Below, one piece after another: positions 1 to 64,000 of a stretch of DNA of 64,000 nucleotides; within the stretch, counting starts at the first letter, position 1, and every line of letters starts with the position of its first letter. The notes beneath the pieces were generated by a model. The model had not been told where the DNA came from. It did no database searches and saw only the letters and a list, made by a program, of their open reading frames with translations. This DNA is from Parietichytrium sp. I65-24A (lineage: Eukaryota; Sar; Bigyra; Thraustochytrida; Thraustochytriidae), in NCBI GenBank assembly GCA_012862575.1, contig BLSF01000011.1:62001-126000 (forward strand), written 5' to 3'. The translations under genes were made by a program, and so were the position numbers.

Positions 1-1392
1 ACACATCATCACACGCGTGAATATATGTCACTCGATTACAGAGAACTACTACTGGAGGGACGGAGGATGCGCTGTGTAAAAACAAAGGTGGTTCACTGAA
101 CTTGAACGCGGTGATCTTCCGGTAGTACAGTCAATTGGAATAAAAAAGAGCCCCCCTGCCCCCCCCACGTTTTCTTGAATCAAGGAGCTGAGAGCGCTAC
201 TTTCATATAGATTGCGTTCCTCATTTCGATCGACACTCTTGATTTATAATATCCCATGAACGGGGAGAGATGTCTGTCGTGAAATTCCAGAACTCAGAAG
301 GGCTATGTACAAAATGACAAAGCACTAAGCTATTACTAATAGAGCTCAAACGTCATCCTAATGGCGCTTTTGTTATGCTAGCTACTAGTTGGTATGATAT
401 GCACGTGGGTTGAGCAAAGCGCGTGTCCTAAGATACCTTAGGCTTGGTTGGAATGAGTTGTAAAGTCACGAGAAGTGTCAGGATTGTCAGGATCTTGAGG
501 TTGTTCAATTCACAGTCAATCAATCAAAATAAATGTTCAATGGTTGATTGAGATCATTGATTAATTAAGATTGAACTGAAACAAGTTTCACGAGTTACTT
601 TGGCCAACGTTGACTGTGAAGAATTTGATTGCCCGTAAATGAAGAGTACTGGTACCCCGGTATGGAGAGCTTTGAAGATTGGCAAAGTGTAAAAATGTGC
701 AAAAAGGGTTGCAGTGACTGCAGTGATTGACTGCAGAAGTTTTTACTAGCTAGCCCGTACTTCGAGACAAGTCGACGCATCGGACGCCGCATGAACCACG
801 AAAGTGCATGATGTCCCTCTAGCTAGCTAGAGATTCCTGGCAGTGAATTTCTTTTTTGGCATTGGCATCATTGGCGTTTGCATTGGCATTTGCATTCGTG
901 AATTTACTTTAACCCCAGTTCCTCTGCTCGGCGCCTCTGCTCGTCATGTGTACTTACTATCTGCGCACTGCTTCCGTGGCTTCCATAGCTTCCATAGCTA
1001 CCATAGCCTGAGCTTCCATCTTTAAAAAACCGATCGCTGCGGTCGGCAAGTCACTCGTAACGCCTGCAACGAGTTTGCGCAAGCTTCTTCTCCTTTCTCT
1101 GTCTCTGACCACCCCTGACCTCAGATGGCCACTGCATCGTTTGGATTCTTGATGATTCTTGGATCTGCGTCTGCGAATACGGAGTTCCAAGAGAACTAGG
1201 TTCACCGGTGAGATTTGAGCGAGATAGTTTTGGCTGTAAAGAACCCATCCCGCAAGCGAGCGGGAAGGCGAAAGGCTGCAAGGCAGATGGTCGCTCAGGG
1301 GCGCAGCAGATCGTTGGCGCGGTGAGAGCGATCGGTCCCCGCCTTTTTGTTCTTTTGTTCTTTTGTACCAAAGAGCTCGGTGGTGTTTGGCG
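1..1392. other. Non-coding region upstream of TERT
   Basis: No convincing gene is seen in this stretch. It holds CTAG- and GTAC-rich palindromic words (about 645-665 and 820-835), a GCATT/TTGGC-rich patch near 860-900, and a triplicated 9-mer at 979-1005. The last few hundred bases are probably the promoter and 5' leader of the telomerase gene. Short open frames here have no recognisable protein character. Confidence 0.6.
979..1005. repeat. 9-bp word repeated three times in TERT leader
   Basis: GCTTCCATA occurs three times in a row, the third copy with one mismatch, about 390 bases upstream of the telomerase ATG. It belongs to the class of triplicated 8-10-mers seen in many leaders of this window. 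Confidence 0.8.
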
Positions 1393-4134
1393 ATGGCGGA
1401 TCTTGTCCTGCAGCACTTATTTGGCACGGGAGCGAACGCAAAGCCGCTCGGCAGCGTGGTGCGGAGCATTACGGGCACGTACTTCTCGGCGCCGGCAGAG
1501 CTGAAAGATGTGTTGGTCTTCGACCCTAGCACAGAGCACAAGGTCGTGTACAGCAGACAGGGCGACGCTCCGGTCGAGCTTGCTGATGTCGTAGACCGAT
1601 GCATCGCTCTTGCAGTCGCGGACAGACAGGACAGCAAATACAGACGGAAAAATGTTCTCTCATTGGGCTTTGTCAAAAGCAGAGGTGGCGATTGTGATTT
1701 GACCGTCTCCCAGCGATGCGCGAGCAGTTCCGTGGGTTACCTCAAGAGCCCATTTTGGGCACCCGTGCTCCGCGCTCTCGGAGAGGACGCGTTCGCTGAT
1801 CTGCTGCTCAACCATATCGTGATGGTGAGAGCAGGGCTGTCGTTTGTGCAACTCACGGGACCAATCCTCGCTGGCGAGTTTCGGAGAGCTGGCACGGATA
1901 TGCTGCAGACTGGAAGGAAGTCCAGTGCGGTGCAGTATCTAAGAAATGGCCGACCGGATCGCGTTGACAGAGCGAAAATGTTTTACTCGTCCCACTTCAA
2001 CAGAAGATTCTGTCTTCCAAAAACATCTCTTTTGGCGAGCAAGACCGTTGGTGGTGCCTATCTCTGGCGCAAAATATTCAAATCTGCTAATCGTAGAGTT
2101 GGGAATTCAGAGCAACGCCGGCAGCGGCTCTGGTGCAGTGATCTACTTGCCCGCCATCGCAAATGCCCTTACGGCTCTCTGCTTCGAAGGCATTGCCCAA
2201 GCAGCCTTCCACCAGATAGCATTCGAGACACCCTCGGTCTTGCAAGCTCAGTGACAAGTGTCGCCGAATTCCTCAAGTCTGTGTGTCAGCACATCTTTCC
2301 GCGTAACACTTTTGCGGCAGTGGGAAGAAAGGGTCGACGGGCTTTTCTGAAGATACTTGATGACTTCATCCGGCTTCCGAGGCGGGACACATTTCTTGTT
2401 AGTTTTGTGGCGGAAAAAACCGGTCTGGACATTGCGAGGACAGATGTCCTCTTCAACGAGCTCATTGTACCGCTCTTACGCTCCGCCTTTTACTGCACGG
2501 AAGGGTCGGGAAGCGGACAGCAAGTCTACTACTTTCGAAAGCCAGTGTGGAGCGCCATATGCGAACTTGAGCTTAAAACCCTTTGTGACGGTGCGTCTGG
2601 GCGAGTGCCCCCGATCCTTACCAAGTCGCAGCCAAGGTCCAAAGCACCACTTCCGCGAACAGGTAATTTTAGCCGCCTTCGCCTGGTCCCCAAGGCAAGC
2701 TCAGGCCTGCGGCCGATCATGAATTGTAAGGCGCTCAACTTCAAACTAACGTTTGTCCATCAAGTGTTGAGGTCTTCCTTCCGCAAACTGCCTCAGCAGC
2801 ACCCTTTCAATCCGCAAATATTGGGTTTGAACGAATTTTACAAGCACTACAAGGCATACGTCAAGCATTGCAAAGAGAGTGTGCAGCCAGCCGGGACGGG
2901 CTACCAAATGCTCACCGTGGATGTTGTACGCTGTTTCGACAACATACCTCACGACAAGCTTGAAGATGCGGTTGGCGACTTGTTGGTTGACGCCGACTTT
3001 CGCATCCGAGGTTTCAATTCGATTTTTGTCAACCGCGCGATTCGGCGCTTGCGCAGCGTCACATCTCGAATCGTTCAGCACGGGACAGGGGCGGCTTCTG
3101 CAGAGTGTTCCGCTTTCAATCGTGCAAGCGCAAGCAGGCGGCCCGCAATCATTGTTGACAAAGCCGAGTCCTTCAGCATGTCTAGTTCCGAAGCGTTGCG
3201 CAAAGTTCGTATGCACGTCCGCTCACACTTTACGAACTTTGCAGGGAAGACTATGTTTCGACAAACACGAGGTATCCCGCAAGGCTCCATCCTCAGCAGT
3301 CTACTATGCGCCATTTACTTTCAGCACTTTGAACAGCAAAAGCTGAGCTCAATCTTGTTTGATCCAGAGCTCAGTCGACCTCTCCTCTCGCGCCATTTAG
3401 AAGGCCCTAACCCTGACTCGCCTCCAAACGCTGCACATACGTTTTGCGTCAGATTGCTTGATGATTATCTCGTCATTTCCACGCACCCGAGGCCACTTGC
3501 TAGCTTTCAATCGAGAATGGAGAAAGGTTTCCCAGAATTTGGCATTCAGGTAAATCCCGCGAAAACAAAGATTTCCTCTATGGAGAAACCATTCATATCC
3601 TGGTGCGGGTATACGTTCAACACAAAGGATTTGTCCGTGACTTTTGATGTCGAGAGACTTGAAAAGCTGTCCAGCGGGGCCCAAGCAGTGGCCGCAGGGC
3701 GCGGCCCGGCGATTTGGGAAAGCGAGGCGCACCAGTTGCGCCAAGCCTTTCAACTCATAGCGCTGCGATGTGATCCCGTTCTTTTTGATAAGACGATAAA
3801 CCCATTGCACGTTGCCAAGGTAAATCTACGTACAGTTTTCCGTATGGCAATGGCGAAACTTACCCCGGAAGCTCAAAGCCGCCACTTTGCTCGGATCGCT
3901 CGATTTGCCAACAACACAATTCAAAGCCGGTGCAGCGGCGAAACGGACCTAACTTTGAAGATTGCACTCAATATACAGCAAAAGCTCCTAAACCCCGTTT
4001 CCAAGCGAAAAGCCAAAGTCGGCCACAAGAGCTGCAAGAGACAGAAGGTATCTCGTTCGCAGGCTAAAGCTCGTGACGAGGCGCAATCCCAACAGGATAC
4101 AGGTCTCGCAAGTAAACAAGTAACATTCAAGTAA
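1393..4134 (+). CDS. TERT: Telomerase reverse transcriptase
   Basis: Catalytic subunit of telomerase, which copies the RNA template onto chromosome ends in the nucleus. The 913-residue protein has all the expected parts in order. The N-terminal TEN domain (about 1-160) includes NVLSLGF and a segment ending in QLTGP. The RNA-binding domain has a CP motif RHRKCPYG near 254 and a T motif ending YYFRKPVW near 367-395. The reverse transcriptase domain has motif 1/2 (LRLVPK...GLRPI), motif A with Asp510, motif B' (TRGIPQGSIL), motif C LLDDY with Asp690 and Asp691, and the primer-grip WCGYTFN near 737. All three catalytic Asp are present. The start is the first ATG before the TEN domain. It is one exon and shorter than human TERT (1132). 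The neighbour SEN34 is convergent, 82 bases away. Confidence 0.96.
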   Translation: MADLVLQHLFGTGANAKPLGSVVRSITGTYFSAPAELKDVLVFDPSTEHKVVYSRQGDAPVELADVVDRCIALAVADRQDSKYRRKNVLSLGFVKSRGGDCDLTVSQRCASSSVGYLKSPFWAPVLRALGEDAFADLLLNHIVMVRAGLSFVQLTGPILAGEFRRAGTDMLQTGRKSSAVQYLRNGRPDRVDRAKMFYSSHFNRRFCLPKTSLLASKTVGGAYLWRKIFKSANRRVGNSEQRRQRLWCSDLLARHRKCPYGSLLRRHCPSSLPPDSIRDTLGLASSVTSVAEFLKSVCQHIFPRNTFAAVGRKGRRAFLKILDDFIRLPRRDTFLVSFVAEKTGLDIARTDVLFNELIVPLLRSAFYCTEGSGSGQQVYYFRKPVWSAICELELKTLCDGASGRVPPILTKSQPRSKAPLPRTGNFSRLRLVPKASSGLRPIMNCKALNFKLTFVHQVLRSSFRKLPQQHPFNPQILGLNEFYKHYKAYVKHCKESVQPAGTGYQMLTVDVVRCFDNIPHDKLEDAVGDLLVDADFRIRGFNSIFVNRAIRRLRSVTSRIVQHGTGAASAECSAFNRASASRRPAIIVDKAESFSMSSSEALRKVRMHVRSHFTNFAGKTMFRQTRGIPQGSILSSLLCAIYFQHFEQQKLSSILFDPELSRPLLSRHLEGPNPDSPPNAAHTFCVRLLDDYLVISTHPRPLASFQSRMEKGFPEFGIQVNPAKTKISSMEKPFISWCGYTFNTKDLSVTFDVERLEKLSSGAQAVAAGRGPAIWESEAHQLRQAFQLIALRCDPVLFDKTINPLHVAKVNLRTVFRMAMAKLTPEAQSRHFARIARFANNTIQSRCSGETDLTLKIALNIQQKLLNPVSKRKAKVGHKSCKRQKVSRSQAKARDEAQSQQDTGLASKQVTFK

Positions 4135-4143
4135 CATTCAAGT
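4120..4143 (+). repeat. Tandem 12-mer spanning the TERT stop codon
   Basis: A 12-base unit (AAGTAACATTCA) is repeated directly, and the first copy contributes the last codons. The following AAG-TAA creates the stop. Slippage here would add or remove four residues without changing the enzyme core. Confidence 0.7.
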
Positions 4144-4216
4144 ACATTTTGCGCGACCCAACGTTTTTTATTTCAAGCGGTACTAAAACAGACTGATGCT
4201 AGAGAAGATACAACTT

Positions 4217-5300
4217 TTACACAGCTACAGAGGTACATTCGGCTTGCTCGTCATCGGCGCTATTGAGATACGCCAGCGGGTTCTCCCTGCGCAGGCGTAC
4301 TTGCTCGGCCGCCTGTGCTGCAGCTTGCTCTCGGAGCATTTGCTCCTCGAGCGCCTTGCCTTTGAGAAAGTCAGTGCGCCGAAACAGACAGCCTTCAACA
4401 AGCATGTAATTCACTTGCTCCGGGTCCTCGCTGTCAATGTGCGCAAATAATGCCGTCTTCCTTACCTTGGTAGCCAACGCGGCAATGGCGGACCATTTTG
4501 TGGGGTGAACTTGCTGACCGACATCGGCGGATATGCAAACCATGAACGATGAGTGCGCCGTTCCCGGATCGCCTGAGCGAAGCAGAGGTCGAATGTTAGT
4601 TTCTCCGCAAAAGTGCAAGCGCGCAACTTATCAAGTCCTGAACACCTAGCATGTCTTCGATAGGGTGGCGAGGCACGAGGGACGAGAAAAAGGTCAACTT
4701 ACCAGCGTAAAGTAGAAAATGACACCCAAAATTGGAGCCTTTTGTAATAATCCAGCCCCTTTGCCATAGATCTGCGTATACCTTCCACTGCACAAATTCC
4801 AAGTCAGAGCAGCGAAGCGGCCACTCGTGATCTTTGCGAACCTTTAAATTTTCTTCGGACGCCTTTGTGCTTACAAGTCTCAGAGCCCAAACCTCCGCGG
4901 CGCCGGGCATGCGTTCCACTGTGCATAGCCCACAAGCAACGGCGGTCCTGGCCTCCTCCATCAGGCATCGCATTGGCAGGCACACTTTGGCGGAGAACTC
5001 TTTTTCCGCGGACTGCCCGCCGTCCTCTCGCTCCTGCTCGCCCACACAAGTTCTCAACTTTTCGCGGTAGTCTGCGAACTTTTGCTTGCCGTCCGCCTCC
5101 AATTCCGCAGCGCCTTGCAGCCGCGGCCGCTTGCGGCCAAGAGTGTGCAGCACTCTCTTCTTCGAGTTGAGGTCCGGCGGCCGTTTCGTGTACGCCGAGG
5201 AGAGGAGCTTGTGTCTAAACAGCGCCTGAAGCGTGTCGCCGTCGCCCACCACGAAGGACTGCGAGAATAAGGACTCCCGGAGCCCACTGGCGGAGCTCAT
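4217..5300 (-). CDS. TSEN34: tRNA-splicing endonuclease subunit SEN34 (one intron)
   Basis: Catalytic subunit of the tRNA intron endonuclease, which cuts the 3' splice site of pre-tRNAs. Exon 1 is 5300-4703 and exon 2 is 4572-4217, giving 317 residues. The intron (4702-4573, 130 bp) has a GTAAGT donor and a CTCAG acceptor. Splicing restores the motif LLYAGDPGTAH, which aligns with the human LVYPGDPLRFH block: the catalytic Tyr and His stay eight residues apart. The third catalytic residue, Lys, is in TKVRKTALF. Upstream, LWQRGWIITKGSNFG is the family's signature helix-strand. The N-terminal half is charged and poorly conserved, as is usual. The start is an ATG next to a TG-rich leader. I find no SEN2, SEN15 or SEN54 partner in the window. 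Confidence 0.9.
4573..4702 (-). other. Intron of SEN34
   Basis: A 130-bp phase-1 intron with donor GTAAGT and acceptor CTCAG. Without removal, the catalytic Tyr and His codons sit in separate open frames. Joined, they give the conserved GDP linker. Confidence 0.9.
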
Positions 5301-5980
5301 TACGGCTTGTGTGAGTGTGAGTGTGTGTGTGTGTTATGCGCCGCTGTACTTTTTTCTTCTCCGTCGTCGCGAGTGACCAAGGAAAGCGACTTTTGATGTT
5401 TTGATGACTTACGAATCACTTGATCTGCTCATCACTCATCATCACTCACCACTCACATACTCCTCTCAGCAGCTACGACGAGTGGTAGCGTCTCCAATAG
5501 CGACTCCAAGCCATTGGGGAACCCTTTCTCTTACTGGCCAGCTATCCTCTGACACTACACTATGCGGCTTTAGCTTAGTAAAGATAGTACGGAAGGGTAC
5601 TAATATTAACTGTAGTGCAGTCTTGCAGGATGGATGGGAACTATAGTAGTCTTTCGTGTAGTCTGCATAATAGTCAAGGTGGTAGCATACTGTCGCCTTA
5701 GACCTCTGGGTAGCACCTTCCGTATCATGACCAACTAACTAGAGAGTGGCCAAAGACATAGGCGAGTAGAGTTCCGGAGGACATCATAGCCTTTGTCCTA
5801 TCGCAGATAGGCCATGACACACGGTTATGCCACCAAATAGCGCTGGCGGGGTAGGAAGACCTACATGCGTAGGTACGAGTGGATAGGAAGCACTTATACA
5901 GTATTAGTAGTATAGTGGAGAGAAGGGAGAGAAGGACAGGGAAAGTGAAAGTCCACCAGCACTAGTACCGGGACCGGTAC

Positions 5981-6025
5981 TGAGTATTACTGAGTACTGA
6001 GTACTGAGTACTGAGTACTGAGTAC
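5981..6025. repeat. TGAGTAC heptamer array
   Basis: The 7-base word TGAGTAC is repeated about six times with one variant copy. The same word, often as TACTGAGTAC or its complement, is scattered through other intergenic regions of the window. Confidence 0.85.
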
Positions 6026-6272
6026 GGAATAGTACACCAAACGAACTATGAGACATTCACTACATTCACTCACTCACTTTCGCAGTGTCGCTCGTACCAA
6101 CTCGTACTGGCACCTAGCGACACGTACAGCCCCATAGCGACCTATAGCGACCTATAGCGACCCGTAGAGCCATATAGAGAGGCCTACCTGAGATAGATGC
6201 TCGCTGTCTCACGCAGTCCACCGTAGTCCGCGCAGAGGAGACAGAGGAGGCAGAGGAAACAGAGGGGAGAAA

Positions 6273-6299
6273 GGAGACTGTGGAGACTGTGGAGACTGT
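6273..6299. repeat. 9-bp word repeated three times upstream of PP2A B56
   Basis: GGAGACTGT occurs three times exactly, inside a purine-rich tract. It lies about 950 bases upstream of the PP2A ATG. Confidence 0.8.
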
Positions 6300-6600
6300 G
6301 TGGGCAGGGAGGCAGAGCGCGACAGGGCGGTGCAAGCGAGAGCGGAGACAGCAGCCGCAGTCGCAGGTGGTGGCGCAGCTGCAAACGCGCGCCAAGTGGT
6401 CCGTGGATACTTGGATAGGCGCCTGGGATAGGGATCCGTAACCGCGAGTAGGCGGCGGTGTAGAGCTAGATACTAGATAACAGATACCAGATACCAGATA
6501 CGCGACGTTTCGGATACAGGGAAGAGCGCGACTGAGTGCGAGCGAGCGCGGCGGTTTCTGCGCGGCTCTGATCACTCTCTGATCGCTCGTAGCACCGTCC

Positions 6601-6627
6601 GTCTGTTCAGTCTGTTCAGTCTGTTCC
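6601..6627. repeat. Second triplicated 9-mer upstream of PP2A B56
   Basis: GTCTGTTCA is repeated three times, the last copy ending in C. It lies about 620 bases before the PP2A ATG. Confidence 0.8.
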
Positions 6628-7250
6628 GTCGTCCTGTCGCTCAATCGGCCGACGCTTCCTTCGTACTCTTACTCTGAAGAGCTCGTTCGCACCCTACACT
6701 GCCGGGTACCTCTCACAGCCCACAGCCCACAGCCCGTTGGCGCCGACTGACAGAGGCCGAGGAGTGAGGCTACAAAGCGAGGAGAGAGGAGAGAGGAGAG
6801 CGTGTTGTTCTCTGTCTTTGCCTCCGCCGCTTCTTTTCGCCGTCGAGTGACGCTCTGAAGGCCACGGTCACTGTGCGCCGGATCTTTGTTCGAACTTGGA
6901 ACAAAGTCAGAACCTCCTTTTGCATTTTGGTGTTTTGATAATTATTCGTGCGCAGACTTTGGCGCTCTGTTCTCGCCTTCTTTGTCTGAGAGGGCTTTTC
7001 TTTTTCAAACGGTTTGCGACTAAAGAGTTCCATTGAAGTTGGCGAGATTGGGCGATTTTTTTCACACTTTGCCTGGAAGCGAGCAAGGACATTCCGATCA
7101 ATACGCTTTTGATTGGTGAGAAACCAGGAGACACCTGTTGATTATAAACGTGGGCCAAGGCGTCGTGTACTGTGCTGTAAAAGGCCAGTCCCAACAGGAG
7201 GACAAGGAAGAACGAGTGTCAAGGAGCTCTCGCTTTCACTACCCGACATA

Positions 7251-8849
7251 ATGTTTCGCGGGTTTGGGAAAAAAGACAAAAACAAGTCACAAAAGGGCTC
7301 TTCCACGTCATCACCCGCGCCAAATGCGTCGTCATCGAGGGATGCGGACCCAAGCAAGGCGCCCGCTGGCGCTCACTCTGGCGGAAAGGAAGGCTCATCG
7401 CAAAGCTCGTCTTCGGGGCCATCTGATTTTGACAAGTTCGAGAGGCTCACGCTACTGTCTGCCCACTCGTTGAAGGACGTGAGCCCTTCAGACCAGCCAA
7501 AGCTTTTTCGCAAACACCTCCAGCTCTGCCAGCAAAGATTCGATTTTAACACAATGTCAGAGATGAAGGAGAAGGAGGCCAAGCGTTTGTTGCTGCTCGG
7601 TCTGGTGGACTACATCAACAACCCAAACACAAAGCTGCACGAGACGGAGTTCGCGGACATTATTGGGATGGTGAGCGCAAACATATTTCGAGCACTGCCG
7701 CCTCGCACAGACTTCTTGACGGATATGGATGAGGACGAGCCTATTGTTGAGACTGCATGGCCACACTTGCAGATTGTGTACGAGTTTTTGCTGCGCTTCA
7801 TTGTGTCGAGTGACGTAGAACCAAAGGTGGCCAAGAAATACCTCTCGCATTCGTTTATATTGAACCTATTGGAGCTTTTCAACTCCGAAGACCTCAGAGA
7901 ACGGGATTATCTGAAAACAATACTTCACAGAATTTACGGGAAACTAATGGCGACAAGGGCCTTCATAAGAAAGGCTATAGCAAATGTGTTCATGGGCGCT
8001 ATTTATCTCAACGATAGACACAACGGCATCGCGGAGCTGCTGGAGATTTTGGGTTCCATCATCAACGGTTTCGCCTTGCCTCTGAAGCTTGAGCACAAAC
8101 GATTCCTCAACAACTGCTTGATCCCCCTCCACAAAGTCAAGTACCTAGCTGCGTTTCATCAGCAGCTCGAGTACTGTATCTGCCAATTCGTTGAAAAGGA
8201 CAACCAGCAAGCCACTCCTGTTATTCTCGGGCTCCTAAAATTTTGGCCCCAAATCAACTCTCCAAAGCAGGTGCAATATTTGCACGAGCTCGAGGAGGTC
8301 CTCGAACTCACTCAGCTACAAGAGTTCCGGCAAACCATCACCCCGCTGTTCAAGCAGATCTCTCTTTGCCTTAGCTCGCAGCATTTTCAGGTGGCAGAAC
8401 GCACATTGTTGCTTTGGAACAACGAGTACATTTACACACTCATTACACAATGCCGCGGACAAGTGCTTCCGCTGGTGTTTGATGTCCTTCGCGACAACTC
8501 CACTGAGCACTGGAACCCAACTGTTCTGAGCCTGTCGCAAGGTGTGCTCAAATCCTTTCAGGAGACCGACAGAACTCTTTACGAAGAAGTCTCCAAACTG
8601 AACCGGGCAAATGACGAGAAAAGAAAAGTTGATTATGCAAAGCGCGAAGCGCTCTGGGCACAGATCACTGATAGTAGTCAATCCCCCGACGGCTCGCAAT
8701 TTGGGCAGCCCGCGGCTCCTCCAGCTGCACCAGCGTCCTCTGATGTAGATCGAGTCACTGGGGCAGCACCCTCTTCTTCACTTGTGGGAGGCGTGGCGGC
8801 AGATGTAGCATCTGCTGCCTTATCAAATGCTCTCGAACAACACCAGTGA
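7251..8849 (+). CDS. PP2A regulatory subunit B56 (B')
   Basis: Targeting subunit of protein phosphatase 2A. It binds the A/C core and picks substrates through short LxxIxE-type motifs. The 532-residue protein has a Ser/Pro-rich N-terminus (about 1-60) and then the B56 HEAT-like solenoid. Diagnostic stretches are WPHLQIVYEFLLRFI, LLELFNSEDLRERDYLKT, LHRIYGKL and FWPQINSPKQVQ. The C-terminal tail is Ala/Pro-rich and variable. The start is set at MFRGFGKK. The frame is open farther upstream, but that part does not look conserved. It is a single exon. The family is very well conserved, so identity is near certain. I cannot assign an isoform. Confidence 0.96.
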   Translation: MFRGFGKKDKNKSQKGSSTSSPAPNASSSRDADPSKAPAGAHSGGKEGSSQSSSSGPSDFDKFERLTLLSAHSLKDVSPSDQPKLFRKHLQLCQQRFDFNTMSEMKEKEAKRLLLLGLVDYINNPNTKLHETEFADIIGMVSANIFRALPPRTDFLTDMDEDEPIVETAWPHLQIVYEFLLRFIVSSDVEPKVAKKYLSHSFILNLLELFNSEDLRERDYLKTILHRIYGKLMATRAFIRKAIANVFMGAIYLNDRHNGIAELLEILGSIINGFALPLKLEHKRFLNNCLIPLHKVKYLAAFHQQLEYCICQFVEKDNQQATPVILGLLKFWPQINSPKQVQYLHELEEVLELTQLQEFRQTITPLFKQISLCLSSQHFQVAERTLLLWNNEYIYTLITQCRGQVLPLVFDVLRDNSTEHWNPTVLSLSQGVLKSFQETDRTLYEEVSKLNRANDEKRKVDYAKREALWAQITDSSQSPDGSQFGQPAAPPAAPASSDVDRVTGAAPSSSLVGGVAADVASAALSNALEQHQ

Positions 8850-9515
8850 GACTGAGAACTGCTTGCCGCCGACCTTTTTTTTCGCAAACATGACACAATC
8901 AATATATTTTCTTTGACACGAACTCGATGCGCTCCCAACAAGCCATTGTGTGCGCAAAGGTTTCCTTCTGCTCGCACAAGTCACAGCATTCTTGCTAACT
9001 GTCCCAACTTTGGATATATTGGCCAGCTACTGTGTAGAAGCTATACTAAAGACTCTTTAACCTAGAGCAACATGATGAGAATACAGTTACCGGTACTCTT
9101 ACGACTGCGCAAACAAGGCCTCCAACCAGGAACACAATACATCACAATACTCACAATCAGTGACCACTATCGTGGACCAGATTTCACGTAAGCTGACTGG
9201 AGTTGCACTCTCCCCTCTCTTGCTCCGCATTACAATAGACATTACAATGGACGTACAGTGATAGGGTAGAGCTCGCTATGTTGGACACATCTATCCTCAC
9301 TCTCTCACGCTTCTCACGCTTCTCGCGCACAACCGCGGTGACAAAGTGACAGAGCGACAGTCACAGAGTAGTCCAGCGTTTGCACAGCTGAGCGGCGCAA
9401 GAACGCCTGGAACGCCTGGAACGCCTAGGGTCTTCCGAGTCTTCTGGGGGAGGCGAGAGGCGAGGAGAGCTGGGGAAACGAAAAAGTAGGAAGCAAGCGC
9501 GAGGGGAAAGGCAAG
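8850..9515. other. Intergenic region between PP2A and elongase
   Basis: Contains the PP2A 3' end and the elongase promoter and leader. Two triplicated 9-mers (near 9302-9327 and at 9401-9427) and a CCGGTAC word near 9090 are visible. No gene is seen. Confidence 0.6.
9401..9427. repeat. Triplicated 9-mer in the elongase leader
   Basis: GAACGCCTG is repeated three times, the last copy ending in A, about 90 bases upstream of the ATG. A related triple based on CTTCTCACG lies just before it at about 9302-9327. Confidence 0.8.
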
Positions 9516-10739
9516 ATGGGCGGAAGCGACGAGGTGCTCAAGCAGCTTCTGTCCAAGCTGGACAAGATCGACCAGAGGCTTGGTCATCTAGAGGACACTA
9601 TCCAGACCCAAGGGAAGGCCATCGATGAGATGAACAGCGGCGTAGTTAAGCGGGTCATGCGCTTTGGAACGCAGGACGTAGGAGAGGCTTGCGGGGTGGT
9701 CTCTGTTGGGCACGGTGAGCTTCTTGGAGAAAGCGGGCCACCGTCCAGTACTGAGTCGAGAGAGAAGAAGGCCGAGAGGAAGAATCGCCAGGCCATGGGC
9801 GCCAGGATCTTCACGACGTATTCAGTCGTGTACGGCGCCTTGATGGTGCTGTCCTTTATGGACGCCCTACCGGTGTTTGACTGGGAGCTGATGAAATTTT
9901 CGCGCGCAGAACTTGTGTCAGTCTGGCTTCGCGAGGAAATGCACCTGCCCTTCGTTTTCTCGTTGATTTATATAGTGGTCATATTTGGAATCCAGTTTTT
10001 CATGGAGAACAGAAAAGAGTTCAATCTTCGAATCCCGCTTGCGATATGGTCACTTTTCCTGGCATTGTTCAGTCTTGCTGGATCGCTCCGGACAGTTCCT
10101 GTGCTCTTGAAATTATTGTACAACAAAGGCGTTATGCACGTTGTTTGCGGGGATACCCGCAGCGACTGGGTCATTGACAATCCGGCGGGTGTTTGGACCA
10201 TGTTCTTCATCTTCTCCAAAGTCCCTGAGCTGATCGACACACTGTTCATTGTGCTGAGAAAGAGAAAGCTTATCACTCTACATTGGTATCATCACATCAC
10301 AGTGATGACATTCTGTTGGCACAGCTGGGCCACTTTTTGCCTCAACGGGCTCGTGTATTCGAGCATGAACTTGACGGTGCATGCTTTCATGTACTTCTTT
10401 TACACTTTGACAGCACTTGGCTACCGCCCCACCGTCTTTGCGATGTACATCACTTTAATCCAGATCTTGCAGATGCTTGTGGGGACGGCAGTTACCGTGT
10501 ACGTCAACTACCACATCAACTTTGTGGTTCCACAGCCATTGAGATTTTCTCTGAAAACAGATTGGGACGCGCTGGACCCCCACGTGAACGACACTCCAAC
10601 GTGTAAGGTTCACACGCTGAATGCTCTGGCCGGACTGCTCATGTATGGGAGTTATCTTTGGCTCTTTTGCGTGTTCTTCTATATGAGCTACTTGAAGCCA
10701 CGCAAAAAGGGCGACAAGCCAAAGCTCAAGTCAACTTAA
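9516..10739 (+). CDS. ELO-family very-long-chain fatty acid elongase
   Basis: Condensing enzyme (3-ketoacyl-CoA synthase) of the ER fatty-acid elongation cycle: it joins malonyl-CoA to an acyl-CoA. The protein has 407 residues. Family motifs are KVPELIDT (235-242), the histidine box HWYHH (256-260) and MNLTVHAFMYFF (284-295), set among about seven hydrophobic segments from residue 105 on. Pattern HWYHHITV and the MN-TVHA-MY block resemble the ELOVL6/ELOVL3-like group acting on saturated or monounsaturated acyl chains. That subgroup call is inference. Unusual is a soluble N-terminal extension of about 95 residues, whose first 40 form a likely coiled coil (LLSKLDKIDQRLGHLEDTI). The C-terminus is Lys-rich, as in ER retention tails. 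It is convergent with the acyltransferase 130 bases away. Confidence 0.94.
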   Translation: MGGSDEVLKQLLSKLDKIDQRLGHLEDTIQTQGKAIDEMNSGVVKRVMRFGTQDVGEACGVVSVGHGELLGESGPPSSTESREKKAERKNRQAMGARIFTTYSVVYGALMVLSFMDALPVFDWELMKFSRAELVSVWLREEMHLPFVFSLIYIVVIFGIQFFMENRKEFNLRIPLAIWSLFLALFSLAGSLRTVPVLLKLLYNKGVMHVVCGDTRSDWVIDNPAGVWTMFFIFSKVPELIDTLFIVLRKRKLITLHWYHHITVMTFCWHSWATFCLNGLVYSSMNLTVHAFMYFFYTLTALGYRPTVFAMYITLIQILQMLVGTAVTVYVNYHINFVVPQPLRFSLKTDWDALDPHVNDTPTCKVHTLNALAGLLMYGSYLWLFCVFFYMSYLKPRKKGDKPKLKST

Positions 10740-10869
10740 AGGAGTCGGCAAAAGTTTCAATCAGAAATCAGTTTTTTATTATCTCTATTTCTATTCTTAT
10801 TCCATAGATCAAGAGCCTAGTAGTGACATCTGCAACTTGATTGCAAAGACAAGAGCATTCGCGGGTCGA

Positions 10870-12909
10870 CTACGAGAAGCTGAGTCTTCCCAAATTATCA
10901 AATGAAGGCCGAGTTGGAAGGTTTGGCTTAAACTCGCCATCCATAGCCGACGCTCGGATGCTCTTTGATCGCTTTTTGAGCAACTTTGCCCGACTGATAA
11001 TTCGCTCCTTGTGCCAGTCTGGGTACTCCCCGATCAGTTTCTCCACCAACTCTTGAACGCGATGTGTAAGGCGTTTGCGTTCAGCTCGAAGCTTATTCGC
11101 TGAATGTCTCTGCGATGAAGAGAAAAATGCTTTGATGCAAACAAGGTACCGCGGGAGGAGACGCCACCGCCTCAAGGCAATCTCTCCAACTCGAGGGCAG
11201 AATGTGAAGGAGTAGTAAGGCCCAAAGAACAAAAAGCACGCCGGAAGGGTCCAGTACGCATTGTACACAAACAGGTGCCCAAGCGTGCCGGGCTCGCGGC
11301 GGTAGTAGGGCCAGGTAATGACAAAGAAGATCACCCACAAGATCGAGTAGAAGATGTGCAGAGCTGGGATCATTTTGATGAAAATCATGATCTGTTGCGA
11401 AGCTGCAACGTCTCGAGCAGCGACTTTGACATTTGACTTTGCCAGCGCCTTTTTCATTTCCTGAGGGATAACTCGTGCACTGTACCACGCAATTGGAAGG
11501 TTAAGCAACAATCCTGGAAGAATGAGGGGCACAATGAGAGAAAATAGCATGACGGACTTGAGGACATCAGCTATAGCGTTAAGGAACGTTCGCACAGAGC
11601 CGAGGGCATGCAGATCGCGAACTTCCTTGTCTTTGAGGCCCTGCGACCGCGCAAATTCCAAGTACTCGAGAATCTCTTCCATGAGCTCCTTGAACTCGGG
11701 CTTGTCCTTCCAAAGTTGATATGCGTTCGCAAAGCGAACGTTGAGATGAATGTATTCCTTTGCAGTAAGTCGGACTTTCCCTTGGTACATTCTCCGTGCA
11801 GTTCTGATCACCTTTAGCGTTTCGTAGTCTGGCGCGGTCATGCACACAAGTTCTAGAGACGTGCGCATCTCCTCCAGGAGCTGCGAACATGCCTCTTTGC
11901 GAGTCTCTTTTCGGTCGTAGAGCTGCACCAATGCCTTGGAGATTGAGATGGGCTTCCCAACGTCCACAAAGACAATGCTACGAAAGACATGACCTGCATA
12001 GTAATTGATGCCCACTGGGACCAAGGTGACCGGTATTCCACGGCTCAGAGCCCCAAGCGCCATGATTGCAACTCCAACCTTGAGCGGAAGAAGCTCAGTA
12101 CGATCATGCGACCCACCTTCTGGAAAAATCCCGATGCACTTTCCTTGCGCGAGGGATTCGTACACCTTTGCAAACATGGTGGCATGGTCTATCTTTGGCG
12201 TGATCTTGTAGTTTGACGGGGTTTTCTTCAGTCGCGATGCATCAATTTTAGCGTCGTCTCCAAGTTTGCGATATGTCAACAAAGTGTCAGACTCCACTGA
12301 CTCTACTGTAAAATCTCCGACATTTTCACTGCCAATCGACGCGCCAGCGTCGATTTTAGTAAATTGCGTTCCCTCGCCGGTGATTGTACGCGCACTTTCG
12401 TCAATGTCTACGAGCTTTCCGGGCCCCTGCTCCGCACGGTCTTGAGGTCTCACGACGGGAACAGCGTCGAGGGCCATTAAAAGATCCCCGATGATTCTCT
12501 TCTTGCAGCTCACTTCGGCGGCAACGTAGCTGACAGGCCGCCCAGCGGCTCGCATCATGACCGCACCATCCACGAATTGATTTTGATGGTTGCCGTACAA
12601 GATTACTGGCCCGCTGGTCGGAATATTTTCTTGATTTACTATCTCAAGTTTGGAGAAGAAAGTGTCCAGGGAGAGATTTCCAAGCATCCGCGCAGCTTTA
12701 CCGGCCGCCGAAAATTCTGGCTTTGGCCACGTTTTTGGACTCTTCCTGTTAAGTTCTTCACAATAGTCGATTTCAGCTTCGCTATCTGCTCCATCCTCGT
12801 CCGTCTCCGTGAACGCGCTGTCCGTATCCTCTTCCTCGCGGCTGTTCGGACCTTCCTCGGCTTTTCCGGCTGCCTGAGGCCGCTCCGTGCCAACGTTCCT
12901 GCGTCTCAT
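10870..12909 (-). CDS. Glycerol-3-phosphate/DHAP acyltransferase (PlsC domain, fungal GPAT type)
   Basis: Membrane enzyme placing the first acyl chain on glycerol-3-phosphate or DHAP, the entry step to phospholipids and triacylglycerol. It has 679 residues. The PlsC fold shows the catalytic NHxxxxD box (His108, Asp113) and the IFPEGGSHDRTEL box near 261-273, separated by an insertion of about 70 residues. The C-terminal half has four or more hydrophobic segments (about 420-580) and a basic, Ser-rich tail. The arrangement, with a long inter-box insertion and C-terminal membrane pairs, resembles yeast SCT1/GPT2. The acidic N-terminus (DSAFTETDEDGADSEAE) is probably cytosolic. The start is the first ATG (12909); a GTG three codons earlier was rejected. 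Confidence 0.88.
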   Translation of the reverse strand: MRRRNVGTERPQAAGKAEEGPNSREEEDTDSAFTETDEDGADSEAEIDYCEELNRKSPKTWPKPEFSAAGKAARMLGNLSLDTFFSKLEIVNQENIPTSGPVILYGNHQNQFVDGAVMMRAAGRPVSYVAAEVSCKKRIIGDLLMALDAVPVVRPQDRAEQGPGKLVDIDESARTITGEGTQFTKIDAGASIGSENVGDFTVESVESDTLLTYRKLGDDAKIDASRLKKTPSNYKITPKIDHATMFAKVYESLAQGKCIGIFPEGGSHDRTELLPLKVGVAIMALGALSRGIPVTLVPVGINYYAGHVFRSIVFVDVGKPISISKALVQLYDRKETRKEACSQLLEEMRTSLELVCMTAPDYETLKVIRTARRMYQGKVRLTAKEYIHLNVRFANAYQLWKDKPEFKELMEEILEYLEFARSQGLKDKEVRDLHALGSVRTFLNAIADVLKSVMLFSLIVPLILPGLLLNLPIAWYSARVIPQEMKKALAKSNVKVAARDVAASQQIMIFIKMIPALHIFYSILWVIFFVITWPYYRREPGTLGHLFVYNAYWTLPACFLFFGPYYSFTFCPRVGEIALRRWRLLPRYLVCIKAFFSSSQRHSANKLRAERKRLTHRVQELVEKLIGEYPDWHKERIISRAKLLKKRSKSIRASAMDGEFKPNLPTRPSFDNLGRLSFS

Positions 12910-13557
12910 GTTCGCCACCCTGAGCTTTCTCTCCCCTCTCTCTCCTTTCGCCTCTGCCCTTCTCTCCTCCGTGCTCTGTCCTGTGCGTCTTGTGCGCTGC
13001 GCTTTCGTTCGACCTTGTACTCAGTACCTTCTCAACAAGTTCGGAGCTTCCAAGTTGAAGAAGCTCGGAGGTCTGTCAACGTTTCTTTGTTTGTACTCAG
13101 TACCGGTATGGATCCCACGGATTGCAATAATTGCAGTTTTCTTCTTCAGGCTTTCATCATGGAAGCATGCGAAAGCCGCCTGAACTGAATCTGCTTATAG
13201 TTCTGTGTAATGGCTCCGGTACTAGTCGCAGGAAGGGCTCTACGAGCTGTGCTACGAGCACCCTCAAAGAACACGAAGAGTCTCTTGTTCTTGTTCCTGA
13301 AGACCCTTTATCCTGATTACGCGGAGGGGTGCGTGAGGTGTCCGGGCGCGTTGACGACCGTGGGAGGAAATCCGACAGAAACGCCAAACGCCTGCGCCAT
13401 TGCGCGCCATTCCGCGCTGTTCCGCGCCGTTCCGCGCCCTCGCTCAAGCCGCATTCACTCCCGATACAGCCCAACTGCAAGTGTCTCCACCCTCCGGAGT
13501 GGGCGGGATCGACTGATCGTGTGCTGCTGACCTGGGGCAGAATTCTTCTCCAGCACG
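12910..13557. other. Divergent promoter region, acyltransferase and zinc-ribbon gene
   Basis: Holds the leaders of both genes, two TACTCAGTACC words (near 13018 and 13093) and a triplicated 10-mer at 13409-13438. No other gene is supported. Confidence 0.55.
13409..13438. repeat. Triplicated 10-mer upstream of the zinc-ribbon gene
   Basis: Three copies of a 10-base unit of the form GTTCCGCGCC, with small changes, lie about 120 bases before the ATG at 13558. The position matches the leader repeats of undoubted nuclear genes here. Confidence 0.8.
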
Positions 13558-13869
13558 ATGCTCAAGGCTTTCTTGTCCCGGTCTACAGCACGAACTCGAA
13601 CGGCTCTGCGTCTCCGACTCGAATTCATGAGAGCTCACTGCTCAAGAGCCGACGGATCATGTGGCGCGTCACCTGAGACGAGAAGAGATCCGCTAACCCG
13701 ACCCGGTGAAATGGTCACCGACTTTGAAGAGAGGCTCAAAATTTGCGAGCAGTGCCCTCACTCATTGAATATCGTGGACGGATTTCCAACTTTCTGCAAA
13801 AAGTGCGGCTGCAACATCCAGGCCAAAGCGTTCTTTGAACAGCTCCACTGCCCGATAGAAAAGTGGTGA
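13558..13869 (+). CDS. Small phage-type double-CxxC zinc-ribbon protein with mitochondrial-like leader
   Basis: A 103-residue protein of unknown function. The C-terminal 50 residues read RLKICEQCPHS, then FCKKCGCNIQAK, then CPIEKW at the end. This layout (CxxC, then CxxCGC, Lys, CP-x-x-KW) is one I associate with short zinc-binding proteins of marine bacteriophages and uncultured bacteria. Four or five Cys can bind zinc. The first 50 residues are unlike that family: rich in Arg, Ser, Thr and Leu with no acidic residue before Glu22, typical of a mitochondrial targeting sequence. The stop overlaps a possible splice donor (GTGAGT at 13866), so a 3' exon cannot be excluded, but phage relatives also end at KW. 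Likely gene transfer followed by organelle targeting is inference. Confidence 0.62.
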   Translation: MLKAFLSRSTARTRTALRLRLEFMRAHCSRADGSCGASPETRRDPLTRPGEMVTDFEERLKICEQCPHSLNIVDGFPTFCKKCGCNIQAKAFFEQLHCPIEKW

Positions 13870-15835
13870 GTGAGCTCAGGTGCTAGAATGCCCTTCTGCG
13901 GCGCAAAGCAAAGCAGCTTTCTGTGCACATCGTCTCGAAATGGATCGAAATGGTGTCAAACTCTGGAGCCGCGCGTTCAAGACATCCATGCGTGACAGCA
14001 AAGCGCTGCGTTCGGCACATGGTTTTCAGCACTCTAGTTTGCCCCTCGCGCTTGTGACCACAGACAGAGAGAGAGTCTCAGCATTTTGCACTCCAAGTTG
14101 CCTCGATGCAAAATGAATCCTGACTTTGTTGATGTTTTGCAATGGATGCATAACAATCAACCCCTTTCAACCACGTGCCTGGCGGGCCCACACTAGAGTA
14201 CTGCTTTGGTTCCCAAAGCGGTTCCGATACCATTGCCGCAACTATACCGTACCAGGACCTCCGGAAAATCCGAAGCCTCGTGCCCATCCACAAGGTGCAC
14301 ACCTTCTTGTTTTGGAAAGTGAAACGAAGACCAGACACGCCCGATGAGAAATTTACAAGGTTCTCGGCACAGAAGCGGTCGTTTGCAGTGGATTCTCGGC
14401 GTTTGCTTCCAAAAGCACCATTTGATGGGGATTTGGGTTGTTCTATTCCTCTTGGGTTGAGAGTGTGTGAGATTGACTGTGATTCACAATCACAGGCAGA
14501 CTACATTGAGGATCGAAAAGTAGCCACAGCGAGGCTAGCTAGACCGGTACTATTACCAGGTACTAATAAGCTCTTGCACTAACACTCTCTTGTTTGCACC
14601 AGTCACAGCACTACTAGCTAGACTCTAGCTACTATCGCTTAGCTATTAGTAGCAAATCCTTAAGCATTGTATCTGAATAGGCTCCACGCGCATTACAAAC
14701 TATGCAGCTAGTAGCGTGGAGTCCTGGTACACATCCCTCTCAGGCTATACTAGATGATGGGATATCAGTAGCATAGATATCCACGACCTGAGTGGGGTGA
14801 GATTTCATTTCAGGCCTAGCTTATAGAATGATCTCCCACATAACTGAAACTCCTCAGAACAAGATTATACGTGTACTACACTGATACCAGTACTCTACCG
14901 CTCCAAGTCTCAAGATTCCAGTCTAAGTTTTACTGCTTCTAATCATGTACATCTCCCCTCTCAGAGAGAGAGGGAAAATACAGTGGATCTAGTCCTCCCT
15001 CTCCCTTGCGGTAGGAAAACACTAGTTCCCTGCAAATACCAAATCAACCAAATCCCTCTTTCTTTCTTTCTTTTTCTTTTTCCTCAAAACCAGTAGCTAG
15101 TAGAGTTCTACTTCTCAGTCTTCGGAGACAAAACATGCTATTCCTTTGTTCTAGCTCCCCTCCCTCACTAACCTCTCCTTCCCATTCCTCTGTTTCAAGA
15201 CTAACGTTCCTCTATGATCTACCACCTTCACAGCCAGGCGCGAGTCAGAGTGAAGAGTGCAGAGTGCAGAGTGTAGAGTACGGAGTGCAGGAACAGACAG
15301 GTCACGGGCGAGAGCCAGGCGTCTCCGTCGCCACACCTCCATCTCCACATTACTCATTACTCATTCCGCATTCCGCACTCCTCTTTCCGCATCCGCACTC
15401 CGTTCCGCTTGCTGAGCTTTACGGAAGAACGGAGAGCGAAGAGCTGATACAGACTCGACTGCTCACAGGACGGCAGAATAAAGCGCAACACAAGCGCTGG
15501 TTGCTGTGCCGCACTTTAACGTTTCTGCGCGCTTCTCTCTGCGCGCTTCTCGGACGTGCGGTCGCGCATCAGCACGGCGCAGGGACTCTTGCTTCCGGCC
15601 ACTCATCCGGCGCGCCCTGGCACCCTCTTTCCTTTCTTGTGCCACCCAAACGGCTGTACTATTTGGTCCTTCCGCAGTTAGCGTCGCGGGAGTAGAAGAC
15701 GGCAGTCGATACCCGCTTGTCACCTCGTGTCTATTCCTGGGGGCGTGTTGCCTCTTTGTAAGTTAGTTTTGGGCCACCTTGGAGCGAAAGAGTGGGCGTA
15801 TTTTTTTCTTCTCTCTTGACGCTGGCCGAAACAGC
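13870..15835. other. Intergenic region with one doubtful open frame
   Basis: The frame open from 14154 to 14582 (plus) has no ATG at its head but reads like protein in its middle (IPYQDLRKIRSLVPIHKVHTFLFWKVKRR is split here as IPYQDLRKIRSLVPIH and KVHTFLFWKVKRR). It could be a 3' exon of the zinc-ribbon gene or chance. The rest holds GTAC/CTAG words, a TTTC microsatellite (15057-15083), and GAGTGCA-type repeats (about 15250-15290) that are partly complementary to 15360-15410. The last 200 bases are probably the MYB leader. Confidence 0.4.
15057..15083. repeat. TTTC microsatellite
   Basis: Pyrimidine tract made of TTTC and TTTTC units in the region between the zinc-ribbon and MYB genes. Confidence 0.75.
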
Positions 15836-17956
15836 ATGATGGGTAGCCAGGAAGAAAACTCATTCTCCGGGGGCAGCGAGAATGGCGATGAAACACACTT
15901 GGATGACCATGGGCAATATGTTGACATAGACTCGGGGTTTGATGGGCTTCCCGACTCGCGGCTCGATGACCTTACCATGAATTTTGATGCGCACCATCTT
16001 GGCGAAAAGGAAGGTGTTGGCCTTCGGCGCCCATCTTTGGCTGACGGGATGACCACAGGAAAACGCAGGGTTTCAAAAGAATACTCTGGCCGCATAGAAA
16101 AGGAAGAGTACGTAATGCGGCAGCGAAAATCTGACCAAGGGTCGTTTCGCGTTGCACGAACCGACCGGCCAACTTCCATCCGCAGATCACAGACCAGTGG
16201 CTATGAGCCAGGTTCAGGCCAAGCTGCACCGCATGCGCATCAGATGCACACCCTGGCGTCCGCCCAAAGCGCCCCGACGCAATACGATGGATCGCCCTCT
16301 TTTGTCGATGCAGAAGCAGAGACAGAGCATGGGTCCCCGGACGCAGATCAGGGCAACGGAAGCCACCGTGGAGAGCTGAAGAAGCGATTGAGTATCATCA
16401 GTGAGCTAGGTATGAAGGTTAGAAACACAGTGCTGCGAAAGAACTCCTCCTCGACAGAGAAGGTCGACGGCCGTTCTGCAGTGGACAGGTGCGCAGCCAA
16501 GCCACGACATTGGACTGCTGCGGAGGATGAGCTCTTGAAGAAGGCAGTGGAAGAAATTGGAAACAAGCAGTGGAAGAGGATTGCTGAGATGGTTCCAGGA
16601 CGGAATCACACGCAATGCTTGCAGAGGTGGTCAAAGGTATTGGTGCCCGGGCTCAAGAAAGGACAATGGAGCTCGGAAGAAGACAGCATCTTGTTCAAAT
16701 TAGCAACTGAGCAACTTGACGATTGTGCAGCAAATGGGAAGCCCCCCAAGGTGCAGTGGGGTATCGTGAAGAATAGTATTCCAGGACGAACCGCAAAGCA
16801 GTGCCGAGAGCGATGGGTGAACAGTCTCAATCCGGAGATCCGACGCGGCGACTGGACCCCGGAAGAAGATGCTTTGATTCTTCACTTGTATAGTACAATG
16901 CCTCAAAAGTGGGCTGCAATCGCAAAGAATCTTCAAGGACGTACTGAAAGTGCGGTGAAAATTCGCTGGAAGTCTCTCGTTCGCGATGATGGACGTGGGA
17001 GTGTCCCGCCCTCACCGTCATTGTCTGGTTCACCTATACACTCAGGCAATCACACACGCACAAACGACCCAGGCTTCCCATCGCCTTTGGAAGGTTTGCC
17101 CTCTCACTCAGTTGGTATGAGCCACCCCCAATATTCTGCAGGCGTGATAAAGATGGAAGCTCACCATCCTGACAACCCTCAACTGACCGGATACCCGTAT
17201 GCTCCGCAGAGCTATCAGCATCCAGTCCCTGCAGCTCATATGCCGCCTCCTCATCCACGGGATGGATACGCGGACTATGGGACGCACACCGGTATGCCAC
17301 AAATACCGAATACGTACGCATCCACAGATCATTCAAGGCTGCCTCATGGTGGTCATCCGCAAATGTACGAAGGCTATCCGCAGCCGTCTGATCCTTATTA
17401 TCAAGGCATTTCTCCTTCTGCGCCCCACATGACACACGGGGAGACAGGGGGGTACCTTGGCAACGAGACACAGCCACCGCCCACCGGTCTATCCCCTCCT
17501 GTTCGCCCCGGATTGACAACTACCGGGTCAAGCTCTCTATTCGAGAGTGGCCTATTACATGAGGCCATCGAGATTCTGACGGATGACACAAACATCATTT
17601 CTCCAATGCAAGAACCGGGTAAGCGAGACTTTTCTGACCAACAGCAACAGCGGCCATCGTTGAGTGGGGCGACCCCGAGCACGCGACCGGTAAGGCCATC
17701 CCTTGCCGACACCATGGCTGCTGGCAAGGATGGTCAGCAATCGAGTATGGGTAGTTGGAGAAGTATGGCAAATACCGGCAATCCTCCGATTTGGAGCTCG
17801 ACGGGCTCAAACGATGTTGCAGGGATTCTGAATGACAGTGTTGGAGACTCGTTGGGCGATTTGCTCGGGAGAGGTGACGGGAATGGCTCTGCTGCTGATG
17901 TTGCTGCGCTTCTCGCTGGTGTTGAAGATCCCGAGTTTACTTCGCGGCCTCTGTAG
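15836..17956 (+). CDS. R1R2R3-type MYB transcription factor
   Basis: Nuclear DNA-binding protein, 706 residues. Three MYB repeats follow each other at about 222-390. R1 starts HWTAAEDELLKKAV and ends QRWSKVL. R2 starts QWSSEEDSILFKL and ends CRERWVNSL. R3 starts DWTPEEDALILHLY and ends IRWKSLV. Each has the spaced Trp of the fold. R2 carries an extra loop of about 13 residues (DDCAANGKPPKVQ). Three-repeat MYBs in animals and plants regulate cell-cycle genes; that role here is only family knowledge. The N-terminus is acidic and Ser-rich, and the C-terminus is Pro/His/Tyr-rich and disordered with two similar patches (RPSLADGMTTGK and RPSLADTMAAGK). That short repeated peptide may be a docking motif. 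The start is the first ATG; an upstream TTG was rejected. Confidence 0.92.
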   Translation: MMGSQEENSFSGGSENGDETHLDDHGQYVDIDSGFDGLPDSRLDDLTMNFDAHHLGEKEGVGLRRPSLADGMTTGKRRVSKEYSGRIEKEEYVMRQRKSDQGSFRVARTDRPTSIRRSQTSGYEPGSGQAAPHAHQMHTLASAQSAPTQYDGSPSFVDAEAETEHGSPDADQGNGSHRGELKKRLSIISELGMKVRNTVLRKNSSSTEKVDGRSAVDRCAAKPRHWTAAEDELLKKAVEEIGNKQWKRIAEMVPGRNHTQCLQRWSKVLVPGLKKGQWSSEEDSILFKLATEQLDDCAANGKPPKVQWGIVKNSIPGRTAKQCRERWVNSLNPEIRRGDWTPEEDALILHLYSTMPQKWAAIAKNLQGRTESAVKIRWKSLVRDDGRGSVPPSPSLSGSPIHSGNHTRTNDPGFPSPLEGLPSHSVGMSHPQYSAGVIKMEAHHPDNPQLTGYPYAPQSYQHPVPAAHMPPPHPRDGYADYGTHTGMPQIPNTYASTDHSRLPHGGHPQMYEGYPQPSDPYYQGISPSAPHMTHGETGGYLGNETQPPPTGLSPPVRPGLTTTGSSSLFESGLLHEAIEILTDDTNIISPMQEPGKRDFSDQQQQRPSLSGATPSTRPVRPSLADTMAAGKDGQQSSMGSWRSMANTGNPPIWSSTGSNDVAGILNDSVGDSLGDLLGRGDGNGSAADVAALLAGVEDPEFTSRPL

Positions 17957-18840
17957 AGGCGACTCTGATTGTCGCACTCATGTGATTTCTGTTTGTGGAT
18001 TGCATGCAATCCATTTTTGTCAATGCGGGGAAGGCAATCAATCTCATTTGTCGATATACAACCGGAATAGAGTTTTATTTTTACCCTTTGTGCATCCATC
18101 GACTTTTTATGCTTTTTATTCTCATACTTTTATAAAACAAAATCACGGAAAACAAACTCTCATTTGAATCAGATTGCAACTCGCGGTTTAAAATTTTAAT
18201 GGAAAGCAATGACCGACTGTGGATCCAAATGGAGACCACCAACGTTTTTGTAGAAATATACATTAAGTTCTGAATTATTCTAAAGACTCTGAATTCTGAT
18301 TTGAAAAAAGTTCTGACAATCAAATCCACTCGCAAGCGCGGCCGAAAGAAAAGGGGTCATGGCATGTTGTTCAAAAACGTTTGTGCGAATTTGAAGTTTG
18401 AAGTATTCATACGAATGCATTACTACTAATGAGTTAGCTCATTCACATCACAAAGATGAAGAAAGTCGATGGCTGGCCAGTGTCCTCGATTTTGCCTTCG
18501 ACTTCGGTTCTAAGCAAGTGTCAAAAAGTGTTCGCATCAAGGCAGTTCCAGCGGAGGCGAACGACAGTGGGCAGCTGTAACCCCTGCCATAGGGGGGTGG
18601 CAAGAAGGCTTCAGAATTCGCCTTTTCGAGCCAAACTGGTTCGGCTATGTCATAGCTATAATGAAACCACTAGCACGGGAGGACTTGTTCCATTTCTGTC
18701 ACCAATAAAAGCAAAATTTGAGTTTGAGAGGGAAAGGTGAATTATTGGCGACAAAGGTTCCAGAGAAGGACATTGCAACGACCAATCTCAGCGCTCCATA
18801 AATCGCGTGTACGGCGGCTTGTGACGCGCGTTGAAGCAGT
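17957..18840. other. Intergenic region between MYB and S49 peptidase
   Basis: An AT-rich stretch (about 18030-18330) follows the MYB stop and is probably its 3' UTR and flank. The remainder is the peptidase leader. No gene is seen. Confidence 0.6.
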
Positions 18841-20370
18841 ATGTCCAACGGAGACGCGCCCACAGGCGGGCTGTCAAGCGAGCGATACGTCCCGCCCAGT
18901 GGTGACCGCGGGGAAGAAAAGGAGCCTCTGCAAGCCACTTCGTCAGGCATTGACGGTGCTGGTGACCGAGAGAGTTGCACAACTGCGGAAGGAGGCGGTG
19001 TAGTTTACGATGCTTGCGACTTTGGCTACAAATTTTTGCCAAAGCTAAGCCCACAAGATGGTTCTTCTGGCGCCGCTGAATCGCGTGACCAGCCTTTTGA
19101 GAACGTGAAGTACGAAGGTCTCGGAAGTGAAAGTAAGGTAAATGACCTGGAAGCTGCTCAGGGCCTGGTCGCTTGTCTTTACGGCTGCTGCTGCACCGTC
19201 AGTGTATTCATCCTGATTGTGGGAGGGTTTCTGCTCAATGCACAATCATACAGGAACGGCGATGGGTTGGAGATCGCTGGTGCTGTTCTAGTCGGGTGCG
19301 GTATCTTCACATTCCTGTTTGGAATGATTGTCTGCTGTGCGGCGTGCCTCCTCGCATGTGGTCGAGCTTCAAGCGGCATTAAAGCGGTAAAAAGCTGGGA
19401 CTTGAAACGACTAAACGATCCTTATGAGGATGAACTTGACCGAATTGAGGATTTGCGATATGAAGTCGGTGATGAATGCAAAGCTCTAAACAAAGCGTTT
19501 GCGGAAGAGAAGAAGAAGAAGAAGAAAACCGAAAAGGAGAAGAAGGACCAGGCAGAGGCCTTGATCCACGCCGATCTAGAAGCAGGTCTCACCTCAAAGG
19601 AAATTCAGCAGAAGAGAAGGCCAGTGGTTTTTGTTATAAAGTTTGATGGCGATGTTCACGTCTCGACCATCGACTCTCTTCGAGAGCAAATCTCTCTCTG
19701 CATCTCTGCAGGCAGCCGCTATGACACGGTGTGCGTGGTCCTCACTTCCGCTGGAGGAGAGGTATCTATGTACGGTCTCGCAGCGTCGCAATTAGGTAGG
19801 GTACGAATGGCCGGGATGCGACTAGTCGTGTGCGTGGACTCAGTGGCGGCGTCTGGTGGCTATCTGATGGCATCGATGGCCAACAAGATCGTTGCATCGC
19901 CTTTTGCCTACGTGGGCTCCATCGGGGTTGTTAGCATCGTTCCAAATTTCCAGAAACTCTTGGAGAAGTACGACGTGAACACCTACGTACTCACGGCTGG
20001 CAAGTACAAACGGACGATCGATGTGGTTGGTGAAGTTACAGAGGAAGGAAAACAGAAATATATTGAGCAGCTTGAGCACATTCACCAGGCGTTCAAGGAC
20101 CACATCTGTCTGAACAGGCCAGCACTTTTGCCAACTATAGATGAGGTTGCTACCGGCGAAGCTTGGCTTGCTGTCGAAGGAAAGTCAAAAGGTCTGGTGG
20201 ACGAGATTTCGACAAGTGACGACTATTTATTGGCGATGTCAAAATCACACGACATAATATCCGTGCAAAAGAAGAAGCCACGAAAATGGGCTTTCCACGA
20301 TGCATTGGATGAGGTCTCGGCTCGCGTAAAAGCCTTCCTCGTGTCCCCCGGAAGGTTGAGCCTGCAATAG
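18841..20370 (+). CDS. SohB/SppA-like S49 serine peptidase, membrane-anchored
   Basis: A 509-residue peptidase of family S49, which in bacteria degrades signal peptides or membrane protein fragments by a Ser-Lys dyad. The peptidase domain spans about 258-480. The nucleophile is Ser338 in DSVAASGGY, and the base is Lys390 in GKYKR. A segment FAYVGSIGVVS is a family hallmark. Two hydrophobic segments (about 109-132 and 144-173, unusually Cys-rich) anchor it. Between them and the catalytic domain is a charged coil with a poly-Lys run. The first 100 residues look disordered and show no clear organelle leader. Single-domain length resembles SohB more than two-domain SppA. A bacterial or organellar ancestry is likely; location is unknown. 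An AATAAA lies at 20429, 60 bases after the stop. Confidence 0.9.
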   Translation: MSNGDAPTGGLSSERYVPPSGDRGEEKEPLQATSSGIDGAGDRESCTTAEGGGVVYDACDFGYKFLPKLSPQDGSSGAAESRDQPFENVKYEGLGSESKVNDLEAAQGLVACLYGCCCTVSVFILIVGGFLLNAQSYRNGDGLEIAGAVLVGCGIFTFLFGMIVCCAACLLACGRASSGIKAVKSWDLKRLNDPYEDELDRIEDLRYEVGDECKALNKAFAEEKKKKKKTEKEKKDQAEALIHADLEAGLTSKEIQQKRRPVVFVIKFDGDVHVSTIDSLREQISLCISAGSRYDTVCVVLTSAGGEVSMYGLAASQLGRVRMAGMRLVVCVDSVAASGGYLMASMANKIVASPFAYVGSIGVVSIVPNFQKLLEKYDVNTYVLTAGKYKRTIDVVGEVTEEGKQKYIEQLEHIHQAFKDHICLNRPALLPTIDEVATGEAWLAVEGKSKGLVDEISTSDDYLLAMSKSHDIISVQKKKPRKWAFHDALDEVSARVKAFLVSPGRLSLQ

Positions 20371-20734
20371 TGTCCCTCTTGCACAAATTGCATCTATCTT
20401 CAAGATAAAGATCTAATTGCGTATTAACAATAAATCCGCTTTTGTAGGTCCGTTGCTTGTTTCGCGCACAACGTCGCAACTTTGGCAAATGACGTATCGC
20501 TAAGCGTGGAGGATCCTTGGTCGTCGCATGTATTCACGCAAATGGCCTAGTTACTCTACCATCTCGGTCCCGACTCCTCCATCCATTTTGCAGACAAGCA
20601 ATAGTGTCCCGGTGTTGGAGTCTCTTCAGCGAGCGTATTCGATTGACTCTTTTTTAGATTACGTGATTTTGAAAAACTTGAGTAGATTGCAGGGGGTGTA
20701 TCAATTCAGCAACCAGAGAGACAAGGTCGAGAAT
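20371..20734. other. Region between convergent peptidase and DUF1295 genes
   Basis: Two 3' UTRs meet here. An AATAAA polyadenylation-like signal at 20429-20434 serves the peptidase. An open plus-strand frame from 20528 overlaps the DUF1295 coding exon antisense and is not supported. Confidence 0.55.
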
Positions 20735-21630
20735 CTACGCAGACTTGAGCGACAAATTTTGCGCTTTGAATGGGTTCGGAATGAGGAGATTAGTGTTCTC
20801 GATGTACTTTCGGAACGCAGGGTCGTTACCCCATCGCTCTTTTGCCTGCTTTTGCAGAATCGGAACGCCGCTGACGAACCGTAGGAGGTAAATGTTAAAC
20901 ATTGGGCACAGAATGCTCAGATACTCTTTGCCGGCCATCTGGCGGCTGGATGAAACCCAGAGTCCACTCCACATAATCATTTCACCGAAATAGTTTGGCT
21001 AGAGCAAGCATCAAAGTTAGAAAAACGGTTCTGCGCCGATCTAGCGTTAAAGTTGCTTCGAAATGTATAACTTACATGCTGGCACCACGACCAGACGCCA
21101 GAATGAATGAATTTGCCTTTGTTCTCAGGCTTTGCACGAAAAGCGGACTTTTGTTTATCTGCAGTAATTTGAAGGAGAAACCCTGAGATCCACAAAGACC
21201 AGCCGATCTTGTCTTGTAGAGAGATATCTGAATATCCGCTCTCACTTCTTTGAGTGTTTATAAGATGAACGGGAAGCGCCGTGACGAAACACCATACACC
21301 TTGAATCATCCAGTACAAAAGAAACACCTTTGGTTTGTGTTTGACCTTGTCGAAGCGGCTGTCTCCGCCATGGGATATGACTCGATGGAGTAAGAAAGAG
21401 CCCAGGCGAAAAGCCCAGATTGCCACCATTCCGGAGTTGACCTTGTTCCGAAGATTTGGATCGGCGTTGCTGAGAAACGAGTTCGCTATAAGATACAAGA
21501 AGGTCAAGGAACCCGTCAGGTCGTAGAACTTTTCTGTTTTTAGCGGCGTTGCGATGCAGAAAGCTCCGAGTTGAATAAGCATGCTGTCCCTCGCCAAACG
21601 GGCGAGGGGGCTTGAAAAAGCGCTCCCCAT
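20735..21630 (-). CDS. DUF1295 membrane reductase-like protein (one intron)
   Basis: Multi-pass membrane protein of the DUF1295 family, distantly related to steroid 5-alpha-reductases and isoprenylcysteine methyltransferases; substrate unknown. Exon 1 is 21630-21076 and exon 2 is 20998-20735, giving 272 residues, normal for the family. The intron (21075-20999, 77 bp) has a GTAAGT donor and a CTAG acceptor. Joining it restores the signature HSGVWSWCQH-PNYFGEMIMWSGLW, equivalent to the family's SGLW-RHPNYFGE cofactor-binding block. The usual Arg of RHPNYFGE is replaced by Gln. The start is the first ATG in the open frame; reading farther upstream would need a TTG. About six hydrophobic segments are visible. 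A role in sterol or lipid reduction is inference from the fold. Confidence 0.87.
20999..21075 (-). other. Intron of the DUF1295 gene
   Basis: A 77-bp phase-0 intron with GTAAGT donor and TAG acceptor, placed inside the His-Pro pair of the family signature. Confidence 0.88.
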
Positions 21631-22374
21631 GGCACACGATGGAGCTGTGAGACACAACTTTCGCCTGCACGATGCGGAAATGAGCCGAGTTTGGGAAATG
21701 TCGCAGCTTTTCCCTCTGCTCTGGGCTGCCTCGACAGCTTCACGGACACAGTCACGATCAGTCACACTCTCAGACAATACTATTCAGTACACAGAGTACA
21801 ACTGTTCTCAGTAACATGGTAGTAAAACGACTTGGATTCTCAACGTTATAGCATGTTGTAGCGACACTCAGTATAGGACTACTCCGTGCTCAAATGGTAC
21901 CCACTGTAGGTGTACACTTCAGAGTGGTGTACCGTACGTGATGGGATAGTATGATATAGTATGTATTAGTATTCTTAGTGTGTGATAGTATTTAGTGCTG
22001 CGAAGTTTGCGTTCCGCTGCGAGCAGCGGCATCTGCTAGATTATCTTATGCTAGGCAAAATCGGTACTTGGGTGCAATTATACCTGGAGTAGAACGAGGA
22101 GGAGTCAAACATAGTCAAACCCATACACCAATCTGACATCTGACACCAATACCATTATTTTTGAACCAAAGTCACTGCACGCAAGAGACACTCGAGTTTG
22201 TTTGCCGCAGAGGCTTGGGACATTTGACAGCAAGTGCTGCAGGTGCCCGGGGACTGTCAGTGGGAGATTTTCGACCTGCCTGTCGTATAACCAGCCGACT
22301 TGTTTGCGCCGAGGAAACAGACTCGGTGGGCAATAGGCGTCCTTGACTGGTGAGCGCGTCACTTTATCCACTCC
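21631..22374. other. Divergent promoter region, DUF1295 and hydroxylase/GlcNAc-transferase genes
   Basis: Contains repeated AGTAT/GTACAC words around 21775-22000 and no supported gene. Both flanking leaders lie within it. Confidence 0.55.
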
Positions 22375-24165
22375 ATGGCGAACCTCGGGCCAACGGTGGA
22401 GGAGCGCATCAAGGCGTTCCTGGGTCGCGGCACTTGTGCTGAGAGCAGCCCAGCAAAAGCTACATCAACCGCAGACGCGAATGGCGTAAGCCCTGACCTG
22501 CCCGAGAAACCGAGGAGCGGGGCCGAACCTGCTCTCGGGACTGTTGGCGGGGTCCGCAAGGACGAAAACCTTGGCGACGCCGACTCCGTGGAACTGTTAG
22601 AAGGCTATTTAGGTTCTCCAGACTGCGTGGAGCTTGCGTGCTCTGTGCGCGACGGTGGCGTAGAGGAGCTCAGACAAGCAAAATTCTCAGCTTCGTCGCA
22701 AGAGAATGTGAAGCTGCGTGGCGACCGCCTGGCGTGGATCACCGCTGCATGGGACAAGGAACACACAATGTTCTCCAAGCTGTTCGCGAAGCTCAAAGTG
22801 GAGCTGGCGAAAAGATCTCAGGAGTTCCGTCTTAGCGGCAAGGTAAGTGTGCAATTGGCATGCTACCCTGCAACGGACGGCGAATCTGGTGGATACGTGC
22901 GGCATGCTGATGTGTTGCAACTCGATGTCCCAGACCGCAGGGTATTGACGGCGATTTATTATTTGAACCCAGGCTGGGACGTGAGTCGATGTGGAGGCCA
23001 ATTGCGCATCTTTCATGGGAAGGGGCACGTGGATATCGCGCCTGAGGCTGACCGTCTCGTTATCTTTCCAAGTGAGCTGGAACACCAAGTGATGCCCTCG
23101 CAGCGCAGGCCTCGCTGGGCTATCACAACTTGGTTCTATGGGCAAGGTAAGCCTGTTCCGCGCCTCGTTCAGGGCCCCAGGCGTGTCGTAAACGATGCGA
23201 ACCTAGGGCGCATCTTCGTAGCGATTCCCAGCTATAGAGATCCACAGTGCCAGCACACAATTAGAAACATCTTTGAGCAAGCGGATAACCCTGAGAGCAT
23301 CCGCATTGGCGTCTGCTGGCAAGGGAACTTAGACGACCCTAGCGAGGCGACGTGTTTTAGTTATCTCGACTCAGATTTTGAACACCACGACAAGCTGCGT
23401 TTGATTTATTTTCCTTCGGCAAAAGCAAAGGGCCCCACAGTAGCGAGACGCCATGCACAAAGTTTGTGGCAGGGTGAGGAGTTTCTGCTGAATATTGATT
23501 CTCACACCAGATTTAGGAAAGGCTGGGATGTCTTCTTGAAGCAATGCCTTGGCGAGATGCAGCGATCCACAGGAAACGCGAAGGTTGTTTTGACCAGCTA
23601 CCCTTCGGGATATGAGCTAGCTGGTGGCAACGAGGCTGGGCTGGGAGAACAGGTAGTTCTTCCCAATCAATTCGCTGCAGACATGTGCGGCGCGCCAATC
23701 CTAGCCCCTGACCATTTTGAGGAGACGGACGGTATTTTGAGACTTGTTGCTCGAAGAAGCCCTGAATTCAAAGGCGTGGCATCCCCAAGTCCGTTTTGGG
23801 CCGCCGGTTTCAACTTTTGTGTGGCTGCTGACGTTCTGCAGCTGGTGCCTTATTCCTCTGTTAACGACTTGTTTTTCGGCGAAGAGACTTTGATGAGTGT
23901 TCGTTTGTGGACTCACGGGTTTGACTTTTACGCGCCAAGCAAGGAGGTGTTGTACCATTTGTGGTCTCGGTCATATCGACCTGTTCACGTCAGCAGCACT
24001 GCCGCCCGATCAGAAGCAGCCAAAAAGGTTTCCAGCTTTTTAGAGACTGGAGTCTCAGATAGCAAAGATGCAGCTTTCTTTCTTGGACCCGAGCGGTCTC
24101 TCAGTGACTTTGAGGCCATGGCAGGTGTTAGCTTTAAGGAAAGATCTGTGCAAAAATGGAGTTAA
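22375..24165 (+). CDS. Fusion of Skp1-type prolyl 4-hydroxylase and polypeptide GlcNAc-transferase (PhyA-Gnt1)
   Basis: A 596-residue protein with two enzymes in one chain. Residues about 95-255 form a 2-oxoglutarate/Fe(II) prolyl hydroxylase: iron ligands His177 and Asp179 (VRHAD) and His237 (LEHQV), and an Arg about ten residues on (Arg245 or Arg247) for 2-oxoglutarate. Residues about 279-590 form a GlcNAc-transferase of the Dictyostelium Skp1 type (GT60 family), starting IFVAIPSYRD, with a DSH metal motif (375-377) and the block PFWAAGFNF. In Dictyostelium and Toxoplasma separate PhyA and Gnt1 act in sequence: PhyA hydroxylates a proline on the SCF ubiquitin-ligase subunit Skp1 in an oxygen-dependent way, then Gnt1 adds GlcNAc. 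Here product channeling is plausible. No signal peptide is present, fitting a cytosolic pathway. Intronless, start ATG in good context. Confidence 0.88.
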   Translation: MANLGPTVEERIKAFLGRGTCAESSPAKATSTADANGVSPDLPEKPRSGAEPALGTVGGVRKDENLGDADSVELLEGYLGSPDCVELACSVRDGGVEELRQAKFSASSQENVKLRGDRLAWITAAWDKEHTMFSKLFAKLKVELAKRSQEFRLSGKVSVQLACYPATDGESGGYVRHADVLQLDVPDRRVLTAIYYLNPGWDVSRCGGQLRIFHGKGHVDIAPEADRLVIFPSELEHQVMPSQRRPRWAITTWFYGQGKPVPRLVQGPRRVVNDANLGRIFVAIPSYRDPQCQHTIRNIFEQADNPESIRIGVCWQGNLDDPSEATCFSYLDSDFEHHDKLRLIYFPSAKAKGPTVARRHAQSLWQGEEFLLNIDSHTRFRKGWDVFLKQCLGEMQRSTGNAKVVLTSYPSGYELAGGNEAGLGEQVVLPNQFAADMCGAPILAPDHFEETDGILRLVARRSPEFKGVASPSPFWAAGFNFCVAADVLQLVPYSSVNDLFFGEETLMSVRLWTHGFDFYAPSKEVLYHLWSRSYRPVHVSSTAARSEAAKKVSSFLETGVSDSKDAAFFLGPERSLSDFEAMAGVSFKERSVQKWS

Positions 24166-24356
24166 GGTTTACTGGTCAGTCTACAATTGTTTTTGGGCGG
24201 TCTGCGCCCCATTTTTCCGAGAACGGAGGGTTAAACCTTAGCATGCGCTGGGACTGTATTTTACGGGAATGTGGGATAGCCGAAAGTTCAACGATGGGCA
24301 TTCACTCTTTTACTCTTTCACTTGCTCGAGCTAAGAGCCACGATTCCGCTTGCTAA

Positions 24357-25088
24357 TTATTGGACGGTACACGACGATCGCCTCGACCTCGACTGCCGGG
24401 CTTGTTTGAGCATCTCCTGCTTCATCGACTCTGCAGCTCGAGCATCCTCCTCTTCTATTCTAGCTAGCTCTTCGTCCCTTGCCGGGTCGGATGCGTCTGC
24501 ATCATCTTGGTGTGGCACCCTTACTTGAAGAACACTGTCGGTGAGAAGCGACAATTCGTGCTCACTAATCCGAACGTCTGCAGAGATACAAGCCATCTGG
24601 AAGAAAGCCCTCAATACTCCGTGGCCATCCTGGGCCGATACAAAATACCCCCCGGAGAGCTTTTCTTTGCGCACAAACTTGTCGTGTTCGGCTTTCTCCA
24701 CCTGCCGAAGGTGGTCGAGGTCTACCTTATTTCCCACCAGAAAGAGTTTTGCTTCCTTCTTTGCGGACTTGCGAATGAGCTTGAGCCAATCGCTCAAGTC
24801 ATGGAAGCTCTTGGAGTCAGTCACGTCATAGCACACTGCGATGACGTGGCTCCCGTGCACGTACTTTGGCAGCATCTTTGATCCAGCGTTTTGTCCACCG
24901 ATATCCCACACCTGAAGCGCGATGCGAGCGCTTTCCCTTATATCCAGCGTTTTTTCGAAGAAGTCCAATCCCACAGTCTGCCGGTACACTCGGTTGAACG
25001 AGGCGTCAACAAAGCGCGAGATGAGACTGCTTTTGCCGACGCTGCCGTTTCCGACGAGGATGATCTTGCGCACGTGGCTTGCCTCCAT
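24357..25088 (-). CDS. RAB28: Rab28-like small GTPase with CaaX tail
   Basis: A 243-residue Ras-superfamily GTPase. G1 is GNGSVGKS, G3 is WDIGGQ, G4 is NKVD and G5 is SAQ. The switch II run WDIGGQNAGSKMLPKYVHG matches the Rab28 signature rather than the WDTAGQ of other Rabs. The protein ends CTVQ, a CaaX box, as human RAB28 ends in a similar farnesylated box, not in the double Cys of most Rabs. RAB28 is tied to cilia and flagella (BBSome and intraflagellar transport), so a flagellated stage is suggested. An acidic helical stretch lies before the tail (residues 205-230). It is convergent with the fusion gene 190 bases away. Confidence 0.9.
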   Translation of the reverse strand: MEASHVRKIILVGNGSVGKSSLISRFVDASFNRVYRQTVGLDFFEKTLDIRESARIALQVWDIGGQNAGSKMLPKYVHGSHVIAVCYDVTDSKSFHDLSDWLKLIRKSAKKEAKLFLVGNKVDLDHLRQVEKAEHDKFVRKEKLSGGYFVSAQDGHGVLRAFFQMACISADVRISEHELSLLTDSVLQVRVPHQDDADASDPARDEELARIEEEDARAAESMKQEMLKQARQSRSRRSSCTVQ

Positions 25089-25640
25089 CTTTGCCTACCC
25101 CGCCCCAACTTCCTTCCCTAAAGCAAGACAAACGAGCTCTCGCCGGATTGCATCGATCGTTTCGATCGATCGCCCTTGCTTCTGCGAGCTCTCTCCCTCC
25201 CGCGCCCTTCTTATTGCCCGTTTTAATTGGAATTCCTCTTCTCTTCTCTCGTGGTGAAAAATTGGTTTCCAGAACACAAATTCGCTATCGCGTGTGACGT
25301 CACCGCACAATCACTTCAGTTCGAAATTCGAGATTCAAAAGGATTAATTCACTCTCACAGCCATTCAGGCTCAGCCCAGGCTCAGGTTTAGGTTCAAGTG
25401 CTTTCAAACTTGTTTCGAGCCCGACTCAAGTCGAGTACAAGTCGGAGTCCGAGTCGTCAACTTTGAACTTGGCGAGGCGAACGGATAAAAACAATCGCTG
25501 TCAGAGTAAATAGTAGTTAGGAGTTTTACACTTACCGAGTACTAGCAGTACACCACCCCCAAATTCAAAATTCTAAATTTCTAAAAACGCACAAAACGAT
25601 TCATTTTTTGAGCAAAGGAACATCAGTCTTGGTTCAAGGC
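25089..25640. other. Region between Rab28 and PX protein gene
   Basis: Holds the Rab28 leader and a block with repeated CAGG/CTCAGG and GTCGAG/GAGTC words (about 25350-25470). No gene is seen. Confidence 0.55.
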
Positions 25641-27332
25641 CTACATGGCCTGGAGAAACTTCTTGACAGCGGGGTATCCGTCGAGGCCGAGAGGAAAGTA
25701 TAGTTTTAAAAACTCGAGCAGGAAGGCAGTGAGAGCGGTCAAACGGTAGTGGGCTTGCTCCTCTTCGTCAACCGCGGATTCGTCATCGAAAGGAAATCGG
25801 GGGAGTTGCTCGTAAATCTCAGACGGGATCTCGCGTTTTAATTCCTCTTGGAAGAAATCTTGGAGATCCTCCCAGGCGCATTCGAGCACGTAGTACGCTT
25901 GCACATCGTCAGACGTTTTCAAAAACCAGTGCATCGTGTAGACGTGAGTCATGTGGGTGCGCTCCGCGTTGAGTTTGCGCTTCATGGTTGGCGGGTCGAA
26001 GCTCATCTTTTCGGCTTCATCGGACGACTTGATGTATAGTGGGAACTCGTCCTGCTTTCCGGCATATTCAAACCCCTTTTCTTCAGTAGTCAAACGGGCT
26101 ATCTGCGCTTCAAAAGCAAGATCCTGCGGCGACGCGATTTCCTTACACTCGCATTCCGGACACTGTTTGAGAGGCTCGGTCGGAAGATTGTACAAATATG
26201 CGAGACACATGGGACATCGGATTTTGTAATCCGTATACGCTTCATCCCCGTAACGGCCGACCAGGGCATCAAGGTATTCGGTGTCATTACTGACTTGCTG
26301 AGCTAGAGCAATCTCGAAATCTACTCTGGTAATGATGCCTTTCTCGAACCAGTCTTTCAACTCCGCGAAAACTGAGTTGTCCCCATTCAAGGTGCCGTCC
26401 TGAAAGCGCTCAGCCTCCTGAAGCTCTCGCTGCAAACGATTCTTCTGACGTTCAACAGCGTTTATGAATTCCACAGCGTCCGAGTCAGCCTCAAAGCGCA
26501 AGAGCATGTTGGCAACTCGATTCTTATCTGTCGGCCCACGGATTGATATGATACGAGTTTGTTCATGCCGGTCGTGTTGATCCTGGTCGTCTTGCAGCTC
26601 CGCAGTCAACTCAGTCTCATCTTGGAGGTGAAAATCAGGAGACAGTTGAAAGGTTGCAATCCTCTCTTCGGGGTCGATCGGAACGAGTTTCCCGTCCACT
26701 TCCTTGCATCCATCGTATAGTCGCACTTGATAGCCTTGTATGTGAACAAAGCACGCCTCGAAGTTGTCAATGTCAAGGAGTGGCACGGGTGGTGGGACCG
26801 GTGGTTCTGAATGGCGCCGGTTCTTGGAACGAAAAGATTTGGAAAAGCAAAGGATGTTGCCCAGCGTGACTCGCGAGGCCGACTTGCTTGATGTAGCCGT
26901 ATTACTCCTTTTCAGATCTTTCAAGCGCGAACCATGCATAAATTTCACAGCATCGCAGCTGAAAACGTTGCTCTCGTCTTCCTCCTCCTCCTCTTCGCTG
27001 TCCTCGTCTTCATCCTTAGATTCCTTCAGGGCTTTGCGAATGTCGATCGCCATAGACTTCCGAAATGATTTTATTCTGGCCATGGACGTCCTACCGCCCG
27101 TTAACCGCTTCGAAAGTCGGCTCACGCTGCGGCGAAGGTTAGCCTCCTTCTTCACTACCTCTGCCTGAGAATGGGACATGCTCCTCAATCTCCTCTCAGA
27201 CTCTTCGCCCCTTTGAGCCAAAAACACGATTCGAGCCTGTATATCAGCTTTCTCCTCTTCTCCTGCAGTCTCGAGCTTCTTTTTGAGCTTCTTGATGCGC
27301 TTCTTTTCCTCTTCGCCTTTTCCATTTTCCAT
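25641..27332 (-). CDS. Signalling protein with PH-like, zinc-ribbon and PX-like domains
   Basis: A 563-residue protein of unknown role, probably a phosphoinositide-binding adaptor. The N-terminus is a charged coiled coil rich in Lys/Glu with an acidic run (EDEDSEEEEEEDE). About 187-305 looks like a PH domain (starts FEACFVHIQGYQVRLYDG, ends VEFINAVERQKNRL). About 372-394 has a zinc ribbon CPMC-x(13)-CPEC. The final 120 residues resemble a PX domain (YYVLECAWEDLQDFF, then LPRFPF, then a helix ending VKKFLQAM), although the usual RRYSDF basic pair is not obvious, so lipid binding is uncertain. The start is the first ATG; an open stretch upstream lacks ATG and lies in promoter-like GTAC palindromes. 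Confidence 0.7.
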   Translation of the reverse strand: MENGKGEEEKKRIKKLKKKLETAGEEEKADIQARIVFLAQRGEESERRLRSMSHSQAEVVKKEANLRRSVSRLSKRLTGGRTSMARIKSFRKSMAIDIRKALKESKDEDEDSEEEEEEDESNVFSCDAVKFMHGSRLKDLKRSNTATSSKSASRVTLGNILCFSKSFRSKNRRHSEPPVPPPVPLLDIDNFEACFVHIQGYQVRLYDGCKEVDGKLVPIDPEERIATFQLSPDFHLQDETELTAELQDDQDQHDRHEQTRIISIRGPTDKNRVANMLLRFEADSDAVEFINAVERQKNRLQRELQEAERFQDGTLNGDNSVFAELKDWFEKGIITRVDFEIALAQQVSNDTEYLDALVGRYGDEAYTDYKIRCPMCLAYLYNLPTEPLKQCPECECKEIASPQDLAFEAQIARLTTEEKGFEYAGKQDEFPLYIKSSDEAEKMSFDPPTMKRKLNAERTHMTHVYTMHWFLKTSDDVQAYYVLECAWEDLQDFFQEELKREIPSEIYEQLPRFPFDDESAVDEEEQAHYRLTALTAFLLEFLKLYFPLGLDGYPAVKKFLQAM

Positions 27333-28621
27333 TTCAACAATATTAGCCTCTTCACCCGGCGTCCCCGGTGTAAGCCCGTTTCTGGGCTTCGCCGGCGAAG
27401 AACTGCGGTTTAAATGGTCCAAGCATGTCCAAGCTTTCAGAGCATCAAACGAAAAATTGCTAACTTGTGAACACAAACTTTCAAATGAGTACTCGAGTAC
27501 CAGGTACTGAGTACTGGTACAATGGTCTTGTCCTCTCTGAGCGATGTGGTGCCAAGTAGAAGTTGATTGATGAAACGCATGTTTGAATTTGTTTGTGTTT
27601 GAATCCAGTATTACTACGTTTACTCACGGAGCGGAAGTGTCAGTTCCAGCAGTTCCAGCAGTTCCAGCGAAAGCAACGTGAATGACCGTGAGCAGCGGTT
27701 CTGCCCCTGCCATACTGGGGTGCGGAAACTGTGGAGAGACGTGCAAGTACGAACGTCGTAAATTTGTGCCACAATGTGTCACAGTGCAAATGTCAACAGT
27801 GTCACTTGACACATAGTCATGTGGGACAGCTCTCACGCATAAGTCAATGTTGTAGGACATGTAGGACATACAGAATGTTGTTGTAACCAGCTACGGCCTT
27901 CGCTAAGGTCACGGTATTACTAATAGAGGATTTGTCTAATCCGTAACAAGTCTATCATAAGTTATAAGATTCTACGGAGCAGAGAGTCGGAGAGTGCTCG
28001 CATAAGATACCTGCTAAGTTATGCCTATTTTTCCAGGCGAAACAGGCGACGCTCACTAAGGTTCCAACTCAGGCGTAGTGAATGATACTGAAGGCTATAG
28101 TACTCAGTACCTATGGGTAATTCCTGCCAGGGTGATCAAAAGCCGAGAACCAAAACCCACTTTGTTATGGACTACTAATGGCTTCCAGCGCCAAATGAAC
28201 CAGCTAGGCACTTCCACATGGTTGCTATGAATTTCTTGGGTGCGAAACGCGTACTATTCTACTACTCATGCTAGTTGGGGGGCCGGGCGCCGGGCCAAAG
28301 CTGCGCACGCAACAAGTTTGCGTAGGGAATCCTATATGGGTCGTACCCAGTGCGAAACTTTGTATCAGCCACCTGCGCTTCCTGTGATCATGCAGCAGAT
28401 ACTATATGAATAGCTAGTGCGGTATTGGAGTATTTCAGATCGGAGCGAAGTACCGGGGAGTAGTAGCTGAGTATACACGCGTACTCACTGGTACCAGTAC
28501 TCGCTGTCAGCAGCAGTGAGTACAGTACGACAGCTGCATCTGCTGGAAACGAGCAGTGCCGCAGAGCGCACAAGGCAGACGGCTCAGACAAACTGCGAGA
28601 AGTGCTTGCAGCGCGAACACA
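27333..28621. other. Divergent promoter region, PX protein and BI-1 genes
   Basis: No gene supported. Contains GTAC palindromes at 27494-27519 (GTACCAG and CTGGTAC arms), a triplicated 9-mer at 27642-27668, a TACTCAGTACC near 28097 and an ACTGGTACCAGT palindrome near 28490. Confidence 0.6.
27642..27668. repeat. Triplicated 9-mer upstream of the PX protein gene
   Basis: AGTTCCAGC is repeated exactly three times, about 310 bases upstream of the PX protein ATG on the other strand. Confidence 0.8.
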
Positions 28622-29629
28622 ATGTTTGGGTTTGGGGGCTCTTCGAGCCAAGGAGGGAGCGGGAGCAACCAATACGGACAAAGCAACCTTTACGGTCAGC
28701 AGGGTCAGCAGGCGCAGAACACGTACGTACAACAGCCAATCCAAGCACAACCAGGGTTCCAAATTGTTCAACCCCAGAATGCCGGGCAAGTAAACTACGG
28801 GCAGAGCTATGGCCAGCAACTCTACGGACAAACCTCGCAAGGGTATGGGCAGTCTTCGCAAACTCAGCAGCCGCAGCAGCACGTGGTGATGGTTGTCGAT
28901 GCTCAGCCGCAAACGCAGTCCAACTTCCAAATTTCTGGAGGTGAAAAGCATGATCTCATTGCAGACATGGAAATTGGAGTGCGACACGCATTCTTGCGCA
29001 AGGTATTGGGGATCGTGACCGTGCAGCTCTTCGTCACCTTTGGAGCTGTCTTTGCATTCGCGTTTAGCGACCCATTCATCAAATTTGCACAACAGAACCG
29101 ATGGATCTATTACGCCTCCATTGCCGTCTATTTCATGGCTGTGATCACCATTTCTTGTTGCACTGACTTCGTGCGCAAATCCCCCAACGGCCTGATAGTT
29201 CTTGCATTGATGACTGTGGCAATGAGTTTCATGCTTGGTGTCGTGGCAGCCTATTCGGACCCCACCACCATAGTTTTTGCAGTATGTGGAACTGCTGTGA
29301 TTGTAGGGGCACTGACGCTGTTCAGTCTGCAGGTCAAATACGACTTTACCAAGTTCGGCCCTTATCTTCTCGTTCCGTTGGTTTGCCTCATGATCTTTGG
29401 CGTTGCGCTGATCTTTATTAAAGAGACTCCGGTAGTCAGACTTGTCTATGGAGTCCTTGGTATGTTGTTGTTCTCTATGTACCTCGTCGTGGATCTTCAG
29501 ATGGTGGTTGGGGGGAGCCACAAAAAGTACGAGTTTGAGGTCGATGACTACATTTTTGCGGCCGCAAATATTTACATCGACATTATTCAAATATTTTTGA
29601 ACTTGCTTATCGTGTTGGAGAACACCTAA
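28622..29629 (+). CDS. BI-1/TMBIM (Lifeguard-type) membrane protein
   Basis: A 335-residue member of the Bax-inhibitor-1 family, calcium-leak or stress-control proteins of ER and Golgi membranes. The N-terminal 95 residues are Gln/Gly/Tyr-rich and probably disordered, as in Lifeguard/GRINA proteins. From residue 120 seven hydrophobic segments follow, with family blocks VRHAFLRKVLGIVTVQL, YDFTKFGPYL and MYLVVDLQMVVGG. The latter carries Asp in the sensor region. The C-terminus ends LNLLIVLENT. The start is the ATG at MFGFGG. Function is inferred from the family. Confidence 0.92.
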   Translation: MFGFGGSSSQGGSGSNQYGQSNLYGQQGQQAQNTYVQQPIQAQPGFQIVQPQNAGQVNYGQSYGQQLYGQTSQGYGQSSQTQQPQQHVVMVVDAQPQTQSNFQISGGEKHDLIADMEIGVRHAFLRKVLGIVTVQLFVTFGAVFAFAFSDPFIKFAQQNRWIYYASIAVYFMAVITISCCTDFVRKSPNGLIVLALMTVAMSFMLGVVAAYSDPTTIVFAVCGTAVIVGALTLFSLQVKYDFTKFGPYLLVPLVCLMIFGVALIFIKETPVVRLVYGVLGMLLFSMYLVVDLQMVVGGSHKKYEFEVDDYIFAAANIYIDIIQIFLNLLIVLENT

Positions 29630-31586
29630 GCCGGAGCCAGAAACTCAATCTGGCGGTTTTGGGGTATCGCTAGTATCCGCGGAGGCGGATCTGGCACAGC
29701 TCCTCGCAGTGACAACTAATTACTACGTCTATTTCTTTTACCCATCTTTCTTTTTCATATCTTATTATTAACATTTTCGTGTGGGTGACGCTGGTCCTTG
29801 GTTCATGTCAGAAGCATTCTGCAAACAGGGCCCGAGATGGGGAGGATATGCATTTCGAGTTCAATGTTTGCCTGAAACATTAAACCTACAATGAGATGCG
29901 TTTGATTCATTCCACGTGCAAGCCTGATGGTGAAATCCATGGTTTGCCATTCCCTACGCCGATAGCGGATCCGTTTGCACGTTGATTCATGGCATGTTGA
30001 TTCTCAGAGGCCTCAGAAGCTCAAACTGGTGTTTCGTTCCTTTTTTGAAGACTGGTTCTGAAAATTCTCAGGTACCGGTACTGATTCAAAGCGTAAATCG
30101 CCCATGAGCCAGCATCTTGCAACTTGGTTCGCTCGTCTGATATTCGAAGCCTTATCAATTCTCCTAAGCGATCCCTAATCGGTCTAGTATGGAGTTCTAC
30201 ACGTCTGTTGAGCGAGAGCCAGCATGAGGGAGGGAAGGAGCGCATGCAAGCATGCACGATCCGCCACCATCCAGTCACTATCGTTAAGACTCTTGGAGTA
30301 GACTCGTCCGTTGCGGGATGTTGTGCGGTTTTTCTCCGATTCGCGAGTCGCGCGACTTCGTAACGTGCTTTCTCCGTGTGAGTTGTAACGCGCAAACGCA
30401 TGAAACTTTAAACTCGAGAACATGGCAACAAGCACACCTCTCCAAACGCGCTTTCGTTATTCGATCGAGTGTGTCCTATGTGTCCTTCCACAAAACTTCA
30501 GAGTTTCGCGCAGAGTCGATTTCTTGAAATAGTAGCTTCCTGAGCTAGTTTGTGTCTCCCCGTCCGTCGAGAATATTTTGCTGTTGCAAAAGACAATGGC
30601 CCGGGAGCTGACACTTCCTCAAATCTGGATCGGCCTCGAAATTCAATCGTTTTTCGTCGCTAAAATCATCTGAAATCCGAAATATTCGAAATTCGAAAAA
30701 GGAGATTCCACTGTTTAGTCATATTTAGTCCCGTTCTCTGCATTGTATAACGATCAGCTTAGTACTTACCAATGCGAGTCAGAGTTCGAGGAGCACATTT
30801 CGAACACTCTGCAACAGGTACTAGTAGTACTGAGTAACAGTAACAGTACAATAGGATTCTGTTCACTGTATGGCCCTGGGAGCCCGAGCTACCTCGACGG
30901 CAGTAGCTAACTAGCTCAAACGCTGCAAATTGGGGGTGCATCTATCTCCAAAGATTTATTGGTAGCACAGCATCCATAGTGAGCTAGAGAACGCTGCCTC
31001 ACGAACGGGGTCAAAAGTTTACAAATGTCTACAACGTTTCACAACCACAGGAGTCAAATCAGCGTCAGTGCAAATATTGCACATTAGGGCGCATTAAGCC
31101 GCCTCTTCCCACGAGATAGATCTGAACCTGGAAGCATACGTGGATGCTTGGACTACGCCTCTGCTATCGTTTCATATAAGACAGTGCGCTTTGGCTCTGC
31201 AGTCGCCATAGCCAGCCAGTAGGAGTACCAAAGAGATAGAATCGAGTTAGTGCACAACTGAAGTTCTAGGAGACGGATACCGCCCGCACTAGTGGTGCAC
31301 CATACTCGTGGGTAGGACTGGTAGGGCTAGAATATTGAGAGAAGGGAAGAAAAGAAAACGAGAAAGAAAACACACACACACTAAGGCTGGCTATCAATAT
31401 CTCAAGGTGGAGCGGTTTGGAGACTGCACTCTGGACTCCGAACTCTGAACTTGATGAGGGTGTAGACAAGATTGCCGCAGACAGCGCAGACCTCGAACTG
31501 TCTTTGAGTCGCGTGGTAGCCCGCCAGACTGAACGTCCGCCTGTGTGTTGAAGAGCGAGCAAACGAGCAAACGAGCAAACGAGAGA
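29630..31586. other. Intergenic region between BI-1 and EF-hand/RGS genes
   Basis: About 2 kb without a supported gene. GTAC/CTAG words cluster near 30810-30835. A purine-rich block lies near 31330-31380, and an 8-mer (AAACGAGC) is repeated three times at 31561-31584. Short frames here look non-coding. Confidence 0.55.
31561..31584. repeat. Triplicated 8-mer just before the EF-hand/RGS gene
   Basis: AAACGAGC is repeated three times (last copy ends in A), three bases before an ATG at 31587. By analogy with other leaders here it marks the likely 5' leader of the EF-hand/RGS gene. Confidence 0.8.
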
Positions 31587-31590
31587 ATGA

Positions 31591-32634
31591 CGAGCGTTCT
31601 GCGCCGCCTGGTCTGCAGACCAAACAGCGCCAAAACCTCGCGCCCGAAAGTGGGTGCAGCCAAGGAATCGAAAACACCTCTCCCTTGCGCCCGACTCCAA
31701 AGAGGTATTGGAGAAGCAGGTGAGCTGGCTTCATCAGGAGCACAAGAATCTTAGCAAAGCTGAAGAAGCGCAGGAGTTCGAACGGAAATTCATGAACATC
31801 ATTCATTTCAATGGAAGCGCGGACGCCGATGGGATGGTCAGCAAAGCCCAACTTCAAAAGGTGTTCGAGTCCATTGGCGTGTTCTTCGATCCTGAGCTCT
31901 TCGACAAAGTGTTTCAGCTCTTCGATGCCGACGGAGACGATAAGGTCAATCAAACAGAGTTCTCCGTGACAATGTGTTTTCTGATGTACCGCGGATCTGC
32001 ACACGACAAAACCGAGCTATGCTATCGACTCTTCGACACTAACCGAGACGGTGGCATCAGCCGCCGAGAGTTTAACGACATGATCGCCTCCATTTTAGGC
32101 AACAAACTTGAAAACGTGCTTCTTGTGGATCGTGGCCGCGAAGCATTTTCATCCTATCTCAAGTCCGAATACGCGGACGAGCTCTTGCGTTTTGTCGAAC
32201 AAGTGAGGTTTCTGGAAAGGGAAACCAGCGAAAGCCGTGTTCTTACACCCAAGGAAGCAACACAGATATTTGATACATACATTGAAGTGGACTCAGCGGA
32301 TCAAATAAACGTGTCCGACAAAGTTCGCGAGCGCTGTCGCACTGAGCTCCTCCAGCTTGTTGACGGAGGCGCAGACTCGATCCCTATTTCAATTTTTGAT
32401 GACGCTGCCGAAGAGGCTGTTGCTCTCATCGAGGCAGGACCACTTCCCCGTTTCAAGCAGAAAATTCGCAGCACATTCTCTTACTTTGCAGACCCGGCTT
32501 GGGACGAGTTTGAGCTCAGCGCTGATGACGGCCTTCCTCTGGAGCTCTTCCGAGCTTGGTCAGAGAAAACCCCAGGGCTCTTCAACTTCTTTGACGCTCT
32601 TCAGGACGTTCTGAAGCTCACCGCTCGTTCTTAA
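31591..32634 (+). CDS. EF-hand plus RGS-domain protein, 5' end unresolved
   Basis: Calcium-binding and G-protein regulator-like protein. Two canonical EF-hand loops are visible: DADGDDKVNQTE and DTNRDGGISRRE, with a degenerate one before them. After about 40 residues comes an RGS-like domain: LENVLLVDRGREAFSSYL, then FVEQVRFLERE, IFDTYIEVDSADQINVS, and FDDAAEEAVALIEAGPLPRF. RGS domains speed GTP hydrolysis by G-alpha; joining to EF-hands suggests calcium-gated control, which is inference. The frame is open from 31591 with no ATG before 31792, yet coding character clearly precedes 31792. An ATG at 31587 directly after the leader repeat is in another frame. So either a short upstream exon exists or one base is missing around 31660-31690. 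Confidence 0.8.
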   Translation, partial: RAFCAAWSADQTAPKPRARKWVQPRNRKHLSLAPDSKEVLEKQVSWLHQEHKNLSKAEEAQEFERKFMNIIHFNGSADADGMVSKAQLQKVFESIGVFFDPELFDKVFQLFDADGDDKVNQTEFSVTMCFLMYRGSAHDKTELCYRLFDTNRDGGISRREFNDMIASILGNKLENVLLVDRGREAFSSYLKSEYADELLRFVEQVRFLERETSESRVLTPKEATQIFDTYIEVDSADQINVSDKVRERCRTELLQLVDGGADSIPISIFDDAAEEAVALIEAGPLPRFKQKIRSTFSYFADPAWDEFELSADDGLPLELFRAWSEKTPGLFNFFDALQDVLKLTARS

Positions 32635-32955
32635 GCGTAGCTCTCGTTGTTTTGTCGTACACTTTTCGAGGCAGGCCAGCTGCCTGGACCAGAAGTTATC
32701 ATTGTTCCGGTCAAATTTTGATTAATTTTTTACTGATTCTGCTGAAATCGTCAAAAAAAAAAAAGCACCAAAGATTTCACCCGTATACTTTCAAATTGGA
32801 ACTCCAGACCGACGCTACGAGAAACACGACCTTTTTTTTTGCGCAAGGTGACATGTACAAAGGGAAAGCCACGAAGGCTTCACGTTCGCCCTCCACCTTC
32901 TCGACGCAGAGAATTCTAAAGGCAACAACAGCTGTTCAAAAGCTACTTTTTCTTT
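32635..32955. other. Region between convergent EF-hand/RGS and WW genes
   Basis: Two 3' UTRs with a poly-A run (32753-32764) and a poly-T run near 32830. No gene. Confidence 0.6.
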
Positions 32956-34263
32956 TTAAAGTGCGTGTTTTGGCAAGCACAAGCCTCCGCTGACGGAAAT
33001 AAATCCACATTTCGGCGGATCCCATTGCCATGTCTGTCCATCTGTAAAAAGGTAATAAAACTTGGACTTCACGTTTGTAGAAACCTGTAGCCAGTTCTGA
33101 GGAAGGTCCTGCTCCGTCAACAGGTCCTCAGGCCTTGCTGTGCGAAGCTCCTCCCATTCTGCCAGATATTCGGGTCTTGGATCCTGGTTAGGCTTTCGGC
33201 GCGATATCTTGCTCCTTGCGTCAGGCTGGGAAAGCTTGCCAAGCGCGAGACGGGGTACAGCACGTTGCTTGGTGGCGGCGGCGTGGCCTCCTCTGCTTGA
33301 TTGTTGCCCACCATATCCATACAAGAATGAGTGCAAATCCTCCATAATCTGTTGAAACATGACTGGGTGGAGGGAACGGTTGCAATTTTCAAAAAAAGCG
33401 AGAAGCTCGACTCGGGAGGAAAGATCGGTCTCTGTTGTGCGGAGAGCCTCCGAAACGCCGAATTTGAGAAACGCCGCCGCCATATGAACAACCCCTTGGA
33501 CACCAAAGAGGAAAACAATATCCAAGCATTGAAGTACCATCTTCCGAGATGAGCCGGTCAACACGCACATTGATTCGCTATACGCTCTCAAGATATCGTC
33601 AACCTCGGAGTCAGCTCCAGCAAGCAAGTCGATGGCTTCGGGGTAAGTCTTCTCAAACTTGTCAGCCACGATCACGACCTCCTCTTGCAATTTAGGCCAG
33701 ATTCGCTCCATTATCCCTGCAAGGTAACCGAAGGTGCTAATCTCACTGCCGCCTACTGCATCCAAAATTACCGCAGCGATGACGGTGAGCCTGGAGAGCT
33801 GCGATGAGCTGATTGCAGAGCTGTCTGGAGTTGCGAACAAGCCTACCAGCGCACTCAGCACGCGAAGCACCTGCTTCTTTTTTCTTTTGGACTTCCCAGA
33901 CAATGTATGGTGGCTTTCAAACTCCTGTAGGGCTTCGACAATAATTTCACGCTGCCAAGCTTTGATGTCGGTTTCGCTCAGCGCGTCAAACCTGAGAAGA
34001 ACGTCACCGCTTGGCATCCCCCATGAGAACAGCTCGCTCCACAGCGCAGCTCGGCTTGGGCCCAGAGTTGTGTTTGACAGCTTTCGCACCGCCCCAATGA
34101 CATCACCATTTGATTTGAAGGATTCAAGTTCCTTCGACAAGGCCGAGTTGGGATCACGCTCGCTGGCGTGCCCTGGCTTCCTCCTGTCGCCGTCTCCCAA
34201 GACGGATTCGCCAAAGTCCGGTCCCTTGCCCCTGCGCCTAGCGCGCTCCAACGCCATCATCAT
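32956..34263 (-). CDS. Helical protein with C-terminal WW domain
   Basis: A 435-residue protein that I do not recognise as a whole. Residues about 387-416 form a WW domain (LPQNWLQVSTN, then FYYLFTDGQTWQWDPP), a Pro-rich peptide binder. The second aromatic is present and the final Pro pair is intact. The middle (about 60-310) is predicted helical, with a Lys-rich patch SGKSKRKKKQ and hydrophobic helices. The N-terminus (MMMALERARRRGKG) is basic. WW modules at C-termini are common in splicing and polyadenylation factors; no such role is shown here. Start MMM is the only in-frame ATG run. Confidence 0.75.
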   Translation of the reverse strand: MMMALERARRRGKGPDFGESVLGDGDRRKPGHASERDPNSALSKELESFKSNGDVIGAVRKLSNTTLGPSRAALWSELFSWGMPSGDVLLRFDALSETDIKAWQREIIVEALQEFESHHTLSGKSKRKKKQVLRVLSALVGLFATPDSSAISSSQLSRLTVIAAVILDAVGGSEISTFGYLAGIMERIWPKLQEEVVIVADKFEKTYPEAIDLLAGADSEVDDILRAYSESMCVLTGSSRKMVLQCLDIVFLFGVQGVVHMAAAFLKFGVSEALRTTETDLSSRVELLAFFENCNRSLHPVMFQQIMEDLHSFLYGYGGQQSSRGGHAAATKQRAVPRLALGKLSQPDARSKISRRKPNQDPRPEYLAEWEELRTARPEDLLTEQDLPQNWLQVSTNVKSKFYYLFTDGQTWQWDPPKCGFISVSGGLCLPKHAL

Positions 34264-34792
34264 CTTTCCTCGACACTCTTTTGACCAGCAAGAATATGCG
34301 ACGGACGCAAGTGTGGCATGAAAACGAAAACCAGGCGCTTCTTGAGCGCGTGCTTGGCTCTGTCAGGATACGCGCGTGCTTTGTTCTCCTTTACGCTTTC
34401 CTTTCAAACTGGGTGATGCTGTAGTAGTAGCTGTGGCTTCGGTACTCGCACTCGCACTCGCACTCTGCGGAAAACACGGAAAAGGATGAGAAGGATGAAA
34501 AGGTGGAAAAGGAAGAATTGGTTCACACCCGAGTAGAGTAGCACTATGGTCTCAAGATACTTGTACTGAACATTTACTATTCACAATAGGGTTTGATTTT
34601 AGAAAAAGTAATGAAACGGATTTGGAACAACAGAAGATTCACCTGAACTGGGCACAAGTAGCAGTACTCGAGTCTATGTAGACCAGTTTTTGGTATCAAT
34701 ATACTTGTGCGAACACACGCGAACACAAAACACAGAGCAGTTTCTCACCGTCAATCCTTTTCTTCTGGTCTGTCCGAGACAGGTCCGCGACC
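34264..34792. other. Region between WW and MIT-like genes
   Basis: Contains the WW leader repeat (34445-34464), AT-rich DNA and GTAC words. No gene seen. Confidence 0.55.
34445..34464. repeat. CTCGCA hexamer array in the WW gene leader
   Basis: Three direct copies of CTCGCA plus a partial copy, about 180 bases upstream of the WW ATG. Confidence 0.75.
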
Positions 34793-35653
34793 CTAGTCGT
34801 CTCGACCAGCTTCTCTTGCAGTTTTCCCCTGAACTCGAACGTAGTCCCTTGCCTGTCGTATGATTGCTGCTACTTGGTCCTCATCGCCAGAGCCGCCTGC
34901 CGAACCAAAGGCGTCAGATTCATCAAGCTGCTCTAAAAGTGTCCCGTACTCGCCGTCCCCAGTTTGTCCGTCAAGCTTTTGCAGGAGGGCCCGCACCTGC
35001 GGCGTCATCGCCGTTTTCTCGTCCCAGTCCTCACCATCGCCCAGGTCCTCGCCACTCTCCCTCATCTCCTTCGCAGCTTGCTCGAGGAACATGCGCAGCT
35101 CCACGTCCTCCGCAAGTTCCTCCGCCTGGCTCTCCTTGCGCCTCTCCTCTTCGAACTGCGATGGCCCCAGCTTTTCCAGCCGTTGCTGAAGCTCCTCTTC
35201 GGTCGCGCGACCCGTGCTGCCGCGCAGAGCGTCGAGCCGCGCGCGCAAGGAGCCCAGTCCGCTCGGCCTCTTCTTCCCCTCCGCCCCTTCGTTCCCGGCC
35301 TTGAGTGCTCGAAGCCGCTGCTGTAAAGCAGCTTGCGGGTCCTGCGGGTCCTTCGGGTCCTGCGGGTCCTGGTCCTTGGCGCCAGGCAGGCTGTTGGCGG
35401 CGGAACCGGACTGCTTCTCTGCGCCGGCCTTGCGGAGCGCTGTGCGTGCGAGGCGCTTGAAGCGGTCGCTCTGCTGCGCGAGGAAGGCCTTGGACTTGGG
35501 GTCAGAAGTGCCGCGCAGGGCTTTGGCCAGGTCGGCGCTGCTGGAGGAATACAGCTCAGCGGCCTGCGAGAACTCGCGGCGGTCGAACGCCCGGTCCGCC
35601 TCTGAGGCACTCGCTATGCCGCGGTCCACCAGCTGCGACACGCTCAGCGACAT
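34793..35653 (-). CDS. MIT-like helical protein with RLxxL repeats
   Basis: A 286-residue, highly charged protein. The N-terminal 60 residues (ASEADRAFDRREFSQAAELYSSS, then LARTALRKA) look like an MIT helical bundle, used by ESCRT-III and VPS4 partners. Next is an Asp-Pro-rich low-complexity stretch from a short DNA repeat (DPQ/DPK, 35330-35372). Then come three similar segments of the form LxxRLxxL(R/K)(G/A), as in ANCHR-like abscission-checkpoint proteins; there is no FYVE finger. The tail is acidic. An ESCRT-linked role is inference. The start is the ATG at MSLSVS; a run of TGTGTG codons upstream is leader. The frame shadows in this GC-rich gene are long and were ignored. Confidence 0.68.
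   Translation of the reverse strand: MSLSVSQLVDRGIASASEADRAFDRREFSQAAELYSSSSADLAKALRGTSDPKSKAFLAQQSDRFKRLARTALRKAGAEKQSGSAANSLPGAKDQDPQDPKDPQDPQAALQQRLRALKAGNEGAEGKKRPSGLGSLRARLDALRGSTGRATEEELQQRLEKLGPSQFEEERRKESQAEELAEDVELRMFLEQAAKEMRESGEDLGDGEDWDEKTAMTPQVRALLQKLDGQTGDGEYGTLLEQLDESDAFGSAGGSGDEDQVAAIIRQARDYVRVQGKTAREAGRDD
35330..35372 (-). repeat. Coding 9-mer repeat (Asp-Pro-Gln/Lys)
   Basis: CTGCGGGTC-type 9-base units, four copies, encode the DPQ-DPK-DPQ-DPQ run in the MIT-like protein. Confidence 0.75.
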
Positions 35654-36374
35654 GGCGCAACACACACACACACACTCTCCTCCTCCTCCTCCCTTCCTGT
35701 TCTGCACCTCTAGGATAGCTACTAGCTAACTACTATACAACTAGACCTAGAAATGGAACTCTTTTTTTCTTTTTTCTCCTGGTGTTGTTGTTGTCCTGAG
35801 TGTTCAGTTCAGGTGTCCCCGCTGCAGTGCTAAGCGTATGGCTAACCAGCTAGTAGGCCATGTGTCATAGTCCTGCTATAGTCGTACCCTTTATATAAGT
35901 GTAACATGGGATGACACAGGAGCGGTCACATCACATCACTGACAGTACCAGTGGTACACCAGTGGTACTGACAGGGCTTTAGAGGAACGCAATTAGTACT
36001 AGGATATTCCTCTTTGGTTGATCCATGTTGATCCAGTGTTGATCCTGACTATCCTGACAAGGTCGTTGAATGTGGGTTTTGCCGATGCGTTGTCTGTGCC
36101 GCAGTGACGGGCAGTTCGAAAGAGCACTTTGCTAAGAAAAGGCACCAAAAGAGACTCGAACGCTAACGCTCCTCGCGCCATGGTTACGGCGGTCGGCGAC
36201 CTGTGTCGCGCAAATGCGGCTCGGCTTTCGCCTGTGAATCACCGGTTTTTTCGGATCGAGCTCCTCCCTCACCGGCACTAGAGTTGACCCTGGCTCTTGC
36301 TACTGAGTACCAGTACTGACAGAGAGTATGAGTATTATCACCACGTCGGGCTCAGCTCAGTGGCACTGAGAAAT

Positions 36375-36401
36375 AGAGTGAACAGAGTGAACAGTGTGAA
36401 C
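36375..36401. repeat. Triplicated 9-mer in the glutaredoxin leader
   Basis: AGAGTGAAC is repeated three times (last copy AGTGTGAAC), about 120 bases before the ATG. Confidence 0.8.
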
Positions 36402-36423
36402 AGAGTGGTAGAATCAATCCATC

Positions 36424-36453
36424 GTTGCAGTGCGTTGCAGTGCGTTGCACTGC
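36424..36453. repeat. Triplicated 10-mer in the glutaredoxin leader
   Basis: GTTGCAGTGC is repeated three times (last copy GTTGCACTGC), about 70 bases before the ATG. It is a second leader triple in the same gene. Confidence 0.8.
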
Positions 36454-36521
36454 AGACCTTGGCAAAACCCAAAACGGACGCGACACGGAACAGCGAGAAA
36501 GGAAGCAAACGCAAAGGCAAA

Positions 36522-36890
36522 ATGTCTCAGCCGATGAAGCTCTTCGTGAAGGCAGGATGCCCGTTCTGCATGAAAACCGTCATGTTCATTGGCGAGATTG
36601 GTATGCTCAAGGATGTGGATCTCAACTATGACACTCAAGAGAACAGAGACCTGCTGCAAGAGAAGATTGGCAAGCAGACCTTCCCGGTGTTGCAGCACGG
36701 CGAGGAATTTATGCCAGAAAGCGGGGACATCATCAAAAAATTTGCAGAGATCAGCGGCGTTTCCGAGGAGAGCTGCCTGGCGTACCAGTACTACAAAGAT
36801 AACTTCATGCCCGGCTACCTCAATCTTGTGAAGTTTGTCAGTCCAGACGCACAAGCCATCATCAAAGGCGAGAAGAAGCGCGAGGACTGA
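36522..36890 (+). CDS. Glutaredoxin-like protein
   Basis: A small (122-residue) thioredoxin-fold oxidoreductase. The N-terminus reads MKLFVKAGCPFCMK, with the redox site CPFC. The cis-Pro segment is KQTFPVLQ, followed by a helix IIKKFAEISG. Length and layout fit a monothiol/dithiol glutaredoxin or the N-terminal domain of a glutathione transferase. The tail (about 85-122) is an extra helix rather than a full transferase domain. Likely role is glutathione-linked disulfide reduction in the cytosol; no targeting peptide is visible after the chosen ATG. The frame is open upstream but is made of leader repeats. Confidence 0.85.
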   Translation: MSQPMKLFVKAGCPFCMKTVMFIGEIGMLKDVDLNYDTQENRDLLQEKIGKQTFPVLQHGEEFMPESGDIIKKFAEISGVSEESCLAYQYYKDNFMPGYLNLVKFVSPDAQAIIKGEKKRED

Positions 36891-37038
36891 ACCGCGAGAG
36901 TATGATAGGCTCTCATCGTGTAACAGACAAGTCTAGCGCTCTCACTCTGTTTGTACTACAGAATTTGAAAGGAAAGAAGACAAAGTTTTCTCTTTAGCTT
37001 TCCTCGAACTAGTTTATCTCTATACAGACAACGTCAGA

Positions 37039-38973
37039 TTAACAAAGAAATACCATGCTATCGTGCAGCATGATTTTCCCTTCTAAATTCAACTTTTGCA
37101 GACGGGAATGCACTTCGTCTGTTTCGAATGTCAAGCCTTCAAACTTGCTGCCACAGACGATGACGTTGAGCTGGTCCTTGGTGAGCGTATCTTGACGACT
37201 CTCTTGAAAAGCTTTGGCGACGAGCCTGGTGAATTCTGCCTGACGTGCCACACCTTTGGGGTCGCACGTTTCTAGCACTTTCACCGGATCAACATGATGA
37301 ACTTCGAAGCTCTCCTCTTGCTCCGTTGATATCATAGATGGGTCAAAGGCGAGGGACGCCCCCAAATGGTCGATGTCTCCCGGAACGACTCTGTGTCTGT
37401 TTGTCACAAGCGGAGCAGTCTGCTTACTTTCTTGTTGTGAAGTATCTTGCTTTGCCGAAGCCGTAAAGGCGAGAGTCGATTGCCGAACGTCTTTAACCGC
37501 TGTGGCTTGCTCAAATTCAGCTGCCAGGTTTTTTTGTGGAAACCCACCAAGCCTTTGTTTCTTGGCCGGACGATCTTTCGAATAAGTCTCTTCATAGCAA
37601 GCAGTTGTAATTGAGTCCACGGCACGCTCTTTTGCAGCTCGAGACTGTTTCTTGCCACCTTCAATTGCGATCCATTTTCTCTCGATATTTTTCTCTGACC
37701 CACCAATTATATACTTGACGTTGTATGTTCCGTCAGGATTCGCTTTGGTAATGCGCCCGATCCCACCAAGCTTGTTCATACCTGGCATCGTTCGTGCTGC
37801 TACATTGACCACCAAACCCACGTGTAGGTCTTCCTCTACTTCCTCTTCCTCTTCCTCTTCTTCCTTTTCCGTCTCTTCATGTTCCTTCGCAGACTCTGAA
37901 CAAGTTTCTTTCTCTGCGTTTCGAACACCCCCGTTCTCCGTAGCAACATCGATTCTTTTTGTCTCTCGATGTACCACAACCATTTCAAGCTGCGAATCCG
38001 GCTTTGAGACACCTGAGCCATCAAATTTGACGGGTGTGGAAGCGAATGGGTCAGTCGGCTTCTCCTTTGCAACCAGCTCACTCTCACAGCTAATACTTTC
38101 TCCGCTGTTGTTCTGGATGCTTTGTGGTTGGGGGTTCTGCAGCTCTGTAGATTCAGCAACGTTGACTGCTTTCGCTAAAGGTACCTTCCCCTCGTTCTGC
38201 ATGCGAGAAAACTTGTTAGCAGCAGAGTTCGCTGGCAACGTGACTTCCTCGTCGTCTTCGTCTATATCCTCCTCCACTACACAATATTCGCGGGCAGGGA
38301 GAGAAGGACATGCTGGCTTTGCGGCCGCGTACGGAGCACTTGTGAAAACCGAAAAGTTTGAAAGCTGAGACTCCTCTGCAGCCACCCACACTTGCTCGTT
38401 GCGCTTCAAGACACGGTATGTGCCATCGATGTTGAGACTGGTGATCAGGGCGTCCGTGCTAGAGTTGTTGTTCATTTCGCGGAACGTCACAACGTCCCCT
38501 AGAGAGAATCTATGGCGAGGAAAGCTATAACGGGGAGGAAAGTCGCTCACTTTGGGCGTCGATGCTTGCATCTGTAATTTTTGTTGGAATCTTGGGGATT
38601 TGCCACCGAACTTCTTCATGGGAAGAGTTTTATGACGCGCTTTTTCGCTCGTCTCCTTCGTACCTTCCTGCACACCAATGCCCGGCCCTGGTTCCACCAC
38701 GTTCTTTTCTTCGCCAAAACCCGGATCCTTTTTCCGCCGCGGCCTCTTGCTCTTCCCTGCTTCGTCCAGATTGTGCACATCGACGTATTCTCTAGGGATC
38801 CTCGACTCTTTGCCCCCAACGATGTAAGTCACGTCCACGGTTTGGCCGCCCGCATCTTCCTCATATACCGCGGTCACCCGCCCAACGCCTCCGTGTTTGT
38901 TGGACCCGGGAAGGAACAACCGCGGACGCACTTCCACCACCTGACCCACCTCCAGTGGGGCGTCTGCCTGCAT
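37039..38973 (-). CDS. Chromatin-reader-like protein with Tudor-type modules and C-terminal winged helix
   Basis: A 644-residue, mostly disordered protein, function unknown. Two similar modules lie at about 8-70 and 385-440: the pattern is V-PG-NK-GG-GR-T, then a strand YIVGG/YIIGG and a charged turn. This looks like a Tudor/Agenet beta barrel. A third, more divergent module (LGDVVTFREMNNNSS, then DGTYRVLKR) is at about 151-205. The last 70 residues (TRLVAKAFQESRQDTLTKDQLN, then VHSRLQKLNLEGKIML) look like a winged helix. Acidic (EEEEEEEEVEEDL) and Lys/Arg-rich stretches suggest the nucleus. Chromatin or DNA-replication work is inference. The start is the first ATG; a TTG 12 codons earlier was rejected. 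Confidence 0.65.
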   Translation of the reverse strand: MQADAPLEVGQVVEVRPRLFLPGSNKHGGVGRVTAVYEEDAGGQTVDVTYIVGGKESRIPREYVDVHNLDEAGKSKRPRRKKDPGFGEEKNVVEPGPGIGVQEGTKETSEKARHKTLPMKKFGGKSPRFQQKLQMQASTPKVSDFPPRYSFPRHRFSLGDVVTFREMNNNSSTDALITSLNIDGTYRVLKRNEQVWVAAEESQLSNFSVFTSAPYAAAKPACPSLPAREYCVVEEDIDEDDEEVTLPANSAANKFSRMQNEGKVPLAKAVNVAESTELQNPQPQSIQNNSGESISCESELVAKEKPTDPFASTPVKFDGSGVSKPDSQLEMVVVHRETKRIDVATENGGVRNAEKETCSESAKEHEETEKEEEEEEEEVEEDLHVGLVVNVAARTMPGMNKLGGIGRITKANPDGTYNVKYIIGGSEKNIERKWIAIEGGKKQSRAAKERAVDSITTACYEETYSKDRPAKKQRLGGFPQKNLAAEFEQATAVKDVRQSTLAFTASAKQDTSQQESKQTAPLVTNRHRVVPGDIDHLGASLAFDPSMISTEQEESFEVHHVDPVKVLETCDPKGVARQAEFTRLVAKAFQESRQDTLTKDQLNVIVCGSKFEGLTFETDEVHSRLQKLNLEGKIMLHDSMVFLC

Positions 38974-39594
38974 CGTGTCTCTGCAAAGTTGTTCTCTGAG
39001 AGCGGTCAAGCGCAGAGACGCTCAGCGTTGGCTCCTGCTGTGAGCCGGATCAGCCGGCCTCCTTTGTGGCCACTTCGCTGCCGATACACGTGACAGTGCG
39101 CTCTTCTGAATTCTGGCAACCAGACGCGTCTGTTTTTACACTGCCACTTCTCTCACGTCTCTCACGTCTCTCTCGTCTCTCTCGAGTGAACACAAGCTGC
39201 ACAAGGGGAAAAATCTGAATTCTGAGTACTAGCTGGTACTATCTGCTATTTAGCACTGAGCTCTAGTATCACTTTGAATTTTTTTAAAATTTAAGAAACT
39301 AATTTTCAAATTGCTCTCTAGCCAGAGTCTCTAGCTAGCTAGCTCTACTTGATTAGCACCACTTTCACCCTTCAGTACCGGAAGTTTGAGGAAGTTAAAA
39401 AAAGCTATTAACTGGAGGTCGTACTAGCTAGAGCTAAAAGTATAGTAGTAGAAGTAGTAGATTTGATTAAGAGCTTGGATTAGCACTGACGCCGAAACAA
39501 ACGCATCACAAAAAAGTGGGGCGGAGAATGAGGGGGATTCTCAGCAAGAGGGAAACAAAGATGTGCAGGAGACAAACGAACAAGTAAATAATAT
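38974..39594. other. Region between Tudor-like and dioxygenase genes
   Basis: Contains the Tudor-like gene's leader with repeated TCTCTCACG/TCTCTCTCG words (39151-39185) and CTAG-rich DNA (39310-39345). No gene. Confidence 0.55.
39151..39185. repeat. Pyrimidine 9-10-mer array in the Tudor-like leader
   Basis: Four imperfect copies of a TCTCTCACG-like word lie about 180-210 bases upstream of the ATG. Confidence 0.7.
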
Positions 39595-40836
39595 TTATTC
39601 GTCGTTCACGATTGGCTTCCCGTCAGTCAGACTTCGAAGCGTACTCTTCCAGTCGTCCTCGCCAATGTAGCAACCAATCATATTGCGAAAGCCCTTAAAG
39701 GAGGTGCGCCCATGGCATACCCTATGGTTGTCGATGATAATCATCTCTCCCACTTGCAAGCGGACATAGGTGATCAAGCTCTTGTCGCGAATCAGCTCGT
39801 TCATGACAGCACAGTGCTTGTAGTATTCTGAGACTTTATCTGGAGAGAGGTAGTCTAATGGAGCAAGGTCGTAGGGGTTGAACCTAAACTGCTTGATGGT
39901 TCCTTGTGGGTCCTTTCGGACAACAGGCGCCCATGACTTGACGAACACACCTTTCTCGATCGCTTGCCATTTCAAGGGTGTTTCACAAAAAAACTTGAAC
40001 GACTCAGGGAACTTTTCCTCCATAACTTGCAAAAGCTTAAAGCCGTCCATCAGCTTAGTTGCGCCTTCCATCTCGTCGGTGGATGAGCCGCTCTGAGCTG
40101 CGCAGTTGAAAAGTTGCAGGCCAGCAGAGTCCATCAAGTAGCACGTATCGGTATGCACGTGTAGCTCGTCTTTCGTGTATGCGGTGTCGTTGATTTCATC
40201 TGGATTCTTCGGCGCGGTGTCCCACATGCCGCCGTAAAATGTCTCTCGAGGAGGTCCGATGCGGCGAGCGACGCTTTCCGTCTCATCGAGAGTGAGTCCC
40301 ATGTCGGTAACTAACGCTACACCAGTTGCGGCGAGTGACTCCAAGACCCTCTTCAAACTTTCGTCGCTCTCCAAAACAGCTTTTGCGCTCTCCTGCACCA
40401 GTTTGTTTTTGGGAAGCTCGGCCCCGCTCCAAAGTCTACGGGACTCGACAGTCTCAGCTCGGCGCGCTTGGCGTTCTTTATCATCGTAGCAGTGCTTTCG
40501 AAGCCACTCAGACTGGAACGTCACGGTCTTGTTTCCGCTAAAGGTGAGACCGACTGCTGCTCCGTTGTCCAAAACCTTTGCTTCGCTCGGAACTTTTTCG
40601 TTCAGATCCAACAAAAGCGGGTCCAGCTGCCTTTGCACTGAGGTTGGGTGCAGGTTGGCAGGGTCATGATCCATCAGCCATACGGGAGCGAACTTGCTCT
40701 CGTGGCCGTCTCTCCAGGTCACCTTGACGACATTCTCCGCTGCTACGGACTGCACGCTCGCAATTTGGTACTTTGCAGCGTGGCCACTGCTGAGCGCACG
40801 ACTCTGAAAGCGCTTGAGAAGAGTGCTGGCGCGCAT
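39595..40836 (-). CDS. Trimethyllysine/gamma-butyrobetaine dioxygenase-like enzyme
   Basis: A 413-residue TauD/BBOX-family Fe(II)/2-oxoglutarate hydroxylase, probably in carnitine synthesis. Residues about 1-25 (MRASTLLKRFQSRALSS) are a likely mitochondrial leader. The N-terminal beta domain shows WRDGHESKF and VWLMDH. The catalytic domain has HVHTDTCYL (HxD iron ligands), GLQLFNCAAQSG and the distal His in NHRVCHGR. In BBOX and TMLH relatives the N-terminal domain binds zinc through Cys after WLRD; here the run is WLMDHDPANLHPTSVQR, so those Cys are missing. Whether it acts on trimethyllysine or gamma-butyrobetaine cannot be told. The ATG lies next to a TTCC microsatellite leader. Confidence 0.88.
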   Translation of the reverse strand: MRASTLLKRFQSRALSSGHAAKYQIASVQSVAAENVVKVTWRDGHESKFAPVWLMDHDPANLHPTSVQRQLDPLLLDLNEKVPSEAKVLDNGAAVGLTFSGNKTVTFQSEWLRKHCYDDKERQARRAETVESRRLWSGAELPKNKLVQESAKAVLESDESLKRVLESLAATGVALVTDMGLTLDETESVARRIGPPRETFYGGMWDTAPKNPDEINDTAYTKDELHVHTDTCYLMDSAGLQLFNCAAQSGSSTDEMEGATKLMDGFKLLQVMEEKFPESFKFFCETPLKWQAIEKGVFVKSWAPVVRKDPQGTIKQFRFNPYDLAPLDYLSPDKVSEYYKHCAVMNELIRDKSLITYVRLQVGEMIIIDNHRVCHGRTSFKGFRNMIGCYIGEDDWKSTLRSLTDGKPIVNDE

Positions 40837-41746
40837 CCTCCTTTGCCGCTTCGCCGAAGTTCCTTCCTTCCTTCCTTCCTTCGAGTTGGCGTCGGTGTCA
40901 ATCCTTTTGTTGTCCAGGGTGCGGTCGGATGTGTGGTTTCTTCAGTGGGCAAATTGGCGCGCAACGTTGCACTGACTCTGACTCGCACGCTCAGTGCGCA
41001 CCTCTTGTTCCGCACGGCGCACTCCCACTACAGGTGCTAGCACATTCAGGCGACTACTAAACATTTCGCTATCACGCACTACAGAGGGACAGGCTGCTAG
41101 CACATTGCTTGGCTGGCGAACGAGGTGGCCAGGAGCCTTGTGTTGCGCCGTCAACATTCCGTGTTGGACTGACAGTGAGACCGAGAGACTCTGCGCGATT
41201 CACAGAGATTTTGCCGAACATTTCCAAGAAAAGAAGTTCTGACACAGCATATGCTGTGGACGCACAGAACTCGAAGGTCTCGTCTGATTCTGAGCATGGT
41301 CTGCGTGTGAATATAGCTGTGCGACCATACTAGCTAAAGTGTTGAAGCAAGTGCCAAAGATGTTTGCGAGCATGAGTTCCCCCCGACATCGCACTGCCGA
41401 TCGCTCTCATTTCGCCGAGCTTGATCGCGAGTATCCGAGGCTAGCGATTAAGATTCATCCATGGCTGCCCGCACCGAGAAAAAATCGCGACGTCGCACTT
41501 TGTCATTCAGTAAACATCGAAGACTACGACTTGGTATGCGTATAATTTGAAACACATCGCACTTGTGTGGGCCCAGCATCAGCACTATTGCCGTTTGTTT
41601 GATCACGATTGATATCAAAGACTAAAGAAAAGTCGGTTTGAAAGACTGGTGTCGAATCCCAGTGATACTAATCTTGGAAGAGAAATGTGCGACCAAGTTC
41701 GTACGCACGTAACAACTGGAACGTCAAAATACCACTACTGCGTCCG
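40837..41746. other. Intergenic region upstream of the dioxygenase gene
   Basis: A TTCC array (40860-40882) lies in the dioxygenase leader. The rest holds no supported gene; short plus-strand frames at 40994-41545 look random. Confidence 0.55.
40860..40882. repeat. TTCC microsatellite in the dioxygenase leader
   Basis: Five to six TTCC units within 50 bases of the ATG at 40836. Confidence 0.85.
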
Positions 41747-42040
41747 TCACTCCTGGAGCTCATCCTGGGGAAATGAATCTCTGTACACGTACGTGCATTG
41801 CAGAGAGTCCGAATAGGTCCCAGCAACGAAAGTCGGGTCCACATTGATATCAACCCAATTTAGATAACTCTTTCCGTTTCGTTCGATGTACTGCGGCTTC
41901 TTGTAGCTCCATTCGCAAGTTTTGAACCCTTCGCGGGTAGTGCACAGCATCAAGCACCCCACCACGTCCGTTGCGTCGCCCAAGACCTGGCAGGCTCGGC
42001 CACCAAACAACGCCATCAGTGCAAGCAGTTTCCTGTGCAT
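41747..42040 (-). CDS. Possible small secreted Cys-containing protein
   Basis: A 97-residue frame starting MHRKLLALMALFGGRACQ, which looks like a signal peptide. The mature part has five Cys or so, several aromatic residues and no known domain. A T/G-rich 8-mer repeat (about 42146-42168) sits upstream as in real leaders of this window. Against it are shortness and lack of family recognition. An extra exon is possible. Confidence 0.4.
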   Translation of the reverse strand: MHRKLLALMALFGGRACQVLGDATDVVGCLMLCTTREGFKTCEWSYKKPQYIERNGKSYLNWVDINVDPTFVAGTYSDSLQCTYVYRDSFPQDELQE

Positions 42041-42681
42041 CTTCCTGTGCACTTTGGCCGTCTCCAATAACGGGCGAGGCAAAACGAAGGGCCGAGTCGC
42101 TGCTAGTCAAGCGCTGGAAATGCAAGAGACCGAGCTGTCCTTGCGTCTCTGTGTCCCTGTGTTCCTCTCCTTGCTCTGTGGACTCCGTGGAGACTGTGCC
42201 CATCCGTGCCCGCCGGTGGAGAAGTTGAACGGTACTAATAGACGAGATTAGGCCACCCTTAGAGAGGTCAATGAGGGAAAAATCCCCCGAGTCCTCGAAG
42301 TTTCCCTTGGATCAATCTCCGACTTGCATAAAATTGGGCCTTTGGTTTCAAAAAGTTAGGCACATGAGTGCAGAGGGGCGTAGTGTCCGAAAGGCAGGGA
42401 GAGCTGGGGACCAAGAGAACGAAAGAAGTGGGTTCGAAAAATGAAAGCGACGAATGCCGTTGAGACCGGCGCGAGAGGTTCTGAGCGTACAAGCGCGATA
42501 TGCGTCAGGAGACGGCAGTGCACGAAGCAGAGCCACTGATTGTTCGTTCTATCTGACTGCTCTGCAGGCTGCCAAGAGATGGCGAAACTGAACTGACACG
42601 AGACGGAATGTGAAATGGTGGTGTTTCATGGGATGTGAAGTTGTGTTGTTTTATGGTCAAAAGTTACTTTTTGATTGGTGT
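42041..42681. other. Region between the small secreted frame and the giant gene
   Basis: Holds an imperfect leader repeat near 42146-42168 and no supported gene. The 3' UTR of the giant gene lies at its right end. Confidence 0.5.
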
Positions 42682-45600
42682 CTAGCAGACGTTGGTGACA
42701 AGGTCATCTTTGTAAGTTGCTACATCCGCAAAGATTGTCCTCCATGAGCCGCTCTGCCTTCCGGAAAAGAGAGCACTGTCTGCGCGCGAAGAGGTCCGGA
42801 AATAGTAGACATTGGCGCCAGTTGATGACATCAGCTCCTTTGCGGCCTGTCGCGCACAGGTTACTGCACTTTTACGATTGTAACCATAGGCTCTGCAACG
42901 ACTAGCGGATTTCGCGAGCGCATCAATTATTGCGATGACAACCCTTTCAGTGTTGGGACGGTTGGTTTCGTCGGGGGGAGCTGCCTCAAACATTTGCCGA
43001 ACCTGAATAAGAGCTTGTCCAAGCGCCAATTTCGTGTTTTTGGAATCAGAAGGGACGTAGTCGTCCAAGGTCCCCTTGAAGCCATTGTAGCTGATAGCAG
43101 CGGCATCATCTAGATTGATCCGATGAGTTACATCTAAAGCTTCGGCGGCGGCGAGGAAGCCAAGACGGGTTTCATAAGGCCCGAGCTCAAAAGCGTCGAC
43201 TACATCGCGAATAAGCTGCTTGGCGTTCGACCAGTCGGAGTTCGATGCATAAGTGCTTGAATCCAACAGGAAGATCACGTCCAAGTGCATCTTGGAGCAG
43301 CTTACGACCGGCGGGCTTGTTGCTACTTCTGGGAAATTGTCGCTGGGCCTCTGAAGCGTCGGTTGCTTTGTAGGCGAAGAGGTTGGCGATGGGCAAATGC
43401 TCGCCTTGATAGCTTCGCTAGCAGAATCAACTTCCTCCCAATTCTCGATTGAATAGCTGGCCACCTCTTTCCCGCGAAAGACATTTGTGGCGCCGTGCAC
43501 GATGCTGTACACGTCAGCGCCGTACGAATTTTGGAGCGTTGCGAACGCCTGATACGCGCAGGTGCTTGCAGACTTCTTGTTGTATTTGTACTTTGAGCAA
43601 TACTTCGTTCCTTTAACGTTTTTCTCCTGCAGAACCACGACTACACGGCTTGCTCCTGCTCGGGGGCCTTCAAGCGGGTGGTCATCAAACATCCTTCGGG
43701 CCCAAATGAGCCCCATGCCCATTGCCGAGCCTGTGCTTTTCGATGGGGTCCAGCTGTTTACCTTGCTCTTGAACGTTGTCAAGTCGGTCCCAGCAGCGTC
43801 TGTGAACTGCAGGTTGAGCTCGATTTTCGAAGAGTAGCCAATCAATCCGAGGCGAATATTATTCGGGCCCACTTGCAAGTCCTCGACAATGTCCAGGATG
43901 GCTTGCTTCATGGATGCCCACATAAGTTTTCGGTTGGAAGAGGTGTCCACAACGAAGAGCAAGTCCAGGATCTCGGTATCTCCGCACACCGCCATGGTAG
44001 GGGCTGCAGTTTTCACGAGGACTGGGGGAACTGTTGGTGTCGGAGACACCGTCGGAGTTGTGCTTGGAGCTGCAGATGGTGCTGTGGTAGGAGCCGTGCT
44101 TGGAGCTGTAGTTGATCCACTGTCATCGTCGGGGCGCGGCAGTAAAACATTGTCCGACTCGCTCGGCGACACTGTTGGAGAGTCTGTCGGGCTGAGAGAT
44201 GGCGCAGCGGTGGGAGACACTGTTGGATCCAAGGTTGGGCTCTCAGTCGGAGAGACTGTCGGGCTAAGAGATGGCGCAACCGTGGGAGACACTGTTGGAT
44301 CCAAGGTTGGGCTCTCAGTTGGGGAGTCTGTTGGGCTAAGAGATGGCGCAGCGGTGGGAGACACCGTTGGATCCAAGGTTGGGCTCTCAGTCGGAGAGAC
44401 TGTTGGGCTAAGAGATGGCGCAGCGGTGGGAGACACCGTTGGATCCAAGGTTGGGCTCTTAGTCGGAGACACTGTCGGGCTAAGAGATGGCGCAACCGAG
44501 GGAGACACTGTTGGATTCAAGGTTGGGCTCTCGGTCGGAGAGTTTGTTGGGCTGAGAGATGGCGCAGCGGTGGGAGACGTTGTCGGATCCAAGGTCGGGG
44601 ATTCTGTTGGGCTGAGAGATGGCGCAGCCGTGGGAGACGCCGTCGGATCCAAGGTCGGGGAGTCTGTTGGACTCTTTGTTGGCGAGTCCGTAGGCTCTAG
44701 GGTCGGCGAGTCCGTCGGAGCCAGTGTGGGAGATACGGATGGCGTATCCGTTGGACTCGCGGTTGGATCCCTGGTTGGTTGATTGGTTGGCTCGACGGTT
44801 GGAGTTTTCGTTGGCGAAGAAGATGGAGACTGAGATGGAGCGCTTGTTGGATAGATCCTCTCTAGCGCGTCTGAAGTCACCGTCTTGTATCCTGCGTCGA
44901 TTCCTGTGAGAAGATTCCGTCCCCGCTTCACAATATAGTTGCCTGTAAGCCCGCTTGCTGCCACGTCACTGTCACTACTATCTGATTTGTAGTTGGCCTT
45001 GGTAAAAGCAAAACCCGATGGGAGTTCAAATTTGACCCTGAAATATTGGTTGGCGGGCACGGGATCCAGCAAAGCTACTCCATCACTGCCAGAGTACGCT
45101 TCCACGGTCTGGTTGGTTACCGGGTCCACCAATGGTTCGGTTCCATCTTTGCTGTAGAGTTGAACTAAAATACCCTCCACATTGAGGTCTGCCTCCGAAT
45201 TGTCTTGGCGACCATTTTTATTCGCATCATACCACACTCGGCTCTGCAAAGTTCCCGTACTCCACACTCCTGCATCGATTCCCTCCCAGGCTTGCGATCC
45301 ACGAGTCGCGCGCATGGACTTCGTCATTCCGTTCGATGGATAAGGGTCGCTTCCTGTCTCTGATGTGCCTTTGCCGCGAACTGTGAGGGAATACCATGGG
45401 TAATTATCAAGACCGAATTTCACGACGAAAGCTTGATTTGCTGGAACCCAAGGTAGTAGAGCCCGGCCGTCTGCATCTGAGACAGCAGTAACAGGGAGCT
45501 GTGTTTCGGGGTGAACGATCGGCGTAGAGGAGGTGTCCAAGAGAGAGACGATCACTCCGGAGACGTTTGCAAGCTCTTCATCATCGTCTTGAATTCCGTT

Positions 45601-48600
45601 CCCGTCCAAGTCATCCCAAACCCGCGCTAGTAAAGTTCCCGCTCTCCAAATGCCGGCGTCAATGTTTTCAAACTCTTGCTTACCCATGGTAGCCATGTAG
45701 GCCTTGGTATATCCTGCGTACATGTTCACATCACTGTCCACGGTGTCGTCGCTGCCGACACCAGAAGGGCAGAAGCGCGATCCAGGAACGTCGCTCAAAT
45801 TGTAATAGACACGGAAATAACGGTCCGCGGGTACCCAATCGAAGCGAGCAATTCCGTCAGCATCGGAGGTCGCTTGTACAGGCAGAGATGTCTCTGGGTC
45901 TGTGATCGGATCCGAGGACGAGTCTAACAAGTACACCACCACACCTTCAACTTTGGATTGCACTTCATCATCATTCCTGAGACCGTCACCGTCAAGATCG
46001 TCAAACACTCTAGAGACAAGTGTTCCCGGGGAGCGCAGCCCCAAGTCGATATTCTCGAAAACCTGATTTGCGCGACTTGCCAGGAAATACTGGTAGGTAA
46101 TTCCATCCTTTCGCGAATCGCTGTCGAGAGTGTCATCGGACCCTTGGTCTCTGCTGGTTGCTGCGGCTCCCGGAAGGGAAGACAAGTCGAACTTGACACG
46201 AAATCGTGTCGTGGTAGGCACAAAGTCGAAGGTTGCGTAGCCGCTGCTGTTTGACAAGGATGTCAGTGGCTCTAAAGTATGAGGATGGTAAAGCTGCGTG
46301 CCATCGAGGTCCACGAGCGATACGTTAATGGAAGGCACCTCTTCCTCATCTTGATCATCCTGGATGCCGTCCCCATTCAGGTCTTCCCAGATTCGCGACA
46401 CTAAAGTTCCAGCTGTCCAGACCCCCACGTCGATATTTTCATGTAGTTGTGCGCTCATGGAGGCGAGATACCCCTTGGTCACACCAGTGGCTTGGCTCGG
46501 GTCGCTGTCAATAGTGTCGTTCTTGGCCTTCTTTTGCAGAGAGATTGCTGCGCCAGGGACAGACGAGAGGTTAAAGTGCACTTTAAAGTAGCGGTCGGCA
46601 GGTACCCAGCCGACCACCGCCACGCCATCCTCGTCAGTCACGGCAGAGACCACCTCCCCTGAGTCGGGGTGTACCACTTGCGTAAGGTCACTTTCAAGGA
46701 GGGTCACCACAACGCCAGCCACCGGTGCGGCCGGCTCTTCGGGCATGGCCCCAGTGCCATCGTTGTCAACCCAAGCCGTGGCGCGCAGTGTCCCGGGAAG
46801 CAGAACGCCTGCAGCGATCTTGGTGTTGACTTGGGACCCGGCAGTGGCCTTGTACGTGGAATAGGTGATTCCGGTAGAAGCGCTTACGTCGCTGTCCAGC
46901 GTATCCCCGGCTCGGTTCGCTCTGGAGAAGGTGCTTCCCGGAATGGAATTGTGGACCTTGACTCTGTAGCTGCGGTCGGCCGGGACCCAGGAGAGGGTGG
47001 CTTTGCCATCTGCGTCAGTGTAGGCTTGGACATTTTCTTGAGTGTCAGGGTGGACGATGGGCTGCTCATCCTCTTCTAGCAACTGCACGAGCACATTTTC
47101 GAGGTTTTCGTCATCCTCGCTTTCGTCCTGGATCCCGTCGCCGTCAAGGTCGCTCCAAACGCGCACCACTGCCGACCCAGGAGCCCATACACCGGCTGAG
47201 ATGTTTACCAGAGCTTGCTCTGCACTCTTCAACTTGTATGACTGGTCAGTCAAACCTGTGTTCCTGTTCACGTCCGAGTCGGTGTTGTCGCTGCCAGAAT
47301 TCGCTCTCACGGAGAATCGGAAGCCCGGTCTTGCGGTATTGAACAAGAATCTAACTGCGCGATCTGCAGGAATGTATGGAAAGTCTGCCAACCCAGACTC
47401 ATCCGTGGTAACTTGAATGGGGTCTGTCGATCCTTGTGTGGTAAAAGGGGTGACTCCATCTTCCTCCATCAGAGTGACCTGGAAGCCGCTCAGATCAACT
47501 TCAGAGCTTGTAAGCGGGTCTCGGCCGTTCCCAGTGACGTCATTGAAAACCTTCACCTGGGCAGTGCCCGGCGAAATTAGCCCCGCATAGATTGTGTTGA
47601 TATGCTGCTCGCTCTTCTTGATCTCGTAAACTCCGGTAAGCCCGGTGGCTTGGTCTACATCATTGTCAGCCAAGTCGCTTCCGTAATTTGCTCGATCAAG
47701 AAAGCGATAATTCTCGAAGCCATCAAGGCTGAAGTGGACGCGAAAAGGCTTACCGGCTGGAACCCAGTCAAAGTACGCCGTTCCGTTTGATCCGGTCACC
47801 CTCGTGAGAGGTTCACTAGTTGCAGGGTCCAGTAGTGGAGTCTCTCCGTCCTCTTCCACCAGCTGCGCGAGCACTCCGGCTTTGAGATCGCTCTCCTCAG
47901 CGAGTTCGTCCGGGCTTGCTACCGAGTTTGAATGTCTCTCTAGAAAAGCCGTCACGGTGACAGACCCTGGCAGGAGAATTCCCACTGAAACGCCTACGCT
48001 ATCATCAGTGAGAGTGAAGCTTTCGGTGGTGATTCCGGTCGAAGGGTCAACATCTGAGTCGTAGTTTTTATTTGACCCAGCGTTCGCGTTTGTGAAGGTC
48101 GCTCCTGGTATCTCGGAAATGTCGAATTTGAGCTTAAATGGGAACGCACCTGGAACCTGCACTGATGCGACTTCTTCTGGATCGATGGTGATCTGGGAAT
48201 AGTCTTCCAAGCCGTTTCCGGAGGCGTCCAGGACGGTGACGTAGACCTTCCCTATCAGGCCGGGCTCACCTCCGTTTCGAATTCCGTTCCCGTTCCGGTC
48301 TGAAAACACTCGAACTTGGGCGGTTCCCACGATGGAGGTCGGGCGTGGAGTGGTGGCACGTGTTGGCGACGTTGTTGGGCCGAAGGTTTCTGGGGAAGGT
48401 GTAGGGCTGTCGGTGGTTATATCTTCATTCGACTCAACTTCGCACGGAGGTACAAAGACAAAAGTCAGAGAGTTCCCAGTCTGCGAGTCCCACACCCATT
48501 CTGCCTCCTCGTCCAATTGGCCTTGCGCAAGCGTGCCGTCTTGAGGGGTAGCAACCAAAGGGGCAGTAAACGACGACGCGATTGTGTCGATATAGAACGC

Positions 48601-48945
48601 GCCCTCGGTGGGTGTTGTCGAGATGGTGCCGTCAGTGGCGTAAGTCTGTCCGCACAAATCCAGCGAACCGATGAAACCACCAGTCTGCGAATTCGCCGCG
48701 CTGACTGTGAAAGTTAGCGCAGCGCCTGGGACGAGGTTCGTCTGCGTTCTCTGTAGAGGAACGTTTGGGTTGCCCTTGCTCGCTGGATTGCCGTCTGCCT
48801 GACCATCCACCATGTACTGATACGTTATTCCCGCATTGCCATGAACGGAGAAAGAGACTTTGTCGCACTCGCACGTAGAAGCCTCTGCTGCATTGCTCAC
48901 TGAAATGATCGCGGATGTGACGAATCCAATCCAATGGAGTCTCAT
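42682..48945 (-). CDS. Giant secreted protein: SdrD-like repeats, Ser-Pro-Thr region and two vWA domains
   Basis: A 2087-residue secreted protein, probably of the cell surface or wall. Residues 1-22 (MRLHWIGFVTSAIISVSNAA) form a signal peptide. About 23-190 is a Cys-containing domain. Nine SdrD B-like (Cna-B type) beta repeats fill about 208-1355; each opens like GTLVSRVFDDLDGDG, an Asp-rich calcium-type loop, and ends with a FxxV-A/GxW block. About 1365-1645 is a Ser-Pro-Thr stalk from a DNA tandem repeat. Two von Willebrand A domains follow at about 1652-1850 and 1878-2087. Their metal sites (DTSSN and DSSTY) are weak compared with DxSxS. No membrane anchor is seen. Adhesion or matrix binding is inference from domain types. 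The first ATG in frame gives the signal peptide. Confidence 0.85.
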   Translation of the reverse strand: MRLHWIGFVTSAIISVSNAAEASTCECDKVSFSVHGNAGITYQYMVDGQADGNPASKGNPNVPLQRTQTNLVPGAALTFTVSAANSQTGGFIGSLDLCGQTYATDGTISTTPTEGAFYIDTIASSFTAPLVATPQDGTLAQGQLDEEAEWVWDSQTGNSLTFVFVPPCEVESNEDITTDSPTPSPETFGPTTSPTRATTPRPTSIVGTAQVRVFSDRNGNGIRNGGEPGLIGKVYVTVLDASGNGLEDYSQITIDPEEVASVQVPGAFPFKLKFDISEIPGATFTNANAGSNKNYDSDVDPSTGITTESFTLTDDSVGVSVGILLPGSVTVTAFLERHSNSVASPDELAEESDLKAGVLAQLVEEDGETPLLDPATSEPLTRVTGSNGTAYFDWVPAGKPFRVHFSLDGFENYRFLDRANYGSDLADNDVDQATGLTGVYEIKKSEQHINTIYAGLISPGTAQVKVFNDVTGNGRDPLTSSEVDLSGFQVTLMEEDGVTPFTTQGSTDPIQVTTDESGLADFPYIPADRAVRFLFNTARPGFRFSVRANSGSDNTDSDVNRNTGLTDQSYKLKSAEQALVNISAGVWAPGSAVVRVWSDLDGDGIQDESEDDENLENVLVQLLEEDEQPIVHPDTQENVQAYTDADGKATLSWVPADRSYRVKVHNSIPGSTFSRANRAGDTLDSDVSASTGITYSTYKATAGSQVNTKIAAGVLLPGTLRATAWVDNDGTGAMPEEPAAPVAGVVVTLLESDLTQVVHPDSGEVVSAVTDEDGVAVVGWVPADRYFKVHFNLSSVPGAAISLQKKAKNDTIDSDPSQATGVTKGYLASMSAQLHENIDVGVWTAGTLVSRIWEDLNGDGIQDDQDEEEVPSINVSLVDLDGTQLYHPHTLEPLTSLSNSSGYATFDFVPTTTRFRVKFDLSSLPGAAATSRDQGSDDTLDSDSRKDGITYQYFLASRANQVFENIDLGLRSPGTLVSRVFDDLDGDGLRNDDEVQSKVEGVVVYLLDSSSDPITDPETSLPVQATSDADGIARFDWVPADRYFRVYYNLSDVPGSRFCPSGVGSDDTVDSDVNMYAGYTKAYMATMGKQEFENIDAGIWRAGTLLARVWDDLDGNGIQDDDEELANVSGVIVSLLDTSSTPIVHPETQLPVTAVSDADGRALLPWVPANQAFVVKFGLDNYPWYSLTVRGKGTSETGSDPYPSNGMTKSMRATRGSQAWEGIDAGVWSTGTLQSRVWYDANKNGRQDNSEADLNVEGILVQLYSKDGTEPLVDPVTNQTVEAYSGSDGVALLDPVPANQYFRVKFELPSGFAFTKANYKSDSSDSDVAASGLTGNYIVKRGRNLLTGIDAGYKTVTSDALERIYPTSAPSQSPSSSPTKTPTVEPTNQPTRDPTASPTDTPSVSPTLAPTDSPTLEPTDSPTKSPTDSPTLDPTASPTAAPSLSPTESPTLDPTTSPTAAPSLSPTNSPTESPTLNPTVSPSVAPSLSPTVSPTKSPTLDPTVSPTAAPSLSPTVSPTESPTLDPTVSPTAAPSLSPTDSPTESPTLDPTVSPTVAPSLSPTVSPTESPTLDPTVSPTAAPSLSPTDSPTVSPSESDNVLLPRPDDDSGSTTAPSTAPTTAPSAAPSTTPTVSPTPTVPPVLVKTAAPTMAVCGDTEILDLLFVVDTSSNRKLMWASMKQAILDIVEDLQVGPNNIRLGLIGYSSKIELNLQFTDAAGTDLTTFKSKVNSWTPSKSTGSAMGMGLIWARRMFDDHPLEGPRAGASRVVVVLQEKNVKGTKYCSKYKYNKKSASTCAYQAFATLQNSYGADVYSIVHGATNVFRGKEVASYSIENWEEVDSASEAIKASICPSPTSSPTKQPTLQRPSDNFPEVATSPPVVSCSKMHLDVIFLLDSSTYASNSDWSNAKQLIRDVVDAFELGPYETRLGFLAAAEALDVTHRINLDDAAAISYNGFKGTLDDYVPSDSKNTKLALGQALIQVRQMFEAAPPDETNRPNTERVVIAIIDALAKSASRCRAYGYNRKSAVTCARQAAKELMSSTGANVYYFRTSSRADSALFSGRQSGSWRTIFADVATYKDDLVTNVC
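44190..44665 (-). repeat. Tandem 72-bp/60-bp repeat encoding the SPT stalk
   Basis: Seven units ending in the codons for APSL: five of 24 residues (72 bp) and two of 20 residues (60 bp). Neighbouring copies are nearly identical and differ in single bases, which points to recent unequal exchange. Each unit carries SPT and DPT steps. Confidence 0.9.
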
Positions 48946-48993
48946 CCTTGCCTTGAAATCTTGGTGGTGCTCGATGTACCGAGTTGTGGTTTC

Positions 48994-49020
48994 GGTTTTG
49001 GTTTTGGTTTTGGATTTTGG
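48994..49020. repeat. GGTTTT hexamer array in the giant-gene leader
   Basis: Three exact GGTTTT units plus variants lie 50-75 bases upstream of the ATG at 48945. Confidence 0.8.
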
Positions 49021-50714
49021 CGGGAGCTCGGAAAGGCCGTGGACATCGCCTTTCCGCAAGATGCACCCCAATAAGTGCGGATTGAAACTCACCACCGAAG
49101 GTGATCCGTGGTTTGTCAATCAAACCCAGTGTTGAAGGAGTTTCCAGGTGTATTTTTTGGCGTTAGGTTTGAGTGGCCAACAATGGTGTTATTATTGGCC
49201 TTAGCCGATTTCAAGCTGGTCTGTATTCAACGTCTCCTTTTTGAGATATTCTCGTCGCCATCCAGGCAATTGTTTACAAGAACATACTCACATTAGCGCG
49301 TCCCTGGTTTTTGGTGATATGCAAGCTTGTGTGACCAGCTGTGTCTCTGAAAGTTGCATGGGTGTGTCGATTACGTCTTCTCGAGGAAGGAATAATTTGA
49401 GGCGGTTTGAGTTTTGTTTTGCCGACTTGTATGGTTGTGAGAACGGGCCTTGATGTACCGCATCTCAGCCGAAGGAAACGTCTTAGTGATGTGAACCTTC
49501 CCATCACTGAGTTGATGGCAGCGGTCGCTCGCATATACTGTTTCTTGCATTCCAAGCTTGCAGCACGGCACAAGCATTTTGCTTGCGACCTGGGCAATTG
49601 ACTGAAAGAACTTGTAGGGAACTTTCATCCTGGTGCACTTGTTCTTTCGCCCTACTTGAAGTTAAAGCAGTGTGAAAGAACGAGTCGAGAAATATATCCG
49701 TTCCCTTCGCCAACACTTTGAGTAGGGTTCGTTAGCGGTGTTCTAGTTCGAGGGAGCTCTTTGCCTTTCGAAGATCAAGCGGGTGGAGGTTCCATCCGCT
49801 GCCTCTCCCGCAACACTCGATTGACCACCCGGGAATGCTGATTGCTTGACGGATCCAGCTCTTGCCTAAAACCACAAGGTTTTCAGCAACGTTGAGGTTT
49901 AAGCGGTACAATACCTGCTCCCTTCCAGATGTCGAAGGAATCCCCCGAATTTGCTTTCTCTTCCACCATCAGGTTATCTGTGAAACCTGAGATGTCGCAG
50001 ACAGCACTGCCCGTCTCCTCTTTTCCATTTCCAGGATGTTGGTGCTCGCGAAATGCTAGCTAGTAAGATGGCGGTCTTTATATCATGGCTTTCCTTTGTC
50101 CTCTTGGATATTTCAAGCCGATAAGCGCCCAATTCGCTCTCCCAACGGCTACCGATGTCGATCATCATCAGAGCACGTGCGCCAGCAGACAGACGGGACT
50201 TCTGGTTGTCCCCCGTGCAAAAAGCTCATTCGCAGCCAAATCACCTCTCTGAATTCCTGAACTAGGTAGCTAGAAACCGTGGTACTCAGTACTGTATCGT
50301 GTGGAGATGTTGATGTGAACCTGTACACATCTGTACACTGTACGGCGGTGGAGTGTGTTGGACTTTAAGGGAGCAAGCGAAATGGCCGGCCGTTACTTTG
50401 TTCATCTTTCAAATTTTGCGATAAATATTGTGACGAAGAAAGACACAGACACTTGGGAGTATTTCGTACAGAGACATGTTCCATGCCTGAGTCGGATCTC
50501 CAGTCGTTGAGTCGATGGGGCGAGTAACTGGTGAATTTCCGAAACTAGGAAAAGCGCATCTTCTGTAACTCTTCTGTAAAAAGAAAAAAAATTACAACAC
50601 AGATCTCACAGATCACGTTTTTACGTTTTTGGTCGTGCCAGCCACGAAGTGCAGCATAGAAGTGAAAACTTGCTTAAAAAAATTAATCTATAGAGAAACG
50701 GATCTACGAGCCCT

Positions 50715-51062
50715 TTAAACAAGCACAAGTGGCGCAGCCGGCATGTGCAAGCCCGTAGGCAAAGTGTGGACGTCAGTGAAAAGATCCAGCTCGCGGGTGT
50801 AACCATCAGCAGGAGTGGCCCACATGGAGCCTTTGCACCGCTGTGCAATCTTTTTGGCGCCTTTGATGATGCCGTCAACGGAAGCCTTGATGTGAACGCA
50901 TGCAACCGTTTGTTTCATATAGGAGATTTCTAAGGCAGGATTTACGCGACCACGATGTTTGAGTTCATCTTTGACGAAGTCAAAGAAGCGTAGACAAACC
51001 TGAAGTTGGGGTGTTGTGCCACAGAACCAGCGAACAAGCGAACGAGCGAAACGCTTTCTGGA
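50715..51062 (-). CDS. Doubtful open frame, possible exon
   Basis: A frame without an ATG at its head. It contains LRFFDFVKDELKHRGRVN, then a segment VDGIIKGAKKIAQRCKG, with the look of an alpha/beta protein. A splice-acceptor-like CTTCAG lies at the 5' side. It may be a 3' exon or a decayed gene. I do not recognise it. Confidence 0.3.
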   Translation of the reverse strand, partial: SRKRFARSLVRWFCGTTPQLQVCLRFFDFVKDELKHRGRVNPALEISYMKQTVACVHIKASVDGIIKGAKKIAQRCKGSMWATPADGYTRELDLFTDVHTLPTGLHMPAAPLVLV

Positions 51063-52314
51063 CAAAAGAACAAGGAGAACAACATGAATAAAAAGAGGTT
51101 CACCACGTCAAGGAACATCGCGAACAGGTAGGGGAAAATCGAGATGCGAGTAAGTGGAGATTAACTAAAGTCCAGTACACCGAATTCATATCCAGTTTTT
51201 ACCACTCACAAGCTACTAAGACATTTATAAGATTTGCCCTAGCAAGTAAAGGCCAACTCCCCCTTCGTCAGCACATGACAAGCGCCGTTAGCAGATTTTG
51301 CACAGTGTGCTACCTTTTCTGAGTCAAATCAGCGAAACAGGTAAGCGCAAATTTCCCTTATAGAAAGAGGTATGAAGGGGTTAGAGTGGTAGGGAGTTTC
51401 CTCGCGGAGAGTAAATTAGGGGGGGCAATTGGCGCAATGACTGGTCCCGAAAGCTACCGTTGGTAGCGGTTTGTCCTACTCTGGAATACTCTGTAGCGGT
51501 GGTGGGAAATTTCCAAACATTTTCTAACGTCCGAAAGGACTGAAACTAGGGTTTAGCCCCTGCACAGGGTTTTCCCTTGCATTCGGCCATCTACTTGGGC
51601 GTACTTGATCCATGTAAAGCGGGGCGGGGGAAAAATTTCCTCCAGGTGGTGTGGCACTCCTTGTACGGAGAGATCCAGCAGGGAAACATTGGATCTATTA
51701 TTACATCATCATCGTAATAGTCTATGTCTAATGATAGATAACAATATGATCTCATCCACCGAATGGACTTTTCGCCTTTGGTTGTGCACTGAGGAGACAA
51801 CTTGAGTAAGACGGCTGATCCATAGCACGCGCCGCAGCGGATTCAATAGCCACCTTGGACAACTCCTTAGCTAACCCCCATGTGTCACCCGTCTCTGTGC
51901 CAAAACTATTGAGAAAAATTTCCCTCGGGGGGCATTCAGCGCCCGCGGCTCTCACACTCCCCCCTAGTGCTGACGTGATAATAGCACAAAAGAGTGAGAC
52001 GCCAGTCGCCCGTGACGTCACTCGCCGTTGTCTCCTACCGGGCGGAACGTAGCCGGCGCAGACTACTCAAGCATTAGCGACCTCTCAGGGCGCATCAGCG
52101 AAAGGGGTGGCGCGGCTAGGCAGAGAGTAGGTTAGGCGTGGGACGGAGGTAGCGGCAGACCTTGATTGTAGTCGCAGCGGTTGTCTAGCGAGGCTAAATC
52201 AATTGAGCATAGAGCGCGTAGAGCGGTAGTGCGGCACGCAGGAGTTTGACTGTTGCGCGTAGAAGCGTATTCTCAGGTAGCGAGGAGAACCGGGACAAGT
52301 ATCTAGCAGGGACG

Positions 52315-53411
52315 ATGCCAGGCGGCAGACCGCGCAAGATTAGGGACTCGCCGAAGAAGCCACTGAGCGCGTACACGCTCTTCGTGGTGGAGGTGCGCAA
52401 CACGGTGCAGAAGGAGAACCCCGACCTGTCGTTCAAGCAGGTGGCTGAGCTCGTCGGCAAGAAATGGAGGGAACTCCCAGAGTACCAGCGCGAGAAGTAC
52501 CATCGCCTCGCGCAAGATGACAAGGAGAGATACGAACGCGAAAAGGAGGAGTACAAGCGCCGCCCACCGCCATCTGTGGTAAGTTGATAAAAAACGTGAT
52601 GCCGATTTTGGCTCGCTGAGACTTTGTTTTGATGATGCATGGCATGATGCATGATGATCATTGTGCTAACTCATCCGCGTGTTGTCGTTGTGGTTGTTTG
52701 TTCGTTCAGTCCGAGGAGGATAAGAAGCGCCGCAAGAAGCCAAAAGAAGCACCAAAGAACCCTCTCAGTGCATACACATTCTATGTCATGGACGTCCGCA
52801 AGGAGGTGCAAAACCAGAACCCAGACATGTCTTTCCGCGATGTGGCTGTTAAAGTGGGAGCCATGTGGCGAAACCTCGACAACGACACCAGGGAGCACTA
52901 CAACCAGAAGGCCGAGCAAGACAAGGCTCGCTACGAGAACGAGATGATTGACTGGAATGCTCGCCTCGAGGCTCAGGCAGCTGAGCGCGAAATGGAAGCT
53001 CGCCAGAAGAAGAAGAAGCGCGTCGGGCCAAAGAACCCGCTCTCGAGCTACACTTACTTCGTGATGGAGATGCGTCCACAGGTGTCTGTACAGAACCCAA
53101 AGATGACCTTTGGAGAAGTGGCTATTCGCGTCGGTGAGATGTGGCGCAGCCTTTCCAAGGAGGACAGGCAAAAGTACAACACCCTCGCTGCTGAGGACAA
53201 GGCTCGCTACGAAGCCGAGAGGGAACGCATGAAGCAGCAAATGGAGCGCTTCCGCGGCCAGCCACACCAGCAGAACCATATGATGCAACAGCGCCAGCAT
53301 GTGCACCAACACGTCGCCGCCCACGCCCCACCTCCAATCCCACCACATTCTTTCATGCCACACCATCACCACCAGCACCACCACATGCCATCTCACCTGC
53401 CATTCATGTAA
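52315..53411 (+). CDS. Triple HMG-box protein (one intron)
   Basis: A 321-residue nuclear DNA-bending protein. Exon 1 is 52315-52578 and exon 2 is 52710-53411. The intron (52579-52709, 131 bp) has donor GTAAGT and acceptor TTCAG. Three HMG boxes follow: KKPLSAYTLFVVEVRN in exon 1, and KNPLSAYTFYVMDVRK and KNPLSSYTYFVMEMRP in exon 2. Each has the WRxL-x-x-x-x-Y aromatic core. The first box is more basic; a Lys-rich linker (SEEDKKRRKKPKEAPK) precedes the second. The tail is Gln/His/Pro-rich (HHHHQHHH). Such proteins bend DNA and act in chromatin or mitochondrial DNA packing; no organelle leader is seen. Exon and domain boundaries coincide. Confidence 0.93.
52579..52709 (+). other. Intron of the HMG-box gene
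   Basis: A 131-bp phase-0 intron with GTAAGT donor and a pyrimidine-rich acceptor ending TTCAG. It lies between box one and the Lys-rich linker. Confidence 0.9.
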
Positions 53412-54647
53412 TTGGTGCCAGCCCGATGTGTCAGGCCGCGATGACAAGAATAGTGCGAAGCGAGAGGGAAGCGCACGGAGGAGTGAAGGTTGCGGGTTGA
53501 CACAACGTCCTCCGTTCCGCCTCTCTTCCCCTTCGCATGCCACTGGATATGCAATGCAAACACACTAGTCCTCTTCAGTGGGCGGCGGAGAGGCTTTTGC
53601 GTTTCGAAGCACAAATGCAAGGAATTTGTACAACAAAACGAATGAAGTTTTCACCTTTTTTTATGTCATTGTTGTTCTTCTTTTTTCCTACTTACACCCC
53701 CTTCATTTACACTTTTGACGTGTCCAGTTTGGTAGTTTTCTTACAGCCGTCCAAGAAGCTGCCATTGGCGAGATTTACCAGAAGTTCTACTGCACGTGGC
53801 GAATCGTCTTTTAGGCATATTCTCCGCCGTGAATCAGGGCTTAGCTGGATCACTGCTTTCTGGCGCGGTGGACTTTATTCATTTTACGCACGCGGCTTAT
53901 CGAATTGGCTATCGCGCAGTTTCGTTCCGAATTCCGAATTCCCACCCTTGAAAGTTACCAGCTGGGACAGGAAACTGCCAGTGACTTGCCTTTAGTGCTT
54001 GTTTAGCTCGTAATGTTGGACCCCTGGACATAGCTGACAGCTGACACGAAAGACCAGTGTACAGGTAACGTCGCCTTGACAGTGAATTATATTTTTTGTC
54101 TGGGCTTCAGTACGTGCACACCACTCACTCAGAGACTCAAAGACATGGCTTGCCTGGAATTCCACCGAAGGGTGTGGCGAGTAGAATCCCGCCTAAAAGT
54201 TCCGGACCAGTGGGACCATTGTCGCGATCCACACAAGAGTTAAAAGTAGAGTAGGAGGAGTCAACGTCGACATCAGTGACTAACCCTCCTGTGTTTGGTG
54301 GAATTGAAATTTGAATCACGTGAAATAGTAGGCTATGCTGTGTAAAATCCTTTCTACTTTTTCTATCTATCATGTTCTGAATGTGCTTACAACACATATC
54401 ACTATCATGTGGCAGGAGGGCAATGCATAATGATGTGGAGAACTAGAGCTCCTAGTGTCAAAACACCCTGAGTGTCAACCTCGCAATTAACCATTTTTCA
54501 AGAAAACACTGGCAATAGTTCGGTATAATTGGCACGCGAACCGCTTCCGCCAAACAAAAAAAATCAGACCACGGTTCTTGACGCGCTTCAAAAATATTCC
54601 AAGCAGGGGCGAGGGCAGCCCTTGAAGCCTTCCTCCCCGTTCTAAAA

Positions 54648-54685
<38 letters not shown>

Positions 54686-54732
54686 GCGTAAAGTCTTGTG
54701 TGTTTGGCGTCGGAGTCTAAAAATTTACAGTA
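53412..54732. other. Region between the HMG and MED8 genes
   Basis: No gene supported. It includes a CACG microsatellite (54649-54688). The plus-strand frame at 53537-53995 has no domain and a random look. Confidence 0.55.
54649..54688. repeat. CACG tetranucleotide microsatellite
   Basis: About nine copies of the GCAC/CACG tetranucleotide in the 3' flank of MED8. Confidence 0.9.
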
Positions 54733-55482
54733 TCAGGAGATAGACGGAGTGGAGGTGACATTGGCGGCCGGAGTTGACAGCGATCCAGGTGTTGTTGGTG
54801 TTTGATTTCCTAATTTGGCTATATCCATGGTGTTGCTGAGGCTTTTCCCCTCCATTTCGATCAGCGAGGACTTCATTTGTCCGGTGTGCAGGTAGATCAA
54901 AAGATCCGTGCCCTCCACAACGCGACTAGTGCTTCGTTTGGCATGCAACGTACTGACCGTGTCCGCGCTCTTGCGCTTAAGTGCGACTCTCTGCGGGTCA
55001 GCCATAAATGTCTTGATCACCTGCTCCAGGTCAACATTGTACATGTTAATGCCGTGACGCATCTCAGTCGACCGCTGCAAGGCCACATTTTCGCGCTCAA
55101 TTTTCTCCAGCCCTTCTTCCGGCAAAAGAGGGGCGATTTGCTCACGGATCACATTCAACTCGGCCTCCTGCTCTGGCGGCAACTTGGTCTGCAGCAACTG
55201 CGGAACGCGCATGGTGGGCCGGCCATCCGGTAGAGCTGCTGGGTTGAGTGGTACGGGGACCACATGCTCCAGCTGTTGTAGATCGCCGCGCGAGCCGAGG
55301 TCTCCGAGCTGTTGTGCCACCACCTTGACGTGCGCCAGAAGCTGCGGCCACTCGCCGTCGGAGACGGCAGATCCTGGCGCCAGAGGAAGCGCTTCGCCCA
55401 GCCGCTGGCACGCGCGCAGAAGCTGTGCGCTCGACCCTTGCACCACGCGCAGCAGCTTCCCCGTCGAGTCCTCCGCGCTCAT
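54733..55482 (-). CDS. MED8: Mediator complex subunit 8
   Basis: A 249-residue head-module subunit of Mediator, which links activators to RNA polymerase II. The family's N-terminal helix bundle is seen: a helix LRACQRLGEALP, then WPQLLAHVKVVAQQLGDLGSRGDLQQL, then HVVPVPLNPAALPDG and the PQLLQTKLPPEQEAE block typical of MED8. The C-terminal half has coiled coil and a Thr/Pro-rich tail. The start is the first ATG, one codon after the CT-rich leader's end; the open frame upstream begins with TTG. The leader shows a long CT run (55560-55615). Confidence 0.82.
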   Translation of the reverse strand: MSAEDSTGKLLRVVQGSSAQLLRACQRLGEALPLAPGSAVSDGEWPQLLAHVKVVAQQLGDLGSRGDLQQLEHVVPVPLNPAALPDGRPTMRVPQLLQTKLPPEQEAELNVIREQIAPLLPEEGLEKIERENVALQRSTEMRHGINMYNVDLEQVIKTFMADPQRVALKRKSADTVSTLHAKRSTSRVVEGTDLLIYLHTGQMKSSLIEMEGKSLSNTMDIAKLGNQTPTTPGSLSTPAANVTSTPSIS

Positions 55483-55982
55483 CTCCGGCAAAGCTCGATC
55501 CCAACTTGGGAAATTCGCACGAGTGAGTCCTTCTTCACACGACAATTCAAGTTGAACACCGCCTCTCTCTGTTTCTCTCTCTCTCTTCTTTTTTTTTTTT
55601 CTCTCTCTGCTTTCCTCCCTCCCACCGCGGCAATGGATGAGACCGTTCCGACTTTAGCAGGCCCCGCTCCTTGCCAACTCGTTGTTTTTTGATTTTTTTC
55701 AAGAGAGAGAAGAGAGAGAGAAAAACAAACAAACTAACTAATAAACAAAAGCTCGCAGCGAATAAAACGAACACTGGAAGAGAACTCCACGGGCGTCCTA
55801 CCGGTACCGGTACCGATTTTTCCTATCCCAACCAGGCACACTTCTATGTGGAGGAACAAGGAGCGGTTCTCCGTGGTCCTACCTTGGCGGATACCGCAAC
55901 GGCGTAAAACGGCGCCGCCGCGAGGACAGAGAGCAACAGAGAGCATCAGAGAGCGACGGTTACACCGCGCGCGGTCCTCGCG
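55483..55982. other. Divergent promoter region, MED8 and lipase
   Basis: Contains the MED8 CT-rich leader, a TACCGGTACCGGTACC palindrome near 55799-55814 and a triplicated 10-mer at 55928-55957. No gene. Confidence 0.6.
55928..55957. repeat. Triplicated 10-mer in the lipase leader
   Basis: AGAGAGCAAC, AGAGAGCATC and AGAGAGCGAC follow each other, 25 bases before the lipase ATG. Confidence 0.85.
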
Positions 55983-57980
55983 ATGTACGCGCAAGTGTGC
56001 GCGGCCATAGTGGCCGTCGTCCTCGCCGCGGCCTTCCTTCGACGCCAGGCCACGGCCCCATCGCGCGACTCCGCCCGCGCAGGCCCGAAGATCCGGCTCG
56101 CCGGTTCCCCGCCGGAGAACCGGCCGCTCGCGCGCACAGTCGCGGGCGAGAACCGACCCCGACCCCGACCCCGACCAGGAGCAGGAGCAGGAGCGGAACC
56201 GTGCGGAGAACCCGCGCGGGAACCGGGGCGAGAACCGAGGCGAGAACCGGGGCGCGGAGCGGGGTTCGACAGCGGGGCCAGGGCTCGCGAGCGTCGGTGG
56301 GTGAAGCGGCAGGAGCGTCTGCGGGAGCTGGCGTCCGCGCGGTTGCTGCTGTCGCCGGCGCTGGCGGGTCTGCGGCTGGCGTGCGTGGCGGCGGACGCGG
56401 GGTTCGCGGTCGGGTCCGCGTGCGCGCTGGCGGGCATCGGCGCGGGCAGGTGCGCGGCGCGCGCGCTGGGACTGCGCGTAGCGGACGAGGCGCTCCTGCA
56501 CGCCGGCGTGGTCACGCGCGCCGCGCTCAGGCTGGCGCAGCTCGCCGTGCGCGCCGCACTGCACGGCGTCCACGCGGCCCTGGACGCCGCGCACACCGCG
56601 CACACCGCGCACACCGCACACACCGCAGAGGAGAGCAACGCAGCTGGGGAGAGCAACGCAGCTGGGGAGAGCAACGCAGCTGGGGAGAGCAACGCAGCTG
56701 GGGAGAGCAACGCAGCTGGGGAGAGCAACGCAGCTGGGGAGGCGGGGCCGCTGGGCGCGGCGCTGGAGGCGGGCGCGGCGGCGGCGGTGCGGGCGTGCCT
56801 GGGGCCGGAGGCGCTGTGCGCGGTGCGCGATGCGTGCGCGGTGATTCGCGACGAGGTTGGCCCCGTGGGAAAGGCGCTGAGGCTGAGCAGGGCTGCGGCG
56901 GCGATGGCAGCGCTGTTTGAACATTCGTCGGCGTCAGACGAGACGGCGGCAGCCGTGTTTGCGACGGACAAAGCGCTCTGTAGAGGGCTGGCGTCCGTGG
57001 AGAACGCGGAGCAGCTGGCTGAGTTTGTGATGTTCGCCGTCGCATGCTATGGCCACGTCGGGCTCAAGTTCCTTGGACTGGTGCCGTACGGCGGCGTGCG
57101 TTCGGACCTAGATGCAGTGCGCTACTTGACGGGAATTGAGCGCCGACAGGACGTGGTGGACGCCGACTTTTCGGGCTCGTATTATAGCCCTGGCTATCTC
57201 CTCGTCGCCGATGTCGACCAGGAGCGAATCGTCCTGGCCGTGCGAGGGTCGCTGCAACCGTGGGATTTTGTCACGGATATGGTGTGCGAGCCGACGCCAA
57301 CCGTGTTGCTGGGCCGCAGCGCGTACGCACATGAAGGGATGCTCAGGGCCGCCAAGAATCTCGACGCCAAACTCCGCGACCGCGTTCGCGAGCTCCTCGT
57401 GCAGAACCCGTCTTTTCGCTTCGTTATTACCGGCCACAGCCTTGGCGCTGGAGTAGGAGCACTGTTGGCCACGGTCTGGCTGTCGGAGGCGGAGCCGGTC
57501 CTTCCTGCAGCTGAATTACGTCAGCGCATGGATGTGTTCGGCTTTGGGACACCAGCGATCCTCTCTCAGAACGTGTCGGAGCGTCTACGCGATGTTGTGA
57601 CTACTGTCATTCTTGGAAACGATATGGTGCCCAGGTTTAGCCGATGCTCCTTTCAGCGCCTACGCGCGCGATTCCTTGCGGTCTGGGAAGCCGGAGGCAG
57701 CAGCACTGACATTGACCGCGACCATGTTGCTCAACTTTGGAACGATGCAGTCCATTCGAGCTCTGGCGAAGCATTTTCGGAGGCTCTTTTTCCACCTGGA
57801 AATATAATCTGGATCAATGACGAAGCCGTCTCTGAGGTTCCCCAGGATTCATCGGTGCTTTGCGGTGCCGATCCTATGCTCATGAGGGATATGGTGCTTT
57901 GTTCGGACATGTTCGCGGCGCATTTGCCACAGCACTATGCGTCGCTCGGAACGGTTCCCATACCCCACGATTTCTTTTAA
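55983..57980 (+). CDS. Class 3 lipase (sn-1 diacylglycerol lipase type)
   Basis: A 665-residue hydrolase. The catalytic domain is the C-terminal half (about 340-665): nucleophile Ser486 in GHSLGAG, Asp547 in GNDMVPR, and a likely His651 near the end. The oxyanion strand is VLAVRGS, with the lid region after it. This layout matches sn-1-specific diacylglycerol lipases. The first 300 residues are Arg/Ala/Pro-rich, from very GC-rich DNA, with a possible membrane anchor (AAIVAVVLAAAFL) at the start. They carry two coding repeats: HTA units and six SNAAGE units. Antisense frames there are long but look like shadows. Substrate is inferred from the family. Convergent with the OSCA gene 285 bases away. 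Confidence 0.88.
   Translation: MYAQVCAAIVAVVLAAAFLRRQATAPSRDSARAGPKIRLAGSPPENRPLARTVAGENRPRPRPRPGAGAGAEPCGEPAREPGREPRREPGRGAGFDSGARARERRWVKRQERLRELASARLLLSPALAGLRLACVAADAGFAVGSACALAGIGAGRCAARALGLRVADEALLHAGVVTRAALRLAQLAVRAALHGVHAALDAAHTAHTAHTAHTAEESNAAGESNAAGESNAAGESNAAGESNAAGESNAAGEAGPLGAALEAGAAAAVRACLGPEALCAVRDACAVIRDEVGPVGKALRLSRAAAAMAALFEHSSASDETAAAVFATDKALCRGLASVENAEQLAEFVMFAVACYGHVGLKFLGLVPYGGVRSDLDAVRYLTGIERRQDVVDADFSGSYYSPGYLLVADVDQERIVLAVRGSLQPWDFVTDMVCEPTPTVLLGRSAYAHEGMLRAAKNLDAKLRDRVRELLVQNPSFRFVITGHSLGAGVGALLATVWLSEAEPVLPAAELRQRMDVFGFGTPAILSQNVSERLRDVVTTVILGNDMVPRFSRCSFQRLRARFLAVWEAGGSSTDIDRDHVAQLWNDAVHSSSGEAFSEALFPPGNIIWINDEAVSEVPQDSSVLCGADPMLMRDMVLCSDMFAAHLPQHYASLGTVPIPHDFF
56631..56738 (+). 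repeat. 18-bp minisatellite, six copies, coding
   Basis: Six perfect or near-perfect 18-base units encode SNAAGE repeats in the lipase N-terminal region. A 9-bp GCGCACACC array precedes it (about 56589-56625). Confidence 0.9.
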
Positions 57981-58265
57981 GTTTTGAGTTTGAATGACAC
58001 GCGCTCCATACAAGCAAATGGATCCATGATTTTCTACGCTGAAAAATTTGTCAATTGTTATATTTATATTATTTCATGTCATGAATATGGGCACGTTCAA
58101 GTGTGTCCATTTTCTTTTTTTTTTTTTTCGATACAGCACAAAATCTTTTGCCAAGGAGCCTCGGAGCGAAGGAGGCGTTGCTGCGCGCTCTGCCTCGATT
58201 CGAGTGTGTACAACGGAGCTTCTGCCATATTTTTTTCTCCAAGTCACGGACGGCCTGACTACTCT

Positions 58266-61043
58266 TTAGTTGATCACAATAGAAGGTGGATTCGCTTCGG
58301 ATGTCGTTTCGCGACTAATTTCGCGGGCATATTCGGCGGAAGCAATATCCTCTTCTTCGTACGAGTTGCTCCGAGCCTTCCCTGCAGAGTTATCGGAGGC
58401 TCTAGACTCAGCTCTCTCGAATGGCTTTGGCGGCGTCTCAAACAAGTCGACATGCTTGACGCGATCCAACTCCTTGAGCATAGAGTCCACGTCTTTTGGA
58501 CCGGCGCTATCCGGTGCTTGTAACGAAGGAAGCGTATAGTCAAGCTTCGTCTTGGGAGTGTTGTTGATGATTGACTGTACGTCGAATCGCTTTGCATCAG
58601 ACAGCGAAACGTAGTTGAGTGACCCGTGATACTCTGAGTGCATCTGGCAACCGTAGGCAATTGTAACAATCAAAGGTATTACCATCAGTCCAGACTGGGC
58701 GCCGGCGCCAGAGATGGCGAAAACACCGATCATGCTCACGTGGAACAAGCAAAACGCAAAGAGATAGAGCATTGCCATGTTGATCCAGTTGCTCCCGTCG
58801 CTCTCGAACTTCTTTACGTACACGTATAGAAATTGATTCCTGTAAATGACGAGGGCAACGCAAAAGTACAAAAGCGCAAAGAATGTGCACAATGGAGCAA
58901 AAACGCTGTAGGTAACCCCGATGCAGAAGATTAGCACAAATTGCGACTGGATCAGCCCAAGCCAAGCATCCCCGGCAAAAGTAAGATCTCTGCATCCGCA
59001 AGCATCGTCGCGCTTCTCACGCGGTGTACGCTTGAGGCCGCAAAAGATTGGCGTCACCAGAAGCCCAACAACAATGTCAGACAAACGAATGAGCTCCACG
59101 GGAAGGACCCAGAGCGCCCTGATGCAGATAAATTGCATATAGAATGTCGATTGACGAGTCACCGCAAGCGCTATGACAGTGATGAACTCGCGAGGATTGT
59201 CCCAAGATTGCGACAATACGCTAACGATGGCACCACTCAACTGGTAAAAGAGGAACATCTGGACGATGAGAAACGCAGAGTAGTTCAAGAAGAACGAGTT
59301 CTCCTTTGCCGACATGGAGTTCTCGAAACGCAGCTGGAGGATCAGGTTAAGAATGGGAGGTACTAGCGCAAACGCAATGATCAAAAGGAGCGGCGCAATC
59401 TGATCAAACACTGGAATGGCCCACGAATTGTCTTCCAGAAAGTCGTCAAGGGCCTTCCATCCACTCCGGATCGCATCAATACTCGTTGTAGCAGAGATGG
59501 TGGACGTTAAGGTTCCAAACAAGATCAGCAAGATGACGTTGAAGATGAGTACTGCCATGCGCGAAAGCATCACCTTGCGCGGGCTCTGGCCCAAACGCCC
59601 CCAGTTGACGTCTCGCGGCTCCATCGCGTGGCTTACCAGGAAGTGCTGGTCTTCAGCCTGTACCATAGATTTCCCGGCAGCTGTTGAAGCAGTCTTCGAC
59701 TTGAACGTAACGAATGCTGCGGACGGCTCGATGTCCTCGCTGTCAAATGGATGCCGACGAAGGAGGTACTCAACTTCCTCGGCTTTCTCGATAGAAAACT
59801 TCCACTTTTCGTCGCGCCCTTCTGTCTCGCTAGTGTTCCCATTGAACGCATACTCAGAGTTCTTTTTGGCATACATCTCCTCCGTCAGACGAGACTTGAG
59901 TAAGGCGATCCTACTGTTGAGATCTTCGATTTTCTTCTCGTAGTAGTCCACGCTTTCGACCTTTTCGCCGAAGCACTGGCACAACCTGCCATAGCAGAAA
60001 CCACGAAGACTCATCCAGCTTAGTTTCTCGGGGAATACAACCTTCTTCTTCTTCCAGCGCTTGGTCTCTTGCGCGTCGCCATCTGCGTGCGAATCTTTTC
60101 TCGGCCGACCACTTGAGCCGTTCTTGTAATGCTCCTCCAGCATGGCACGCTCAAGACGATATATGGCGCTCGCTCTGTCCTCTACGGCATCGTTGAGCTC
60201 GTTTGCTGTATCATTCATGGGCACAAGATCGACGCGCTCTACTTCGCCAGGGAATATGCTTTCAAAGTAACGAATGAGCGCTTTGCTGGAGGCCACCTCT
60301 TTAGGAATGCGCTCCACGAGAATGGTGTAGGCTGATGCATCTCTTCGCAGCTTGAACTCGCGCGTCAACGGAATGAGGCGCATGAACTCGCGGTGAACAA
60401 GGTATATTCCGATGCCGGTGAAGATGTATCCAAACACGCACGGAAGCCAGAGCAGCGCGATCGTGTCTTCTCCTGAAACGTGCTGCATCGTGATCTTGCC
60501 AATCTTCGAGTCGGGATTCGGAAGGTTCTGCGGGGAGCCTTGCGAGGCATAAACTGGAGCTAGGATCACCAGACCCAAAAAGCAAAAGATGACAAACACT
60601 TTGATCCCCAAATGGATGAAGCGAATCGTCACGTACGAGTCCAACCCGACGTGTCTCAGGATCAGCTGATCGGCCGACTTGCTCAACAGCGGTGCCGGCC
60701 ACCGCCACAGCGACTTTGGCAGGTCCTCCGGCGGCAGCTCGGCCCTGGACACATGATGCTTCCGCGGGCTGTACACCCTGCGCCAGTACTTCCTCGCGAA
60801 CGAGTACAGCACCAGCACCAGCACCCCCAAGCCCCCGTAGATCACCAGCGACAGCCCCAGCTGCCTGTCGTCCACCTCCGTGTCCACCGACGTGGGGTAG
60901 TACGTGGTCGTCGACGCCGTGGGCGCCTCGGTAGAATTTGACATTGCCTGAACGGCCCGTGCCACTGCCAACGCGTCCCCTCTCTCCCACGCTTTGCTCA
61001 GCGACTTGTACAGCGTCTGCCCCAGCAAACTAGCCACGGACAT
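58266..61043 (-). CDS. OSCA/TMEM63 (CSC1-like) mechanosensitive channel
   Basis: A 925-residue multi-pass membrane protein of the OSCA/TMEM63 family, calcium-permeable channels gated by membrane tension or hyperosmotic stress. N-terminal segments near 65-80, 140-165 and 195-215 match the family layout. A long cytosolic loop (about 235-460) begins TILVERIPKE and holds an RNA-recognition-like fold with charged insertions. From residue 490 the channel core follows with eight or so hydrophobic segments (VLILFGTLTS, PLLLIIAFALVPP, LVVGLLVTPIFCG and others). The tail is Ser/Glu-rich and disordered. First ATG used. A triplicated leader repeat lies 40-60 bases upstream. Confidence 0.92.
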   Translation of the reverse strand: MSVASLLGQTLYKSLSKAWERGDALAVARAVQAMSNSTEAPTASTTTYYPTSVDTEVDDRQLGLSLVIYGGLGVLVLVLYSFARKYWRRVYSPRKHHVSRAELPPEDLPKSLWRWPAPLLSKSADQLILRHVGLDSYVTIRFIHLGIKVFVIFCFLGLVILAPVYASQGSPQNLPNPDSKIGKITMQHVSGEDTIALLWLPCVFGYIFTGIGIYLVHREFMRLIPLTREFKLRRDASAYTILVERIPKEVASSKALIRYFESIFPGEVERVDLVPMNDTANELNDAVEDRASAIYRLERAMLEEHYKNGSSGRPRKDSHADGDAQETKRWKKKKVVFPEKLSWMSLRGFCYGRLCQCFGEKVESVDYYEKKIEDLNSRIALLKSRLTEEMYAKKNSEYAFNGNTSETEGRDEKWKFSIEKAEEVEYLLRRHPFDSEDIEPSAAFVTFKSKTASTAAGKSMVQAEDQHFLVSHAMEPRDVNWGRLGQSPRKVMLSRMAVLIFNVILLILFGTLTSTISATTSIDAIRSGWKALDDFLEDNSWAIPVFDQIAPLLLIIAFALVPPILNLILQLRFENSMSAKENSFFLNYSAFLIVQMFLFYQLSGAIVSVLSQSWDNPREFITVIALAVTRQSTFYMQFICIRALWVLPVELIRLSDIVVGLLVTPIFCGLKRTPREKRDDACGCRDLTFAGDAWLGLIQSQFVLIFCIGVTYSVFAPLCTFFALLYFCVALVIYRNQFLYVYVKKFESDGSNWINMAMLYLFAFCLFHVSMIGVFAISGAGAQSGLMVIPLIVTIAYGCQMHSEYHGSLNYVSLSDAKRFDVQSIINNTPKTKLDYTLPSLQAPDSAGPKDVDSMLKELDRVKHVDLFETPPKPFERAESRASDNSAGKARSNSYEEEDIASAEYAREISRETTSEANPPSIVIN

Positions 61044-61081
61044 GTCCTAAAACTCACTCCCACCAGTTGCCTCAGCTTCAC

Positions 61082-61105
61082 TTTCACAGTTTCACAGTTT
61101 CACAG
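61082..61105. repeat. Triplicated 8-mer in the OSCA leader
   Basis: TTTCACAG is repeated three times exactly, about 40-60 bases upstream of the OSCA ATG at 61043. Confidence 0.85.
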
Positions 61106-61880
61106 TTTCAGAGAGCTGTTCCTTCGTTCGTGCGCAGCTGGCACGGTCTCCGCAGTCTCCGCGGTCTCCGCGGACACTTTTTGCAGGTGGTGTCAACACA
61201 GAGGGCTGGATAAGGACCGCCTACCAAATATCATAGCACGGCCATCTCACCTCTCCTCGTAGCGACGGATAACAGTGGCGTACAGGTGGGATTAGTACAA
61301 AATGGTAAGAGACAGTAGGCCGTGTTCCTCAACTGTTTCAATCGCCAGATGGATTAGAGCTCGAGGTAGCTACGCTTACGAGGTCCAGGCTCGCTAGGAG
61401 ATTTGTAAGCACATATAAATACGCATGGGGAGCCTTCTTTCTTCATTAGGATAATTCGTAGACGTTTCTAGCTGGATTAGCTCTGAATCAAGAGGCTCAG
61501 CGTATTAGTAAGAAAACTCGTGCCAATCCTGGCCCGAGAAAAGATGAAAAAAGGCTGAAATTTTCTTACATTTTGGTCACTTTTCACGTCCAATGCTTCC
61601 TTTGAACAGAACTCAGAGCTAAGAAAACAGTGAGATTGAATTAAAAGAAACTTGACAGTGGTATGCGCATACGATAAATTTGACCAGAGTTTTTCTGAGT
61701 TCTGATTACGCAAACACAATGCCAAATGGGAGCTCTGGAACACCTTTGAACGATGGAGTAATCCGCAGAATCCACAGTTCCTGTTCGTGCAGTTGGCAGG
61801 GATTAAACTGGTTGCGTCCTTGAATTAATATTTCGAGCGAGGCAGGTCTTTGGAACTCGTGAGAGACTGACGGGGCGAGG

Positions 61881-62300
61881 AACCCGTTGCCTTGCCGGGA
61901 AGGCTGCGAGAGAAGAGAAAGAGAAATGCTGAATTCTGAAAGCGGCAGAAGGCAGTGATTGTCCTGGGGTTTCTTCAAGAACCAACGCGAGGACCCGAAA
62001 GCTCAACCCGTGATCTCCTCTATCTCATCTCATCCACACGTGCCCCGCGGCGTGTTGGCTTTCCGGTTGCATCTAAAGCAGTTCCAGCAGGGAACCCGTT
62101 GCCTGGCCGAGAAGGCTGCGAGAGAAGAGAGAGAGATTTGTTGAAAGTGGCAGAAGACGGCGATTGTCATATAGATCATTTAAGAACCAACGCGAGGACC
62201 CAAAAGCTCCGCCCGTGATCTCCTCTATCCCATCCCATCCACGCGTGCCCCGCGGCGTCTTGGCTTTCCGGTCGCCTTCAACGCAGTTCCACCGAGAAAA
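61881..62300. repeat. Tandem duplication, period about 205-212 bp
   Basis: Two copies in direct order. Each starts GGAACCCGTTGCC, passes through AGAACCAACGCGAGGA and GTGATCTCCTCTATC, and ends near CTTTCCGGT. Copies differ by scattered base changes and small indels. Neither carries a gene that I can see. Confidence 0.85.
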
Positions 62301-63676
62301 ACAAGCTAGATATTGTTCCTCGACGCTCATTGGTGTCAACCACAGATGAAATCGTGCTTTGTGGGATGAAATCGTGCTTTGTGGAAGACCTGCCGAGAAC
62401 TATTGCATGCTCTGATGGAAAAAGATGGGCAAGAAGTGCTTTTCTTCCGCCGTAGGACCCGCGGAATCGCCGTTGTTCGTTGTCTTGTATGGCATGTATG
62501 GCACAGACTTTAGATAGCCCAGCTCCAGAGTGAAGGTATTATGGGATTGTGGCCATGTTGTGGTGATCTACAATAACCAACTCAATTTTATTTTGGCTGA
62601 AATGAAAGTTGGGAGTCTCGATTCTTACTCTGACTGAGCGATTCGGGTACACCTGCATCCGTTTCTCCAAATTTTTGAGAATGAAGTCTGACATTCGCGC
62701 GAGACGTTGATCACCATGACCTCCCCTACTGGATTCTTGTTTGTCAGCGACAATGAAATGTCTTTGTTGATTTAGGCGCGCTTTTCGAAATCTTGTCATA
62801 TGAAGACGCCAAATGTACAGCTTTCGCGTCCAAGCCTTCACTCGGAGCCATTCTACGCCTTCCCCACAAAGACACTAAGCGGTCAACGGCCGAGTCGCGG
62901 ACCACTGAGACCTTGGAGTCATCCAACATACCAACTACTAGTAACAGTGAGATTGAACGCCAACACAAACCATCAGCTCCGAGAGACGACCTTGAGCACC
63001 TCACCGAGCACTCTATCTACCATTTCGAGAGCAGAGGAGTTTCATTCGCAGTCAAAGTCAAAACCGTTTGTTTGTTCAGTCCCATTTTTGTTCGCCCATC
63101 ATTGCAAGCTAGCCTAGCTAGCAAGCGGCGACAGCAACATAGCTTCTGTTCATTCACTTCTCTATCGTCTGACTGATGACTGATGACTGTTCCATGTTGT
63201 TGACTCGAGTCAACCATTCACTGTCGAGCACTCAAGAGCAGTCCTTGAGGACGATGATGTTGACCGACAGTGAAGCAAGGAAACTACCTTCTTTCTCAAT
63301 TCCATACTATACTTTCTATGCTTTCTATTTCTATTCTTTCTTTTCTTTGTTTGTTTTTCTCACAAAGCAAAAAAGCAAAAAGGAAAGAACAAAACACGCC
63401 AATCAAGAGAGGAGAGAGAGCGAAACTTCATTGGAACCCTACCAGCCCAATACCCCAATACCTTAGTACCCGAGTCTCGGAAAGTGGCCCACTCCGTCTA
63501 GCTCCTATGCAGGGAAGAGCTACTGCATTTCTTCTGCATTTTAAAGTACTACTAGCTACCGCAGGGAATTCAGAGTAACGTAAGAGCAGTAACGTCGGAA
63601 TTCCTCAGTAATTGCGGTGCTTGCACATCGCAGTACGAGTTTGCGATGAGCAATCGGTGATCTGAGTTTTCGGTGG

Positions 63677-63696
63677 GCAAGTCCAATTGGACTTGC
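63677..63696. repeat. Perfect 20-bp palindrome
   Basis: GCAAGTCCAATTGGACTTGC reads the same on both strands. It could bind a dimeric regulator or form a hairpin. Confidence 0.85.
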
Positions 63697-63928
63697 AAAT
63701 CAAGAAACTCATGTCCATGTCCATCGGTCAGTCCCTTTCTCTCGCATTCCCTCAATCTCTCAAGGTCTCAAACTCTCAAGGTCTCGTTCGGCTTTGGCGG
63801 GGCTCACTGCGACTCCGAGGAGGAAGGGTGGGAGTTAATTTAGTCGGGGCCGAGGCTTGCGAACGGTGCGAAAGCAAGAGCTGCTTGGGAAAGGACGAGA
63901 AGAGGCGTGCAAGCGTGCGTTGGGGACC

Positions 63929-64000
63929 ATGGGACAAGAGGGTGGCGCGAGAGATGGCCGCAAGTCGAGCGAAAGGCCCGCGCTACTGGAAATTACGGAT
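63929..64000 (+). CDS. Possible 5' end of a gene cut by the window edge
   Basis: An ATG in a good context (GACCATGG) opens 24 codons (MGQEGGARDGRKSSERPALL...) to the edge without a stop. A CTCTCAAGGT-type repeat lies upstream (63753-63785), as in other leaders here. The peptide is hydrophilic and has no known domain so far. Too short for a firm call. Confidence 0.35.
   Translation, partial: MGQEGGARDGRKSSERPALLEITD

Follow-up and report, generated by a model that had tools for sequence, protein, structure and literature searches.

A thraustochytrid reading frame that joins a PHD-type prolyl hydroxylase to a GT60 GlcNAc-transferase, a probable PhyA-Gnt1 enzyme

The DNA analysed here (the window) is a stretch of 64,000 nucleotides from contig BLSF01000011.1 of Parietichytrium sp. 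I65-24A. On its forward strand lies a frame of 596 residues that is translated without an internal stop, and Pfam finds both a prolyl hydroxylase and a GlcNAc-transferase domain in this one chain, which bears out the original prediction that the two share a single frame. The features of the gene are collected in Table 1, together with the bacterial loci discussed below. Coding potential was assessed by codon usage, with 16 other open reading frames (ORFs) from the window as the training set, two or more of which have weak Pfam support; the whole ORF scores 0.106 per codon against -0.288 and -0.379 in the other two frames. The score is lowest at the linker (-0.07 to -0.12), yet it is still the highest of the three frames there. 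Only in the last 180-base segment, which begins at residue 561 and extends beyond the stop codon, is a rival frame slightly ahead (-0.05 against -0.12). Hydropathy reaches a maximum of 0.06 in the 19-residue windows starting in the first 60 residues, and the maximum over the whole fusion protein, a 19-residue mean of 1.31, falls within the transferase domain. By hydropathy alone, neither a signal anchor nor a hydrophobic N-terminal segment is seen, and the protein thus fits a cytosolic enzyme.

Table 1. Positions of the fusion gene and its parts in the window, and of the bacterial ORFs that combine GT60 and oxygenase domains (in locus coordinates)
Feature	Position	Strand	Evidence
Hydroxylase-GlcNAc-transferase fusion, single open frame, 596 aa	22375..24165	+	translation, Pfam
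First 104 residues, lacking a Pfam match and a hydrophobic anchor	22375..22686	+	Pfam, hydropathy
PHD/PhyA-type prolyl hydroxylase domain, residues 105-257	22687..23145	+	PF13640, EGLN1 alignment
HxD iron ligands H177, D179	22903..22911	+	sequence
Third iron ligand (in H237-Q-V239) and R247, aligned with the presumed 2OG-binding arginine	23083..23115	+	EGLN1 alignment
Linker, residues 258-277, from end of hydroxylase match to start of transferase	23146..23205	+	starts of annotated GT60 genes
GT60/PF11397 GlcNAc-transferase domain, residues 278-596, predicted GT-A fold	23206..24162	+	PF11397, alignments, model
DSH metal motif, residues 375-377	23497..23505	+	53-relative alignment
Tandem GT60, then two 2OG-Fe(II) oxygenase domains	L011 2051-8149
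Tandem GT60, then two 2OG-Fe(II) oxygenase domains	L012 1997-8023
Tandem GT60, then two 2OG-Fe(II) oxygenase domains	L013 929-8296
Tandem GT60, then 2OG-Fe(II) oxygenase domain; contig end cuts locus	L014 1967-7384
Tandem GT60, then two 2OG-Fe(II) oxygenase domains	L016 1-4878
Tandem GT60, then 2OG-Fe(II) oxygenase domain	L022 2162-7165
Tandem GT60, then two 2OG-Fe(II) oxygenase domains	L025 2-3940

Elsewhere in the window, a 923-residue single-frame ORF (1363-4134, + strand) with telomerase RNA-binding and reverse transcriptase domains probably encodes TERT, and a 2145-residue ORF on the opposite strand (42682-49119, -) contains eight SdrD_B stretches, a VWA domain and PT repeats and predicts a large protein resembling adhesins, in what appears to be a eukaryote. 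One ORF (31654-32634, +) joins an RGS domain to EF hands, and at 28388-29629 a Bax1-I ORF (+) overlaps a 400-residue ORF of the opposite strand that lacks a Pfam match. The GC content is 0.67 in the 2-kb block 56001-58000, where most of a lipase-3 ORF lies, and ranges over 0.47-0.56 in the remaining blocks. Searches of the window for tRNA genes and Rfam families gave no match.

The N-terminal half of the protein is matched by 2OG-FeII_Oxy_3 (PF13640) at residues 160-255, far over the cut-off (E 1.1e-20, or 3.1e-21 for this half by itself). A phmmer search of PDB aligned residues 105-257 with human EGLN1/PHD2 (E 1.5e-18), and when the hydroxylase half alone was compared with PDB chains the scores were 72.7 bits for EGLN1, 53.6 for 4iw3, which we take to be the Pseudomonas EF-Tu hydroxylase, 43.5 for 6t8m (labelled Prolyl 4-hydroxylase subunit alpha, presumably Dictyostelium PhyA) and 37.5 for 6iuq (labelled Prolyl 4-hydroxylase). 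By bit score it is therefore nearer to EGLN/PHD than to the other solved prolyl 4-hydroxylases. Since 6t8m scores below both the animal PHD2 and the bacterial 4iw3, these values give no special pointer to a Skp1 hydroxylase. The animal enzymes, which match over the same stretch, have the same catalytic residues as the window hydroxylase; to our knowledge they have no glycosyltransferase attached. These residues are HAD (177-179), HQV (237-239) and R247, so that the iron ligands originally claimed, His177, Asp179 and His237, are all there in the sequence; R247 aligns with the arginine of EGLN1 that we assume to be the one binding 2-oxoglutarate. According to the available text of PMC6437050, active PHDs are typified by HxD, HxV and K/R, and all five of the critical residues described there are found in the hydroxylase half, whose active site looks intact as judged from its residues. 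The same text places EGLN1/PHD2 inside the clade of protist Skp1 hydroxylases and gives HIF-alpha as the protein on which the animal EGLN/PHD enzymes act. Prediction of the whole 596-residue protein from its single sequence (mean pLDDT 34.5) gave no usable model of the hydroxylase half or of the domain arrangement.

The second half had been assigned to the GlcNAc-transferases, and this identity is strongly upheld by PF11397 (GT60), which matches in two stretches with a whole-protein E of 3e-54 and 185.2 bits against a curated cut-off of 21; the better stretch covers residues 338-552 (profile positions 96-294 of 352), and the half by itself gives E 3.2e-55. Its identity to bacterial and phage GT60 proteins is 28-37%. 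For closer comparison, 53 relatives were chosen from the 160 loci of two scans (80 from bacterial genomes and 80 from viral_contigs). The predicted DSH metal motif is present as D375, S376 and H377; the aspartate and histidine are kept in all 53 aligned bacterial and viral relatives and the serine in 49. Furthermore, 38 of the 45 columns conserved in at least 90% of these relatives are retained, the D, S and H of the motif included, the differences being at 285, 355, 356, 373, 494, 495 and 541. Judged by the DSH motif, the transferase active site also looks intact.

A model of the transferase half, built from 54 sequences (the window protein and the 53 relatives), has a mean pLDDT of 85.4 and a pTM of 0.87. 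When it was compared with PDB by Foldseek, ranks 1-47 were all polypeptide GalNAc-transferases (best E 8.5e-11; TM about 0.5-0.6, rmsd 3.7-8.5, 12-18% identity), enzymes which glycosylate protein side chains, and among viral models the best matches were GlcNAc-type transferases of phages and giant viruses (best E 6.7e-26). The predicted fold is thus GT-A, like that of the polypeptide GalNAc-transferases. A sequence search of PDB for a solved GT60 structure gave no match with this half, and the profile gave one match at chance level (E 0.39). GT60 contains not only Gnt1 but also the polypeptide GlcNAc-transferases of the secretory (mucin-type) pathway, according to the available part of PMC8724618, a 2021 review, and the transferase half could in principle belong to the latter kind. 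This is extremely unlikely, as no signal-like or anchor stretch is present at the N-terminus and the fusion partner of the domain is a hydroxylase of the PHD type, which is known as a cytoplasmic kind (in the available text of PMC8724618 and PMC7864055).

The hydroxylase match stops at residue 257 and the transferase domain runs from 278. Among nine GT60 proteins of plasmids and phages, seven have an annotated start, and each of these starts falls no more than about nine residues from where residue 280 aligns; together with the end of the hydroxylase match, this leaves about 20 linking residues. The junction, first put near residue 265, was accordingly found at about 258-277. It might be argued that two genes or transcripts have here been read as one, the halves being parted by an intron or transcribed separately. 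A donor-like AAGGTAAGC lies at 23144-23152, at the start of the linker, where the coding signal also drops, and some other ORFs of the window hold only partial Pfam domains (tRNA_int_endo 5-33 of 85, for example), so that introns are possible in this genome. However, the two folds lie only some 60 bases apart, and an intron from the linker donor would therefore be shorter than 60 bases or would remove conserved transferase residues. The heptamer AGGTAAG occurs 4 times on the two strands of the window, where simple 4^-7 arithmetic predicts about 8; the fusion ORF has two of these copies, that at the linker and one within the conserved hydroxylase domain. Furthermore, near-complete domains are found in single frames of other window ORFs (Pfam coverage: B56 3-411 of 413, ELO 1-240 of 242, Ras 1-157 of 162, TauD 23-267 of 267 and RSN1_7TM 2-274 of 274), and the genome therefore looks intron-poor in this stretch. 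We consider a division of the halves very unlikely.

The fusion was then sought in viruses, phages and plasmids. Neither the whole protein nor the hydroxylase half gave a match in exact-peptide scans of viral_contigs, whose patterns reach close relatives only, and a scan with a two-sequence hydroxylase alignment, of the same reach, returned 27 stretches with no relative among them. The transferase alignment found at least 582 relatives in at least 600 stretches, of which 80 loci were kept; none of these 80 has an oxygenase in the transferase frame, as judged by phmmer with two hydroxylases and by small oxygenase profiles. Matches were present in 5 phage and 8 plasmid records, none spanning 80% of the fusion protein. 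Two matches, H4 and H5, bear the label Acinetobacter phage MD-2021a; the neighbours of H4 are ordinary bacterial genes (mdh, ribonuclease I), and it was therefore rejected as a phage hydroxylase and is read as a bacterial one. The record CAKLQH020000003.1 (L003), labelled Acinetobacter phage, with malate dehydrogenase and ribonuclease I close to the hydroxylase, looks like bacterial chromosome. The large phages XacN1 and RAS14 each have a GT60 gene (L001 2989-4362 and L002 3013-4449, respectively), which in XacN1 is followed by a gene annotated as a carbamoyl transferase. On plasmids, GT60 genes lie near type VI secretion genes in Burkholderia ambifaria (L006 3989-5341) and near a phage tail sheath gene in Azospirillum (L005 3995-5218). 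The bacterial and phage GT60 proteins share the D and H of the DSH motif with the window protein, and those that are annotated begin where its linker ends. The median length of 194 GT60 frames, measured from stop to stop, is 434 residues, so that a second large domain would be missing from most. Among the green and red algae studied in PMC3797821, GT60 is recorded, in the available text, in prasinophytes only.

The 80 bacterial genome loci were kept from 233 GT60 relatives, and in 7 of them several GT60 domains share an ORF with a 2OG oxygenase domain (Table 1). These ORFs are 1313-2456 residues long and their loci are metagenome-assembled by their titles, six being labelled Alphaproteobacteria or Rickettsiales and one (L022) Pseudomonadota. 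A second oxygenase domain is found in five of the seven (not L014 or L022), and an eighth locus, L015, has a weak oxygenase match (E 1.9e-5). The oxygenase profiles were built from four of the seven loci, which therefore match by construction; these four were first found by weak phmmer matches to the Acinetobacter hydroxylase (E 6e-7 to 6e-4). HxD...H...R is visible in the four bacterial oxygenases that were inspected. Pfam confirms the four loci behind the profiles, with PF13640 matching two stretches in each, and three of the four have an AhpC/TSA-like domain, in one case under the curated cut-off. The oxygenase region of L012 was matched in 16 of 131 genomes of its order, its own and others already seen included, in frames of 1668-2456 residues (7), 372-422 residues (8) and 88 residues (1).

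In the large bacterial ORFs the GT60 domains come first and the oxygenase after, whereas in the window gene the oxygenase comes first, and the window hydroxylase has no phmmer match at E 0.01 to the bacterial GT60-linked oxygenases; from the latter result the pairing appears independent. It may be, though we put this forward tentatively and with considerable doubt, that 2-oxoglutarate hydroxylases and GT60 have been paired at least twice, once as eukaryotic PHD-GT60 and once, reversed, in very large bacterial proteins. If true, hydroxylation-dependent cytosolic glycosylation would also occur in bacteria. A search of titles and abstracts, mostly outside the subscription literature, found no paper on a bacterial pairing of this kind.

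In Dictyostelium and Toxoplasma, PhyA and Gnt1 are separate proteins; the window protein combines the same two families, with presumably the same chemistry, in one chain. Orthology to the protist PhyA and Gnt1 is suggested by family profiles and pairwise scores rather than by a tree. Proteins of the fused kind are already in print: the available text of PMC6437050 (mBio 2019) states that PhyA genes are fused with Gnt1-like regions, which like the window gene have both enzyme families in one polypeptide, and van der Wel et al. (Glycobiology, 2019), in a title that several papers cite, name such an enzyme in a plant pathogen. The window gene therefore adds to a known protist kind, and may itself be among the genes in Table S2 of PMC6437050. 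Both family names of the original prediction stand, as does its idea of coupled hydroxylation and first-sugar addition, but the novelty that it left open does not.

Taken as a whole, it is very probable that the gene encodes a soluble, dual-function PhyA-Gnt1 enzyme that hydroxylates a proline and then adds the first alpha-GlcNAc, with Skp1 as the likeliest substrate. Made from a single transcript and active at both sites, as we infer, the protein would first use its N-terminal PHD-type domain, with O2, Fe(II) and 2-oxoglutarate, to form 4-hydroxyproline on a nucleocytoplasmic protein. The C-terminal GT60 domain, in which the DSH motif would hold the metal ion, would then transfer alpha-GlcNAc from UDP-GlcNAc to the hydroxyl of that hydroxyproline. 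Skp1 is favoured because the published PhyA/Gnt1 fusions belong to the Skp1 pathway, and were it the target, O2 would set the assembly of SCF ubiquitin ligases.

Alternatively, a fused cytosolic hydroxylase-GlcNAc-transferase could have a target different from Skp1, such as a translation factor. Hydroxylase relatives with other targets are described in the available text of PMC6437050, namely bacterial PHDs, which act on EF-Tu, and PHYb of Toxoplasma, which acts in translation elongation, and Pfam found no Skp1 among the 35 ORFs scanned of the 51 window ORFs of at least 150 residues, the fusion ORF included. However, the same text reads PhyA genes fused to Gnt1-like regions as encoding Skp1 enzymes, and the five catalytic residues are intact in the window protein, in contrast to the B3/B4 groups described there. 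A substrate other than Skp1 is thus unlikely, and the PhyA-Gnt1 reading with Skp1 as target is preferred.

On that reading, the gene is a further PhyA-Gnt1 fusion and lends support to the published picture in which Skp1 modification often has its first two steps united in one protein. The fusion gene alone raises no new question; with the steps so joined, O2-dependent hydroxylation would pass straight into glycosylation, and, being compact, with its two sites joined through a linker of about 20 residues, such a fusion would be a convenient enzyme in which to look for channelling from one site to the other.
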